Shown one piece after another: positions 1 through 64,000 of a stretch of 64,000 nt of DNA. Positions within the stretch are counted from its first letter, which is position 1. The number at the start of each line of letters is the position of its first letter. Origin of the DNA: Moniliella sp. 'wahieum'. Its lineage: Eukaryota > Basidiomycota > Moniliellomycetes > Moniliellales > Moniliellaceae. A program made the translations under genes and the position numbers. Where the stretch lies: the NCBI GenBank assembly GCA_003971905.1, contig RSEE01000002.1, positions 930,001 through 994,000 on the forward strand, read 5' to 3'. Under the pieces are notes generated by a model, which was not told the DNA's origin, did not search any database, and saw only the letters and a program-made list of their open reading frames with translations.

Positions 1-616
1 CTGGGCTAAGCGGGAGGCAAGCTGTTCCTGGTGCGTAGAGCGAAGATCAGCCAGTTCAGTGGAGTGCTGCGTTTGGATTTGGCTCAATCCATCCCGGACT
101 CGCGCCAGTTGAGTCTGTGCCTCATCACGTTCCCTCTGGGCTGCAAGAAGAAGTGCCGAATCGGAGCCGGGACGCCGCAGTGCCTGGTCCCTCTGAGCTG
201 GGGTAAGAATTGTGGGCAGCCAAAGCGGAAATGTGATGCTGCAGTACATCTGAACGCAACCTTGATGCCTCCTCTGTAGCCTCCAGCAGCTGGGACGTCA
301 ATCGCGACGTGGACGCAGAAGAGGTATCGTCGCTAGCTGCATCCGCACTCGGTGGAAAGGTACCATGCAGAGTATCGTACGCGTTGCGTAGGGCCGACTC
401 CAATCGATGGCGCTGTTGCAGGTGCTTGACTCGCCTCTCGGTGCGGACGAGCGCGACCTGCGTGTCGGTCAGTTGCTCCGGGGGGAGCAAGCCGCCATGG
501 ATCGCTGGCCGCAGCTTGTCCGCCATCAGCGCCTCCGGGGGAGGCGCATGCGGGCCCAGCAGCACCTCCATCAACGCACTCTCGGATACGTTGGGGGTGG
601 CGCTGCGCTTCGCCAT
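1..616 (-). CDS. Uds1-like coiled-coil protein, 5' part only
   Basis: The gene starts at the ATG at 616 (MAKRSATPNV) and runs off the left edge of the window. Residues about 14-90 contain LMEVLLGP, a stretch of paired leucines, and then ERRVKHLQQRHRLESALRNA. This is the layout of the Uds1 (up-regulated during septation) domain of fungal coiled-coil proteins. A Ser/Thr-rich linker follows, then heptad-rich helix (ATEEASRLRSD). The open frame closes near 125. A 55 bp intron at 193-247 (GTACTG donor, CTCAG acceptor) restores a frame that stays open to base 1 and is strongly coiled coil (AQRERDEAQTQLARVRDG). An earlier in-frame ATG exists, but sequence upstream of 616 does not look coding. A septation or cell-polarity role is inferred from the family only. 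Confidence 0.55.
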
Positions 617-1460
617 GGAGGGCGTGCGAGGCGGTTGGGGGGTGAAGCCTGAGGCCGCGGCGGCTGCCTCGCCACGCTGCGTCGCGGCCAGCCTGGGCCC
701 CACACTGCCCTCGGGCCTCCAACCCACAGGCATCACGTGATGATCCCTGGTGCATGATGCATGATGCGCCTCCTGGCTCCGCCTCCACGCTGCCGGAGGG
801 CCGCGCACACGAGCAGTGTCCATTCCCCAGACCCTGGCAGCAACCCTACTTGTCCCTTGAGCGCGTTCGCCCCAGTACACTGACGACGGCTCACGCGCTC
901 ACACAAGGAGGCCCCCGGTCAGTCGGCGCTGCTGGGCGCAGTTCTTCGTTTGCACGTTCGCATACTGGGCGCCCTCGGACCTCGCGGCCTCAGAGACGAG
1001 CCTCATCCCTCGCCGATCATCTTCGCCCTCATCCTGCCAAAATCGAAGCCGGTGGATTGAGCACTGGCGTGCCAATGCCGTTTACAGTCGAGATGTGGAA
1101 GAAAATTGCAGGCAGGCTTATAATACCTTAGGGTTAGTACAATATCGCAGAGCTGGCACGGTAAATGTGGGTCGCATAATACTGCCACACAATCGTTACG
1201 CCCAAAGGGAGGCGGTAAACGTGGTAAACCCGAAACATAGAATGGGCACTGAGCCTCAGCGCTCTTATTACATGCCACGTACAGAGCGTAAGCATCAGGC
1301 TGATGGCTGTGCCATGAGGCTCATGTCGCTGAGCTGAGCGCTGATGCATGAAGTTTGATGCAATGGGACAAGACACTCGGCACCTAGTATCAGGTTCTCC
1401 CGATCGTTCAACGCGTGTTCTGTTTGCTAGGGCCAAAAAGCCAAAATTATACTAGAAAGC
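617..1460. other. Intergenic, no gene seen
   Basis: This is the upstream region of the Uds1-like gene. Open frames in it are short and mutually overlapping. I see no conserved protein, no clear TATA box and no tRNA. Confidence 0.5.
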
Positions 1461-2000
1461 GCGTGATGGGGCCCGGAGCACTCGGAGGATCAGGAATGGA
1501 GGTAGACCACACGCTGCGCGACACGGGATCGCTGGAGGCGCAGAGCGCGTACCGGAGGGTGGTGCATGAGAGCACCGCAACTCCCTTGGAACGCCGGGAG
1601 AAGGAGTTGCTTCGGCTGCTTGAACAAGCAGAATGCGACAAGAACGCTAAGTACCAGGGACGCACTCAAGAGCCGTTTTTCCCCCTGGTTTTGACGACGC
1701 GAGGATACCACGGCACCAAGACAGCGGGCAAGTTGTTTGCGCATTGGAAGGAGTTGGCTACTAAGTCTCAGTGGGAATGGTTCCTCGCTCGGATGTCAAC
1801 CACGTTCATCCATGTCCACATGCGCTTCCTAGGGTACGGGACCGGATGGCGAGAGGCGGAGGGTCCTGATATCCTGGCGATCCCCCTGGTTCCTTGACCT
1901 TAGTGGGGCCTCCAAGTAACCCCCGCAAGATGAACGGTTAGGTTTAGACGTAGCGTTCCCCCTGTCCCAGCCTTAAGCTCTGTCAATGAAATGGACGTGG
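1461..2000 (+). mobile_element. 5'-truncated copy of RLE-type LINE
   Basis: The encoded stretch (VMGPGALGGSGMEVDHTLRD and onward to AIPLVP then stop near 1897) matches, nearly residue for residue, the C-terminal endonuclease part of the LINE at 47.9-51.2 kb. The 3' untranslated sequence also matches, including CTGTCCCAGCCTTAAG and CTCTGTCAATG. Homology begins abruptly at about 1461, which is the usual result of incomplete target-primed reverse transcription. The C-terminus here ends in LVP-stop. The longer copy reads through because its C run is one base shorter. No poly(A) tail is visible. The fragment cannot move by itself. Confidence 0.85.
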
Positions 2001-2072
2001 TCTAGAAAGAGGAGAGTTGCCGACAGGTCACCGGTCAGGGCCCTCTGGCTCCCACCTAAGGCCTAAGGCCTA

Positions 2073-2190
2073 ATGGCCTTCTTGTCCTATTCTGCTTGCT
2101 CCACCAGTCAGAGCAACTCATCCTTCTGGCGTTCCACAACAGGCGTCTTGGGTTTCCTCGTGTACCACCCCAACCGGAGCACACTGGCCA
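2073..2190 (-). mobile_element. Decayed LINE fragment, antisense
   Basis: Read on the plus strand, TTCTTGTCCTATTCTGCTTG and the following bases resemble the reverse complement of the LINE endonuclease region near 48.2 kb, with many substitutions. It sits just downstream of the plus-strand copy ending near 2000 and in the opposite orientation. This suggests two independent insertions, or one insertion with an inverted segment. Limits are approximate. Confidence 0.55.
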
Positions 2191-2199
2191 TCATTAGCC

Positions 2200-3074
2200 T
2201 CAGCCTTATTTGCCTGAATCCCTCAGGGCGGGGCCCACCTCCGTTCCTGGTACGTGTTCCCGTAATTCGGGAGTCCATAGTACCCCTGGCCTTCCTCCCA
2301 CACGCCGCTTCTGGTCCTCTGCCTCCACAGCCGGGGCCTCCACTATATAAAAACGAAAGGCGCGAACATGGGTTGGAATATTATAAAGTTTAGGTTGTGG
2401 GAGTATCAGGATGCCGAGTGAGGCTTTTGTGTCTGTCCCCTGGGGCAGAACGCACCCTGGTCATTAATGGTATTCGTGTTACTGGTGTTACTACCCTGGG
2501 AGATATTGTCAGATCCACATCCAGAGTGGGCTGTTCGGAGTTAGTGATCATAATATTGAAGGTTAAGCGTTAAACGTCGACGCCGTTGCGAGTCGATGAG
2601 ATACGAGAGGAAGCTGTCGCAGCTACTTGAGAGAGGACATCCTGGCAAACCCGAGGGAAGGGAGCACCCGTTACTCAGTCCCAAAAGGGCAGCGCGATAC
2701 AGGGGGCAATGGGGGATCATTAATCATTTGTTCCTCGCACAGCCATGGGCGGTCCAAGCACCCTGAAAGAAAGCGGGCCTCCGGCATATAGCTCAAAACG
2801 TTTATAATTGACGCATCATGTCCAAGTTGTTCAAGCCTCACGGGCCTCACGTCGAGACACTGAATTTGCCATGCAAACATGAAGAGGCTGCCGCGTTGGA
2901 CAACGACCTGGATGTTCGTGGACTTGGGGATGCATCAGCCACCAGCACACAGCCCATATCGGCATTATCGGCAACTCTTTCATGAGCATCTCAACGTGGC
3001 ATCCGGTGGGCTGTCATTCTATAGCCAACAGGCCCGGTGATACCCCCAGAGAAACAGAATGAGCAAGGGACCAG
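2200..3074. other. Intergenic, no gene seen
   Basis: This stretch is AT-richer than the coding regions and has no conserved protein in any frame. It may contain decayed transposon sequence that I cannot recognise. Confidence 0.4.
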
Positions 3075-3075
3075 G

Positions 3076-3150
3076 TGGACCACTTGGGCGTAGATCATTT
3101 GGGCGTGGATCATTTGGGCGTGGATCACTTGGGCGTGGATCACTTGGGCG
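3076..3150 (+). repeat. 15-bp minisatellite over SEM1 stop codon
   Basis: There are five copies of a 15-base unit of the form GATCAYTTGGGCGTG, with a few point differences. The copy nearest the gene contributes the last codons and stop of SEM1 (on the minus strand, CCC AAG TGA). The other copies lie in its 3' untranslated region. The unit length is a multiple of three. Confidence 0.9.
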
Positions 3151-3554
3151 TCTTTTCCAGCTCAGCCCTAGGCAGAAAAAAAACAACCATTAGAACACCT
3201 ACGGGTGCAAGTTGCCAGAAAACGAAAACACGCGTACCTCAAAGCTTTGGTAAAGTCATCCTCCACATCATCATCGTCCCAATTGTCTGCCCATAGGTGA
3301 TCTTCCCCAGTCCGACCCGAGGCGCCACCAACGATCGACAGGCCTACTGCACTGCCCGGTGCAGAGGGGGCTGCTGCGCCATTCGAGATGTAGACGTTCT
3401 TGTCCGAAAGATGGGCAAGAGCCGTATCGGTATCGTTCCAATCCTGGGCATCAAACTCCTCGAACTCGTCGTCCTCATCTAACACACCAAGAGGGGGGAG
3501 GTCCTCGGCGGAAAATTGGGGCAGGGGGAAGGCACTCGTGCTGGCCATTGCCAT
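3140..3554 (-). CDS. SEM1: 26S proteasome lid subunit Sem1/Dss1
   Basis: Sem1/Dss1 is a small acidic disordered protein that tethers subunits of the proteasome lid and also binds BRCA2- and TREX-2-type complexes. The two signature acidic-aromatic motifs are present: DEDDEFEEFDAQDW, and after a linker HLWADNWDDDDVEDDFTKAL. A 70 bp intron at 3168-3237 (GTACGC donor, CCTAG acceptor) joins the second motif to RAELEKTPK-stop, the usual C-terminal helix. The start is the first ATG of MAMAST at 3554; the ATG at 3548 is equally possible. Compared with the roughly 70-90 residue norm the protein is longer, because an Ala/Gly/Ser-rich linker of about 35 residues separates the two motifs. Both exons read without frame breaks. 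Identification is firm. Confidence 0.92.
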
Positions 3555-3685
3555 GGTTGGCGGGGCTGCCGGCTGCCTCGGACTAAGCCAAATGCCGCGT
3601 CCCCAATGGTGGGGCAGCCCACAAGCGTGGCTGCATTCGATTTCCGCCCCCAAGTTCCGCCCAAACTTGAAAGTATGTAAGTGAC

Positions 3686-3915
3686 AGATGGTGGTCGGTG
3701 ATTGATGATCGATGGTCGATGGTCGATGGTCGTACTATGTACAACGTACGTTCAACGTTCAACCCCGTACGCTGACGGGTTGATTAATGATTGGCGCTTG
3801 GGGCCCCGGGGGCAGCGAGGAACATGACCAAGAGTGACTAGTGTTGACTTACGGCTTCACTAGTGACTACTAGCTAGTGGCTTCGAAGTGAAGCTTTGAA
3901 TGATTAATGAAGGCT
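3686..3915. repeat. Heptad and TAGTGAC words upstream of SEM1
   Basis: At 3700-3733 TCGA tetramers alternate with TGA or TGG in seven-base steps. At 3750-3765 ACGT alternates with TCA. TGA+TTAA+TGA occurs near 3782 and 3900. CTAG flanked by TGA or TCA is frequent at 3835-3885. The region has no open frame of note and covers the SEM1 5' flank. Confidence 0.75.
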
Positions 3916-4654
3916 TGACTAGCTCTCGACTAGCAATGCCAACACCATCTACCGCCACCTCCCCCTTTTGTCTCCACCGCCTTCCTGCTTCTCCAGAATG
4001 TTGCCGATGCGCACAAAAAGTTCGCATGGGATGGTAGTTGTACTCCTTGGACTTCAAAACACTCGATCATGATGGGCCGACGTGAACGTTGATCCTATAC
4101 CCGACTCCCAGCCTCGCCGCCTTCAAACTTCAATGAGGATCCCTGATGAAACCTGCGGCGAGAAGGAGGTGAGTTCCTTTGATATCGGTTCGAACAGTGG
4201 ACACGTCTTTGTGGTCCAGCCATGGCTCCCATCTTGGCGGTTCCCCCTTGCTTATGGGCATTTCCTTGCTTATGGGTGTTTGGATAGAATGCGGAGCTCG
4301 TGCTAATTGGGCCTGAACGATATGTTTTGAATTTCGCGGGTAGGCAACGGTGGAGATTGTCAGGACCCCTTCATTGGCCCGCACTCTCAGCCTTGGGGCA
4401 GAAGACGCATGCTGTTCTTTCTCCTGTCTTCGTCCCGGAGTTTACAGATGAGGCTCAGTAGGGTCTTTGTCGCTCTTGGCCTCTCCGTATAGGTGACTCA
4501 AATTTGAATACGTTGTCCATTTCCGCGTCATGCGCCACTCCTCATATTGTTCTCCCGTCTCTGCTTCATCTAATGGTTGTACTTGTTGTGCCTTGCTTCA
4601 GAGACCAAGATCCACATCCGATGTCTGGCTCTATTGCCAGCTGCTCCCCCTTTA

Positions 4655-4870
4655 TTATATCACGTTCATCCGTGTCCACACGCGCTACCTCGGGTGTGGG
4701 AACGGATGGCGGGCACCAGAGGGTCCTGATATCCTGGTGATTCCCCTGGTTCCCTAAAGGGGTGGCGCTACCGAGCAACACACGCAAGATGAACGGGTCG
4801 GTTTAGGCGTAGCTTTCCCCTGTCCCAGCCTTAAGCTCTGTCAATGACATGGATGCAGTATGGAGATGCC
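4655..4870 (+). mobile_element. Short 3' fragment of the same LINE
   Basis: The frame reads RYLGCGNGWRAPEGPDIL and then IPLVP-stop, followed by the same 3' tail (CTGTCCCAGCCTTAAG, CTCTGTCAATG). It is a second plus-strand copy, shorter and more diverged than the one at 1461. Upstream of about 4655 I cannot align it to the LINE. Confidence 0.8.
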
Positions 4871-5800
4871 GACACTACACTTCCCTTCATCAACCATCGA
4901 GGAGCAGGGAGTAAGAGCATGAAAACGGGAAGATATCTCCGAGGCGATACCCGGTATCATATATCAGGCCTCAGGTCTGGGAAGCCCCCGCCCCCGAGCG
5001 GTACAATAGGAACTCCACAGAGAGAGGGTTTTGTTTCGGCTGTGCGTTGCACGATGGCTGTACCCCGCTGAAAAAAAGTGATCGGCCATCACGCAGTGAC
5101 GCACAGTTGCATGAATATAGTACCTAGTACCCGAGACACAGTTACTACTATCACATAGGTTACCGGTTAGTCGTGCTCTGCCCATTTTCTCTCGTAATAA
5201 CATAGGCACCTGTGGCAGTTGATGTCTCCTCTTCGATCTTATTTCCGGGCTGGGGCCCTTTGCTCCCTTTTCACTCTCAGTGACAAAAGCGACTAGTGAC
5301 AAACTAGCGACTCCTTTCGGCTGTGCAGCCCCCAGCCCACCATCCATTATGCATTGCGCTGGTAACCACGGCAATGTGGGGCATCTCCGCCGCTGTGCTA
5401 CCTACCACCAAGTGATGTAACGTGTAATGCATAATGCAGCAGCCGACGCCTATGGCCGGGCGTCCGGATGACAGGGTGATATGATGGCGGACAATGTAGC
5501 ACTTGTCCTGTGCGAGAGGCTCGTGTGCACAGGTGGCAACATAGGCGGCGAGACCCAGGCTAGGCGGAGTCGGTCACAGTAAGAAAGAAAACAGATGTGG
5601 CGGGAGAAGTAGGATATTGCACACCGTTGTAAGGGCCTGCCTGTCCGGCTCTTTGCATTTGACGACCGTGTTAGAGACGAGCCGGTCCAAGTATACGCGA
5701 CGCGCTTGGCTCATGCGACAGCACTTCTCGTCATCGTATGACAAACCATGCCTACTCCATCCCACACGCAATCCCCTGGCCACCGGCCAAAAGTCGGACA
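4871..5800. other. Intergenic, no gene seen
   Basis: No conserved protein is recognisable. Short words such as CTAGTGAC and ATGCAT occur, but no long array. Confidence 0.4.
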
Positions 5801-5801
5801 G

Positions 5802-5811
5802 AATATATATA
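5802..5811 (+). promoter_or_regulatory. TATA-like box
   Basis: AATATATATAG lies about 265 bases upstream of the preferred ATG (6067) of the Zn-cluster gene. It is only about 35 bases from the earlier in-frame ATG at 5845, which argues that translation does not begin at 5845. Confidence 0.4.
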
Positions 5812-6066
5812 GCTTGGCCCCCCTCCTAGGGAACAGACAATATAGTGCTGCGCGCTCGCTGTACCCAATCTTTGGGTCGGGCCGGCAGGGGCAATCAAGC
5901 TTTTTTTGCTAGCTGTTCTCCACAGTCTGTGGGGCTGATCGCGGGTCTAGACGGTCATTTCCTCCTCCTCACCATCACCTTGAAAACTAGCCGACCCGTC
6001 CTGGAGCTAGCACCCTCTACGAGCACCCCCTCCGCTCTCCCTGCCTCTTTGCATCACCCAGTTGAG

Positions 6067-6969
6067 ATGAGTGAACCCGTGCGCAGCGCCTATGCGCCCA
6101 GCATCATCCGCCCGCCGTATACACACCGTGGCTCGCCTCCCACTTCTCACGACCAGTCCCTCATATCACCTGCTGCATGGGAGAGACCGAGCCTGGACCC
6201 GTCCTGGGCTCAGACGGCTGGCACGTACAGCTTGAACCACAACCATCCTAACTTGTTTTACACCCATTGGCATGGCCGAGAATCCCGGCTGTCAACCACG
6301 TCCGACCGTCTCCTCGAAGCGCTCTCGCCTCCACTTGGTCGCCTGTCTGGCTCTGGTACGGAGCCTGTGACGCCAAATGCTCGGCTTCCCCCTCACGACC
6401 AAGAGGACAGGCACCGAGACCACGTCCCCCCGCCTCCCTGGCCCTCTGCGACCTGGTCCGCTTCTCCCACCAACCGCAGAGGTTCCCCCTTGCCCTACCA
6501 GAGTGACGAGCCAGACCAGCCTGCCTCGCAAGGGCTGTTTGGCTGCGCATCAGTATCGCCAGCACTGGACGCGGATGAGGAGCTAGGATTTACAGTACAA
6601 GGGGGCGTGCTGCAAGCTCCCTTGATCCCCTTGACCGACCATGCGCCTACTGAGTTAGCAGCGCCCGTGGCTCTGCCTGCCGCTGCTTCTGTCCCTGTGC
6701 CTGTTAGTCTGGTGGGCAAGAACGAGGAGATGGGCGAGGGTGAGCGCGAGCGCGAGCGCGAGCGCGAGACAGGCAAGCCTAAACGCAAGCAAGTCCGCAA
6801 CGCTTGTACCAACTGCCAACGGATCGCCAAGAAAGGTTGTTCGGATCAACGTCCGTGCCAGCGCTGCATCCGCCTGGGACTTCAAGATAGCTGTCGTTCG
6901 TCGATCCATCGCCAACGGCTCCCTGGTCTTCGCCTACGTTGTCCTCCGGCTCAATACGAACCCGATTGA
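6067..6969 (+). CDS. Zn-cluster (C6-type) transcription regulator
   Basis: With the start at 6067 (MSEPVRSAYAPS) the product is about 300 residues. A longer in-frame start at 5845 is disfavoured by the nearby TATA-like box. Residues 1-240 are Pro/Ser-rich and look disordered. An acidic-basic run (ERERERERE) encoded by GAGCGC repeats precedes the DNA-binding part. Residues about 247-276 read CTNCQRIAKKGC, RPCQRC and finally DSC: a six-cysteine cluster of the fungal type in which the second and third Cys are usually six residues apart; here there are seven. The basic flank KPKRKQVRNA and the following IHRQR fit DNA contact. The product ends about 25 residues after the last Cys, unusually early, so a downstream exon or a frame break may have been missed. 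Targets are unknown. Confidence 0.7.
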   Translation: MSEPVRSAYAPSIIRPPYTHRGSPPTSHDQSLISPAAWERPSLDPSWAQTAGTYSLNHNHPNLFYTHWHGRESRLSTTSDRLLEALSPPLGRLSGSGTEPVTPNARLPPHDQEDRHRDHVPPPPWPSATWSASPTNRRGSPLPYQSDEPDQPASQGLFGCASVSPALDADEELGFTVQGGVLQAPLIPLTDHAPTELAAPVALPAAASVPVPVSLVGKNEEMGEGERERERERETGKPKRKQVRNACTNCQRIAKKGCSDQRPCQRCIRLGLQDSCRSSIHRQRLPGLRLRCPPAQYEPD

Positions 6970-7023
6970 AGGCAATGCATTGGACTAGACGCTGTACCCC
7001 GCCGCTTCGAGCTACATACAAAG

Positions 7024-7078
7024 AGGCCGAGACAGAGACAGAGACAGGGACAAAGAAAACATAGAGACAGAGGTAGAG
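7024..7078 (+). repeat. GACAGA-type simple repeat
   Basis: Imperfect tandem GAGACA units lie between the 3' ends of the convergent Zn-cluster and mutase-like genes. Confidence 0.7.
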
Positions 7079-7082
7079 ATGG

Positions 7083-8198
7083 TCAATACCCCAACAACGT
7101 ACAAAAGCTACAGATCAAGGCATGACGTACTTGTTGTTTGCGCTTTTCCGCCTGCGCAAGACGAGCTTCCAGTTCTTCCAGCTCCTGCGCTTGAGACTGC
7201 AGGTCGGGTCGCCCTAGGTAGCAATGCACAACATCAGTAATCAGCACCACCTGTCCAAAGTCGAGCGAATGGGGGGTAGGGCGGTAGGGCGGTAGAGGGG
7301 GGGGGGGGGGGGATGAGAAGCAAAAGGATAAGAGGTGACAACGTACTTGGTGTGAACCCGCTTCTCTAGCTCCGCAACCGAGCGATCCGCAGCTGCATGC
7401 AAGTCACCTTGAATGTCGAACCCAGAAGCTTGGACGGCGGGCAAGCCATTGGTGGGATGGGATGCGTGAGCGGCAAAGACCGGGTCGGAGGAGGTGGGTG
7501 CGTCGGCGCCATCAGCCGTGACGTAGGCTCGAAATTCGAGCGGCGTGCCATACGTCGCATCCGTTTCGTCCAAGCTCCATTCCTGCAGCTCGGTATTTTT
7601 CCACGGATAAGATGAGCCAGTCAAGCGGCGCAAAAAGTCGCCATGGGCAACGAGGAGGATGACCGGTTCGGGCCGGCTCTTAAGCCAGTTGCGCACCCAC
7701 GCCGCCCGTGCCTCCAGGGCAGCTGGCGACGATGCGTAGAACCCAGCCTTGCTCGTCCAGTCCGGCGTGAGCAGACTAAAGTCCACCCCGGCCAGTTCCA
7801 AGTCCTTCTCCAGCGTCGCACGGGGCGATCCCGTGTCGCACGGAAACGCATTGCACTCCTGCAACTGAGGCATGGCCGCAATCGTCGCGCGTCCGCCTAG
7901 CCGCGCCACCGTCTCCCCCCAGCCAATCAACGTGGTCTGCAACGTCCGCTTGAGCGCACTGGACGCCACGAGCTTCACCTGGGCCCGGGCCAGGGAAGCC
8001 TTAGGGTCCTTGGCAAGCGCGGCAGCTTGCGCCTTGCCGAGGGCGGTGAGAGGCGCATCGGGGATCGAGTAGTCGTCCGCCACGTTCTAGCCTAGGGCGT
8101 CAGCAGGGCGGTGCGTAGGAGGCACGCAGGGGAGGAGGGGAGGAAGCACTGACATGTTCCGCCTGGGCGTGGCGGCAGAGATAGATGGTCTTGGTCAT
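7083..8198 (-). CDS. Histidine-phosphatase (phosphoglycerate-mutase-like) protein
   Basis: Exon 1 (8198-8154) gives MTKTIYLCRHAQAEH. A 67 bp intron (8087-8153) follows, and exon 2 opens with NVADDYSIPDAPLT. Together they form the N-terminal catalytic block of the histidine phosphatase superfamily (RHG...EHN), here with Ala instead of Gly after the catalytic His. The second catalytic His is in LLVAHGDFLRRL, and the arginine of SSALKRTLQT is present. It most resembles the fungal PMU1-like phosphatases rather than glycolytic mutase. Exon 2 ends near 7347 at a GTACGT donor. A coiled-coil tail (DLQSQAQELEELEARLAQ) lies downstream in another frame, after a CTACCTAG acceptor, and ends near 7083. The splice phase there does not fit exactly, so the C-terminus is uncertain. 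Substrate unknown. Confidence 0.82.
7297..7312 (+). repeat. G16 homopolymer in an intron
   Basis: Sixteen G on the plus strand. In the minus-strand mutase-like transcript this is a C run inside the last proposed intron. Its length should be treated as uncertain. Confidence 0.9.
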
Positions 8199-8613
8199 GG
8201 GGGTGGAGGTTAGGATGCGAAGAGAAGGTGGTGGTGCGACAGGAGGAACGACGAGCTAGCGCCCGGTTTCTCGCCCGGTGGCTGCTGCAGTGCCTACCCA
8301 CTCGCGCCGCGCTGTGGGTTCTGGTGGTTTGGCGCTGTGGAGCGGGCGGAGAAGCCACGGGAGGAGCCGACGTCATCGAGTCATCCGCACGTCACGCGTC
8401 GTGTATCATGCTCCGCCCCCGACCTCACGCGTCATGCGTCATTCATTGTGCGCCGTGGCTGCGTGGACAGGGCCAGGGTGGCTCGAGGGCCGCTGGAGCG
8501 TGCTGGGGTGCTCTGCAGCAACCAGCCAACCCCCGTGGGCCACGTCATCACGGCAGGCGAGGGCAGCGGCGGGATGGCCAGCGTCCCCAACCTGACCAGC
8601 AGGACAAAACATC

Positions 8614-8653
8614 CATGATGCATGACGCGTCACGCATGACATGTGACACGTGA
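8614..8653. repeat. Mixed heptad array
   Basis: Read left to right: TGA+TGCA, TGA+CGCG, TCA+CGCA, TGA+CATG, TGA+CACG, TGA. The triplets keep an exact seven-base register while the tetramer changes. Confidence 0.9.
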
Positions 8654-8828
8654 TATTTCCTCCCGTCCCTCAGCGCACGGACCTCTTCCATTTTCAAACT
8701 TCGGCTGCAGCGGACATTTCAATTTCATTTCAACGGGATCATCGATCATCGAATCATAGCTGGCCCATCGATTCTGGGCACTCTGACCTGCTCTGGCTCT
8801 CAGATCTCACAGCCCTTTCTTCTTCAAG

Positions 8829-8873
8829 GTCCGGTTTGGACGTCCGGTTTGGACGTCCGGTTTGGACGTCCGG
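8829..8873 (+). repeat. 13-bp tandem repeat
   Basis: Three tandem copies of GTCCGGTTTGGAC plus a partial fourth. No gene function is evident. Confidence 0.9.
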
Positions 8874-10164
8874 CTGTTCGTCCCAGCCATGCCGGGGAGG
8901 GCACTCAGTACTCATGCGCACGGTACTCATCGGTACACAGCACCCAGAACCAGTACGACTGAAAAAAAGAAAACACCAGAGAAACGCTAGAAATCGATTG
9001 CTCCCCTTGGGCTGGTCTATACTTTCGTAGACAGAGACTATCCAGGCTCCCTGCCTCTCGCTCTCCCTCCACTAGAGCTGCCGTCCAGAGCGTCGAGTCT
9101 CAAGAGCCTGCCTCGAACCGGGGGAAGCGAGAGGAAAGAAACGAAACACGGGGGGGTGACATGTGACATGGCGACACAGCCAAGACGTTGGCCCTGCACC
9201 GACGTCGCCAACGACCCTCAGGGGATTGGGTGCATTGCCGAGACCATCAATCATCAATCATCAATCATCATGGGCGGAGAGGCGAGGGTACGCAGGAGTG
9301 TACACCCCGTGGTCCTAAAGGGCGTCAAGAGAGAGGCAGAGGGAGTAACATCGATCGGTAGGGTGTATGGATAGGCCGTCGGGCGAACAGTGCAAGATAA
9401 GCAAGCTAGGTAGGAGCTAGTGTTCTTTCCGCCGATGGTACAGGCACGCTGGGCACGGGCCTTCCTGATCATTCATTGCTCAGCACAGAGGGGTGTGGGA
9501 TCGTACGAATCCTGAGGACCACAGCATAGCATAGAGGGGTGCGTTCTGCGGACCCAAGACGGAACCGTGTGCCCAGGAAGAGGAGAACCCCCTGGCCAGG
9601 CACATCCCAACGTAGAAATGGTTTTTTTTTTGTCGCGAACGATCTCTACCCCCTCGACCCAACGGCGAGACCCGCAGCTCTCACCCCACTCAAACCAGTA
9701 TCGGCCGCAGGGGGGGGGGTAGTAGCCCAGTAGCCCACCCATTTGGTGTGGGGTCTCTCCTGGTAATATCCATTCCGCCACGACGAAGAAAGCCACGACG
9801 GGCGCCAGGCCACGGAGCCCGAGTGGATCAGAGTCCCGCGCGTCTTGTAGGGAAGCCAAATGGCGGGGCGGGGGTGGAAATCGGGAACCTGGATCCAGAA
9901 ATCGGGAACCTGCTGCGCGTGCCCACGTATCCGGAGAGCATGGAGAAACAACCGAATCGGAACGACGCTACCACAAGGGGACAATGCAAACGGGGGGCAC
10001 GGAGGGTGACAGGTGACATGGGGGGGGAGAGCATTGCTTTGCAGAGGGGCCCAGGGCGCCTCCGCTCCCCATCCCTGTCACAAGCCTATGCGAGGGCAAT
10101 CTTTTCCGGTAGCCTGGAAAGCTTGGAATGCAGTCGATTCGTATGATTAAGACGATGGGGAAGC

Positions 10165-10252
10165 AAGCAGGACGCAAGACGCAAGATGCAGGACGCAAGA
10201 CGCAAGACGCAGGACGCAAGACACAAGACGCAGGACGCAAGACACAAGACGC
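10165..10252 (+). repeat. Heptameric GCAAGAC minisatellite
   Basis: About a dozen seven-base units alternate between GCAAGAC and GCAGGAC with single changes, immediately 3' of the C2H2 gene. The period is seven, as in the stop-triplet arrays, but the unit does not contain TGA. Confidence 0.9.
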
Positions 10253-10426
10253 ATGCTGCTGGAATGCGCAAGGTGCGTGAATATGGAACGTAAGTCCGAC
10301 CTTCCGAGGGTCCCGGTGCCGGCTGGAAGATGAAAAAAAACGAACGCTGAGCGCCCAGGATGAGCACGGATCCGTTCAAGATCATCTATCCTCGAGCAAG
10401 CTTCAAGGGAAACAAAAGTAAGGGCA

Positions 10427-10442
10427 GGGGGGGGGGGGGGGG
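10427..10442 (+). repeat. G16 homopolymer
   Basis: Sixteen G on the plus strand downstream of the minus-strand C2H2 gene. Confidence 0.9.
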
Positions 10443-10512
10443 CGCGACCTGCTGACCATACGAGACACGGGGTGAAGATAACAGAGCAAAACAAAACAAA
10501 AATCGACGATCC

Positions 10513-10745
10513 ATCTGCATCCCTGGGGAAAAACAAGAATAAGCCAGCGGCTACCGTCTCCAAGGATCGGCAAAGGCCACGAGCGAGGGCCGAGGGGGCG
10601 GGAGCAAATCCGCTTCAGGTGGGGTGAAGAGCATCTGCATCCCTGGGGAAAAACAAGAATAAGCCAGCGGCTACCGTCTCCAAGGATCGGCAAAGGCCAC
10701 GAGCGAGGGCCGAGGGGCGGGAGCAAATCCGCTTCAGGCGGGGAA
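10513..10745. repeat. 120-bp direct tandem duplication
   Basis: The block starting ATCTGCATCCCTGGGG at 10513 is repeated at 10633, nearly identical, with a one-base difference in a G run. The C-terminal codons of the C2H2 gene run through the right copy and stop at the start of the left one. Near-identity indicates a recent event. Confidence 0.92.
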
Positions 10746-12334
10746 GGGAGGTGCGGCGCACTGCGCTGCTCTTCACCCCACCTCCACTCGCCTCGGGGCG
10801 GTGACTTGCCAGCGGTGGAGAGGAGCGAGCCTGCTTGACCCGGCTCAGGATGGGCGCCCAGGAATGGCGGTGGGTTTCGAGGAACGGGGACTTTTTCCCA
10901 CTGGGGCGTTCCGGGACGGCTACCGCGCTCACCACATCCACACTGGCCCGTCGATCCGGATCAACGCGAAATTCGCGCCGACGTTTGCGCGCCGCACAGC
11001 CCTACATAGCAACCAGGATTCGTTAGTACGTTCGTTGCGTGTACAGCGCAGGCCAGCAAGCTAGCCCAGCCCACAATCCCACCTCATCAAGACATCAAGA
11101 CACGTACCTTGACGAGAATGTGCCGGTTCAGCGCATCTTTGCGCGAAAACGGTTTGGGCATTCGGGACATTCGAACGGCAGTTTGCCTAGATGCTTGCGC
11201 GCGTGTCGTCGCAGATCATGGTTGCGCGCAAAGGCGGCGCCACACGACGCGCACTTGAAAGGACGCGGAGGACCAGGGGGCGGGGGGGCGGTCACGGGGG
11301 GCCGTTGCGGTGGTGGACCCGCAGGAGAAGGTACCACGCCCGGTGGCAGATCGTCCATATGGATCCAGGGAACAGACGCGCGCTGCTCCATGCCCATCGG
11401 GGGCGGGGGGGATGAGCATGTGCCTCATGGGAAGCGTGAGGGGAACGCTGCCCGAGAGGCTGAGGAGGAGGACGAGCTGGGTGGAAGTAAGGGTCAGGGC
11501 TGGGACCGGACACGCTACTCCGTACATAGGGGAGCGGGTAGGGCGGCAGAACTCGTGCCGAGTGCGGGGGGGCATAGGACCGCCGTCGTCCACCATGGGG
11601 TTCCCATGGGTCCGGAGGGGGCGAACTGGCGTAGCCTGGGTAGGGTGAGTGCTGGGCCCAGGGCGCAGCGGGCACAAGCGACGGCCGACGGTCAAACGGA
11701 GGAGGGTCGCACCCCTCGTACGCACTGCCCCGGCGAGAGGAAGGCGCGGTGCTGGTGAGCGGAGGCAGACGAGGCCGGTCGCCATTCAGCACACTTGGGC
11801 CAGACAAGCTGGAGCGGGTAGCCGAGGGGGCTCGGAGGTGGGGAGGCGGCAAGGCGCGTGGTGGGACGAGAGGACGGATGCCGGCGAGCTCGTCGCGGGA
11901 AGTAGGCGGGGCCCAGGCAGGCGGGTGGTCGGGCGGGGGATGGGGAGGGGGTGGGCATGGGCAAAGCCAAAGCCCTCGACAAGCGACGGCAGACGGCTGC
12001 GCGGTGGAGGCGGCGGGGACGCAGGCTGAGCGGTGGGCGAGAGGGAGCGAGAGGGTTGTCGGGCGGTGTGTGTGGCGAGGTGGCTGCGGCTCGCAGCGGC
12101 TGGGGGGGACGGCTCAGGGGATGGAGAGGTCATGGGGGGCGTGTCCAGGGGGGGGTCGGAGGGTGGGGGGGACACACGGCGTGGGCTGGCGCGTGGAGTC
12201 GGCTGCAGGGGGGACAGACAGAGGAGGCGGAGCGGCAAAGGGGGAAGAAGGAAATGGCGGCTGGGTGGCCGAGGGCTGGCCGGCACTGGCTGGGACGGGG
12301 GGCGGCGTGGGGACGGCTGGCTGGTGGCCAGCAC
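10615..12334 (-). CDS. Proline-rich C2H2 zinc-finger transcription factor
   Basis: Finger 1 reads FKCASCGAAF then HDLRRHARKH. Finger 2 begins PFECPECP and continues one frame over as FSRKDALNRHILVK. A single missing base in a CCC run near 11145 would join the two. A 106 bp intron (11002-11107) with GTACGTG donor and CTATGTAG acceptor follows, and the next exon begins GCAARKRRREF, a basic extension typical behind fungal finger pairs. The stop is at 10615. The N-terminal half is Pro/Ser-rich and lies in two other frames, with breaks in C runs near 11400 and 11810. The start is not fixed: 12334 is the outermost ATG, and the ATG of MTSPSPEPSPP is also possible. Nuclear DNA binding is likely; targets unknown. 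Confidence 0.72.
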
Positions 12335-12472
12335 GGGGCAGCGCAGCGCACTGAACCCGAACGCAACGCAGCGCAGGCTCGGCCCGTGCCGCCTGGAGCT
12401 GCCCCCCGATCATCGATCACATGCAGCCGCACCGCCAGTGCGCGCCCGTGCCAGCGCAGAGGCGCCGGCCGC

Positions 12473-12494
12473 CTGCTGCTGCTGCTGCTGCTGC
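12473..12494 (+). repeat. CTG trinucleotide run
   Basis: About seven CTG units upstream of the C2H2 gene. They lie in no recognised reading frame. Confidence 0.9.
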
Positions 12495-12699
12495 GCTGGG
12501 CCGGCCAGCTCGGCCATTTGCCGCCACGGGTGCCCAAGCGCACGCGCCAGCCCAGCCAGCGCCGCCAGCGCTGAGCCGCAGTCTCAGTGCGCTGCATGCA
12601 CCAGCCACCAGCGCTTGCCACCCGCCCCTGCCGCCACGCCAGTGCCACGCCACGCTCGGCTGCTGTGTCTGCCGCCCAGCGTCTGGCGCAAGCTTAGCC

Positions 12700-14587
12700 T
12701 TAGCGCTTAGCGCTTAGGCCCGGCTAGCCCCGGCTGGCGTACCGCTTACCTATCCACACCGATGCTTGCCCCATGGCGCTGGCTGGCGCTGGCTTGGCCC
12801 CCTGCCCCAGATCACAGTCACGTGTGGCACCATGCATGCACATGCATCATCCATCCGCATCCTGCTCCCTCGCCTACTAGCGCCTACTGCCTCCACGTCA
12901 CACACACGTCACGCTGTCCCCATGCCCCGCCCATGCACTGCCCCTCGCCCTTGCCGTGCGCCAGCCCCCTCCATCTCCCCACCTGATCGCGATCGGCCTA
13001 CCACTTCACGCTTCAAGCACCAGTACTCGTACTCAATACTCGACTCGGTACTCAGTATCCTCATCCTCGGCCTCCTCCAGCCTCATCCATCCATCATAGA
13101 TCACGCCCAGGCAGCGACGAGGGAACCCGCAACGGATGCGCACGCAAGCGTATCTAGGACAGCAGCGTAGGGGATCCATGCGACCCGAGAGATAGGCGTT
13201 GGTGGTGGCAAGCAGGACTTCCGCGCGCTTCCGCGCTCATGTGGCTGGCTCCACCAGCCTTCGGAGTCCGCGGAGCCTGGGGGACGCCTGGGGACGAGTC
13301 AAGTGACTGAACTCTGGGTTAGTGACTGGGCTAGTGTCTACTAGTGACTAGTGAATTGGTGAACCGGTGAATATGTGCATGCAGTCATGTGACTGTGACT
13401 GGCTAGGCCAGCTAGTCAAGTGACGCACAACAATAGTAACACGCAAGCGCTCCACGGTGCACGACCAGCCAAGCTTGGAGCTTCAAGAGCTTCAAGCTTC
13501 ACGCTGAATTGAGCTCCAAGCCTCAAGTCACTAGTCAGTCACCGTCGCCACACCAATGCCGCCAACCAGCCACCACGCCAAGGGACTCCGTATCCTTCCG
13601 GAAGCATTTTTGAACGGCAGAAGCGTTCGTTCCCGTCCAGGCTGGCGGGGGAGGGGATCCCCCGCGTCTCAGCTGGCTCCAACAACCATTTCGAAACGTG
13701 TCAAGAGTTTGACTTCCTCCCGCGCTATCGGAGCTCAGTTTGACGGGCAGAAAGATGAGGAGAAGGCAATGGGTTGGAGCCAGAGGGAAAAGGTCGATCC
13801 CCTCTCCCTGGACGAGGTCGGGTAGCTGGGCCGCAGGAGGGCAAGGCGCTGACGGCCGGTGGCAGCAAGCTCGAGGTGAGGAAGATGTTTGCCGTGTGGA
13901 AGGGCTAGTGCCTCGTGGAGGGCTTGGCGGTCTGAGCCGGGACAGAACCGGTGCCTTCGCCGAGGTCTCATATCGACCAGCGAGTCTTCAGGCCGCCACG
14001 GTAGGTTTTGTCGCAGGGGGGAGCACCCAGCTCCTGGGAGGGTGGGTTGAATAACCGCCGTTGGTAGTGAGAAACGCGGTGGCCTGCCAGGGCGACGCAG
14101 CGGGCGGGTGGGAGGCAGCTAGCAGCGAGACGCCGCCCTTACGCGTGGGCTCATAACCTGCTGAACGAGGAGGAGAATGGATGATGTTCTGAGGAGAGGT
14201 ACAGGAGGCTATGGGAACTGAGACTGAGGCCTGAGGCTCAGGTCAGTACTCAGTCTGAGTGCTGAGGATAGGGTAGGGCCTCATATAGGCGAGGACATCG
14301 GGAAGCAGAGGGAGCGTCCGGGCGGATAAGAGGGGTGATGCCTCTCACGCAGGGTGCGTGATTAATGATTGGGCATCGCCCCTACAATGAGGCGCGACGG
14401 AATCCATTGGCGAGCGCGCGAGCGGTGGACCAACACGGCAGCTACTAGCGCTTGCCAGCGCCTTGGCCGATCAAGTCATGGCATCGTGACATGACATGGA
14501 AGTGGTGTCACCAGGAGGGTCACTTGCCCGAGGCCTTGGTTGCGATGGAGGTGCTCTGTAGTTTCACATTCTCACGAATGTTCAACT
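12700..14587. other. Gene-poor stretch with heptad words
   Basis: TTA+GCGC+TTA+GCGC+TTA+GGCC occurs near 12700. TGA+CTAG units occur at 13320-13360, TCA+CTAG near 13530, and TGA+GGCC and TCA+GTAC+TCA near 14225-14260. Open frames at 13556-14054 match nothing I recognise. Confidence 0.5.
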
Positions 14588-14639
14588 TGACGCTTGAAGC
14601 TTGAACGTTGGATATTGAAGCTTGAAGGTTGAAGATTGC
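14588..14639. repeat. Composite TGA + tetramer heptad array
   Basis: Seven consecutive register steps: TGA+CGCT, TGA+AGCT, TGA+ACGT, TGG+ATAT, TGA+AGCT, TGA+AGGT, TGA+AGAT. Four of the seven tetramers are perfect palindromes, and three different palindromes occur. The array is immediately upstream of the MIX23-like gene, so it may lie in its promoter or 5' leader. Confidence 0.92.
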
Positions 14640-14730
14640 ATATTCACTGTTCATCGATCATTCTTCCATCGCGGCTGCGCCCGAACAGCAAGTCGTGGTC
14701 TTCTTCGGCACCCACACCACACCTTCAACC

Positions 14731-15607
14731 ATGTCCTGGCGCTCTACGGGAACACTCTTGCCGGTCTGGATACTCCTCCAGAAGTCGAGAACCTTTCGCC
14801 CTCCATATGCCTCGACATCACCCACTTCCGCGGTACGTACCTCCTTTCCCCGGAACGCTGCCTCTGGTTTCTGACTCGGTGCTGTCCATCCAGATGTCAT
14901 GCGGCAGTACCGGCGCATGGACGATGGCATGATCAACCGGATCACCGCCTCGTAGCCCGCGACCGCGACTTGCACATCACATCCTCCCCCAGTCTCCTTA
15001 GTAGCAAGGGCACCTCATCCGCCATGTTGGATCTAGGTACCTCGACGTACGCAAGCGTCGACATGGCCGCGTGCGCCTCGCTGTGGCAGGAAATGATGAA
15101 CGTGTGGATGGGGAGGGAACGTTCCATTTGGTACTGCATTGATGTGACGCGTCAAGCGGCCGAGCAGGCATCGCGGCAACGCGAAAAGGCCAGCGGAATC
15201 GAGAAGGCGCTGGATGCGGACCTGAGTTCCCAGGGTGTTCCCGATTCGGGCAACCTGGGCTGGTCCAATCGCAAGTCAGGGACGTGTTTGACGAACGACC
15301 TACCCGAGCAGAAGATGCGCGCGAATTTGTGGTACGTGTACACTCTGCTTTCCTTCTGGTCCGCCTTGGCCAACCAAATTCCTGACCTTTCCTCCTCCCA
15401 CTTTGCACTTTGCAGCACCGCCAGTTCAACATTGAGCTGGGTGTAGAGCAAATCGTGCGCAAAGACTCACTTCGGGTTTTCAAGAGTCGCTGTTCTGGCT
15501 TCACGCCGCAATTTGGTCAATCGAACGTGCCAGGCCTGGACGCTGAGCGGGAGGAGGCAATCTTCCATGGAACCTACGACCTCCTCGAAGCTGCCAAGAA
15601 GCGTTGA
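14731..15607 (+). CDS. MIX23-like (CCDC58 family) protein
   Basis: MIX23 proteins are small twin-Cys mitochondrial intermembrane-space proteins linked to protein import. Matching pieces, in order: LSPSICLDITHFR; then, after a 61 bp intron (14833-14893), DVMRQYRRMDDGMINRI; then CASLWQEMMNVWMGRERSI; and, after a second intron (15332-15415), RQFNIELGVEQIVRKDSL followed by RVFKSRC. The Cys spacing (CLD, CASLW, RSRC-like end) fits the family. The stop is at 15607, and the C-terminal extension of about 30 residues is longer than in animal homologues. The pieces lie in more than one frame: a break occurs near 14950, and the second intron joins out of phase. The start is therefore unsettled; 14731 is the nearest ATG. 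The family call rests on remembered motifs. Confidence 0.6.
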
Positions 15608-15866
15608 TCATCGCTCTCCTCTTGTCCTCTCTTCGCCAATGGCCGATGCAGGTCGTTGCATCTTCAATCATCACCACTCGTCCTGATATGAACAGCAATA
15701 TTGATTCGTGCAGCATGGCACAGTTTCCAAAACTAAAGAAGAATGGACAAGTGGTGGAAGCGTGGGCGTAACGTCCGTGCGCAAAGAGAGGGAATGAAGG
15801 CGAATGAGTGGGGGACAGGACGTCAAGTCGTATAGGAGGCAATGTAAGGGTACATGTACAGATATA

Positions 15867-18800
15867 TCAGAAACCAATCTCCTGCTCCATCTGAGCTCGG
15901 AAGGATCTGGTATTACTGTCAGAGCCAGACCAGGGTAGAGAGGCGAAGTGGGACTTACTGAAGATCCGCTCGAAGCTGGTTCCGTTCGGCCAGAGCGGCT
16001 TGAAGCTTGCTGCGCAACGAATTGATCTGTTCGTTTTCCGTTTGCACCGTGGCGTCACGCCACATGTTGTCCAACTCTTCGTTAAACGCCGCATGGAGCT
16101 CGGCGTTGGCCGTCAACGCAGCTCGTTCTGCTTGCTCTAACTGAGCACAACGGGCTTGGAGTTCAGCATTGAGTTGATGGCCATCTCAAGTTCCTCATCA
16201 GACGGTGCGCGCTTCGGCTTGGCGCGCGGCCACCTCCAAACGTGCTTCGAGGTCTTGATTGGCAGACTCGAGTGCCTTGACAGTTGTAGCCAACTCGGCA
16301 TTTTGAACTTGCAAGACCTCCGAGCCTCCATTCGTCGTCGCCATAGTGTCCAGCTCCACGGCCAAATTGTGATTCTGGGACTGGAGACAATGCTTGTCGT
16401 TCTCCAAGGTAGCCAATTGTTCGTGCAATTGAGCCACTCGGCGGCACGTTCACTTTCGCGAGCGTACAGCCCTTCAAGTTCCTTCAACCGCTCCTGCTCA
16501 TGCTTCTGTAGCGCTGCCCGCTCTGCACGAAGTTTAGTGTTTTCCACTTCCAGTTGTCCCTCCGAAGCTGGATCAGACAAGGAAGGTGGGGCAAGGGCCG
16601 AAGAGACGAGCAGATCGAGCTCTTCCTTATCCGCTACCGAGTCGGCTTCGGCATCTTGCAGCCAGTTTGTCAGTTGCGCGAGAAGGGTGGAGAGGTATTG
16701 GGGATCCAAGGCTTCCTGGTCATGTTGTTGCCGCACATCAGTGAGATACTTGCGCATATCGCAAAACGCTTGAGGGCGCTTGCTGGCCCGGGAGAGGGCG
16801 CGACGAATCCGTCGGTCTTGGCCATCCTTGCTATTGGCCGAACGGGGAGGGGCACTATCGGAGCTGTTGCGGAGAGAGGAGGAACGACTGTTGGCCGAAG
16901 GATTGGAGCGATTGGACCGAACCGAAACGCGCTTAAACGGACGGTCATCCATGCCCTCGTTTTCATCTACTTCGTCAGCAAAACGGTCCGACGCCACCCG
17001 CTTCGAATTGGTGCTGGCTGCGTCTGACAGCTGGATGGGACCGAGGGAACGGGCGCAGGAGGATGGGCTCGCAGACGAGTTGAGCGGAGCGGGCGGGGAC
17101 CCATGGTCGTTTCGCGACGGTCGAGCCCGCGCTGGGCTCTAGGAAGAAGAGTGCTGCACCGGGCAGGCTGGTGGCTGGCGTGCTCCCCATCATCCTCAAC
17201 GTCATGTCCACCCATGGTCGTATTGACTTCTGGGACAGCAGCAGCTTCGAGAGTTGGCTCAATGGGTTTGCCGTAGGAGGGACAAGGGCTCGGAGTGGGC
17301 GTAACCGAGCCATTTGATTTTTCTCCAATCTCCTTCTCGGGGAGCGGAGGTGGACCCAAGGTCCCGTCGTCTGTGGGACAGGCTCAGTTTTGTGCTCCGA
17401 ACTGTTAGGGCCCGCACGTGTCCGATTTAGAAGGTGGAAAGAACGCTTGGCCTGTCCGCGCTTGGGGCTCGAGTGGGCAGAGGAGGAGCTGGCGGCGCTT
17501 AACGTGGTTGCAACCGTACCTCGAGTGTGGTCCGACGAAGTCATCGTCGACCCCATTGGAGGTGGAGATGGATCCACCAAAGACGCTGGAGGTCACAGTA
17601 CCACCCGTGGATGAACCGGCGCGGGAGCGGTGCCGGCGATGCCCCATCGAGGCAAATTCGTTTGGTCCACCTCGACTACGGGCGAGGCGGAACGACGAAG
17701 CGTGTCATTCCAGCTGAGAGAAGGTGACGACCCACGTCGCGTAGACGCGGAGGGCTGTTGTTAGAGCTTGCAGAGTTTGTGCCTGGGAAGCCGTGTCCTT
17801 GTGCTGTCACCCCCCGCGGGGGCGTGAGGGGCCCCAATGAATTGATACTCACCAAACGAACACGCGGGGAGACAAAGCTGGTAGCCAGGGAGGGCGGGAG
17901 GCGTTGGTGAACTCTCTGGACGTACTCGGTAATCATGCCCAACGGAACCACCTCCTCGTCACTCTGAACCTGGCCAGGCAACTGGGTGCGGACAAAGCAG
18001 CGACCCTGCTTATCGATTGCCGTCAGCTCCACCACCGCATGGGGGCCTGACGAAGGCACGCGATGATCTGGAACATGCAAGCGACCATGGGTGCTGGCAA
18101 TGTTGACATGAAGCGCAACGGGGGTTTTGCGAACGATGGGTTCCCAGGCTGTGCGGCGATACACAAGAAAGTAAATGATCTGTCGTGGACGGATGGGGAC
18201 ACCAGTTACAGGGTCAAAGTGGCGGGGGAAACTTGTCGCCTTACCGACTGCGATGTGCAGGCGAGTTTACGGGCCTGGGCACGCCAGATGGACTCAAGAA
18301 AGGCAGTTTTTGGACACGAGCAGGAGACCGTGAAGAGGGAGCCGCGCGCCTGACATCCTGGTTTGGGGCCGGAGGCTCAACAACGGCATACTGGCGTACG
18401 GGTCGATGGGCCCAGCGCGCACTCAAAGCGGTTGAACCCGACTGTACGCCCTTGTCAGTGTGGCGGACCTGGAAGTCAGGGCCGCCCAGATCACGAGCTT
18501 CGAAGTCCATAAGGTCAACACGACCCTTGTACGTCAGTTGAGCAGCATCAGTATGCTGGAGTAAGCCGGCCGTGAGGATGCTTTGGTCGGCTACCGAAAC
18601 GTTAGCACCAGGGGCAGCAGCCAGCATGAGATCGGCTAACGAATTCAAGTCTCCCAATCCGAGTGCGGCTGTTCCGCTGGATTCGGGAGCGCGTTGGACA
18701 ATCAACAGGAACGCGTCAAATAAGAGAAGAGTTACTGCCAGCGTCTCAAGCTCGTACTGGCCTCGTCAGCGGCCAAGGGAAAGTCGTTCACATCAACGGA

Positions 18801-20321
18801 TCCCAGCAAGCGGGGTTTGGACGACCATAGTTCAGGGGGTACCCCTTCAACGTGCCGGTTCACACTCCAACGAACAGCAGCTTGCTTGGTTTCCGCGTCT
18901 CTCTCGCGCAGGGCAATTGTACGAGCCATTCGAGAGACGGCTTGGAGACGCTGCCTAGGCCGTGAGCCGGAGGGAATGTACTTGAGCATCTGAGCAATCA
19001 GCAATTGGTACCTGGGCATCCGCTGCACTGGTGCCATTAACAGCTCATCCAGTCCAATACGGCCGACAGCACTGGTTTTGGCCTTGACCCGATCTGTAAA
19101 AGCGACAAACGCGCTTTTCTTGTTCATCTTGCGGAGCAGAGCGGATGCTTCCGGTGCATTGGCCATGTATTCGGCGTAGCACGAGGAGCAGACCATCAGG
19201 CGCTGCATTACATCCCCCAACCCCTCGATGACATCAGGAGTCTCAAGTTTCATCAACCCCTCAAGCTCGTCCAAGAACGTCATGTGGGCAGCGACAATCT
19301 CTCCAATATTGCTGAAGAGGGTGTGGGCATCCTCAGGCGAAATGAGCGTGTTGCCTGGAGCGCGGAGGGGCTTGGCATACTCCTGTAGATATAAGAGGGT
19401 AGAGAGAGAACGGATCAGAAAGGCTGGATAAAAGAAAAGGGAGATTCCGTGCATAAGGAAAAAGAAAACTCACGTTGTTGATTACTTTGATGCGGAGCAC
19501 ATACTCACGCTCAGTCTCGAGCAATTCCCTCAAAGGTCTTTCGAGATGGGGAAAGTTGTATTCGTTAGACTTGGGGTCATCAAAAGCCAGGGCAGTGACG
19601 CTCATGCTGGTGGACCCAACTTCGTCGGCCAAGGCGGGAAAAGAGGAGCTAGCCGCGAGGACAGAGGTGTGTCTTCCATGCCCAGCTCGGGCAGCAAGAC
19701 GGCTAAATAAAAAGAGTCAGGACCGGATCAAGATGGTGAGCAGCGCCGAGAAGCACCCTAACGTACCAGATCCAGCGGTGTGGGCACTCTCGTTGAGCAT
19801 TTCGTCCTCATGTTCAAGTACCACGTCAAAGAAGGCGCAAAGCGTGGCGTCAGCCGTGACAGGAGCAGAAGGAAAGGGAACTTGGCCCGACCCGGCCGGA
19901 TGAGTTCGATTATCAGGATCATACGGATGGGGATCAGATGTAGCATGCGAGTAGCGCTCCTCTAGTGGGGGACCGGCGTCGTCGCCGGTGGGTTGGCGGG
20001 TGATGGCAGCAACCTTTTGGTAGAGCTGGCTGAGCGGGCGCTTGGAGCGGGGGTTGGAGGGTGATGCTGAGCGAGGACGAGTGGGAGATGAGGGGCGGAA
20101 GAGGCGGGTGGGTGAGGCAGAGCGGGATGCGGTGCGGGAAGACGGGCGAGACGAAGAGGCATGATTGCGGTCGTCGTCCGCGTTGCCGTTGCCGTGGACA
20201 CTGCCATCGTCGCGGCATCCCCATCGCCATCGTCGGGGAGACGGGCGCCCGGGCTGCGGGGGCGGAAGGGCGATATGGGGCGGGATGGGGAGGGCCAGTG
20301 CCGGGGCCGCAGAGACGGCAT
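15867..20321 (-). CDS. Rho guanine-nucleotide exchange factor (DH-PH, coiled-coil tail)
   Basis: The DH domain is clear: LERPLRELLETEREYVLRI, a 91 bp intron (19383-19473), EYAKPLRAPGNTLISPEDAH, and the catalytic helix GLDELLMAPVQRMPRYQLL. A PH-like region follows (about 18,700-18,200: LTYKGRVDLMDFEARDLGG). After that come a segment with HVYRRTAWEPIV and a Ser/Pro-rich linker. A long C-terminal coiled coil (QLHEQLATLENDKHC, ELQARCAQLEQAERAALTA) ends after a 43 bp intron (15916-15958) with EQEIGF-stop at 15867. The N-terminus is Ala/Pro-rich and low-complexity; the start is tentatively MPSLRPRHWP at 20321. It would activate Rho/Cdc42-type GTPases at membranes. Several single-base frame breaks fall between 20,000 and 16,200, and whether the coiled-coil part is the same gene is likely but not proven. 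Confidence 0.78.
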
Positions 20322-20550
20322 GTTGGAGGGGCCGGCTGAGGCGGGTGTATGGTGGTGGGCGTGGGTGCTGTCCGAGTGCGGGGCTGCGCCGAGCAACAAA
20401 GCACTCAGTGGAAGTTCCGCTGCGGCGCGTTTCAGCCCTGCCGCGTCCGGTAGGTCACGTGATCGCTTCCGCCGCCTCTCCTGATTGGCCAACCGATTTC
20501 ATTCGCCACCAGCCGAGGCCACCACCACCGTCGCGCACGCACCACCCGCC
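20322..20550. promoter_or_regulatory. Shared promoter between RhoGEF and WBP2/GRAM genes
   Basis: About 230 bases separate the two divergent start codons. No TATA box is seen. CACGTGATCG at 20456-20465 contains an E-box-like CACGTG. Confidence 0.4.
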
Positions 20551-21387
20551 ATGGCACTCAACTGGGCCCTCACGAACGAGGCAGGATCGGCTCCTGTCCC
20601 GCTCCAGAAAGAGAAGATCTTCTACTCGGCCCCCGGATGCCTCGTCGAGTACGGCCCCTCCCCCCCTGCTGATGCGTGGCATGAGCACGCACCATGGCCT
20701 CCAGAACCACCCCACTAACCACCTCACCCCCTCTCCAGACTCTCCTGGAAGCTTGGCAGTAAGAAGCACTCCTGGAAAGCATCTGGAACCTCCTATGTCA
20801 CCAATCAGCGCTTATTTTTGTCCGCAACCCCCCTCTCCGCGTCGAGGGGAAGGCCCATGCCGACCTGGCTGCACCGCTGGCTACGCTTACTGTGCCCCTC
20901 GACAACTACATTGACACGCGCTACATGATTCCTATTTTCGGTGCACCCTACTTGGAAGCCACTGTGGTGCCCGTCGTTGGCGGCGGACTGCCTAGCGCGG
21001 AGGACCCTGCGACGCCGGGTGCCGCCCCAACGGGCCTGTTGACCACGTACTTCAACCAAGGGGGGGCATCGACTTTCGCAATGCGATTGAGGAGGTCAAG
21101 GCCCGGTTTGAAGAGGCCCGAGGACAGAGCCAACCGTCGTACTTTGAGTCGCTTCCGCAGTACACCCCCGATACAACTGGATCGGCCGGCCTGTCAGCGG
21201 CTTTGGCTGGGTCGAATGCTGCGAGTCCAGCAGCACTTCCACACCCACCCTCCAATCCTCCGCCAGGGACGATGTGGAAACAGCCATATTGACCCAGCAG
21301 ATCGAGACGCAAGAGCAGGCTGTTTTGTCCAACCCTGCTCGTCGTGACGCACCTCCAGGCTACGAGCCACCACCATACATTGAATAA
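20551..21387 (+). CDS. WBP2-like GRAM-domain protein with PPxY motifs
   Basis: The start MALNWALTNEAGSAPVPLQ is like WBP2 proteins of basidiomycetes. A 90 bp intron (20649-20738, GTACGG donor, CACTAACC branch site) leads to the GRAM core: LSWKLGSKKHSWKASGTSY, VTNQRL, then YIDTRYMIPIFGAPYLEATV. A helix IDFRNAIEEVKARFEEARG follows, then a Pro-rich tail with PPGYEPPPYIE-stop. The two PPxY motifs are ligands for WW domains, as in WBP2. One T is missing after VTNQRL, and another single-base shift lies near 21275, so three frames are needed. Likely role: membrane-associated adaptor for WW-domain ubiquitin ligases or transcription co-factors. This is inferred from the family. Confidence 0.8.
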
Positions 21388-21618
21388 GGCGGCAGGGCGG
21401 GCGGCCCGCGTGCTGCAGCTCCCAGTATTTTATGAACGTGCTTCCGTCGCTCGAGCACAGGGAGGAAGAAAGCGAAGGAAGCTGCAACCGATTCGCTCTG
21501 TACGGGTGGACTGAATATCTAAGAACTATGATGTGGGACAGGTATACAACTTCGTGCCGCCGCCAGGGTCGGGGCAACCAAAATGGATCAAGAAGATAGA
21601 GTACAGGTGTGTTGCATC

Positions 21619-24450
21619 TTAGAAGTGACGCTGGAGAGGCCGGATGATCTGGCCCATCCTCGTCTGTACCTTGGGCATGTTGAGACGCATCGTCTGCGAT
21701 TGGTGTTCCACTCCCTGCCCAGGCTGTGTTGCGCGCCACCTCGTACTGCTGCTTGTTGGTGTAGGGGAAGGGCAAGTCGTTGACGGTGTACTTGGCCGCA
21801 CTCCGGTTATCCGCGCCGTCGTCAATGATCACATGGCGCAGCTTGGCATCCTTCCGAGCCGCTGCTTTGGCCGCTGCTACGGCCTCGCGGGCTTGGCGCT
21901 TAGCCTCCTTACGCTTCAGCGATGCCGCCGTGGCCTTGACGCCCTTACCACCCCACTCGCCCCACCCGGGCGCCTCGTCGTCCCACCCATCTCCCTTGAC
22001 CGCCGAGGCCGCCGCCACCAGGTCTGCCTTTTCACTCTCAAAGTTCGCCGCCACATCCTCCCCGGCAAAGGCTTCGGCAGGATTGCCGCTTGCTCACCAC
22101 GACGATCTTCCTCCTCGTCCTCGGAGCCGGCTTCGGAATCGGAACCACTCCCATCATCCGAGCCCAAAAGCGCAGCTTGGGCATGGGCGTCCAGCTTGAT
22201 CGCAGACTCTTTGCCCTTCTTGCTTTTTGTATCTGCCTTGCTCACCTTGCTCGCTTTGGAGTCCTTGGAGTCCAGCGGAGTAAACCAACCATCGTCATCG
22301 CCCGCCTCACCCTGAGGCGCAGCAGACAACCAACTGCTGTTACTCTTGTCCTTCCCAGGCCCGGGCTTGGTGCTTTGGGTGCGCAGAGCTGCGGCAACAG
22401 CCAAGTCGGCCGCATCGAGATTCGTCGTTGCCACAGCAGATTTCCCGGCCTGGGTCTTCCCTTGTTTGGCTTGGGGCGCCGCAACAACTGAAGGAGCTGC
22501 ATCCGCTTGTCCCTTAGGACGTACGGGTAGGGAGTCTTGTGGCTTGGCCGTTCCGTACATTGCACGCCCGCCATTTTTCGAGAGACGGAGCACGTTGGGG
22601 TTCTCCTCCTCCACCTCGGATTCGTCCGAGTCATCCCGCTCAAGCTGCTTGCGTGCAGCTTGCAAGTCCTCCTGAGCCGCTTGCACATGGCGAGCACGCG
22701 CATTGCGCATAAATGCCATGTCCATAATGGCCGACTTGTTGCCAGGTCCAGTAGCTGCCTGGGCCGAGGTCGCTGCCGCTTCCTCTGCCAGACTTCGCTC
22801 AGCAGAAAGGAGTTCATCAAAGGCACGGTCGTTGCCGCCACCTTGTTCGTCGTCTTCAAAGTCTTCGTCATCACTCGACTCATCTCCGCCTGCCACCTTG
22901 GCGCGCAGTTCGGCAGCGCGTTGAAGTTGATCGGCAAGAGCACGCCGCGTTCCCTCGTCCAGGTCGCGTCGGCGCAATTGCTGCTTGGCCCATTTGCCGT
23001 GTTTTTGTGCTTTAGAGTCGCGCGCTCCAGCGCACGGTCCCGCTCAGCCTTCAGACGATCATCGTCCGACCCAGCCTCATGATCGATCGATCGGGATCAA
23101 CGACGGTAAACCCATCTGCGCGCCGGGCGCTGCTTCAAGGCGAGCCAGCTCCGCCAAGTCAGCAGATTGCTGAGCTTGCTTCTCTTTTCCTTGCGTTGTT
23201 GCTTGCGGAAAGCCTTGGACTTGATTTTAGCAGCGTTTAGCTTTCTCTTCGGAGCGGAACATGAGGTGACGCATACGCATGAGTTCCACATGGCGCCTCT
23301 TGACCTCTTCGGGGTCAAGCTTGGCCAAAGCAAGTGCTTCTTTTTCGCCTTGCGCCTCCTCTCCCACACCAGCCGCAGCCAAAAGGGCCTCCATGTCGGC
23401 CTCTGGCCCACTCGGCTTCTCCTGCTTCCGAGGGGCTGTCAGACTCTTGACAGAGGTGGAAGGCACAGGCTGGGATTGAAGGGGAAACATGAGGGTCTCC
23501 GCGTCGCGGATCTTGTTCATTGTTGGCTGCCAGCCGTGGGCATCAGACTTGGCAACTTCATAGGCTGCTTCGCGATCCAATCGTTCTTGATGCACTGTCT
23601 GGAGTGGGGCAGCCAAGGTTCCTGTTCCTTTGGCCGAAGCAAGACCCCCTGTCGACTTATGAGACGTGAGCTGCTCCAACTTCTGCGCATTCTTGCGCAC
23701 GCCCGCCAGAGCCGTATTGTCCTCCACGCCAGCCAGTAAATCTTGCAGGCTAACGGCCGTTGAACCTTCCATCTCAGGCGCAGGCGCTTCCTCCTTCCTC
23801 CTTTTGGTAGGACGCTCCCTTCCTTTTGTTTGTTTGCCATTTCGTCCACTTGCCGAGCAAACTCGTCAACAGCACCATCTTCATCATCATCAGATTGGGA
23901 TGCATCATCTTCATCGTCCTCGTCCGAACCGGCCGACAGGTCCTGTTGTTTCCCATCGTCCGAGCCACCCGCACCATCAAAGAGGGCATCAATGTCCATC
24001 AAGTCGTCTTCGTCATAGTCGGTAAATTCGCCATCATCCGCATCCGACTCGGATTCCTGGTCGCGCTTGCGCTTAGAACCACTGGCGGAGGCTTGGGGCG
24101 CTTGGAGCCATGGGACTTGCTCGCGCGGAACTGCCAGCCATCAAAGGCTTCCTCATCCCGACGCAAAGGCGTCATCCGAATCAATCTCCTCGTCATTCCC
24201 ATCAAACTCCAGCTTGACTCATCATACCCCTGATCGGATCCGTCCGAGCCGGCATCGTCGTCCGAGTCGCTGGGCTGGAACGCTTCGGCGCGGAGGCAGC
24301 CTTGCCCTTGCGACCTTGCGCCTCGACATCAGCCACAGCAGCATCGTACACATCCGCCACTGTGCGCGGATCGTCCTCCGACTTGGACCGGGCGCTTGCG
24401 CTCACGGCGCGCGCCCCCCTTCGTTGCGCGGATGAGGTGCGACGAGCCAT
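21619..24450 (-). CDS. UTP14: U3 snoRNP component Utp14
   Basis: Utp14 is a nucleolar SSU-processome protein that activates the helicase Dhr1 during 18S rRNA maturation. The start MARRTSSAQRRG is at 24450. The N-terminal third is strongly acidic (DEDDEDDASQSDDDED). The middle has NKIRDAETLMFP, then KRRHVELMRMRHLMFRSE followed one frame over by IKSKAFRKQQRKEK, the family's conserved basic block. Later come MDMAFMRNARARHVQAAQ and PFPYTNKQQYEVAR, and near the end LGREWNT and KMGQ-like residues before the stop at 21619. The span (about 940 codons) fits the family. At least five single-base frame breaks occur (near 24,250, 23,800, 23,230, 22,070 and 21,720). Each is bridged by conserved sequence in the next frame, so the gene is probably intact in the cell. 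Confidence 0.88.
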
Positions 24451-25469
24451 CGGGTGGCTCACGTTGGTTGGTTGATGGTGTGGGCGGTGGGGAGTGGGAC
24501 GGCAAGCGTCAGAACCCTCCAATCAAAAAATTTGGCCTGGTCCCGTTGCACCGATCAACGATCGGCTGGAGGTTCTCAATTGATCGGTGATGATGATCGG
24601 TGATTCTAGTGATTGGTCAGAATCTCAACAAGCCCATTGCTGCTTTTGAATGTTTTTGTTTTCAAGCCAGGTTCATAGGTGCATGCGACGTTCAACGTTC
24701 AGGCTGTACATAGGAAAGACAAGGTGCCGACTCAGGGCGAGCGCTGAGCCGGTGGCGAAAGACGGGCAACCCCCCCCCCACCTTCGAAATCGTTACTGAG
24801 CTACGATGATGTCGAACCGGCTCGGTTGGACGAACGTTCAATCACCGAAGAGAGGCGGCAAGTGGTCCATCTCGCCCTCAAACCCATACCCAAGAGATAG
24901 GAAGCTGCCAGGCTTCCGTTGTGGGTCGATGTGGAACAGGTTTCCTCAACAAGATGGACATGGGGAGGCGCAGGAACGGAGGCGATGAAGTACGAATCGA
25001 AGAGCCTCTCTGTCTTACCATGGGTAGTGACTAGTGGGGATACTGAGAGTGACTAGTGACTCCGGGCTGTGAGATCACGGCGACTCATAAAGAGGGAAAC
25101 GCCTCTCACAGACCGTTTCTCCTGTGCCCCAATGAACGTTTCGCCTTCGCATCGCATCATGCATCACAGTAGATGAAAAGGGATGGGGTTCTAGCAAGTT
25201 CCATGATACAATGATTAATTACCCTATCCCTTCCCTTCCATATCATTCCACTATAGCCACGCTCCCGACGATCAATCAAGTCGGGGGTGCAGGGACGCAG
25301 GAACGTACCTGAGAGTATTGAGCCTGGTTCAACCTTTCTCTGGCCCAGTCCGCCCAAGGCAAAACAGAATGCTCGTCTACCGGTCAGTATACAGAGGAGG
25401 CGTCAGAACCCCGAGCCCGGCCTGCTCGCGTGCGTCTGTCGCCTGCCCAGTTCACCACACTTCCTAGGT
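24451..25469. other. Intergenic, heptad words, no certain gene
   Basis: TGATCGG and TGATGATGATC words occur at 24580-24610, ACGTTCAACGTTCA near 24690, and CTAG with TGA at 25030-25060. A CAG|GTACGT donor-like site on the minus strand near 25310 has no clear exon attached. Confidence 0.4.
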
Positions 25470-26218
25470 GTCCAGTGCGCTGGTCTCGCTCGCCTCGCCC
25501 GTCCCGCCCACGAAGGCAGTTGGCTCTTCCACCGAGAACATGTACCACGGCATGATGGGAAAGCATCATCGCAAGGCGCGTGTCAAGTTTTCGATAAGTA
25601 CGTTCTGCCATCCCGTTCTCCCTCTCGCACCACGATCAAGCCATACCAGGCCGTACCAGCTCAGCGCGCCTTCCGCCTCCGTGCTCTTTCCCAGACACGA
25701 GGGTGGGCGGGACGACGGACTTGGGTGCGTCCATCACGGGCCGTTGTACCTTCTGTCCTCCTGCTCCTTCCCGCCGAACGATGATGATACGAATAGCAGA
25801 CGAGGATACGAACGAGAACGAGAGCAAGGCTGGCTACATGCAGCAGCCCGCCCATCCGCTTGCCCGCCCCCAATACGACCGAATACGAGAAAGACGCAGG
25901 ATGGGTGGAAAGTATCGACATCGAGGAAACAAACACGCGAAACGTCACCGTTCTCACACACGGGACTTGGGACTTGGAGCACATCATTGCCGTTTTCACC
26001 GCGAGAATCGATCAAGGACGAGAGAGGAGATTAGTGGAGGGACAGGGGGTAGAACGGAGAGGGGAAGGGGGAGAAGAGGGGGAGAGGAGAGGACAGGAGA
26101 GAGAGGAGAGGACAGGACAGGACAGGGGAGGGAGGGGAGGGGGCAAGAGAGAGAAAAGGATGATAAGGGCTAACAGGTTGAAAGAGACGATCAAAATGTG
26201 TTGGGAGAAAGGTTAAGG
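25470..26218 (+). CDS. Possible unknown gene
   Basis: A segment at 25470-25598 has the look of an exon: it is preceded by a TTCCTAG acceptor, reads ALVSLASPVPPTKAVGSS then NMYHGMMGKHHRKARVKFS, and ends at a GTACGT donor. Downstream frames give candidate exons (for example GWVESIDIEETNTRNVTVLT near 25,905-25,965), but I cannot link them confidently and recognise no family. The right end passes into purine-rich sequence. It may be two unrelated fragments or not a gene. Confidence 0.25.
26015..26215 (+). repeat. Polypurine (GA-rich) tract
   Basis: About 200 bases are almost all G and A on the plus strand, built of GAGAGG and GGACA units. It lies 3' of the minus-strand SR-protein gene. Such tracts can form triplex structures; none is shown here. 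Confidence 0.8.
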
Positions 26219-26399
26219 GAGGGGGTAGGTCTTTTGGCTAGAGCAAGGGAAAAGAGACAAAAAGCCTTGATTTTGTTCTGCAGCATGAGATACGAGAGCA
26301 GAAGTAGCCGAGAAGGCGCGACCACAGCGATAGAGAAGAAAAAAAGGGGAAGCACGGGAGGAGGAGCGGCCGCGCTCGGACACGCCATCCCACTCCTCC

Positions 26400-27509
26400 T
26401 TACGCATCTTCCATCGCCGCCTCCTCCACATCCGAACCAGCACGCAAGGGTGTACGTGGCTGCGGCACCACCGGGACCGGCGGCGAACGGTCGTACCGAT
26501 CCTCTTCCGCGCGATCTTCGTCGTACCGACGATCTTCCTCCTCACGAGCCCCGTCCTCGTCGTACCGGCGATCCTCACGGCGCGGGGAGCGCTCCCGAGA
26601 ACGACGCTCTTCACGACGATCGTCGGTACGGCGAGGCGAGCGCTCCGAGAACGGCGTTCGTCGCGCTCGTCGTCGCCGGGGCTGCGCGCCCGATCCGCAC
26701 GGCGGTCGTCACCGCGAGACCGCGGTCGTCCCGAGGGCTGCGCGGACGATACCGATCCTCGCGACGGCGGTCGCCGTACCGGTCGCGCCGGTCCGACTGG
26801 CGCGGAGGGGGGCGATCGTACCCGCCACGGTCGTACCCACGGTCGTAGCCACGGTCGTAACGATCGTACCCCCGTCCCCCACCGCGGGAACGGTCCTCAC
26901 GCTCGTAGTGCGACGGGGGCGGGGGCGCCTCGACCGGGTCCGCACGCAAACGACGCCGCGGTAGTCCGATCCGTCAATGGCGCGAACCGCGGCCTCCATC
27001 TCGTCACGGAAGTTGTACTCGAGGATACCTTCGTCGTCCCGAGCCGGGTCAACGTCGGCAAACACAACCGTTCCATGGGGCCGGCCCAAGTCCTTGATCG
27101 TCTGCCACGACATGCCCGGCGGGAGGCGGGAGAGAAGCACGCGGAACTGGGCGCGGCGCAGCGGAGCGCGGTCGTTGCGCTCGCGGCGCGGCGGCGGGCC
27201 CCACGCGTCGTCCCGGCCGGGGGGACCGTAGGAATCGGTGGGCGGGCCGCGGGGGGCGCGGGCATTGCGCGGGTTGGGCTTGGCGGGCTCGAGAACCAGA
27301 CGGTCGCCCTTCAACTCGTGGCCGCTGAGGGCTTCCATGGCGGCAGCTGCCTCGGCGGGCGAGTCGAGTTCGACAAAGCCAAAGGCGCCCATGAGACGGA
27401 GGTCAACAATGCGGCCATAGGGCTTGAAGGGCCTCGAGGTCGTCGGTGCGCACATCGGGGCTGATGTGGCCGAGTAGAGGCGGGGGGAGCTGGAAGGCGG
27501 CGGGGGCAT
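26400..27509 (-). CDS. SR-type splicing factor with two RRMs
   Basis: RRM1 contains LGHISPDVRTDDLEAL, then PYGRIVDLRLMGAFGFVEL (RNP1-like) and GDRLVLEPAK. RRM2 has FRVLLSRLPPGMSWQTIKDL, with SWQTIKDL corresponding to the SWQDLKD signature of SRSF1-type pseudo-RRMs. The tail is rich in RGYDRGYDRG and RS/RE dipeptides and ends GSDVEEAAMEDA-stop at 26400. Order and motifs match SRSF1 and fission-yeast Srp2, which act in splice-site choice and mRNA export. The start MPPPPSSSPRLY is at 27509. Single missing bases in RRM1 (after RLY, and before FKPYG) and at least two in the RS tail require frame changes. It is divergent from the RBM26-like gene. Confidence 0.85.
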
Positions 27510-27884
27510 GGGGGCAAGGGTGGGTGGGGGTGAGTGGGGGTGGGGGGGGATGGAAGAAGGGGGCCGGGGCGGCTGCTGCTTCCTGAGCATGCCACCGCTG
27601 ATCGATGATCGATGATCCCGGCCTCGGCCAGACCAGGCTGACGTCAGCCGCAGCTGGAGCGCTCTCCCCCCGACTGCAGAATCTGTGGTTTGGAGCGCTG
27701 CGCTTCAGAGCCTCAGGCCGCAGACTCGGACACGGCCGCCGGCGGAAGCTGGTCCATTCCGCCCGCGCCCTGCGGTGGCAGCAGGCGAGGTGCCCCGGCG
27801 GAACGGCGCATTCCGCCCTCGACCCGGCTGGAGAGGTGTGCGAGCGAGGGCTGGGACAGTGCTGATGATTTTTCGTCGCCCGGC
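27510..27884. promoter_or_regulatory. Bidirectional promoter with TGA+TCGA heptads
   Basis: This 375-base region separates the starts of two RNA-binding-protein genes. At 27599-27615 it carries TGA+TCGA, TGA+TCGA, TGA in exact seven-base register, and TGACGTCAG (a CRE-like site) near 27640. The same heptad type is seen near other promoters here. Confidence 0.5.
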
Positions 27885-29924
27885 ATGGATGCGTTGCCCA
27901 TCGAAGCTGTCGCCCCCGTCCTCGACCCATCGATCGTCTTGGCCCGCTCCACCATGCCCCCTCCCCCGACGAGGCTACGTTCAAGCCCTGGCTCGCCGCC
28001 GCCCTCGCGCCCATCAGCGACGCCGATCCCGACGTGCTGGCGGACTATGTCCTTGCCCTCATCCGTCCCGGCGACCCACGCAGCAGCACCATCACTGCCC
28101 TTACCGACCAGCTCACCGAGTTTCTCGGCGACGCCACCCCAGGCTTTGCCACGCTCGTTGCCGATGCACTCGAGAAGCCTACCCACTTACCTGCACCGAC
28201 CGCTGTGCCTCCTCGTCCGTCCCACGCCATCCCATCACTCGATTCGGAGGAGCGGATCAAGCGAAGCGCCCTCTCCCCCGGCGCGGAACCGGCGTCGAAA
28301 TCAGGGGCCGGTAGGCCCGGCGCATGCGCCGCGTCGCTCCGATCGCGCACCTGGCGCTGGTGGAACAAGGAGATTGTACCTGTGCCCAACCCGCTTTTGC
28401 CTCTGGCCACCTGGAGCTTCCTCCCGCAGCCAAGGCCGCGCTTGCCGCCGAGCCCAATGGGCAACCCGTACGAAGGCAAGTTGCCCCCCAACTTGTGTCG
28501 CGATTACCATGTGCGTGGTGCATGTGGGCGCGGGGTGGGGTGCAAGTTCTCCCATGCGCCACTGGACGTACCGACGTTGCTAGGGAATTTACCGGCGGCG
28601 GGGGGGCGATCGCACGAGCCGCGAGAGCGGGATCGGTTTGGCCGTCCCCTGCGAGGCAGTCAGGCCGCTTGGCCAGCTGGGCAAGATGGTTCAGGGCAGG
28701 TGGCGTATGGTTTCTCCCCGGGCGAGGGGGGAGGGTACTCCCAATCTATGGAGTCTTCTTCTGCAGGGCCCTTTGGTCCAACCCCTCCGTCAGCACCGAC
28801 AGCGCGAGTATGGCGCAGTGCACACGCGCCGGGGCCTGGACGGGCTGCTACCAGTTTGGTTGTCCAAGGGATCCCCCTGCCTCCGCATCGGAAGAGCAGG
28901 TGCGGGCTCACTTTGCCCAATTTGGCCCGCTGGCCGAAGTCTCTGTTGACCCGTTGGCACGTCGGGCGTGGTTAAGTTTACCACAGCCGAGCACGCACGC
29001 AATGCCAAAATGATCCCTCGGTTCTCTTTGGCGACCGCTTTGTCAAGGTATTTTTCCAGCGCGACCGGCCCGAGTGGAGCCAGGGTCAGGGACAAGGTCC
29101 GGGGCATGAGGTCCTGGGTACGGGGGTACCGGACCCGGAGCTCATGGCCAGGGCAATGGGCAAGGGCAGGAGTTGGGGCAGCAAGAAGGTCAAGCTGATG
29201 CTCATCACAATTCCGTGGCTGCGTCACGCCCCCCTCGTCCATCAGCCCCCCCTAGACCGCCGCGCTTGACACCTGCCGACGTCAAGATGCTCTGGCGGAT
29301 GCCCGGGCGAAACAGGCGCGGTGGAAGCGCAGCTCGAGATGCAAAAATCCTTGCTGGAACAGTTGCCCGCGCCGGGCGATACGACGGGGGACCGAAGTGC
29401 CACCTTAACTCAGCTGCGCAAGTTGGGACTCGAAATTAAGCAAAACACCAGGCGAGCCATGGAGGCTGCCGAAAAGGCGACGAAGGCCCAAGCCGATCTC
29501 GCTGCTGCTCCGCCCGAACCACCTCGGAGCAAACCGTTCCGTGCTTCCTACCGCCCCGGCGGCGGGCACTTGGATTTGCGTCCGACCACGATGCGGGTCA
29601 GTCTGCCGCCAGGCACAGCGACCGAGGAAGGAACGGAAGCGCAGCTGGTCAAACACTTTGAGTCTTTTGGCCCACTCGTCTCGGTACCCCTGACAAGGGT
29701 GGCTGGGCCATCCAGTGGGCTAATCGACACGAAGGGGACAAGGCGTTTGGAGTGGCGGTAACGTACCTGGGATTGGACAGGTGCAGATGCGCTGGGCGCC
29801 CGCGGCCAATGCTTCGGCCGTGTTTACTGCCTCGGCTCCCGCGCAGACTACCGATCCGCCCAGCGAGCCTGTGGCGGAAGTGGAGGCTGATTCTCTCAAT
29901 GCGGACGACCTGTACGCTGTGTGA
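27885..29924 (+). CDS. RBM26/27-like protein (PWI-like, CCCH finger, RRMs)
   Basis: Residues following the second Met form the PWI-like N-domain of RBM26/27: FKPWLAAALAPISDADPDVL, then ADYVLALIRPGD. A CCCH finger follows: LCRDYHVRGACGRGVGC, KFSH. Next come an RRM (SLVVQGIPLP, then EEQVRAHFAQFGPLAEVSV), a coiled helix (QMQKSLLEQLPAP-like), and a C-terminal RRM (LDLRPTTMRVSLPPGT, VKHFESFG), ending ADSLNADDLYAV-stop at 29924. This is the order in human RBM26/27 and fission-yeast Rmn1, which act in the nuclear RNA-exosome adaptor (PAXT/MTREC) pathway. The starts at 27885 and 27954 are in frame with each other. A base is missing in the C run just after MPPPP, and several later frame changes occur. 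Confidence 0.82.
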
Positions 29925-30020
29925 TGTGCTATTTTTTGCCAATTCAACGCTGGCTCCTGCTTGGTCACTTGTCTGTATATGGAGCAGATGGGGGTGCCGA
30001 CATGGTGTGTAGTTTTTTGA

Positions 30021-30039
30021 GGGGGGCGGGGGGGGGGGG
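30021..30039 (+). repeat. Interrupted G run
   Basis: G6, C, G12 on the plus strand between the convergent RBM26-like and eIF5A genes. Another G-rich run lies at 30131-30144. Confidence 0.9.
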
Positions 30040-30216
30040 TAGTGACGAGAAAACTACGAGTCAAATACGCCGACTCCTATGTACGTAGGTGGGATGGAAG
30101 AGACCAATTGATGCGGAGGGGAGGTGAGGGGGAGGGGGGGGGGTTCATGGTGAATACATGCCATACCCGACAGCTATCGGGATCCGACGCAAAGAACGTC
30201 GAGAGGAAGAGGGTCG

Positions 30217-30789
30217 TTACTTGCCCTGGGGCGCCTCCTTGAACGCCAGGGCCGACTCCTCGCCCATGGCCGAGACAATGGTGACCATCAGATCCTTGCC
30301 ATCATCAAAGTCGGCCTGAATCTGGTCGCCGAGCTCGCCGTCGGGCACACGGACATCGTCCTTCGAGTCCCCGTCGGCCGTGAGGAGGTTGAGGAAACCA
30401 TCATCAATGTTGACCAGCTGGTACTCGGTACGCGACACATTGGGCACTTCCATGTTGTGGGTAGAAGGCGAGATGTCCTCCAGCTTCTTGCCCGTAAAGA
30501 TGTCGATAGCAACCAGGTGCACCTTGGCATGTCCATGCTTGCCCGTCTTGGACGTCGACATGTCCACAATCTTGCACGGACGGCCCTTGATGACCACGTG
30601 CCCGTTCTTGCGCAGCGCCGAGCACTGCATGGGGAACGTGAGCGACGCGCCGGCATTGGCCGACTCAAACTCGACGTTGTGCTTCTCGTCGTCAGCCTGG
30701 CCATGGGAGAGGCGCGGGAGAGGGGGTGGTTAGCAAGCGGGGGACTGGAGGGGAGTGTGGCGCAGGCAGGGCAGCGGCTGGCGTACCAT
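30217..30789 (-). CDS. TIF5A: Translation factor eIF5A
   Basis: eIF5A helps ribosomes form peptide bonds at difficult sites and in termination, and carries hypusine. Exon 1 is the ATG alone (30789-30787). A 90 bp intron (30697-30786, GTACGC donor, GGCCAG acceptor) follows, and exon 2 begins [20 protein letters not shown] and runs to GK-stop at 30217. The product is 160 residues, the normal size. The hypusination loop [20 protein letters not shown] is fully conserved, with the modified Lys in KTGKHG. The S1-like C-terminal domain is complete ([15 protein letters not shown]). No frame breaks. The gene is divergent from the PRPP synthetase gene about 1.1 kb away. The gene symbol is the yeast-style generic. 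Confidence 0.96.
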
Positions 30790-31041
30790 CGCGGGCAAGG
30801 TGGTGGAGGGGAGGGGCGTCGGGGGCGTCGGGCGGTGGTTGGATGGGATGGGGCTGGGACTCGTGTGGTGGCCTGCGCCGCTCCCGCCCGCACCGCCGCT
30901 GCTGGTGGATGATTGGTCGATGATGGAGATGCATGATGCGGGGCGGGTGGGAGCCTGGGCGCCGGGAGAGCAGGGCGCCAGTGTGCCCCCCGCATGCAGC
31001 TCTCGCCACAGCTTGCGCACCAGCGCTGTGCCACAGCTCCT

Positions 31042-31080
31042 GGGGGCTGTGAGCTGTGAGCTGTGAGCTGAGCGCTGAGC
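31042..31080. repeat. Heptad array upstream of eIF5A
   Basis: TGTGAGC repeats three times in seven-base steps (TGA+GCTG units) and runs into AGCGCTGAGC, a GCGC-centred unit. It lies about 250 bases upstream of the eIF5A start. Confidence 0.85.
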
Positions 31081-31250
31081 ATGCAAGGAGGGTGGCCCAA
31101 CCGCAGAGAGTAGCTCCGCACCGGCCCAGCGCTCCCCTGCGCTCCCCCACACGCCTAACCCTGCCAACGTCCAGCCCTTGCCAGCCTGGGCTAACCGGCT
31201 GCCGGTATCCCGGCCAGTCCCCCGGGTCGCAGCCACGTGGAGGGGATTTT

Positions 31251-31288
31251 GGATGGATGGATGGATGGATGGATGGATGGATGGATGG
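31251..31288 (+). repeat. GGAT tetranucleotide microsatellite
   Basis: About nine to ten perfect GGAT units in the divergent promoter region between eIF5A and PRPP synthetase. Likely polymorphic in length. Confidence 0.95.
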
Positions 31289-31897
31289 TCGAGGCGGGGC
31301 AGAGGGGATGACGTCACCCTCGCGCATGGTCGATGATGTCGACGGTGGATGGGATGACGGGGACCGGTGAGCGGTGACCGGTGAGCTCGATGACGTTTTC
31401 CGACGTTGAGGCCCAGGCTGGGGAGCACGAGCGGGTCGCACAAGGCCGCACCCGCTGGGTGGAGCAGCCACGCCACACGCGATGGCTCGATCGCATTTGG
31501 ATGGACCGGCTCGAAAGCAGAATACGAAGACCAAAGCGACACCTACGCGTTGGCCATCGATCGTATCCGCGTGCCCCCCCGTCGCCAAAAAGCTAGTAAC
31601 CAGCTGGCCCAACCTGACGCTCAGGCCGGAGCCTCAGGGCACTCCCTGAGTACTGCCAGAGCCTCAGTACCGAATATAGCCCCAGTGGACGCAATCTCGA
31701 CGGAACAATGTTCACGATGGATGATTCTGGATTAGGACCCCTCTATCTGGCTAGCATCCTGCCTCCCCAGCCAGCCGCCAGCCACAACAGCCATCGGTCG
31801 CAGGCACTAGGCTTGGGCTTGTCCCGACCCCCCCACACCTTCATCCCCGGCACGACCGTCCGCCCCACCATCGCCTTCTGCCTCTCCCTCCTGCACC

Positions 31898-33097
31898 ATG
31901 GAACATGGCTCTGGCGCCATCAAGCTTTTGCCGGCTCCTCCCACCCCGAGCTGGCGCACCAGATTGCAAAGCGGTATGTTGTGCTGCCCTTTTTGTTTGG
32001 GCTCTGTGGCTGCCCCGTGCTCCCCACCCCCAGAAGGTCCCATCAGCCGAAGGATCCGCTCGCTACTGACACCGTATACTGTGCTCTTTTTTTCTTTGCT
32101 CCCCCTCCCCCACTCTCTCCAGGCTCGGTTTGCGCCTAGGCAATGCCCTTGTGGCCCGGAACGAGGCTGGGGAGAGCGTAATACGGATTGAAGAGAGTGT
32201 ACGCGACCACGATGTGTACATTCTCAATACCTCCTGTTGCACCCCCACCACCCACCCAACCGGGAGTGGCAACCACTTTTTGTCGCCCAACACGTCCTTG
32301 ATGGAACGCTGATCCTGATCCAAGCGTGCAAGGATGCCTCGGCCAAGCGCGTGACAGCGGTCCTGCCGCACTTTTACTATGCGCGGCAAGACAAGAAGGA
32401 CAAGTCGGTGCGCCCATCACGGCCAAGCTCGTGGCCAACATGTTGGAAAAAAGCTGGGTGCGACCATGTGATTACGATGGACCTGCATGCGTCGCAGATT
32501 CAAGGCTTTTTGATGTGCCCGTGGACAATCTCTATGCCGAGCCGGCCACGTTGCAATACATTCGCGAAATGCTCGACTTGGACGAGGTGGGGGTGATTGT
32601 CTCGCCCGACGCGGCGGGGCGAAGCGGGCCACGCGATTGCGGACCGGTTGCATGGATTTTTTGCCTTGTTCCACAAAGAACGCCAACGCGCCAACGAAGT
32701 GTCGCGCATGGTCCTCGTAGGCGACGTACGGGGCAAAGTAGCGGTAGTCGTGGATGATATGGCCGATACGTGTGGCACGTTGGACCAAGCCGCTCGCAAC
32801 TTGACCCAACACGGTGCTAAACGCGTCTTGGCCCTCGTCACCCATGGTATCTTGTCCTCGCGGCGCTCGAACGCATCCGTGACTCAACCCTGGAATCGCT
32901 CGTGGTAACCAATACGCTACCCCCAGGCACGAAACAAGGCGCTGTGTCCAAGTTGGAGGAGATTGATATTTCCCATGTGTGGCCGAGACGATTCGCCGGG
33001 CGCATCATGGCGAGTCGATTAGGTGCTGTTCACCAAGGTTCCCTATGATACACGGCACGTACCGTTCCGAGGCGCGCACGCAGAGGCAGGCACGTGA
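31898..33097 (+). CDS. PRS: Ribose-phosphate pyrophosphokinase (PRPP synthetase), frame broken
   Basis: The enzyme makes PRPP for purine, pyrimidine, His and Trp synthesis. After [10 protein letters not shown] the frame shifts in a T run to [16 protein letters not shown] 149 bp intron (31974-32122) then leads to [19 protein letters not shown]. Conserved blocks follow in changing frames: [62 protein letters not shown], and the PRPP loop [19 protein letters not shown]. The end is [13 protein letters not shown] and then the stop near 33097. At least eight single-base shifts occur in about 900 coding bases, mostly in homopolymers. Conservation between shifts is too good for an old pseudogene. An anomalous stretch of about 15 codons near 32,240-32,300 (after LNTSC) could be an insertion or mis-assembly. 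PRS paralogue unknown. Confidence 0.85.
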
Positions 33098-34577
33098 GGT
33101 TGAGGTGGCCCCAGCCCAATCGGGGCGTACTCCCCTCGAAGCTCCTGACAAGACGCCCACCCTGGACCATCCTGGCTTCTTGCCTCCTCCCTCTCCGTCC
33201 ACCATACCGAGCAGCGCAGAGACTATCCACCGACGTCAACACAACCGCTGACGTTCGTCCGTTACGCTCGCTAGACTAAGCTGAGCAGTAGACCCTCCCC
33301 CCCCTCTCCGCTACCCCCCTGCTCCCGCTTTGCAAGCCCTGCCGTGGTATGAATGTGCTGTTTTGTTGTGTCGTCGTCGTATATCCTCTCTTCTCACCGC
33401 ATTGTGTCTCCAACAGCACTCAGCCTCCTTGAAGTTGTTGAATTGCTCCTGCCGACGCGCCTCCCCCATTGTGCAATACAAAGCTAATTTGGTTCTTGCC
33501 AGGGCCGAGAAAAGGAGTGGTACAGCGATAATGCTCGAGGGCCGAAAACGTGAGACAAACGGGTTTCCATTCCCGAGCTTGCATGCGCACCTTCAGATCT
33601 ACCGTGCTGTGATGGACGTGATCGTGGCAAAACTAAGTTCTGTCGATGGATTGGTGATGGGAGGGTGGACTTGGTTGAGCTCATGGAGGATGGGACCTGT
33701 TGGGACGGGATTGAGTTCGGGTGGATTGCTACGTCGGGCGAGCGACCGTCGATGCTATGCCCATGGAACATTAAACATAGTAGGTGGTACTCAGTAAGGC
33801 GCCCCTCGTCGAACCTCCCATCTTCACCTTCTCCCACCCTCCTCTTTTCTTCCCCTTTTCACGTATCCTCCCTACAGTACGGCCAAAGGCCTACCCATTG
33901 ACCTCCCACGTCCACGACGCTTCACGGTACTCCCTTGTCCTGTATCCCTCTCCCACCTGTCCGACCCAGTCGGCAAGGGCCCAATTTCCGTTCCCACTGA
34001 TGCACCTCCGGCTTCTCAGTGTGACCGGTGAGCCCCTCCTCATTAACGCATCATCCCCGACCTCAATCCCAACCCAAAGCCGCCCTGGAATTGAATGGTT
34101 TGGTTGCTATTACCGCCCGCTAGGCCAAGCGTAGCAGGGCCAGTGTTTGGGAGCTCCTATTGGCATGGCTTCGCAGTCTCGAGCTGGCAGCCTTTTTTTG
34201 CTTGCAGGTTTGCAGTTTTGTACCTTGATGAGAAAGGGAGTGCCCAGCCTCAAGTCCGGTGAACCCGAGCACGTTTCGTGCAGCCCAGCATGCTCCTGTG
34301 CGAGGCGGCCCGTCCCGTCTCTTTCTGCCCTCCTTGTTGTGTCTCCGGGATTGCATCACCACCACTTCTTCCCCTCCCTGCCTTGCTCGTCTCCCACAGC
34401 TCCATGGACGCTACGAGGGTCGGAGCCCAGCCCCAGAGGTCCCTCGTCCAGCTCAAGGCGAGCAGCAGAACAGACCGCTCCACGATGCAGCCAAACGAAA
34501 AAAGAAAAAAGAAAGAGGGCGTATGTGAGGTGGGATTGAGATTAAGCAGGAATGAACAAAATGAAGTGGGGTTGGTT
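33098..34577. other. Intergenic between PRPP synthetase and mannosyltransferase 3' ends
   Basis: I see no conserved protein. Frames at 33330-33797 plus and 33484-33837 minus are overlapping and featureless. It is probably the two 3' untranslated regions plus spacer. Confidence 0.4.
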
Positions 34578-36118
34578 TTATTCGGGTTTGCCCTCGATCG
34601 AGGTACGCCACCACTCCTTCAAGCACGAGTAGCCATCCAAGTCAAACGACTCGCTTGCTTGGCACGTGCACTGGCCCGACTGGTGGTACTTGGGGTTGGT
34701 CGGGCAATGTTTGTAGGGTGTATGGTAGTACCCAATCTGGTCAAACTGGTAGATCCGACTGCGATCCAAAACAAGACCGCAGCAATCGAGTGCACGGGGG
34801 CATCGCCCCATCGTTCGTAAAAGAAGCCACCGGCCTTGTCCAAGTGATCAAAGTACCTTTGGTACGCTTCGCTGCGCCAAAAGCGCAAATCGGCAATCTC
34901 AAAGTTGGACCAAAAGTGGCACATGTTGTACCCGGGTTCGAGCAGCCGCTCGGGCTCGTCGGTCATAAAGTGCAACCCATGGTCTTTGGCCAAGTACTGC
35001 GGGTACTTTTTCATAAACTTTTTCGTCTCGTCCCACAAGGTTGGGATGGTGTCCGGGTACTCGTGCACGGCCATGGTAAACCCATACGTCTTGTTGTTCA
35101 TCTGCATAAACAAGAACGGATCGAAATCAATGTCGCAGTACAGGTGAATGTCCGGCTCGACCCGCCAGTAGTAGTCGAGATCGAGCGTGAGCGGATGCTT
35201 GAAAAAGAACCCGGATTGGAACCGACACATGTGCCGATACGACTCGGAAGAGCCATAAATGATGTCCTTCATCTTCTCCCGCGTCTCGGCCGCTTTGGTC
35301 TGGTTGATCCAGGAGGGGTACCCCCAATGTTCCGGACCCACTTTGCCAAACCGAATCTCCGACCGCGTCATGGACCGCACGCCCTTTTTGAACTCATCTG
35401 GTGGCAAGGGAACGGCCAGGGAACATCCGAGTCAGCCTGAAAAGCACGCGGCGGAGATGGCAGAGGGGGAGGGGGTCTTGTTTGGTGTAAGGAAGTGACA
35501 ACGAACCAGTAAAGTCCTTGTCGTTGAGGAAGATCCAAGGGTAGCCAATTTGCGATTGAATTTCTCCTCCACGTCGCGCATGGAACTGAGCATCTGCTCC
35601 AATTCCTCGTTGCGAACCAGGGTAATAAATGCTGCCTTGGCGCGCATGGCCTTGTTGGCTGCAGCAGGCACAAACGCAGGTGGGTAGAGGTTGCCGTCCG
35701 TGCCCTTTTCCGCCCAGCGAGTCAGTTCGTCCAACGTCGCTGGTGGCGCACCCGCGGGAGCAGAGTAGAGCCAGTCAGCTGGGCTCACCTCGCCGCCTTC
35801 GACGAGGACGGTGGCGGAAGGGCGTGGGGGCGCGGAAGAGGACACGGAAGAGGAAGCGGGTGGGGGTTCGGACCAAGCGGAAGTGTGGCCACCGGCGGCG
35901 CCCTTGGCTGCCTGGACCCATTGTTGAGCGCGCTCGTTGCCCGTGTCGCTAAAACCGAGCCAGGACAGGAGGCTGACGAGGCAGACAGCAGCAAGAGCGA
36001 GGGCAATGAGGCGCATCGGACGGCGCAGGAGCGACTGGAGCCAGGATTGAGAGTGAGTCTCATGGGCGGGGCCGTCGGAGGAGGCGACGCCGCCCAGGAG
36101 CTGGTAGCGCGGAGGCAT
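34578..36118 (-). CDS. Golgi alpha-1,2-mannosyltransferase, KRE2/MNT1 (GT15) family
   Basis: A type II membrane enzyme that extends O- and N-linked mannose chains in the Golgi. The start MPPRYQLLGG is at 36118. A short cytoplasmic tail is followed by a membrane anchor, LIALALAAVCLVSLLSWLGF, and a Pro/Ser-rich stem. The catalytic domain begins AAFITLVRNEELEQMLSSM. A 109 bp intron (35398-35506) joins DF T to DEFKKGVRSMTRSEIRFG. GT15 hallmarks include YWRVEPDIHLYCDIDFDPF, HEYPDTIPTLW, YNMCHFWSNFEIADLRF with the nucleophile-region Glu, and GGFFYERWGDAPVHSIAA. The C-terminus (YHTPYKHCPTNPKYHQ, SCLKEWW) is one frame over after a single shift near 34750, ending at 34578. One G is missing before YPWIFLNDKDF. 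Otherwise complete. Confidence 0.92.
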
Positions 36119-37486
36119 CGCAGGCGCGGAGGGAGGGGGTGGTGGCAGGAGACGGACAAGACAGAGAGGAAGCAGAAGAAACAGAAGAACAGGGGGCGGG
36201 CATGGAGGGGGCGGTGAGGCGGGGGGCACCAGGTACGGGGGATGTCTGCCCGTGGCTCGCTCTGCGATCTGAGATCTGAAGCAAGGCAAAAGTGTACCGG
36301 GTGGCAGCGGAGACGCAGAGTGAACAATGCGCAATGCGTGGTGAATGCACCGCACCGCTGGCATGCGACAGGCGCCCTGCAGCGCTCCTCTGCCTTGCAG
36401 CAGTGCCTCGGATCCAGAGCGCTTGGCACTGTGTCCTTTGTCCGCGCCCCCACGCCTGCGCGCCGCGCCAGCACAGCGGCTGTGTGGTGCATTGTTCTCC
36501 ATGGTATTGGTCCAGCATCTCGGATGGGACGCACGCTGCAGCCAGCAGCCGGCTAGCTGCTCGCAGTGCGGGTGCCGCACCACCGCACCGCTGCGCTCCG
36601 GTCCACTAGCCACTGCGGCCTGCTGCTGCACCCTGGCCCGCCGCCGCCTCCCTGCTCGCTCTCGCCCATCGTGCGCCGAGCAGCTGCACACTGCTGCAGG
36701 GACGTCGCTGCTGCGCACTGCGAGGTCGGTGGCGTCTACCGACTACCCAGCCCAGCATTAATTTCATTGTTGCTCACCGCTTCGCGTTTCACATTTCACG
36801 TGTGAGCATTATTCACCAATCACCGACCATGCCCAGGCCTCAAGGAGATGCCCACAATGAAACGTTTCATGTGGGAAACCGTCCAGCTGACCACCCAGCG
36901 CCAGGGCGCTGCTGCGGCGCTGATGCATGATGTAAGCCGCGATCCAGCACGTGCACGGGTGCGGAGTGCTGCGTACCGCGGACGCTTGAGCTCGTGCCTG
37001 CGTTTGGCTCGGCAGCTCGACGCCCGCTTGACGTGGAACAGGCGTGTGACGGCGTGGTGCCGGTGACGCGGCGCCGCCGGAACCCCGGCTGGATGGATGG
37101 TGGGTGATGTATGGGGTGGAGGATGCATGATGCATGATGGGGACGATGCCGCAGCGCATGGACGGCATCTGGACGCAGACGGCGGCGGTGTGCCGATCGG
37201 AGCACGGGGCGGCTGCGGCTGCGGCGGGGCGCTGGGCAGCCGGCAGGCACACGTGGGGCAGCACGAGTAGGTAAGCTGCCATGCCGTGCTCGGCGTCGCT
37301 TGCCCTAGTCAGTACTCCTCATGAATCAGCCATCCCGAGTGCTGCCCTGAGCTCAGTCGCTCAGCTGCTCAGCTGCTCAGCCGCCCAGCCGCCCCGAGCC
37401 GGCTAAGCTCAGCTGGCCTGCAGCAACGCGAAGCTTGCCTCGCACACGCTCTGCCACAGTCCTCCTTCCTCCCCCCCACTCCGCAC
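36119..37486. other. Intergenic, no gene seen
   Basis: Promoter side of both the mannosyltransferase and the SYLF gene. TGA+GATC+TGA lies near 36270. Overlapping GC-rich open frames here have no recognisable domain. Confidence 0.45.
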
Positions 37487-37572
37487 CTCCTTCCCTCCTT
37501 CCCTCCTTCCCTCCTTCCCTCCTTCCCTCCTTCCCTCCTTCCTCCTTCCTTCCTTCCCTCCTGCCCTTCCAG
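37487..37572 (+). repeat. Pyrimidine TTCCCTCC repeat
   Basis: About nine TTCCCTCC/TTCC units directly upstream of the SYLF gene start at 37583. It could be promoter, 5' leader, or the pyrimidine tract of a 5' intron ending at CTTCCAG. Confidence 0.9.
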
Positions 37573-37582
37573 GGCCAGCTCC

Positions 37583-39570
37583 ATGAGCGGCTCGTCACTC
37601 CTCTACGGACCCGCCGCGCCACCTCGGCCACTTCCACCGCAACCACCGGCCGCAATGCCAAGCAGTCCAAGTGGGCCGGCTGGGCCAACACGGCGTGAGC
37701 AAGAGCGTCAAGATCTCCGACTGGGCCGCCGGCTACATCAACGGCATGAGCCACCATTTTGGTGCCGAGCGTTTCTGGCCCTGCTCGGGCGACTATGTGG
37801 AGGAGATTGAAAAGTGTGTGCGATCGTGACCGGTTCACCAAAGATGGGTTTGTGCACGAAGAGGAGCAGGTCGTCGCCGAGGACGATCCCAATGGCAGAC
37901 AAAGACGTGGTGGAGGAGCAGATTATTGGTCCCGATGGCAAGCCCATCACCAAAGAGGAGGCAGCAAGCTGGCCCCTGAAGAAACCCGCACAGAAAGATC
38001 ACGCGCCACATCAAAAAAGTCAAAAATACGAGGTCCGTCTTGGCTTGCCTGTGTTTGTTGCGCCACGTTTGCCCTCTGTACTAACACTACGCTTGGCCCG
38101 GACGCATTGATTTCCTCGTGGTAGATCCCCCCCGAGGTTCTCAAACAGGCTCGTGGGATCGCCATCTATACGTCCATGCGCAGTGGTATGGCTCCCTTTG
38201 GTGGCTCTGGTGGCTCGGGACTCGTGATGGCCCGTCTGCCAGACGGGTCGTGGTCGCCTCCCTCTTTTATCGCCCCTCAAAACGTCTCGGCCGGTCTGAT
38301 TTGGACTGGATGTGTACGATGTGGTGCTGTTGATCATGTCCGACACGGCGCTGGAAGGGTTTCAAGACGCACAAGGTGACTTTGGGCGCGGAGACGGCCA
38401 TCGCGGCAGGACCGGTAGGTACGGGCTTCAATGGACATGAGTGTCAATGGGGTGGATTGGACCAACTCCAACTCGCAACTGCCCGAGGGGCAGAAACCCA
38501 AGGTGGCCAAGCCACCACCGCCTTTATTTTCCTACACTCGCAACCGCGGGTTTTACGCGGGCTTTGAGGGCATGGCCATGATCTACCTCACCCGGTTCGA
38601 CGAGAACGAGCGGGTGTACCACTGGCCCGGTGTGAGCGGGCGAGACGTGCTGGATGGGCGGGTGCGCAAGCCATACGAGGCACAGCCATTGTACCAAGCC
38701 CTGGCCGCTGCCGAGTCGGGCGTGGCGCAAGCTACACCCTCTGACCTCGCTGGCGATGCGGATACGTCCCAGTCGATCCAGAGCCCTCAATCCCACACTA
38801 GGGAATTGGTCATGGACGATGGCGAGCGTCTCCAACTTCCCCTGACGCCGGAGGAAATGGAATCGATGGAGCTGGCTGGAATTAAAGACCTCAGCAGCGA
38901 CGAGCGCATGGCGGAAGACTACAAAGTGTACATTTGGTCCTTGCCTGCGCCACCTCGGCACCCAGCCGCCTTGGTACGCGCCGAGGGCATTGCTCGGACC
39001 AAGGCAGGCAACCGGTTCGTGGCGCCCAAGAGGATTTCCCTCCCCCAGTCGTCCACCCGCTTTGTTCCCCCCGGCCCGTCTCCCTTAGGGGGCTCACGTA
39101 CCGATCTCACTGCGCCCATTCGGTCAGCGTCCCAAGCAAGCAGGACGTCGTCCAGGGCGGCGGACGTGCTGGACCCTCCTCCCGCCTACCCGACCAGTCC
39201 GAATCTGGGTTTGCTTCCTTTGGAAAAAGAAAAATCAACTGCCCTTCCCGAGGTGGACAGTGCAGAGCACGAACAACCATCGCATTCGGCTCCATTGACT
39301 TCCTCGGCTTACCTTGATGACATGCACGACTACCCCCAAGAGAAACGGTGGGACGAGGGTTCGGCTGCCTATGCCGACGCCGACTTCTTCGGTCACCATC
39401 CCAGCTCGACCTCTCTGGTTCACCCCCCCGATAGCGCGATGGGCCCAGGCCCAATGGGAGCCGCACACTCTTCGCCACTGCACACTTTCGCACCAACCTT
39501 TTCTGAAAAGACAACGGACCCGGTCCACCCGGATCTCGTCTCTTCCTATGCATACGAAGCGATCCATTGA
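37583..39570 (+). CDS. SYLF-domain (Ysc84/SH3YL1-type) lipid-binding protein
   Basis: SYLF proteins bind phosphoinositides and actin at endocytic sites. Near the N-terminus are VSKSVKISDWAAGYINGMSH and HFGAERFWPCSGDYVEEIEK, then an acidic insert. A 92 bp intron (38033-38124) leads to the SYLF core: IPPEVLKQARGIAIYTSMRS, GGSGLVMARLPDGSW, then THKVTLGAETAIAAGPVGT, FSYTRNRGFYAGFEGMAMI and YLTRFDENERVYHWPGVSG. The C-terminal 250 residues are Ser/Pro-rich and apparently disordered, with no SH3 domain, unlike yeast Ysc84. The stop is at 39570. The start MSGSSLLYGP is the first plausible ATG. Frame shifts are needed near 37,700, 37,830 and 38,300-38,430. Endocytic role inferred from family. Confidence 0.85.
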
Positions 39571-40083
39571 AAGTGAACCCCACGCTTCAAGCCGGAGCCG
39601 GATAGGGAGGCCCGGCACCGCGCTTTTTCCATTGCTGGAGCTTGTCCATTCACAAACAAAGGCCACGTATACATTTTGGCTGTACGCTCCCTCTTCTTTC
39701 ACTCCTATTACCTCCCGGATTCCGGATTTCACATTTTGGGGCGTTGTGCTCGCCAGACGCCCGCCCTGCTGGATCCCTCACATGTCTACTCTGCAATTGT
39801 TCTCATGCTGCGCATACCACTGGTGTAGCTAGCCTTCCCGCAGCGTTTTGCCCAACCCTTTAGGCTGGTGCAGAGTAGTGATCGGTGGGCTTCGTAGAGA
39901 GACGCTCAAGATGGGCACGAGGACAATCCCGTTCAATTTCAGCGTTCAGGTTCTTGTCTGTTCGCAAACCATCCCGGTCGAGGTCTGATGAGGGAATGTT
40001 GAGGAACGGGATCTATAGTAGGAGACCAAAATGAAAAATCTTGGGTTTATCCAAGGCAAACCCCGCAGCCGTGGAGGGAGGGA
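39571..40083. other. Convergent 3' spacer
   Basis: Between the SYLF gene and the end of the photoreceptor gene. No gene recognised. Confidence 0.4.
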
Positions 40084-43000
40084 CTACAACGTAACTCTCG
40101 GTTCGTACCCCTCTTTTCCCTCTCCGCCGTCGGAGTCGATGTCGGAATCGCTGTTGACCCCACTGATGGTGGCACCAGGTGGTTCTTCAGGGGACGGTTC
40201 GTCACCCTGAAAGCAGTCTCCACCACGGGCTCCGGCTCAGGGTTGATACGTCGTGTGTCCCTCGGGCAGCGAATGGTAGGAGGAGTATCTGCACTGACGA
40301 CTGGCAGTTAGTATAGCGACAACGAATACGGCGAGCACACTGAGAGGGGCTCGTAGTCAAACAGAGTCTACTACGTCAAAACCCTGCATGGCAGCACCCT
40401 CGAGGATGCCATGGAACGAGATACGGAAGAAAGCATGATGATAGCAGGATTGGAATAGACGGCAGAACTATGGAAAAGAAAAAAAGGGGGAAGGGGGAAC
40501 AGCAACAATGCAAAAAGAGATTAAATTGATGGCGGTGGGAGATAGAAGAGAGCTGGGAGGGCAAGAGGGAGGGGACGGGCGCATTCCAGCCGAAATCCAT
40601 CCGATCCCCTCAAGAATGCACAACTAAGACCTTGAGTCTTACTCATCTCCACCCATCCCGACCCTGAGCCGGAAGACAGATCGCGGGACAAGGGAGACGG
40701 AGTGTGCCGCTTCTTCTTCAGGCGGGGCCGTTGAGCCGACGCGTTGAAAGAAGCAAAGTCGGCGCCCAAGGCCAAGGACGAATTCGTCGATCCGTTGCCC
40801 AGCGAGGAACCGACCATATCGCGTGGCCGATCCGACGGTGGACCCGAGGCGCCGGCAAACGGGTGAGAAAGGGGATTGGCCGCGGAAACTGAAGTGCACG
40901 TCAAATGAGGATTGCTAGTATCTTTCCCACTCTGCTCGCAGTAGGGTGGCACGGAAGTAGCCCGTGTTGAATGGGAAGATCCAGGCAAGCCCGGCGTGAG
41001 GCTGGTAGAGGTGGCGGTGGTAGAAGATAGCCCGCCAGAATCCAAGCCCAAGTTGGTCCCGTCGCTCGCAGCAGATCCTGTGCCAGATCCTGAATCAGCG
41101 CCTGAACCCGATCCCGAGTTGGATCCCGACCCGCACGACCTCCGGCCCGCCATCGACACTGCTCCCTCTTCCCCTATCGACCAAGGGGCTTGCCGAGCAC
41201 TCGGGAGCGTCGAGGGGAACCCACCCGCCTCCCTCGCTGGGTCTGAAGCGCGCAATAGATCATGTCACGGATAGTTGCGTCGGTCAGGGTGGCCGACTTG
41301 GTGCTGCGGCGGTTCCTTCGCCCTGATGAGCTCGAGCAAGGGGAGACCATGGGGAGAAGCGTGGCTGGAGGCGAGGCGGGCACCACCATGAGCGGCGCGA
41401 ATGGCTTCTTAAGCCGCCGATTGGTATTCTTGAGCTGATGCAGTTCGTAGCACCAGCTCGAGTTGCGCAGCGTCGCCATCTCAGCAAACGTGTTGGCGCG
41501 ATCGGGAGGCGTGGTGGTCGGATCCATGTCCATGACCACATGAGGCACCAGGTCGGTCAGTTGCTCCGATGTGGCACGAGCAATGTGCACCCACACGCTC
41601 ACGTTCCGAGCAGAGCGGTGAGTGGACTCGGGAGAAAAGGGCGTAGAAGTGGATGGATAAAAGCTCGATAAGACGTGAACCCTAGAGCCGTCGCTGCCCG
41701 GAAGGGTGTGCAGGACCGAGCTGGGGGACTGCAGGCGCACGGCCCGCGTCAGTGCAGGCACATCCAACGGATCGCAAACGTCCTTAAACCCACGGCCCAT
41801 CAAGTCCGAGGGCGCGAGACGCAGAACGTTGGTGATGGGAGAGAGCACGTTGAGAAAGAGCCCGTCGGTTGAAACGCGTGCCCAGAATCCCAACTGCGAA
41901 GAAGCCCCATCCAAAACAATCTGCTCCGCTAGATGGTACTCCGGTCGGGGACGGCCCGTCGAGACAACAACTTTACGTCCTTTGCCTTGTTCCAGATGAA
42001 GTCTGCCCGACGACTCGATCCAACGGTAGGTGTTGTCCTTGCAGCGCATACGGAACATGAGGTTGACCGCGGGTGCAGCGTCTCGTAAATTGCGTCCACG
42101 ACGGTGCGATGCCGCGCGTGCGGAAGCTGCAATGGAAGCATTGGAGGTGGAGTCTTTGAGCTCACGGAAGACAGGCACCACGTCGGACGGGTGGGTAAAG
42201 TTGGCAATCGAGCAACCAATCAAGTCGGACGGTTTGAACCCAAGAATCTGCTCGACCGAGGGAGATACGTAAAAGATGGTGCCTTTTAATGACAAATAGG
42301 TCAAATCATGAGAGTTCTCGAGGATTAGGTGGGCCCAACGTTGTCGGTCTGTTATGACCCCTCTCACAGCGTCGGATACGTTGCACCCATTCTCTAGAAT
42401 CCGCTCAGCAGCAAGTTCCTCCTCCGTCTTAACCACAACGGGTGGCTCCCCGGACGGAAGCCCAGAAGCCAACTTTTTCCCATTGGAGCTGGTAGTGAGC
42501 GTGCCGACTTGATGGGGCGTCAGGGAAGGGGTCCAGGATGAGTAGTTGACAAAGTATGATCCGTCTGTCTTTTCCACAATCGACCCAGGCTGTTCAATCG
42601 AGTCAATCTGGAAACCCACCATGTACTTGATTCGATCCGAGTTGTCCCACGCGATCGGCACAATGGTAACCAAGTTGATGAAGGGTCGGCCGTCCTTGCG
42701 ATAATTGATCAAACTTGCCTGGCACTCTTTCTTTTGAGCCACAAAGGAAGCCATGTGTTGGACGGCGAGTTGATCCGTCGCATACCGTTCCGAACCTTTT
42801 ATCACAAGTCCAGCAGGTACTTGAAGGAAACGGCAGTTTCTGCCGAGGACTTCTTCCTTGCCGTACCCCGTCAATCGAAGGAAGGTGTCGGAGCAGTACA
42901 CGATAGGCTGGTCGGGTAGATCCACATCCACAATCGTAAAAGAGCACGACTCATCCACTGGTCCAATCGTGACCATCGGCTTGGGACGGGCGGCTACTTT

Positions 43001-44177
43001 AGCCAAGGCAGTAAGGATGTCAAATCCTGAGGACGAATAAACTTTGTTAGGGGTGAGCTCGTTGGGGAGTTGGATTGTACTGTCGCGGTAATGCGTGCTG
43101 GGCAACCCGGTAGCAACGCTGAACCCCACACTTGAGCTTACACCATCTCTGGATTCGTCCCGTCCTTTCGGGATGGAGGTGTGGGATCGATTCGACGGTT
43201 TGAGGGAGGAAGCACCAAGCTGGAAACTCCTTCCGCCCGTCCGTGGGCGGCTGGTTGAGGGCGGATGCAGATCAGGGGTGGACTCTGTGCGGGACAAAGG
43301 ACGCTTCCTCGTATTCGTCTGCTCTCCCGCCACAGAAACAGATCGATTCAGCTGGGATCGACGCTGCTGATGAGCCATAAGGATCTGTTGTTGCTCCTGG
43401 AGGCGACGTTGACGCCGACGTTCTTGCAGTGACATCTTTTTAGAATACGGCCGAGCCTCCGGCGCCCCGACCGTCACTACTTTCCCTGCCGTGTTGGGCA
43501 GAGCCGCGGGCAAGGTTGCACGCTGGAGCTTGTGCTGCACGAGGGTACGGTGGTACTGGAGGACGCGTTGATGATAATCGGAGTTGTCACTTGGGTGCGT
43601 TGTCTCGGTAGGCTGGGTAGAGACTAGGTTCGGCGCATCGCTTTGAGAATTCGTAGCAAACGGTGGCGCCGTTGTCCCCTGACCTGTTCTGGCTGGGTCG
43701 AGGGGAAGGGTGTCTTGTGTCATGGACAGAGAGGACGTGGGGCGGAATGCAGCCATCATGTCCGAGTCCCGGCTGTGAGCAGCAGGAGTCGTGGAGGAAC
43801 CTTGGATGGGGAATCCTGCAGTCCCAACAGCGCCGTTACTTAGGGGTTCAGCATTAAAATACGACATGGTCGAGACCAAAGAATCGCCATGCTGAACTGT
43901 GGTGGAGTCAGGGAACAGGATCTGTCCAAGCGAATCAAGAGGGAGGTCGAAAATGGACCTGGTACCGCTCGGGATGCAATCCGGATCAAACTGGCCGTCG
44001 ACCGTCCGTACCATGCAGGAGAGATGAGATACCATCACTGCCCAAGTGGGACGGATCAACCAATGTATCCATCGAAGATGTTTGCTCCGAATCGGGCTGA
44101 GGAGGAGGGAACATCGTACCCGTTGAGTCGGACATATCGAACAAAGCGTAGAGGTCGAAATGCGTAGGATCCATCAT
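40084..44177 (-). CDS. WC1: White-collar-1-type blue-light photoreceptor, no GATA finger seen
   Basis: A flavin-binding light sensor and transcription regulator that works with WC-2. The start MMDPTHFDLYALFDMSDS is at 44177; a shift near 44,030 enters a long open frame. The LOV domain (about 360-490 of that frame) has the photo-active Cys in GRNCRFLQ (codon at 42833-42835) and the extended loop GLVIKGSERYATDQ typical of WC-1. PAS-B (YLSLKGTIFYVSPSVEQILG) and PAS-C (GFWARVSTDGLFLNVLSP) follow, then LHQLKNTNRRLKK. A shift leads to a Ser/Gly-rich tail with a nuclear-signal-like RPRLKKKRH. A proposed 342 bp intron (40301-40642) joins a last exon ending GKEGYEPRVTL-stop at 40084. No C-x2-C...C-x2-C GATA finger occurs in any frame used, as in other basidiomycete WC-1 proteins. 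Confidence 0.88.
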
Positions 44178-44756
44178 GGTTAAGCTTTGTTGTTGTTTGA
44201 ATGTTGGAGGATAGGGGAAAGGAATACGGGTGGAGAAGAGGGGTTGGGGTCGTAATAGAGAGGCGTAGCGATACCGGACGCCAAAAAAGAAACAGTAAAA
44301 AGAAGTACTCTACCGAAGGGGAGGCCCTGGAAGCAAAGTACAGGCAAAAAAGCTTCGTGTCAAAGCAGGCCGAAAAGCGGGTGAAATCAACCGAATACGT
44401 GCTTTGAGGGGGAGTTTAGAGTAGTAGCACGATTCTCTAGAGGAAACCAACAAAGGACACCTTGAGACGACCTTGACGAAATCCTTATATGAGGAAATGA
44501 AGGGTCAATCGTGGGCTGAGTAATAAAGGGGGATAACAGCAGAGGAAGCGAATATGTTCGCGAAGTGAGACATACGGAAGGTCAGAGAGCTGGAGAGAAA
44601 TGTGCTTAGTGGGTTATCAAGTGGCCAAAGTAACAACGAGTATCAAAACAGAGAAGCTCGTTTCCGTCTTCGAGTATTAAGCACTGAAATGGCTGGAGTT
44701 TTCAGGATGAATTCTTGGGGCGCGAGACGAGACGAAAGGAAGAGAATATAATGGAA
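44178..44756. other. 5' flank of the photoreceptor gene
   Basis: No open frame or motif that I can support. Confidence 0.4.
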
Positions 44757-45233
44757 TCAGAGACAGGGACGGGAAGGGACGGGTGGAGGCTGTGGAAGTG
44801 TGGTGGAGGGAGTTGTTAGGACGGATGAGGGGAGTTGCGGCAGAGCGTAAATCGGCTGCCTAGAATGGAGAAGAAAGGGGTAAGAGGGGCGGAAGAGGAC
44901 GGGAGTGGAAGGTGGGCGGAGGAGATCGGTAGTGGGACTCGCGTTCAAAAGCGGGGGCAGAACGTTGTCACTGAGAGCGTCCTCGAGGGCGTCAGAAAGA
45001 GTTGACGGACGCTCGGCTAGAGGGGTAGGCAAGGGGAGGTGAAGCGAAGGAGTCGGAGCGGCGTGTCTGGGCTGAGGAGGTGTAGCCAACAGCAGCAGCG
45101 AAAAGATGTGCCTCAGAGACGTGTGCTAGAGGAGAGCAGCGATGGTCACAGCGGTGGCAAGAAAGAGGAAAGTGCTCTGCTCCAACAAGGGCGTTGTAGA
45201 GAGAGCATGCAAACGTGTGGAGCTCGGATGCAT
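44757..45233 (-). CDS. Possible small hypothetical protein
   Basis: From the ATG at 45233 the frame reads MHPSSTRLHALSTTPLLEQS, then a hydrophobic stretch FLFLATAVTIAALL before a stop. A different frame continues as TPPQPRHAAPTPSLHLPLPT and stays open to 44757. A CTCCTCTAG acceptor between them, or a single-base shift, could join the two. The result would be a protein of roughly 140 residues with one membrane or signal segment and a Pro/Leu-rich tail. No family recognised. Confidence 0.25.
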
Positions 45234-47403
45234 GGTGAGACCGGTGAATGACCGTGCGTCGGCATCGACGGCCTTCGGATCGCTATACGCCTCCCCAGGT
45301 GCTCCTTGCACGGGGGTTATGACTGCCAGGGAGCTACCACACTTGCCCTGCGCAGTTGATCTATTGATTAAGATTTGGCTCCGCAGTACCCGACAGCATC
45401 CCTGGTCACATGTCACATGTCACACAAGGCATTGCGTCTGTGTCAAAATACATTGGGGGCCGTACTGCATACTGGCCGAGTGCGTGTTGGGACTCAGATC
45501 TAAGACATGCGACAGACAACATGTGCGCTGTGGTGCCTTGAAGTTTGAAGCTTGGTGCATGATGCATGATGCATGATGCGAGATGCACCATCCCGCTCTG
45601 CCACTGAGGACTCAGACTGAGTATGGACAGTACTCCCCGCCCTCAGTTGGGGCTAAAATGTAGAATTAGAATGGGAATCACATGCATCACGTGTGATCGT
45701 GTGACAGTAGATGATATGTCCGCACCGGCATATGTCCTGTATGACGCACCCAGCTGTTGCAGGGGTTAACTAGTAACGAGCAACGCGCGCAACGCGTAAC
45801 GATTAACTCCTAAGATCCTAAGGCCGTAGACTTTAATCGGGGAAAAGTTGCAAGCTCCCACACCAGGCATCCGACTAACAGCGCTACGGCCGCCTGTGGC
45901 GAAGGTGGAAAGGTGGCGTGTGGCTGGGACAAGTGCTGGTGTGATCCGAATGTGATACATTCGCTCTGTCACGGGGTCACTCATCGGTTCCCACATGTCA
46001 CGTACATCACAGCCTGTATGACGCTTGCCACATGTCGGTCACGCGGCACCGTCACACCTGAGGCTCAGGCCACACACAGTAAGGCCTTAAGGCCTAAAGC
46101 CTAAGGCCACCCAGATCTCAGGATCACGGATCCGTTTTCCTTCCATCGTCAGCGGCTCAGCCACCATCCATATCAGAATGCAATCGCGCCATCAGTACTG
46201 CTGTCCTTTTCCACAAACGTATCCAAGTCGACCTCCTCGTTGTGGTGGGGGCACTTTGGATGGTATCCACATGCTCTGCATGCCAACCCACCCCCACCCC
46301 TCCTTCGTACCTCTGGTATCCACACCTACCACACTACACACTCTCTCAATGGATGACGCATGATGTGTGGCGCTCGATTCAAACTCGAGATCTCCACACA
46401 ACACATGTGTGGAAATGAGTGAAAAGGGCCATCCACATCATTTTACAAGGCTTTATAGGCAGAAACGCTTCGCCCTCCACTGGCTGACCTCGGGTCGGCC
46501 CCAGGAAGGCCTCATCGACTCATCGACCATGGACTCATCGACCATCGACTCATCGACCATCCCTCATTCGGCGCGTGTGCTTTGCAAGGAAGAAAGCATG
46601 TTACAAATGAAATTCACGAGACCTATATATACTTCACCGAGAGAACGACGTGCAACATGTATAACTGTACTTGCACTGCAGAGCTGCCAGTACGCTCTAA
46701 GATCTCAGACTGAGATCCGAGAGAGGGGCCTCTGAAGCTCTGAGATCTGAAGCTTGAAGTTCAAGCCTGTGAGGGATCTGAGTGCCTGAGCCTCAGGGGC
46801 GTCGCTCTAAGATCTGCCCGCAACTGGGGGTAGGTTGCCAGCCTTGTCCCTCTGCAGAGAATGGTAGACTACCGGTGATGTGTGTGCTTATCGAGCACAC
46901 TTGGCACACCACCTCCCAGATCGATCGTGGGGCATTCAGGACGGGGCAATCGTGTCACACCTGTCACATGTGACACATGTTGTGTTGCTCACAGCGGCTC
47001 AGCGATGAGGCCTGAGGCGCATCGATCATCATGCTCATCGATCGCGAAGGGGTTGCTGGTTGGACACGTTGGCGCTATTAAGCGCTGGGCGGCTGAAGTT
47101 TTTGAAGCTTGAAGCTTTTGAAGCTCGCCCCCAAATGGCATAATATTGTATCTCATCACCTGCATCACCACTTTCCGCCTTCTTCTCTGGGCTCCCGTCT
47201 CCCTCGCAGCTTCAAGCTTCCTTTTCAAGCTTCACTGCGGTCACCGTGACATGTGACATGTGACAGTAGGTCAAGTGACCGGTGACCACAGTCACTAGTC
47301 AAGCCGGCAATAACCTTAATAACCGGTAACCCCTATAGATATGGGCCCTGATATATGATAGACGTTGCACACCATTTGTCACATGTCACCGGCCGTACCG
47401 AAT
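45234..47403. repeat. Gene-free stretch rich in heptad arrays
   Basis: Examples: TCA+CATG twice at 45409-45422; TGA+TGCA twice near 45560-45580; TAA+GGCC and TTAA+GGCC near 46080-46110; ATCGACTC repeats at 46516-46560; TCA+CATG+TGA near 46965; TGA+GGCC+TGA near 47005; TGA+AGCT twice near 47100-47117; TGA+CATG twice then TGA+CCGG+TGA at 47247-47285; TAA+CCGG+TAA near 47325. I see no protein or RNA gene. Confidence 0.75.
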
Positions 47404-47850
47404 CTCTATGTTGTGTGCATTCCATTGACAGAGCTTAAGGCTGGGACAGGGGGAACGCTACGTCTAAACCGAACCGTTCATCTTGCGGGGGTTACTTGGA
47501 AGCGCCACCAAGATTAAGGGACCAGGGGGATCGCCAGGATATCAGGACCCTCCGGCTCACGCCATCCGGTCCTCTATGTCATATGCAAAATTGATCCGCC
47601 GTGCATCTTTACGTCATAGGCACGTGCCGACCGGTGCCACGTTCCCAGCCACCCGCAGCCAGCGCGTATCGGTGATATTATAACTACGGTGGCGAAGGGG
47701 GGAACGGTGGCTAAGGTGGCAATGGTGGACCGGGGGAACGGTGGCTAAGCTGGCGACGGGGGAACGGTGGCTACGGTGGCGGCTGCGACGCAGCACCAAG
47801 CTGGGGCGAAGCCCAGCTGACCGGGCCGTAGGCCCGGTGGTCTCCTCGTA
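47404..47850 (-). mobile_element. Internally deleted LINE copy, head-to-tail with full copy
   Basis: The left part (47404-47575) is the LINE 3' end, including the reverse complement of CTCTGTCAATGGAATGC. The right part (about 47632-47850) is the LINE 5' region, with CGTTCCCAGCCACCCGCAGC, the GGTGGCTA repeats and the paired hairpins. Only about 60 unrelated bases lie between them, so nearly the whole coding region is missing. The right end touches the 3' end of the next copy directly. Such a deletion derivative keeps both termini and could in principle be mobilised by the intact element. Confidence 0.85.
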
Positions 47851-47938
47851 TCTCTATATTGTGTGCATTCCATTGACAGAGCTTAAGGCTGGGACAGGGG
47901 GAACGCTACGTCTAAACCGAACCGTTCATCTTGCGGGG

Positions 47939-50900
47939 TTACTTGGAAGCGCCACCAAGATTAAGGGACCAGGGGATCGCCAGGATATCAGGACCCTCCG
48001 GCTCACGCCATCCGGTCCCGTACCCTAGGAAGCGCGTGTGGACACGGAGGAACGTGGTTGACATACGAGCGAGGAACCATTTCCACTGAGACTTAGTAGC
48101 CAACTCCTTCCAATGCGCAAACAACTTGCCCGCCGTCTTGGTGCCGTAGTATCCTCGCGTCGTCAAAACCAGGGGGAAAAACGGTTCTTGAGTGCGTCCC
48201 TGGTACTTGGCGTTCTTGTCGCATTCTGCTTGTTCAAGCAGCCGAAGCAGTTCCTTCTCCCGGCGTTCCAAAGGCGACGCAGTGCTCTCATGCACCACCC
48301 GCCGGTACGCGCTCTGCGCCTCCTGCGATCCCGTGTCGCGCAGCGTGTGGTCTACCTCCATTCCGGTTCCTCCCAGTGCTCCGGGCCCCATCACGCGGTA
48401 ATCGGTGCGCTGTGCCTTCCGTCCGCGCCTCGTCCCATCCTCTTCCTCCACCATAGGTTCGTTGTGGACGTGGGTGTCGGGGATGGAGCGGAGGAGCTGG
48501 AGAATGGGCTCCCGCACTGCCTCATGCAACGCACCAAACTTGGCCTGGGTGCGGGTGCAGGACATGATGTTCCAGCGAGGACATGACGCCGCACTTGCAC
48601 ATGCTGCGCGTGGTGCGGCACAGCGTGCGGAGCTGGAGACCAACCTGGACCTGCTGGTCAGAGAGCTTGAGGTACGGGACGGATGGAATAGCGGAGAGCC
48701 AGTTGTGGCTCAGCGGGTTGCTGTGCTCAACCACATGACGACCATCGGCAGCGTCCAGCTTCTGGAGCAGCTCCTGTCGACTTTGCTCCCACATCTCGCG
48801 CAGCTGGCGTTGCTTCGTAAATGCGTTGGCCCTTGCCGTTTGCGGTCCCGAACGGTCAACATAAGTGGTAATAAGATAGTCGTTGACCTCGTTGGCCGCG
48901 GCACGGGCGTGGGGCGCAATATACGAGTAAAGCGGGCTGCCACATCCTCCCAGCCGAAGAGGCAGGCTCATGAGCATGTCGAAGTGGTCGTCCTTGGCAC
49001 CTTGGGGATCCTCGTCGCCCCGGATCCGTCTGAACTCCGTACAGATGAAGGCATCAATCTCGGCCAGCACGTCGTCTAGCTCTCCTTCCATCTGCATGGT
49101 GCGGAGCAGGTGGCGCAGCTTGGTCTGAGTGCTGAGCCGCCATAGTAAGAGGCGTCCCTGGCGGGTGATGCCATCAAACTTAGGCATGTTCTCCCTCAGA
49201 CTGGCCAGTTGGGCCCGGAGCCACGATCGACGACAGTCTACCCCTCCCACACAAGTGCCCAGAACCTGCAGACCATCCACCCGAATCTGGTCCCGGTCCC
49301 GCTCGACACACTTGCGCAGGTTGAGCTTGAGGCCTGACGCGTCGTCTTCCAAAATCTCCGCGGCTAGGCCGGTAATGCCTGGCCCTGGACCGAAGATCGT
49401 AATGTCGTCCAGGTATGCCATCACCAGGTGCCCCGGCGGCAGGTCCTGTTCCAGTTTCTCCAGCGTGGGCCGCACTGCGATGGAGAAGAAAAAGGGGGCG
49501 AGGGGGTCGCCCTGCCGTACGCCCTCTGCCGACAGGACGTTGGTCTCATTTCCGCCCGACGCGACCCAGAGCTGGGTGGGGGAACCATAGATCCATCGGC
49601 CCAACGTGAGGAGATGGGGGGCGTAGGCATGGAGCGCCTTGGCGAGTGTGCGACGGCGCACAGTGTTGAAGGCGTTGGTAAAGTCGAGCATGGCGACGTG
49701 GCTGAAGTCGCCCAGTTCCGCATCGTTCTCCCCGCCTGGCGCTGTCATGCGCTCGACCATCCGTACGATAGGCTCCACCCCGTTTTGCGATGCTACTCCC
49801 AACTGGGTGGGGAGAAGCCAGCTGTTGGGGGCGATCGCTCGAGCGATGGCCTTGGCGCACAGGCGGTAGATCAGCTCCCCACAGGCGATGGGGCGGATGC
49901 CTCCCGATGCCTTCTCCAGGGGGGTGAGGCGGGAGGCCAACAGGAGCTCGCGTCCTGGGGCGGTGCCGTGGTAAATACTCTTGGTGAGGGCGGTGAGAAA
50001 GGCGACGAAGCGCTTGCATTCAAGGGCCGTTCGTAGGAGGGGCTGGGTCCACCCGGATAGACCTGCCCCAACGTCGATTCTGAACGTGGCAATCAAGGCA
50101 ACAAAGTCGATTTCGTCCAAGTCCACCACGATACGGTCACTGTCCGTCGTGTCGGTGAGGGTGGTGCCCGGCGGTACCACGCGGCCTGTGTGGGTGGGAC
50201 GAGTGCGGGTGGTGGTGTTGCCAAAGGCTGTGCCCGGGCCGAGGCTGAAGGGGTTCGCCTCTCCAACGGGATGGAGCTTTTCCAGGCTTGCCTGGGTCTC
50301 GGTGGTGAGAGGGGCAATGGTGGATTGGCCGACGAGGGTACTTGCTGCGCGGCTGCAGCCCTCCCGAATGAGGCGGTCGGCCTTGGTGACTGGGTCGAGT
50401 GCCTCGCGCGTTGAGAAGTCGGGGGGCGGAGGGAGTTGCCAGGCGCTGTTGGGGTACGTCCCGATGAGGTTGTTGTCCTTGTTGTGGTAGCGGAGTACTT
50501 CCTTAGGCACCGCTAGAATATCCATCAGGTGTGCTGACGAGGGCTCCTGCAAGTAAGCGTCCGCCAAACGGCCGAGCATCTGGAGGAAAGGGCGCTTCAG
50601 GTGTGGCGGTATCTTGCGTGTGCCTGGGCGCTCGGCCAGGGCGGTCAAACGGGGAAGGAGGTCGGCCCCCGTGTCGGTCGAGGGGTTGCGCGGTCGTCTG
50701 GTGGCGGTGGTGGTGGGGGCGCGGCGCGGCGGCGGGGGGGCGGTGTGCGCGGGGGCGCGGGGGGGTTGAGGGGTCGGGCGTGCGGCGGGGGGGGCTGTCT
50801 GCGCGGGGGCGCGGCGCGGGCGTGGGGTAGTGGGGCGTGGGGTCTCGGCGCCGTAGCCATTGGTTGGCTGTTCGGAGCCCAGCCGGGGGCTGCGGCGCCG

Positions 50901-51230
50901 GGGGGTGGCGAGTTGGGGGTTGGGGAGGAGGGGCGTGCCTTGACCCGGTACTTCGGGCACCGGGTTCCTGGCTTCGGAGTTGCGGGGGCAGCGGGCCCTG
51001 TTGTGGCCAGGGTTCGTGCAAAGGGAGCAATGATACTCGCGCTTGGAGGGTGAGTCGGTGGCGGGGGGGGCGGGGGTGGTGGGGATGGGGGTGGGGGTGG
51101 CGGCGGGCGGGGCGGGCGTGTCACGTGCCAGGACCCCAGGTGGCAGCAAGCCGGCGCCGGTCACGTGGTCAGGCATCTGCTCAGGTTGAGTGAATGTCTC
51201 ATCGACCGGCACTTGGTGCTCTGGGGCCAA
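47939..51230 (-). CDS. LINE polyprotein: zinc knuckle, RT, restriction-like endonuclease
   Basis: Residues 68-81 form a zinc knuckle, CSLCTNPGHNRARC. Pro-rich linkers follow. The reverse transcriptase spans about 365-720, with KASGGIRPIACGELIYRL, AMLDFTNAFN (513-522), EGVRQGDPLAP (569-579) and the catalytic AYLDD (605-609). A CCHC motif, MCKCGVMSSLEHHVL then Cys, follows near residue 890. The frame breaks at about 48556 and continues in the next frame as RTQAKFGALHEAV, then RTDYRVMGPGALGGTGMEVD, matching the RPD...D core of restriction-like endonucleases, and KFGLFAHWK-like basic residues. The frame ends at 47939; older copies stop a few residues earlier at AIPLVP. The break may be a sequencing error or real inactivation. 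Confidence 0.9.
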
Positions 51231-51479
51231 AGGGGCGGGCGTGGGGGAAAGGGCGGGTGTGGGGGACGGGGCGGGAGCGGGGGCGGGGCTCCCGGGGAGG
51301 GGGGGTCTCGGGCGCCAGGACCTCCTCGGGGATCCGCCATACGGGTGCGCAACACCATGGGCGGTGCCGGGTGGTCGAAATCGGTTGGTTGCCCTGCACT
51401 TTTTACCTCAGCTGCCCCGTGACACGTTCCCAGCCACCCGCAGCCAGAGTATCGGTGATATTATTTGCCCTCTCCAGCG

Positions 51480-51592
51480 TGGAAGGGTTCCAGCGTGGAA
51501 CGGTAGCGACGGTGGAACGGTGGCTAAGGTGGCGAAGGGGACCGGTGGCTAAGGTGGCGATGGTGGGCCGGGGGAACGGTGGCTAAGGTGGC
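51480..51592 (-). repeat. Short tandem repeats in LINE 5' region
   Basis: On the plus strand GGTGGCTAAGGTGGCGA-type units recur four times with variable spacers such as GGGGGAACG. The deleted copy at 47690-47790 has a different number and order of the same units. Confidence 0.85.
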
Positions 51593-51600
51593 GACGCAGC

Positions 51601-51648
51601 ACCAAGCTGGGGCGAAGCCCCAGCCGACCGGGCCGTAGGCCCGGTGGT
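51601..51648 (-). other. Two stacked hairpins at LINE 5' end
   Basis: ACCA (51601-51604) can pair with TGGT (51645-51648). This encloses an 8-bp hairpin (51606-51624, GAA loop on the plus strand) and a 7-bp hairpin (51628-51644, GTA loop). The same structure, with one shortened stem, is at 47796-47842 in the deleted copy. It lies at the very 5' end of the element RNA. Self-cleaving ribozymes occur at this place in R2 elements, but I cannot fit the full HDV fold. Confidence 0.6.
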
Positions 51649-51720
51649 CCTCCTCGTACCCGTTACGCGTTATACGCGTCATATATCATAGAAGCCCTGA
51701 CAGACCTTGACTATCGCGGG

Positions 51721-51744
51721 TTTACCGGTTACCGGTTACCCCTT
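51721..51744. repeat. TTA+CCGG heptads
   Basis: TTA+CCGG, TTA+CCGG, TTA+CC in seven-base register next to the LINE 5' flank, after TTA+CGCG and TCA+TATA+TCA at 51661-51690. Confidence 0.9.
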
Positions 51745-51967
51745 TTGTTAGTGATCGAGAGCGTAAGCACGTAAGAGAGGAGGAACTTCAATTGTGTGGT
51801 GTATATAATTGTTGTGCGTGTTCACAGGCTGCTCGCCGGAAGAAATCGATGGGGGCAGTCAGTGGTTACGCCGCCGGTAACGCCGGTTACGTTTCCTCAT
51901 CCCCCCTGTCCAAGTTTTGATCCTATAAAGATTTGTCGAGAGAAGGAGTCCTCAGGCCCTGAGGCCT

Positions 51968-52014
51968 CAGTCCGCAGTTCTCAGTCCCAGTCCTCAGTCC
52001 TCAGTCCTCAGTCC
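51968..52014. repeat. TCAGTCC heptamer run
   Basis: TCA+GTCC repeated in seven-base steps about five times with one disturbed unit. The tetramer here is not self-complementary, unlike most arrays. Confidence 0.9.
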
Positions 52015-52744
52015 GTCACATTGAGAAGCATCAAGATAGACCGCACCTCCTCGGGAGCGATAGAGACCAACAGGGATGCGTTCCTACATAAAGATGTGGG
52101 TCCGTGCCAAGAAAACGTCCATGCCTGTGTGGGACGAATGCATAATAAAAGCACAGAAAAGGATGAGAGAGCCATATGTGTTCCTTCTCCTTTTTGTGCA
52201 GAAGTGGATTTGAGAGAAGTTCAATGGCATGTGTAAGGGAATTTAATGTATTACCTCGTTGTTCTGGATGTGGAGGTGGCCCTTACAACCGCACAGACGA
52301 GAACGAGACGTGACAATACTCACGGATTGATGATTTGCAGTTGGAAGGGACCAGCGTCTACAGTTCCCATGAAGTTATGGCACGTTCAGATATTGTGTGA
52401 AGGACGAATGTGGTGTTATGTCATCATTGCAGGCAGTACTCAGGCCCCAAACGACTCAGGCATCAGAAAGTCACGACTCTATACGGCTGGTTCTTCCGGA
52501 GTGTTCCTTGTTAATTGTTCCTGTCAAAGCACTGATTGGTAAATAATGGAATCTCCAACAGTTCAGGACCATCTGACACCCTCCATTCGCTTTCAAACCG
52601 GAAGTAGCGCTTATGGATACGAATGAGCATATGATAGACACATGAGCTGTGAACTATCTTCAATGAGATTCGTCAGTCATTCCAGTGCCCGAACGTCTTG
52701 TTGGCCATGTTGGTGACATGGTATCCGCGCATCATCGACATCAT

Positions 52745-53340
52745 ATCACTACCAAATAGAAGATGGCAATTTAATGCTCATTGGTACTTGGAATTCTTTT
52801 GTCGCGCTCGGCTTGCTCCGACAGAGTCGAATCAGCTCCTTTTCCCGCGATGTTCCAAATGCATTGCGGTTCCCTCTCGTGTATATCACCGTATTCCGGT
52901 ATACGCAATCATTGCCAAATTTGGACTGGGTGCGCGTTCAAGCCAAAAGGGTGTGTTCAAGTGATGCCGTTAACCTCATTTACACTTGCTACTATACGAA
53001 AGGAGCGGTACAGGGTACGGAGTTGGAGATCAATCTGAACCTGCTTATCGGCGAGCTCGAGGTACTTGCTGGCCTCGAGGAAAGTCAAGTGTATTAGTTG
53101 AACGCATTGCTGCGCTCGACCACATATTGCTTCCATGGGCTGCCTTAAGCTTCTTTCAATTGGATAGCTCCTGCCGAGTCTTCTCCCACTTCTTTTGAGA
53201 GCTTGCGTTGCGTCGTATGAATGTGTTCGTCGTGTGTATGTCCATGCATGGGGGGGATATAACGAGAGTGGTATAATAAGATGTATAGTCGTTTTTTTTT
53301 TCCTTGGCCGCAGCACGCACGTATGCGTGAAACACAACGT
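52745..53340 (-). mobile_element. Strongly decayed LINE copy
   Basis: On the minus strand LELADKQVQIDLQLRTLYR matches LKLSDQQVQVGLQLRTLCR of the intact LINE, preceded by remnants of the region ending in NEVNDYLITTYV. The left part, on the plus strand, matches the endonuclease region reversed (TTGGTACTTGGAATTCTTTT). Many substitutions, indels and stops; an old copy. AT content is higher than in the intact element. Confidence 0.8.
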
Positions 53341-54329
53341 ACCAGTAGGGTGAGGGAACCACTTCCTCCCCTTCAAATAGGAAGGTTCATTATATGAGCA
53401 TATCAAAGGGATCGCCCCTCTCTAACATCTGCGGGTTCTTGTCCCCTCCGATACGTCCAAACTATAACATCCGTCAATGCCAAACAGTGCGCAAAAATTA
53501 AACGCACTTCACAGCATACACTTGCAATTCGCGCAGCCGCCATATACATTAGTCGTGAAAGGTGCTCATCATCGGAGTGCGCCCCAGTGGTTTTTTGGGA
53601 TTGTGGGCTTATAGGTATTAATATGCCTGAAGGGAAGACCCGATGACAGATGCCGCGATGACGCCGTGACAGACGGGCGATTCTTAGTATGTCACCCAAT
53701 GGCCAAGCTCGCTCCAAGGACGAAGGCCTTCGGAGCTACGGCCTGGACTGAGCGGAGATCCTTCGAGGCGTGAGAGGCAGCGTCCGGCACGGCAATTTCC
53801 CCTTGGCCGCGACTGCCTGTGGGTGTATCGGTACAACGCTGATAGGCATATCGCACATGCACATGAACCGAGGCCGACTCTTCTGAAGTCGGTCAACCGG
53901 GCTTGGTCCATCATTATGACCGCTTAGGAGTTATGCACCCAAACGTCCTTCAGACAGGTTGTGATTTTATCGCTACCTGGACCCTTTCTAATCGTCTGTG
54001 CTGTCGGACGTGCCACCTGAGCCCTAATGCATGATTGCCTTCATATTGTCACGGGCGAAGACTGACTGGCATGCCCAGGGGAGTGCTTACGAGCTCCCAT
54101 CGTCTTCCTATAACTCCGACCCCAGGTTGTCATCGGGTCAGTTCCGATTTGAACCAATTTCAGACCTCAGCGCCTCAGCTGAGGTTAGTCTGCTCTATCC
54201 AACAATAGAGCGCGCTTCCAGGTTCAACGATGTTCAACTCAGTCAGACTATGGCCAGCGTGCCCGCCAGCGACGTATCCGCGTGACAATAGTCGCCTTTC
54301 GCCCAAGTGAATTGGTATCCACCGGGTGT
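53341..54329. other. Unassigned
   Basis: No recognisable protein. It may be more decayed transposon sequence, given its neighbours on both sides. Confidence 0.35.
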
Positions 54330-56090
54330 ACCCAATTTTTTCATTAACTTCCTGTGCGACGATAGTCGCCCCCGTGCCCATTTACCTTTCTAGGTTGCCC
54401 GCGCACGCAACCACCCCTCCTGTTTTCCCTGGATCCCCGTTGTTCCTCTACTGCGTGCGTTGTTTCCTGATTACCCCTGTCCGTAAGCAAAATGAGATTC
54501 GATTCGTGAGTTTCCCTACAGTTCATTGGCGTCTTCCCATATGCTGTCCTCGCCAATTGGATCAACCCAGTACAGGCAACCTCCTCTCTTAGTTTCTCCA
54601 CCCTTCGACCAGAACAAGCCTTTTCAGATCGAGTCGGATACAAGCGGCTATGCCGTGGAAGCGGTTTTATTTCAACCTCACGGGGGCGGACAGAGCCCCA
54701 TAGCCCATTGGTCCACTGGGATGCCCACACCCATCGAGCAGCGTTGGGGAGTGGGCGATCAGGAATGTTTCCCCTCATCACGGCGCTCAAGGTTTTCCGG
54801 AATTTGGTGGAATCGGCCCGGGACCTGGAGTTAGTGACCCACCACAAGAATCTTGTGAGCTACAACGACGAGGGTCAGCGCAACCGCCGGCAAGCAAGCT
54901 GTGGTGCGTTTTCTTTCGGTCAACCATTGATGATTTAGCGTCCCGGCTCGAAGAACGGTACTGCGAACGGCCTATCCTGTCGGCCGGATCTGGTGGAACA
55001 AGAAAATGATGGAAGACGCGGCCGACGCGCGGCGTAATGGTGGCGCAAGCAACCTATCCTTCGAGCCTAGTCGGAAGAACATGATGATGAGATATGTGCG
55101 TCCCTCTCGCTGCCCCCCTCGCAGTAGTTGATCCTCACCGATGTCGATGGTCATGCTGGAGAAGTAGAAGCAGCCGAAGAGCCACTACATCAGGACCATT
55201 CGTCCGAAGGCGAAGTGATTGAGGCAATCCAAGAGCTCAGAGAGCACGACGGAGGACACGAGGCCATTGTGAAGCGAGTCGAGAGGAAGACTATGCGCTG
55301 CAGGTCTATGAGGGGCGCGACGGGCCTCTCTACTTCCAGGAGAGGCATATGTGCCCGAATCCGAAGCTCTACGGTACACCTTACTCACGACCACCACGAA
55401 GAAGAGTTCGAGACTGGGCACCAGGGAAGAAAGCGCACGTATGACCCACTGGCGCATTGGTATTGACCGGGAATAGCCTCTGATGTTCCTCGTTACGTAG
55501 AACGTGCTCACTATGCCAAACCGCCAAGAGCTGCCGCCAGCATAATCCCTCAGGTCTACTCTACCCATTGGAGATTCCAGCTCGTCCTTGGTCCAGTTTT
55601 AGTATGGATCACTTCAGGCCCCTGCTGGAGGGAGGACACGGGAGTTTGGGTGAGGTGCTCAATATGGTACCGGTGGTGGTTGATCGGCTGTCCAAGTTGG
55701 TGGTGCCAATCCTCGCAGTTCGAGCCACTCAGCTGGCGGCTTGCTCGAGCGCTTGTCGGTCCATTGTGTCACGGGCGGTGCCCGCCAATCCTCTCCGACT
55801 TTTCCCGAGTATGCTGACGATAGGGTGGTTCACCACGAGGTCCGGGAGGTCCTTGACTCCCGCTGTAAGGGTTGAGGAGGACGTCTTGAGTACTTGAGTG
55901 CCTTTTCCATTTCAAGGGCTACGCTGTCCACGAGCGGGAGTGAGTGCCACTGGTTGCGGATATGTCCCATGAGGCCGATCCGGTTGTCCTTGAAGACGAT
56001 CCTGATTCCGGCGCACGTCGTATTACCTTTACTCGCTTTCCCCAATCCGGGGAAGTGAGGTCTGAAAGGGGGCAATGTCACCAATTGACG
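54330..56090 (+). mobile_element. Decayed Ty3/gypsy retrotransposon (RNase H, integrase)
   Basis: Frames carry the end of the polymerase region and RNase H: KPFQIESDTSGYAVEAVLFQ, then PIAHWSTGMPTPIEQRWGVG, and after a shift ALKVFRNLVESARDLELVTH. Further right is the integrase zinc/core junction (CSLCQTAKSCRQHNPSGLLY, then PWSSFSMDHF and VPVVVDRLSKLVVPI). Several stops and shifts separate these. No LTRs, primer-binding site or gag could be recognised. Described as a remnant only. Confidence 0.8.
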
Positions 56091-59000
56091 AAGCTCGCTC
56101 CAATTTCCTGCACCTCGCTCTCCCCTTTCCCTTGTGCTGCTGTTCCCTGCACAATGCCTCTTGTTTCTGGAACGTCACACAGAGGGACACGATCTTCCAG
56201 TCACCTAGCTTGGGCTAAAACTCGATCAGCGAGTATTATATTGATTAAGTATCAAGTCGAGCGAAAGAGAGAGGGAAGGAGAGATGTGGTGGCGAAAGGA
56301 AAAGGGAAATGCGCGCAGATGATTTGGCTAGCTGTCTTATCTCCAGCCACGTTGCAACAGCACCCCCACCCCCCCACCCCACCCCTGAAGCTAGCCTAGG
56401 TCTGAGCTGGTGGACCAAAGTCGTCTGGCAAAGGGCGCAGCCAATGTCCGTGGGCAGTCTCGTGCGCCACTTTGCCCCAGCATCAAGCAGGCAGTATTAG
56501 ATCGATATACCAACAGTGGGCCTTCCGATCTGCAGCGGGCGGTCCAGCGAGCCGAGAGCGTACCGACCGATTCCCCTCCATGGTGGACGAGGAGGAGTTG
56601 AACCTTCCTCCCACGAACAATGCACTGTGCTGGTGACTTTTCAGGGGGCAGAGAGCTACAGAAGCCGATGCATCGTCCGTTGCCTTCGGTTCGGTATTGG
56701 GATGTCAGACTATAAACATATGTACCCGAGCACATTTAACCATTTTTAGTGGGGGCGACGAAGCAGACAGCTGCACGGATGGATAGGTAGATCATATAAG
56801 GTGTGGAAAATGGGGAACTTGAATATATAGTTGGGCTGGTGCGTCCAGGGGGAGATGGGGCTGCTGTGGGTTAACAGATATAGGACCTACTTTTGTATGG
56901 AAGTGAGGTGTGAGACCGGCATGAGCCCTGAGGCTCAGGCTGAAGCCTGAGGCTGAGGCCTGAGACCTGAGACACATCCCTGTGCTAATCCTGAAACTGG
57001 GATGATCGATGGAGTTCAAATCGGGACACAGAGTAGGACATGGAAGCGGGAGAATTACTAGTAGAACAATGAGGCCTGAGGGTGGGGGAGAGTAGGGGAG
57101 AGGCAGTGTATACTGGAGTGCTTCCTGTGGCGAGGCACGGGAATAAAAAGGAGGCCGAAACAATTGGAAAGTTCGGGAACCAGGAAACGAATGCATGGAG
57201 TAAGAATAGCATGTGACAAGTGAGAAGGAATTAGTGAGGTTACTAGGATGAGGCCTGAGGCCTGAGGCCTGAGGACGGAGGGGCCTGAGCCCCTGAGGCC
57301 TGAGGGGCCTGAAGATAGAAAATGGGTCGAAGAACCGCGACAGGAATATGTACTGCACACTGGAAAATGCCGCACAAAAGGAAAGAGAGAGAGAAAAACA
57401 GGCTTATCGTGATGCGTAAAACAGCACCCTCTTTCTCACTCCCGCGGACTACGGCTGTTTTGCTCCGGTATACTAGACGTGAGCGCGTGAGAGACCGGCG
57501 TGACCGGCGTGATCGGCGTGATGACGCGCGTGACGCTTCGTTCTCCCAACATGGAGATTGGGAACAATTGCCGTTCAGTTCGTTCTGAGGGCATCGTGCA
57601 TATTTATATGCATCAGTTTCCTTCGGCCTGTTCTATGCCGAGTCTCGTGTAGTCTATCTCTTCTTCTTACATATATATGCACACAGGCCTCAGGGGCCTC
57701 AGGCCTCAGCCTCAGGGCCACTCTGGCATTTGATGTCATTAATCGAATTAATTATTTGTTGTAGTATCCCGCTCTGAGCGCCCATCTGCTGCTACTACCC
57801 TTTACATACCTATGTATCGCCTACCCACGCTAAGTGATCGTCAAGCGGATTGTGCCGCACTGCCCCATGCGATCTTTAAGCTCGCCTTTACTAGTTATAC
57901 TCTCCTCTTCGCGCGGAGCAGATCCATTAAAATCAGACAACGGCAAAGAGTTGTACATATTTATAGGGGACGAATGAGGCAAAAAATATCGCTGTTACAT
58001 GTTATACATAATCAGTATAAAGGAGTCTTGGCGTGGAGTATCCCTTTTTTGGCAACAATGGTGAGTAATTCAGATTGGAAAGATCTTGAGGAGGGACATG
58101 CTCGCACACTCTCAAAATACCACTCGTAAACACTGCACACTGAAGGCGGTTCGTTACGAAGTTCAACGACGAAGGCGAAACAGAGTTTCCAAAACATATC
58201 GCCGTACGACCAGACGATCAAAGAGCTCATAGGCACATACTAACAATCGAACAATCGAAATACGAGCACAAGAGTACAAGATCGTCGCACAGTAGAGGTA
58301 GGGTGATTTTTGCTCATCTATAATCCCCCTTGTGTAAAGTCGCCAGCCACAGTCAGTCGATCAAGAAGAAAATGCATGCTCCCTGCTCTCAAGAAGTGTC
58401 TTTGAACTTTTAAGAGTTACAAGAAAAGAATGGAAAGACCTTGGGGTTCAGCGTCACGTTCCAAGCAAATGAAATGGACCGAGAGATTCACATAGTTATC
58501 GCCTCGCACAGACAAGCTCCACCAAGGAAAAGCAAGTGAGCCCTTCTCTGTTGGATGTCCGACCTGTTATGACGACAGGAATCAGAGTGGTGGCATAGGA
58601 AGACGCGGCCAGCCAGTTTTGAGCCAGAGCCAGATTGCTAAATCGTTTCATGTTCCCTATAGGCGAAGAGGGCGGAGGGATACGGTGGTGGTAAAATCTT
58701 GTCTGGGTCTCTCTTGACAATGATCGGGTAGACAGTATCGGATTTGATTATCTAGTATACTCAGTCAAAGTGTGTATCAAATTGAGGACAAGGCCAGAGC
58801 CAATGAAACAGATCATTGAATGGTTTTGTCCATGGAAAGAGCAGAATGGTGACAGATCGCAGCGCAATAGAAGACCTTACATACAACAGATGCAATTCTG
58901 AGATGTGCGTCCAATACCTATCATGTATCATTGCCCGCGGAATATAGGAATATGCTGTAACACCCCAAATGACTGTGGTGGGGGTACAGGGCGTAGGTAA

Positions 59001-59251
59001 TGTGACAGATGAGAGAGAGCGAGGTAGACGCCGGGAATAGCAAATGAGATGTGGATGTGGACTGGTAGGCAAATCAAACGGCGTATATGGGGAGAAGACA
59101 GTAGAGGAAATGGTGGCATGAATGCGATCAAGATCTGAGAAAGTTGGGGGGATAAAGCAAAGAGGCATATTGCTTAATATATCGCAACGACCTTGTAGCT
59201 TGGTGAATGGGTTTCAACAATATCATCACTCTTGCAAATCAAGGAAGGGAG
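56091..59251. other. Gene-poor stretch
   Basis: No conserved protein found. TGA+GGCC+TGA-type arrays occur at 56930-56970 and 57249-57312, and CCGGCGTGA nonamers at 57492-57515. The part just left of 59250 may be the 3' untranslated region of the velvet gene. Confidence 0.4.
57249..57312. repeat. TGA+GGCC heptad array
   Basis: TGA+GGCC three times in exact register (57249-57272), then spaced units ending GGCCTGAAG. Confidence 0.92.
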
Positions 59252-60298
59252 TCAACTGTCCAGCGCCTTGGCGTTGGAGGTGGACCGAGAGGTCCGTCGG
59301 TTCTGGAGGCAGCAAACGCGTTCGGTCAGCGGGGGGTAGGACGGGTGAACGTTCGGCAAGACAGAACACATACCAGGCGCGACGTAGTTGACTATGGGGA
59401 CAATTTGGATGATGTGGGGGAGTGACTGCCTCTGCGAGGCTAGAGGTGTTTGCACCACCACTGGACGTTGGACGTTGACCACATTAGTATGGAAACCCAA
59501 GAGGAGGAGGGATGCTCACAAGGTAATACGGAAAAGGAGGATTTCCAACAAGTAACGTCCGACGGTCCGAACACTAATTTCGGGAAAGACAAGGAAGATG
59601 CGGTTGATGCCATTCAGGTCTTGGTATCGCTGCGCATTGGTATTGATGGAACCGGCGAGCATGCGAAGCGGGCGCAAGGTTCCCCGAAGCGAAGGAGCCG
59701 CCGGTATACGATGGTCTGTTAGGTTTTCGGGGGGTTGGAGTACGCTGGGTGCATCAGCAGAAACCGAAGGGGAAGGGAGAAGTGTATCGGCGGGTTGACG
59801 ATCTTCTGTGATCAAATTGACAGCACCAACGAGGAAGGGTACGTCATCGGAACTGGCAGGCAAAGTGTGAGCCAACTATCCATCCAAATGGGATGATGCA
59901 TAAGGCGACCTACCCATCAAGCTCTCGGCCAGTATGATCTCTGATCGTAATCTGAGCCACGAGCGGCGGTTGAACTGAGATACGACGGAGCGGATCTGCC
60001 TCGTAGGCTGGGCCAATGGTGGGGCTCTGAAGGATGGTGAGCTCGTACTTGCGGCTGAATGCAGAGGGAAATGAGGAAGCGGCGGCAGGGGGAAAGGCGG
60101 CGGGCGGGGGGGGGGGGGGGGGTCAGTGTCTCTTATCAAACTCTTACAGGTCGCGAAGGGGGAGGCTCACCTCGCATTTTGATCTTCCCAGGGGCGTAGG
60201 AGACGAGTGCGTCTTGGCCGTTGGTCAGTTGATTCGGAGGGGAGGGCGGAGGCACTGGTCGAACCAGCGCTCGCATCTAGTGGATTGGAAGAGCTCAT
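59252..60298 (-). CDS. Velvet-family developmental regulator
   Basis: Velvet proteins are fungal DNA-binding regulators (NF-kappaB-like fold) linking development, light and secondary metabolism. Exon 1 starts at 60298 (MSSSNPLDASAG) and ends RLLRPWEDQNA at 60171. After a 116 bp intron (60055-60170), exon 2 reads RKYELTILQSPTIGPAYEAD then PLRRISVQPPLVAQITIRD, the N-terminal velvet strand block. A short intron (59876-59913) precedes exon 3, with PFLVGAVNLITED, LRPLRMLAGSINTNAQ and the hallmark INRIFLVFPEISVRTVGRYL. The exon ends at a GTGAGC donor at 59519. A possible last exon (VQTPLASQRQSLPHIIQIV) ends near 59252. The exon 2-3 splice is out of phase by one base, probably a sequence error. VeA, VelB or VosA subtype not decidable. 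Confidence 0.8.
60106..60122 (+). repeat. G17 homopolymer in velvet intron 1
   Basis: Seventeen G on the plus strand; a C run in the velvet transcript between donor and acceptor of intron 1, where it may serve as part of the pyrimidine tract. Length uncertain. Confidence 0.9.
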
Positions 60299-60687
60299 CC
60301 TCACAATGGTCGCAAGAGGAATAGAAGGAGGCGATGGTGGGAAGGTAGGTGGGGAGACGGAGGGCGAATGGAGAAGAGAGGGGGTGGGGGAGTAATGAGT
60401 AATCAAATCCAGATTCGCTACCGCAGTACCGAGCCACAAATGAGGCTTGCGTGGCAGCGGCCTTTGCAGCGAGCAGGCAAGAACAGGGCGCGGTTGAGGC
60501 TGGATGACAGCCACGATAGGGGGTGCGTGCTGGGTAGCTAATAGCCAGCCCTGAGGGCTGAGGAACCGACGGGTATGCTGACGAACTGATGATGGTGGTG
60601 GGAAGGAGGGAACTTTGGTCGCGCACGTTCGGAATCGTTCCGATCGATGAGCGCCCGCGTGGGTAGGATGGATACGTAAATAGGTGT

Positions 60688-60700
60688 AAATATATATGTA
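60688..60700 (-). promoter_or_regulatory. TATA-like box of the velvet gene
   Basis: AAATATATATGTA lies about 390 bases upstream of the proposed velvet ATG, so a long 5' leader or intron would be needed. Confidence 0.35.
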
Positions 60701-61227
60701 CACACTGCAGGCATCATCGGCATCAAAAAAAGATGCCACAGCTGCTGCGGATGTGCAAAGCGTGAAGCCAGAGGCGTGCAGCTTACACAGAGAACCGCAC
60801 AGGGGGCATGTGTGGCGTCTTGTGTGCATTGTGCGCCTTAGACTGATCAGTGCAACCAATCACACTACCCACAGGAACTGAGACTCAGTACCCGGTATGC
60901 CCAATATACTCAGACGCAGTCCGAGCTGCAAAGGCTGGCGACAGGCCTCCACCCGTGTTGTTGCCATCGACCATCGCGCATCGCGGGAGGCAACGATCGA
61001 GACTGGGCAGGCGGGAGCAGCGCGGAAGCTCGTAATGCATAACGCCTAAGGGCTATATTATGCGTTGTGGATCGATATGCATCCAAAGACTTTCACCACC
61101 CTGAATAATAGGCATGCAATTGTCGCAGGTCCTATGCCACTAGGAGAATAAGATGAACGTGAACGCGCGCTGCTGAGCCGAGCTGGCACTACTGCTCAGG
61201 CTGAGCGCTGAGCCTCAGCGTTCGCGC

Positions 61228-61278
61228 CTAAACGTTCAGGTTCTGTTGAACTCAACGTTGAACGTTGAACGTTGTGAA
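61228..61278. repeat. ACGT heptads
   Basis: After ACGTTCA and a TGAACTCA break: ACGT+TGA three times in register, then ACGT+TGTGA. TCA/TGA+GCGC units lie on both sides (61195-61215 and 61310-61375). Confidence 0.9.
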
Positions 61279-61595
61279 CGAATAGTACAGCTCATTTGGC
61301 TCATTTGAGCGCTCAGGCTGAGCACTGAGTGTCGTCGGTATTGAGCCTATTGAGCACTGAGGCTGAGCGCGTGAACGGTGGGAGGGGCTATAAGAGCTGT
61401 GTTGGAATTGCCTTGTCGCAGGTCAAGCTTCAAGGACGATTCAGTTCGGTGCCGACGGCGACATGAATGGTGGCCGGTGGGCACGGCAGCCAGACATCAA
61501 CGCACATCAACGCATCAACGTACCATCTACGTTCAGTTCAACCGTTTAATGTTCAATGTTCATCGTCCGACGTCGATATGCATCAAGGCCACTCA

Positions 61596-61620
61596 GTCTC
61601 AGTACTCAATATTCAATGGG
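61596..61620. repeat. TCA+GTAC, TCA+ATAT heptads
   Basis: TCA+GTAC, TCA+ATAT, TCA+ATGG in register. One of the few places where ATAT fills the tetramer. Confidence 0.85.
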
Positions 61621-61745
61621 CCTAAGAACTGAGCCTCGGCCTCATGCATCGTACATCATGCATCATGCATCACATGTCACATGCAACATGCATCGCACAG
61701 CGCTGCGCGCGCAGCGGCTGAGCCGCTCAGGCTCCGTGCGCGCTT

Positions 61746-61945
61746 AACTGGTAACCGGTAAGCGCTAAGCGGCTCAGCGCTGAAGAAGTCAACAGTTTAC
61801 GCGTTACGTGTTACGAGGCCTGAGGCCCTGACGGCCTGACGCCTGTGGGACGGACCTTAGGCCTTAGGCTTAAGCCTGACGCCTGACGCGTGATGCATGT
61901 GACATTGACATGCAGCATGTGATGCATGTGACCCGGCGACCCGGC
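61746..61945. repeat. Mixed TAA/TTA/TGA heptad region
   Basis: TAA+CTGG, TAA+CCGG, TAA+GCGC, TAA+GCGG; then TTA+CGCG, TTA+CGTG, TTA+CGAG; then TTA+GGCC, TTA+GGCT; then TGA+CGCC, TGA+CGCG, TGA+TGCA. The change from TAA to TTA to TGA triplets keeps the same unit length. Confidence 0.88.
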
Positions 61946-61957
61946 GACCGGATCGCT

Positions 61958-62036
61958 TGAGCTTGAAGTCAAGCTTGAAGCTTGAAGCTAAGCTTGAAGT
62001 TCAAGCTGTTCAAGCTTCAAGCTTCAAGCTCGAAGT
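61958..62036. repeat. AGCT heptads in both orientations
   Basis: TGA+AGCT units to the left pass through a switch near 62005 into TCA+AGCT units, giving an inverted pair of arrays around GTTCAAGCTGTTCAAGC. Confidence 0.88.
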
Positions 62037-62140
62037 GATCGCAGATCTGTCAAGCTTAATTAGATCAATTTCGATCGACCGTGGTATGTATTTGCAGTGC
62101 CTAGTGGGGGGCGCCTGAGGCCTGAGAAGCATTCCACCGT

Positions 62141-62190
62141 TCAACGTTCAACGTTCAACGTTCATCGATCGTTCATCGATCATCGTACGT
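62141..62190. repeat. TCA+ACGT then TCA+TCGA array
   Basis: TCA+ACGT three times (62141-62161), TCA+TCGA, then TTCA+TCGA, TCA+TCGTACG. A direct switch of tetramer from ACGT to TCGA without loss of register. Confidence 0.92.
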
Positions 62191-62305
62191 TCATCCACCC
62201 ATCTTCTGGTGTCCTCATGCATCATGTCCTCCTGCATCATGCATGCCATGCCATCATGGGGCAGAGGGGCTAGCCTGGAGGCTAGTGGCATGCTGCAAGT
62301 CTCAC

Positions 62306-62432
62306 TGACCGGTGACCGGTGACGTATGACCAACTGATCGATGATGCAATGATGCATGATCGATGATCGATGATCGATGACGCGTGACGCATGGCGCATG
62401 GCGCTCGATGACGTGTGACGTATGACGCGTGA
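62306..62432. repeat. Longest mixed heptad array
   Basis: In order: TGA+CCGG twice, TGA+CGTA, TGA (one base extra), TGA+TCGA, TGA+TGCA, one base, TGA+TGCA, TGA+TCGA three times, TGA+CGCG, TGA+CGCA, TGG+CGCA, short break, TGA+CGTG, TGA+CGTA, TGA+CGCG, TGA. Ten of about fifteen tetramers are perfect palindromes, of four kinds. Confidence 0.95.
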
Positions 62433-62509
62433 CGGGTCATATAGTTATACGAATGTGTCATCATGTGCCACGTGCCACGCGCCACGTGATTATTGGGCCT
62501 GGACCCACG

Positions 62510-62545
62510 TGATGTGTGACATGTGACGTGTGACGTGTGATGCTT
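62510..62545. repeat. TGA+CATG/CGTG array
   Basis: TGA+TGTG, TGA+CATG, TGA+CGTG, TGA+CGTG, TGA+TGCT in register. Confidence 0.9.
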
Positions 62546-63458
62546 GTGATGCTTGTGGGGAAAGCCAGAGGAGATCGACGAGAGCAACGTGCATGGGACA
62601 CTCCCGTGGAACCTGTGCACCAGGCAATCAATCAATACCTGGCAATTCCCAGTCAAGAGACTCAGCCCAGAGCCCATTCTGGCTGAGCCGGGTGCAACGG
62701 TCAGTTCGCTGGCGCTCAGCTCATACGCTGATGCCGTTGGCGGACTACAGCCTATTACAGCTGCTATAGCATGTGCTACATGCAGCAGGACAGCCCCCAG
62801 CAAGCCCAGATCCATAGCCCGACAGCCTGATGAACATAGGACAGAGAAACTGCACCCCTTTTTCCTGCTAGAGCGCATATGAGCTCTCGGGTTTGTACCG
62901 GGTACCGATTATCGATTCCTAGCTTTACCGGTTTCACCGGTTACCAATGATTAATGAAAGCGGAAACAAGCTAGGTTCTTCTGTCTCTGTTAGTTGAATC
63001 GATAACGTTGTTTGATACAACCTTTCCAGCTTCTGATAATCGATAATCGAGATAATCGACGGTCAGCGAGTTCAGACTTCAATATAAGCTTCAAGCTTCA
63101 GGCCAGGGGCCTGAGGTACTATATACTCAGTAATAGTAGTCATTAAGTCATTAGTCACTACTAGCTTCACGGACGTGTATTGAGCAACTGATTACTATTG
63201 CTGATAGTGCTGATGAGTTCTGGGGGTTTCCTGGGGTACTGAGATCTGAAAGATCTGAGAATCAAGCTTCAAGGCCGGCCCATTCCCTCATCGATCTCAG
63301 ATCTCATGGAGTATCAGTATATCAGGGTCCCAGGGGCATGCGGATTTGCAGCGGACTGTTGAACACATTGACGTTGAGCGCTGAGCACGTACGTTGAGCC
63401 CCCGATTTGGCCCTTTTACTTTTGTTGTGGGCTACAGAACCATGCCACTGTATCGGTA

Positions 63459-63512
63459 TCAAGCTATCAAGCTTCAAGCCTTCAAGCTTCAAGCTTCAAG
63501 CTTCAAGACACG
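63459..63512. repeat. TCA+AGCT array
   Basis: TCA+AGCT, one-base slip, TCA+AGCT, TCA+AGCC, slip, TCA+AGCT three times, TCA+AGAC. Confidence 0.92.
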
Positions 63513-63809
63513 GCATGTGTGCTACGAGAGTGCCGCAGCCACAGCACAGCCTCTGCCGTCAGCGCGTCAGCGCATCAGTGCGTCTGGCCCCCAGACCCTC
63601 AGACCCAACCCTAACGTCTAAACCTCAGGCCCTCCTCACCTTTGACTTCTCGCCCAAGACTCTCCAGACCCTTCCCCCCTGGTCGGCCGCTAAAGCTTCT
63701 GGCTGGGCTCCCAAAGATCGCCTTATCCCCTAGTAGACTGATAGTCGATCTTTTGCCGATAGGCACCACAACAATATAACTAAGATCGTTAAGATCATCG
63801 ACCATCCTC

Positions 63810-63872
63810 CCATATCTCTATTTTGGGACCGTGTCATTGACAGAGCCTAAGGCTGGGACATAGAAACAGTAT
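63810..63872 (-). mobile_element. LINE 3'-end remnant
   Basis: ATCTCTATTTTGGG, then CATTGACAGAGCCTAAGGCT and GGGACA, correspond to the last about 60 bases of the LINE family in minus orientation. The rest is missing or unrecognisable. Confidence 0.75.
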
Positions 63873-64000
63873 TTAAAAGCAGTTCAAAACTACGGCTGTT
63901 CAGTTCAAAAGAAACACTCAGACGTTCAGGTGTATCAATGCGTTAATATATGCCACTCAGCATTCGATTAGCAGAGGTAAACACCTTGCATTTTTATCGT

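Follow-up and report, generated by a model that had tools for sequence, protein, structure and literature searches.

Results

Palindromic heptads follow a T-any-A rule

The dense cluster that heads Table 1 lies near the right end of the window, the whole 64-kb stretch of DNA analysed here, and consists of short elements in which a palindromic tetramer stands between two identical TXA triplets, X being any base. The elements have the form TXAab-b'a'-TXAab, or its reverse complement, where b'a' is the mirror image of the dinucleotide ab. Within the cluster (60860–63520) N4 is palindromic in 44 of the 59 TXA-N4-TXA units with the same X on both sides, and 13 tetramers are represented; over the whole window the count is 121/202 with 15 tetramers (TGA 58/94, TCA 43/73, TAA 10/21 and TTA 10/14). 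Simulated windows contained 0–3.9 palindromic units (means of ten Markov simulations at orders 1, 2, 3 and 5). A 250-kb sample, made up of pieces at round coordinates none of which is allelic to the window, gave 186/365, and T.A flanks with the same X gave 283/527, compared with 3.6–8.3% for the 15 other flank pairs. The pattern of triplet plus palindromic tetramer reported in a preliminary description was borne out by these counts, as was its excess over chance. That description had found 15 of the 16 tetramers and doubted AATT; near-complete use holds, and AATT does occur (2/186 palindromic units in the 250-kb sample), so that all 16 are used.

Period 7 alone is enriched (period 5, 33/112 against about 1/4 by chance; period 9, 6/271 against about 1/64), and in palindromic cases the lengths of period-7 runs peak at 5, 12 and 19. 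The class I rate at T.A was 18.2 per 1000 sites (472 cases), compared with 1.1 per 1000 for the runner-up flank pair, in a 337-kb set comprising the window and further pieces, some of them allelic to the window, so that common scars are counted twice. Pieces chosen by the heptad pattern were excluded from every count. For 140 isolated events, all R-oriented, rates per 1000 sites were 6.3, 6.2, 5.1 and 3.0 for X = A, G, C and T, which replaces the stop-type triplet originally proposed with a rule of T-any-A; the apparent preference for TCA and TGA arises mainly because such sites outnumber TAA and TTA about threefold. T and A are the sole requirement, no position beyond X itself departing clearly from background, and a binding site was rejected because these 140 events have no flank consensus. 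The scars keep clear of long open frames.

A 50-kb E. coli control had 7/49 palindromic units and lacked the 12-mer element, an Rfam scan of the window returned nothing at the gathering score, and the organelle marker profiles PF00124 and PF00115 had no match. We found no description of such heptads in the accessible portions of the open-access literature. These data confirm that the pattern is real, genome-wide and governed by a narrower rule than first described; extrapolation to the 69.5-Mb assembly gives about 35,000 scar clusters.

Table 1. Scars, arrays and empty sites, in window coordinates
Feature	Position	Strand	Basis or remark
Dense cluster of 7-bp scars and short arrays	60860..63520	.	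Region of the finding; 44/59 palindromic
Scar TGAGG-CC-TGAGG; other haplotype empty (TGAGG)	47006..47017	+	Haplotype comparison
Scar TGACC-GG-TGACC; other haplotype empty	47276..47287	+	Haplotype comparison
Two-unit array TGACATGTGACATGTGACA; other haplotype one unit less	47247..47265	.	Haplotype comparison
Scar TCAAG-CT-TCAAG; other haplotype empty	61423..61434	+	Haplotype comparison
Scar TGAGC-GC-TGAGC; other haplotype empty	63375..63386	+	Haplotype comparison
Scar TCATA-TA-TCATA; other haplotype empty bar one substitution	51679..51690	+	Haplotype comparison
Scar GGTCACCGGTCA, mirror type; other haplotype empty	2026..2037	-	Haplotype comparison
Scar TCATT-AA-TCATT; other haplotype empty, reads TCGTT	2717..2728	+	Haplotype comparison
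Scar TCAGG-CC-TCAGG; other haplotype empty	4964..4975	+	Haplotype comparison
Empty site CCTAAGG; 7-bp insertion in other haplotype	61045..61051	-	Haplotype comparison
Empty site TTACA; other haplotype TTACA-TG-TTACA	62755..62759	+	Haplotype comparison
Empty site TTTGA; other haplotype TTTGA-AA-TTTGA, tetramer AATT	63641..63645	-	Haplotype comparison
Second class CATCACC-TG-CATCACC: direct repeat of 7 bp with 2 palindromic bases added; one copy in other haplotype	47154..47169	.	
Second class AATAACC-TT-AATAACC; fits 9-bp grammar against other haplotype; adjoins another scar	47309..47324	.	
Mixed array TGCA, TGCA, CATG between TCA triplets; outer flanks both match own block	61656..61679	.	
Mixed array TGCA, TCGA x3, CGCG between TGA triplets; three blocks	62350..62387	.	
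Array with TGA-AGCT units at both ends, imperfect units inside	14593..14627	.	Second array of the preliminary description; also tandem-repeat listing
Homogeneous TCAAGCT array, 6.7 copies	63459..63507	.	Tandem-repeat listing

Units are 7-bp differences between haplotypes

The window was compared with the second haplotype in the same assembly. Fourteen of the 18 seven-bp indels were an exact change from TXAab to TXAab-b'a'-TXAab, each with a short direct duplication at the joint that is missing from the unfilled allele; the other four lacked an exact fit. Filled alleles occur in either haplotype. A later grammar test took 16 of the 18, omitting those at 2026 and 51679 (no more than 30 columns from a block start), both of which fit in the direct 18-indel comparison; the indels at 53912, 52648 and 3857 lie beyond the scripted test and were parsed by eye.

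Unfilled alleles carry no repeat and need not be palindromic: a non-palindromic yyTXAabzz corresponds to a filled yyTXAab+b'a'+TXAabzz, a gain of 7 bp. Read from the alleles themselves, each unit is a 7-bp insertion relative to an unfilled allele, is specific to T.A and carries a P (palindromic) dinucleotide, and it is formed in one step from the dinucleotide beside an ordinary TXA. The direction of change is probably insertion rather than loss. It had been supposed that two bases must change at once to turn one palindrome into another; one-step formation from the flanking dinucleotide takes the place of that idea. A pre-existing palindromic site was rejected, single odd palindromes around TXA having a frequency of 0.067 within the 0.053–0.070 spanned by 16 flank pairs, and a 3-bp TNA duplication was rejected because the copied dinucleotide sits outside TNA.

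Most scars are single, and mixed arrays copy their own flanks

Single-unit cases numbered 256 and those with two or more units 63, these and the mixed-array counts being taken before one window-allelic piece joined the set; the arrays in the preliminary description are thus real, but the element is mostly isolated. Eighteen arrays mix tetramers. Seventeen consist of exactly two blocks, the exception being the three-block array in Table 1, and the outer flanks match the adjoining block on both sides in 12, on one side in five and on neither in one. A mixed array at 3857 is present in one haplotype and missing from the other. Mixed arrays therefore exist as claimed, but their seven-base register is not kept throughout, slipping by 2 between 62306 and 62350 and by 3 between 62378 and 62423. 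Their origin lies in the flanks, the left and the right block each being a copy of the flank on its own side, and selection favouring a dyad every seven bases need not be invoked.

Pure slippage of a heptanucleotide microsatellite was rejected, because unfilled alleles are unrepeated and 18 arrays mix tetramers, in agreement with the original argument that copying of a single unit is insufficient. A broader version, in which ordinary heptanucleotide repeats are kept or shaped by slippage together with selection for a protein-binding or structural dyad, would account for the avoidance of long open frames, as expected of functional non-coding motifs, and for homogeneous arrays (e.g. 63459–63507), which probably do also grow by ordinary slippage. 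We regard it as highly improbable, however, since 256/319 cases are one unit, all 16 tetramers are used with no flank consensus, and the unrepeated unfilled alleles had already weakened it.

A second product class and symmetric outer boundaries

The dominant class has a 5-bp direct repeat and two P bases beside the duplicated site. A rarer 9-bp class consists of a duplicated NNTXANN, a direct repeat of 7 bp, plus the same mirror-image bases; its spacer was a P dinucleotide in 31/50 cases at T.A compared with 43/516 at other centres, the remaining 19/50 having non-P spacers. For joints with a +3 boundary and two P bases, the right end lay at -1 in 68 cases (1.5 expected), at -2 in nine (0.44) and at -3 in eight (0.40). 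Allelic indels of other sizes fitted the same grammar in 2/5 nine-bp, 2/8 eight-bp, 0/8 six-bp and 0/3 ten-bp cases. In these joints the outer boundaries are symmetric and the insert is templated by the flank. Taken with the P dinucleotide, boundaries at +3/-3 around X suggest that the breaks had hairpin ends and that these were opened two bases beyond the tip.

Plain 7-bp duplication was rejected as the chief product because T.A shows no excess (six exact plain 14-bp cases, against 2–10 at other flank pairs). The main joint does not account for simple 8-bp duplications (11, with 1.65 expected) or for 30 non-palindromic units flanked like a plain 7-bp duplication.

It is also conceivable that the units come from replication template switching, without a break or a transposon. 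A nascent 3' end halting after TNA would pair its last A with the T two bases back and copy two bases of itself, and the 7-base mini-hairpin would stay as a bulge when synthesis resumed. This would give the dominant 7-bp product exactly, by one polymerase, with T and A as the priming pair; in vitro, Pol theta begins making stem-loops with two terminal base pairs as its starting point (PMC11292364) and template switching is known to make hairpins in evolution (PMC8794818). Snap-back does not, however, predict the 9-bp class symmetric at +3/-3 or right ends at -2 and -3; the size is fixed, palindromic spacers at periods 5 and 9 show no excess, and the complementary pairs A.T, C.G and G.C are unused. 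We therefore consider it unlikely. A template-switch mutation free of motif and size was rejected: the products can be written in that form, yet they need T.A and come in a fixed size.

Search for a transposon and enzymes

A search of 337 kb of the 69.5 Mb turned up no transposon bearing NNTNANN duplications and inverted repeats. A first run of the flanking-transposon search returned 12 pairs, all heptad sequence by eye, and four settings returned 0–2 pairs each against 0.09–0.32 expected. None of the large haplotype gaps inspected is such a transposon. The transposase profiles PF13359 and PF10551 had no match, while PF05699 and PF18758 matched nowhere at all and are uninformative. The Pso2/SNM1 domain (PF07522) had a fragmentary match in the assembly, with an E-value of 1.3e-4, over the cut-off.

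The same hairpin-end joints could be made without a transposon if a host or domesticated nuclease or transposase cut NN-TNA-NN directly. The junction evidence would be identical, and no transposon was seen in the sample, although events have continued since the two haplotypes diverged. A staggered cut alone, on the other hand, does not yield two hairpin ends each with the 7-bp site, and a low-copy transposon would escape a search of 337 kb out of 69.5 Mb anyway; we hold a transposon-free cutter to be decidedly unlikely.

Discussion

We propose that the scars are probably footprints of cutting and rejoining through hairpin ends, like those left on excision of a transposon with a 7-bp target-site duplication, which agrees with the earlier suggestion of a fold-back process as the likely kind of cause. 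The enzyme would act symmetrically on NN-TNA-NN and leave a copy of the 7-bp site on each broken end, as after excision of a cut-and-paste transposon with such a duplication. Each end would be closed as a hairpin and then opened two bases past the tip, the step that yields P nucleotides in V(D)J recombination and hAT excision. Opening would leave each end with a self-complementary 4-base 3' overhang (left, abb'a'; right, y'y'yy). The two would not match, so that one would be kept as a bridge and the other trimmed. The resulting joint would be TXA-abb'a'-TXA, or TXA-y'y'yy-TXA in the mirror type, either one adding 7 bp on balance. Were the second end to escape trimming, the full 7-bp copy and the P dinucleotide would stay (9 bp). 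Later rounds at a given TXA, with the opposite flank as template, would give mixed arrays. The hairpins and their opening two bases past the tip are likely, as is a transposase-like cutter belonging to a transposon; our best guess for the breaking agent is a cut-and-paste transposon of low copy number whose target duplication is 7 bp long (NN-TNA-NN).

PIF/Harbinger and IS1031-type transposons duplicate a 3-bp TWA/TNA target. They share the T-N-A core, but the duplication here is 5–7 bp and the PIF/Harbinger profile PF13359 is without a match.

hAT elements (Ac/Ds; yeast, Candida, plants) likewise leave a duplicated target site, of about 8 bp (PMC3706591), whose joint has a few palindromic (P) bases added or some bases deleted; for Ac/Ds, footprints with P nucleotides have been reported in Candida, and the joints are attributed to host nucleases acting on hairpin ends (PMC5873905). 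Here, in contrast, the outer boundaries span 7 bp around a central TNA, a single joint predominates and the 337 kb searched yielded no element. In V(D)J coding joints, the opening of hairpins adds one to three palindromic bases, and the dominant opening by Artemis lies two bases past the tip (PMC3528771); unlike them, the scars involve neither signal sequences nor a two-locus deletion, and are single-site and genome-wide in a fungus. The P-superfamily transposon Galileo has a 7-bp duplication with the consensus GTANTAC, symmetric about a free central base (PMC4168063), whereas the scars have a T-N-A core and outer bases that are free, and no P-type element was noticed. Template-switch mutations also insert nearby sequence as a reverse complement in one step (PMC8794818), but here size and T.A requirement are fixed and boundaries symmetric.

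The product is very uniform compared with the 28 different footprints that Ac/Ds left in Candida (PMC5873905), a point against the hairpin model. The lack of a transposon in the 337 kb searched, the 19/50 non-P spacers of the second class and the four inexact 7-bp indels also count against it.

One short rule accounts for a genome-wide sequence texture, which becomes a record of break-and-rejoin events. Every scar records its unfilled site, its boundaries and the end whose overhang survived, so the sequence by itself shows how hairpins were opened and ends joined. Palindromic heptamer arrays can, by the same token, be scars and not binding sites or microsatellites. Should the cutter prove to be a transposase, its target rule (T-N-A only) would be extreme and its joint unusually uniform, traits that should aid in finding the enzyme. 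A possible but on balance doubtful extension is that a domesticated or very low-copy T-N-A-only transposase and strict host joining together form a genome-wide, germline V(D)J-like mutator. If so, it would have placed 7-bp inserts by the tens of thousands in a single fungal genome. It would then be the main source of short tandem repeats in this fungus and would underlie an important share of its haplotype indel variation.

Palindromic spacers between T-any-A triplets

Pairs of identical triplets separated by four bases (N4) were counted in the window, where N4 was palindromic in 58 of 94 TGA-N4-TGA, 43 of 73 TCA, 10 of 21 TAA and 10 of 14 TTA units; Markov simulation gave mean palindromic counts of 0-3.9. 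Among the 16 possible pairs of flanking bases around an identical middle base X, only T.A (TXA) departed from one in 16 over 264 kb, with 283 of 527 spacers palindromic, while the other pairs lay at 3.6-8.3%. In 25 round-coordinate stretches (250 kb) all 16 tetramers were present, and the identity of X mostly tracked site availability. Because T.A alone departs, all tetramers are used and X follows availability, the rule is T-any-A with the same X, a self-complementary N4 and a period of seven, neither five nor nine. The palindromic seven-base pattern of the preliminary description is thus real and can be sharpened (186 of 365 N4 palindromic in the round-coordinate stretches); its stop-type triplet is unsupported. 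TGA-N4-TCA was palindromic in 15 of 41 cases versus 7 of 63 for TCA-N4-TGA (window and stretches L009-L028), an orientation-dependent excess outside the model's reach.

Period-7 match runs in palindromic cases peaked at a length of 5, followed by 12 and 19, and, in isolated cases, a match of at least two extra bases beyond the ten-base core was confined to one side in 107 of 155 (both sides, 25; neither, 23). It follows that the element, or scar, is TXAab-b'a'-TXAab (a' and b' being complements) or its reverse complement, not a pair of full units: a five-base direct repeat around a dinucleotide reverse-complementary to the end of the repeat. In a 337-kb set in which scars shared between alleles count twice, 472 such 12-mers were found in both orientations, arrays being tallied per unit, against 0-4 expected under Markov order 2 or 4 and 10-21 under order 6. 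Per 1000 sites in this set, T.A gave 18.2 and the next-ranked flank pair 1.1. Genome-wide, TGAGGNNTGAGG occurred 2241 times versus 186 for the backwards-read pattern, and TCAAGNNTCAAG 5782 times versus 205; among the matches listed (the first ones, on contigs C1 and C2 only), the gap was CC in 72 of 100 for the former and CT in 84 of 100 for the latter.

Haplotype alleles and the probable insertion event

The window is C2:930001-994000 of an assembly of 69.49 Mb in 223 contigs. A 5-kb window piece matched contig C50 at 93% over its full length, so the assembly apparently contains a pair of diverged haplotypes (or of homeologous copies). Further copies of window sequence, at about 72%, lie on contigs C107 and C81. 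The window and C50 served as the allele comparison, with four window blocks aligned (17.6 kb of aligned columns, 94.7-96.8% identity outside gaps). The indel spectrum peaked at 7 bp (n = 18; n = 8 each for 4, 5, 6 and 8 bp), and 14 of the 18 were exact conversions between TXAab and TXAab-b'a'-TXAab, with the filled allele in either haplotype. Read by eye, the indel at 53912 fits but for an adjacent substitution; those at 59321, 61179 and 63270, tested for scar conversion, did not fit. Unfilled sites were mostly non-palindromic (61044 is a palindromic exception), so it is the event that creates the palindrome. Loss across the five-base repeat would give the same allele pair; we infer gain, since scars must first have been made by something.

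Arrays were identical in the other haplotype for 17 of 54 in the window blocks and 19 of 49 in the reverse comparison; many arrays are therefore old and have been inherited, which is evidence against assembly errors. Of the non-identical arrays, 5 (window) and 8 (C50) carried a substitution, and the remaining ones differed in length, not always by multiples of seven, owing to slippage and poor alignment of arrays.

Mixed arrays and junction classes

Were every insertion templated by the dinucleotide flanking a TXA on one side, another insertion templated from the opposite side would yield a tetramer unlike the first, with register and X unchanged. Such one-side copying predicts two blocks only and matching outer flanks. 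Exactly two blocks were present in 17 of 18 mixed arrays, and the outer flanks matched on both sides in 12, on one in 5 and on neither in 1; both matched in 39 of 256 single elements. At window 3857 one haplotype pair, read by eye, shows both insertions around one TCA. With one flank dinucleotide copied per insertion, the puzzle posed earlier, of two bases changing at once into another palindrome, does not arise; of the mechanisms then thought to be required, the fold-back idea is partly right and selection for a dyad is not needed. A 13-bp insert in the allelic stretches L035/L034, at the counterpart of window 52648, has GT-AC-CA flanked on either side by the complete 7-bp copy TGTGAAC; read by eye, this single case would contain palindromic (P) bases from each end with two further bases added.

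A second product class was detected as identical NNTXANN 7-mers two bases apart (excess ratio 2.4), whose spacers were the reverse complement of an adjoining dinucleotide in 31 of 50 cases, versus 43 of 516 for other centres. When junctions were tabulated, other centres serving as the control, the strongest class had a left end at +3 relative to X, two palindromic bases and a right start at -1 (68 observed, 1.5 expected); the same form occurred with the right end at -2 (9 versus 0.44) and -3 (8 versus 0.40). Plain duplications of 7 bp (36 versus 6.0, counting some whose unit is palindromic by chance) and 8 bp (11 versus 1.65) are not needed by the model. Allelic indels fitted the grammar in 2 of 5 cases at 9 bp, 2 of 8 at 8 bp, 0 of 8 at 6 bp and 0 of 3 at 10 bp. 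The outer limits, +3 and -3, are like T and A symmetric around X, a geometry that matches an enzyme cutting DNA symmetrically and leaving a 7-bp duplication.

Density and genomic placement

The 25 round-coordinate stretches held 126 scar clusters, about 5 per 10 kb (0-18 per stretch), which extrapolates to about 35,000 assembly-wide over both haplotypes. Window positions 60860-63520 stand out for their density: 44 palindromic units fall within 2.66 kb. Clusters were scarce in likely coding sequence, at 0.08 per kb within open frames of 400 codons or more versus 1.63 per kb outside them; such scarcity is expected of 7-bp insertions. No 12-mer scars lay inside the white-collar-1-like frame, nor in window kilobases 48-50, within the LINE-like element. 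The closest named match to the white-collar-1-like protein comes from Tilletiaria anomala (53% over 58% of the query), with many further Ustilaginomycotina ranking next, so that a smut-related basidiomycete is the most likely source of the window.

Features of the window and its allelic stretches
Feature	Position	Details
White-collar-1-like PAS protein	41174-44059	961 aa frame; longest listed open frame
LINE-like element	47403-51656	4,254 bp; RVT_1 frame 48522-51230, minus strand; absent from C50 haplotype
Dispersed repeat, ~200 bp	about 1800-2000; 4658-4860	resembles 3' end of LINE-like element (by eye); at least 35 further matches, 85-93%, elsewhere in assembly
177-bp insert, C50 haplotype	L034 5009-5199 (window 63803)	exact 7-bp duplication CATCCTC at flanks, not TNA-centred; partial copies in L014, L018, L035 and window 56076
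Other tandem repeats, 13-15 bp	3075-3151; 8829-8873; 46511-46561	some units palindromic or TXA-containing

A proposed hairpin-type excision footprint

Replication snap-back would need a single polymerase to make the dominant product, and precedents are described in PMC11292364, PMC8794818 and PMC4912351; it leaves unexplained why the size is fixed and why T.A alone is used, as well as the symmetric second product class. The scars behave like the footprint of a hairpin-type excision. If hairpin ends were opened two bases beyond their tip, each end would gain a self-complementary 3' overhang of four bases next to TXA. Retention of one overhang and removal of the other would give exactly the dominant joint, with its palindrome on one side only, and incomplete trimming the 8- and 9-bp classes. 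Such an opening is the dominant one for Artemis (PMC3528771), and the assembly contains a fragmentary match to a Pso2/SNM1-type domain. Footprints left by Ac/Ds excision in Candida carry P nucleotides as a rule (PMC5873905), although the joints there are more varied than the scars here.

Two ends that both bear the 7-bp site would arise most simply if a transposon flanked by a 7-bp target duplication were excised. The duplication made by Galileo (PMC4168063) is likewise symmetric around a free base, but its consensus differs. A search of the 337 kb for a transposon bearing both NNTNANN duplications and inverted repeats found none; the scars are therefore not assigned to the footprint of any known family. 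Profile searches for transposases (PF13359 and PF10551) gave no match. Since footprints persist after their element is gone, many scars could stem from an element present in few copies.
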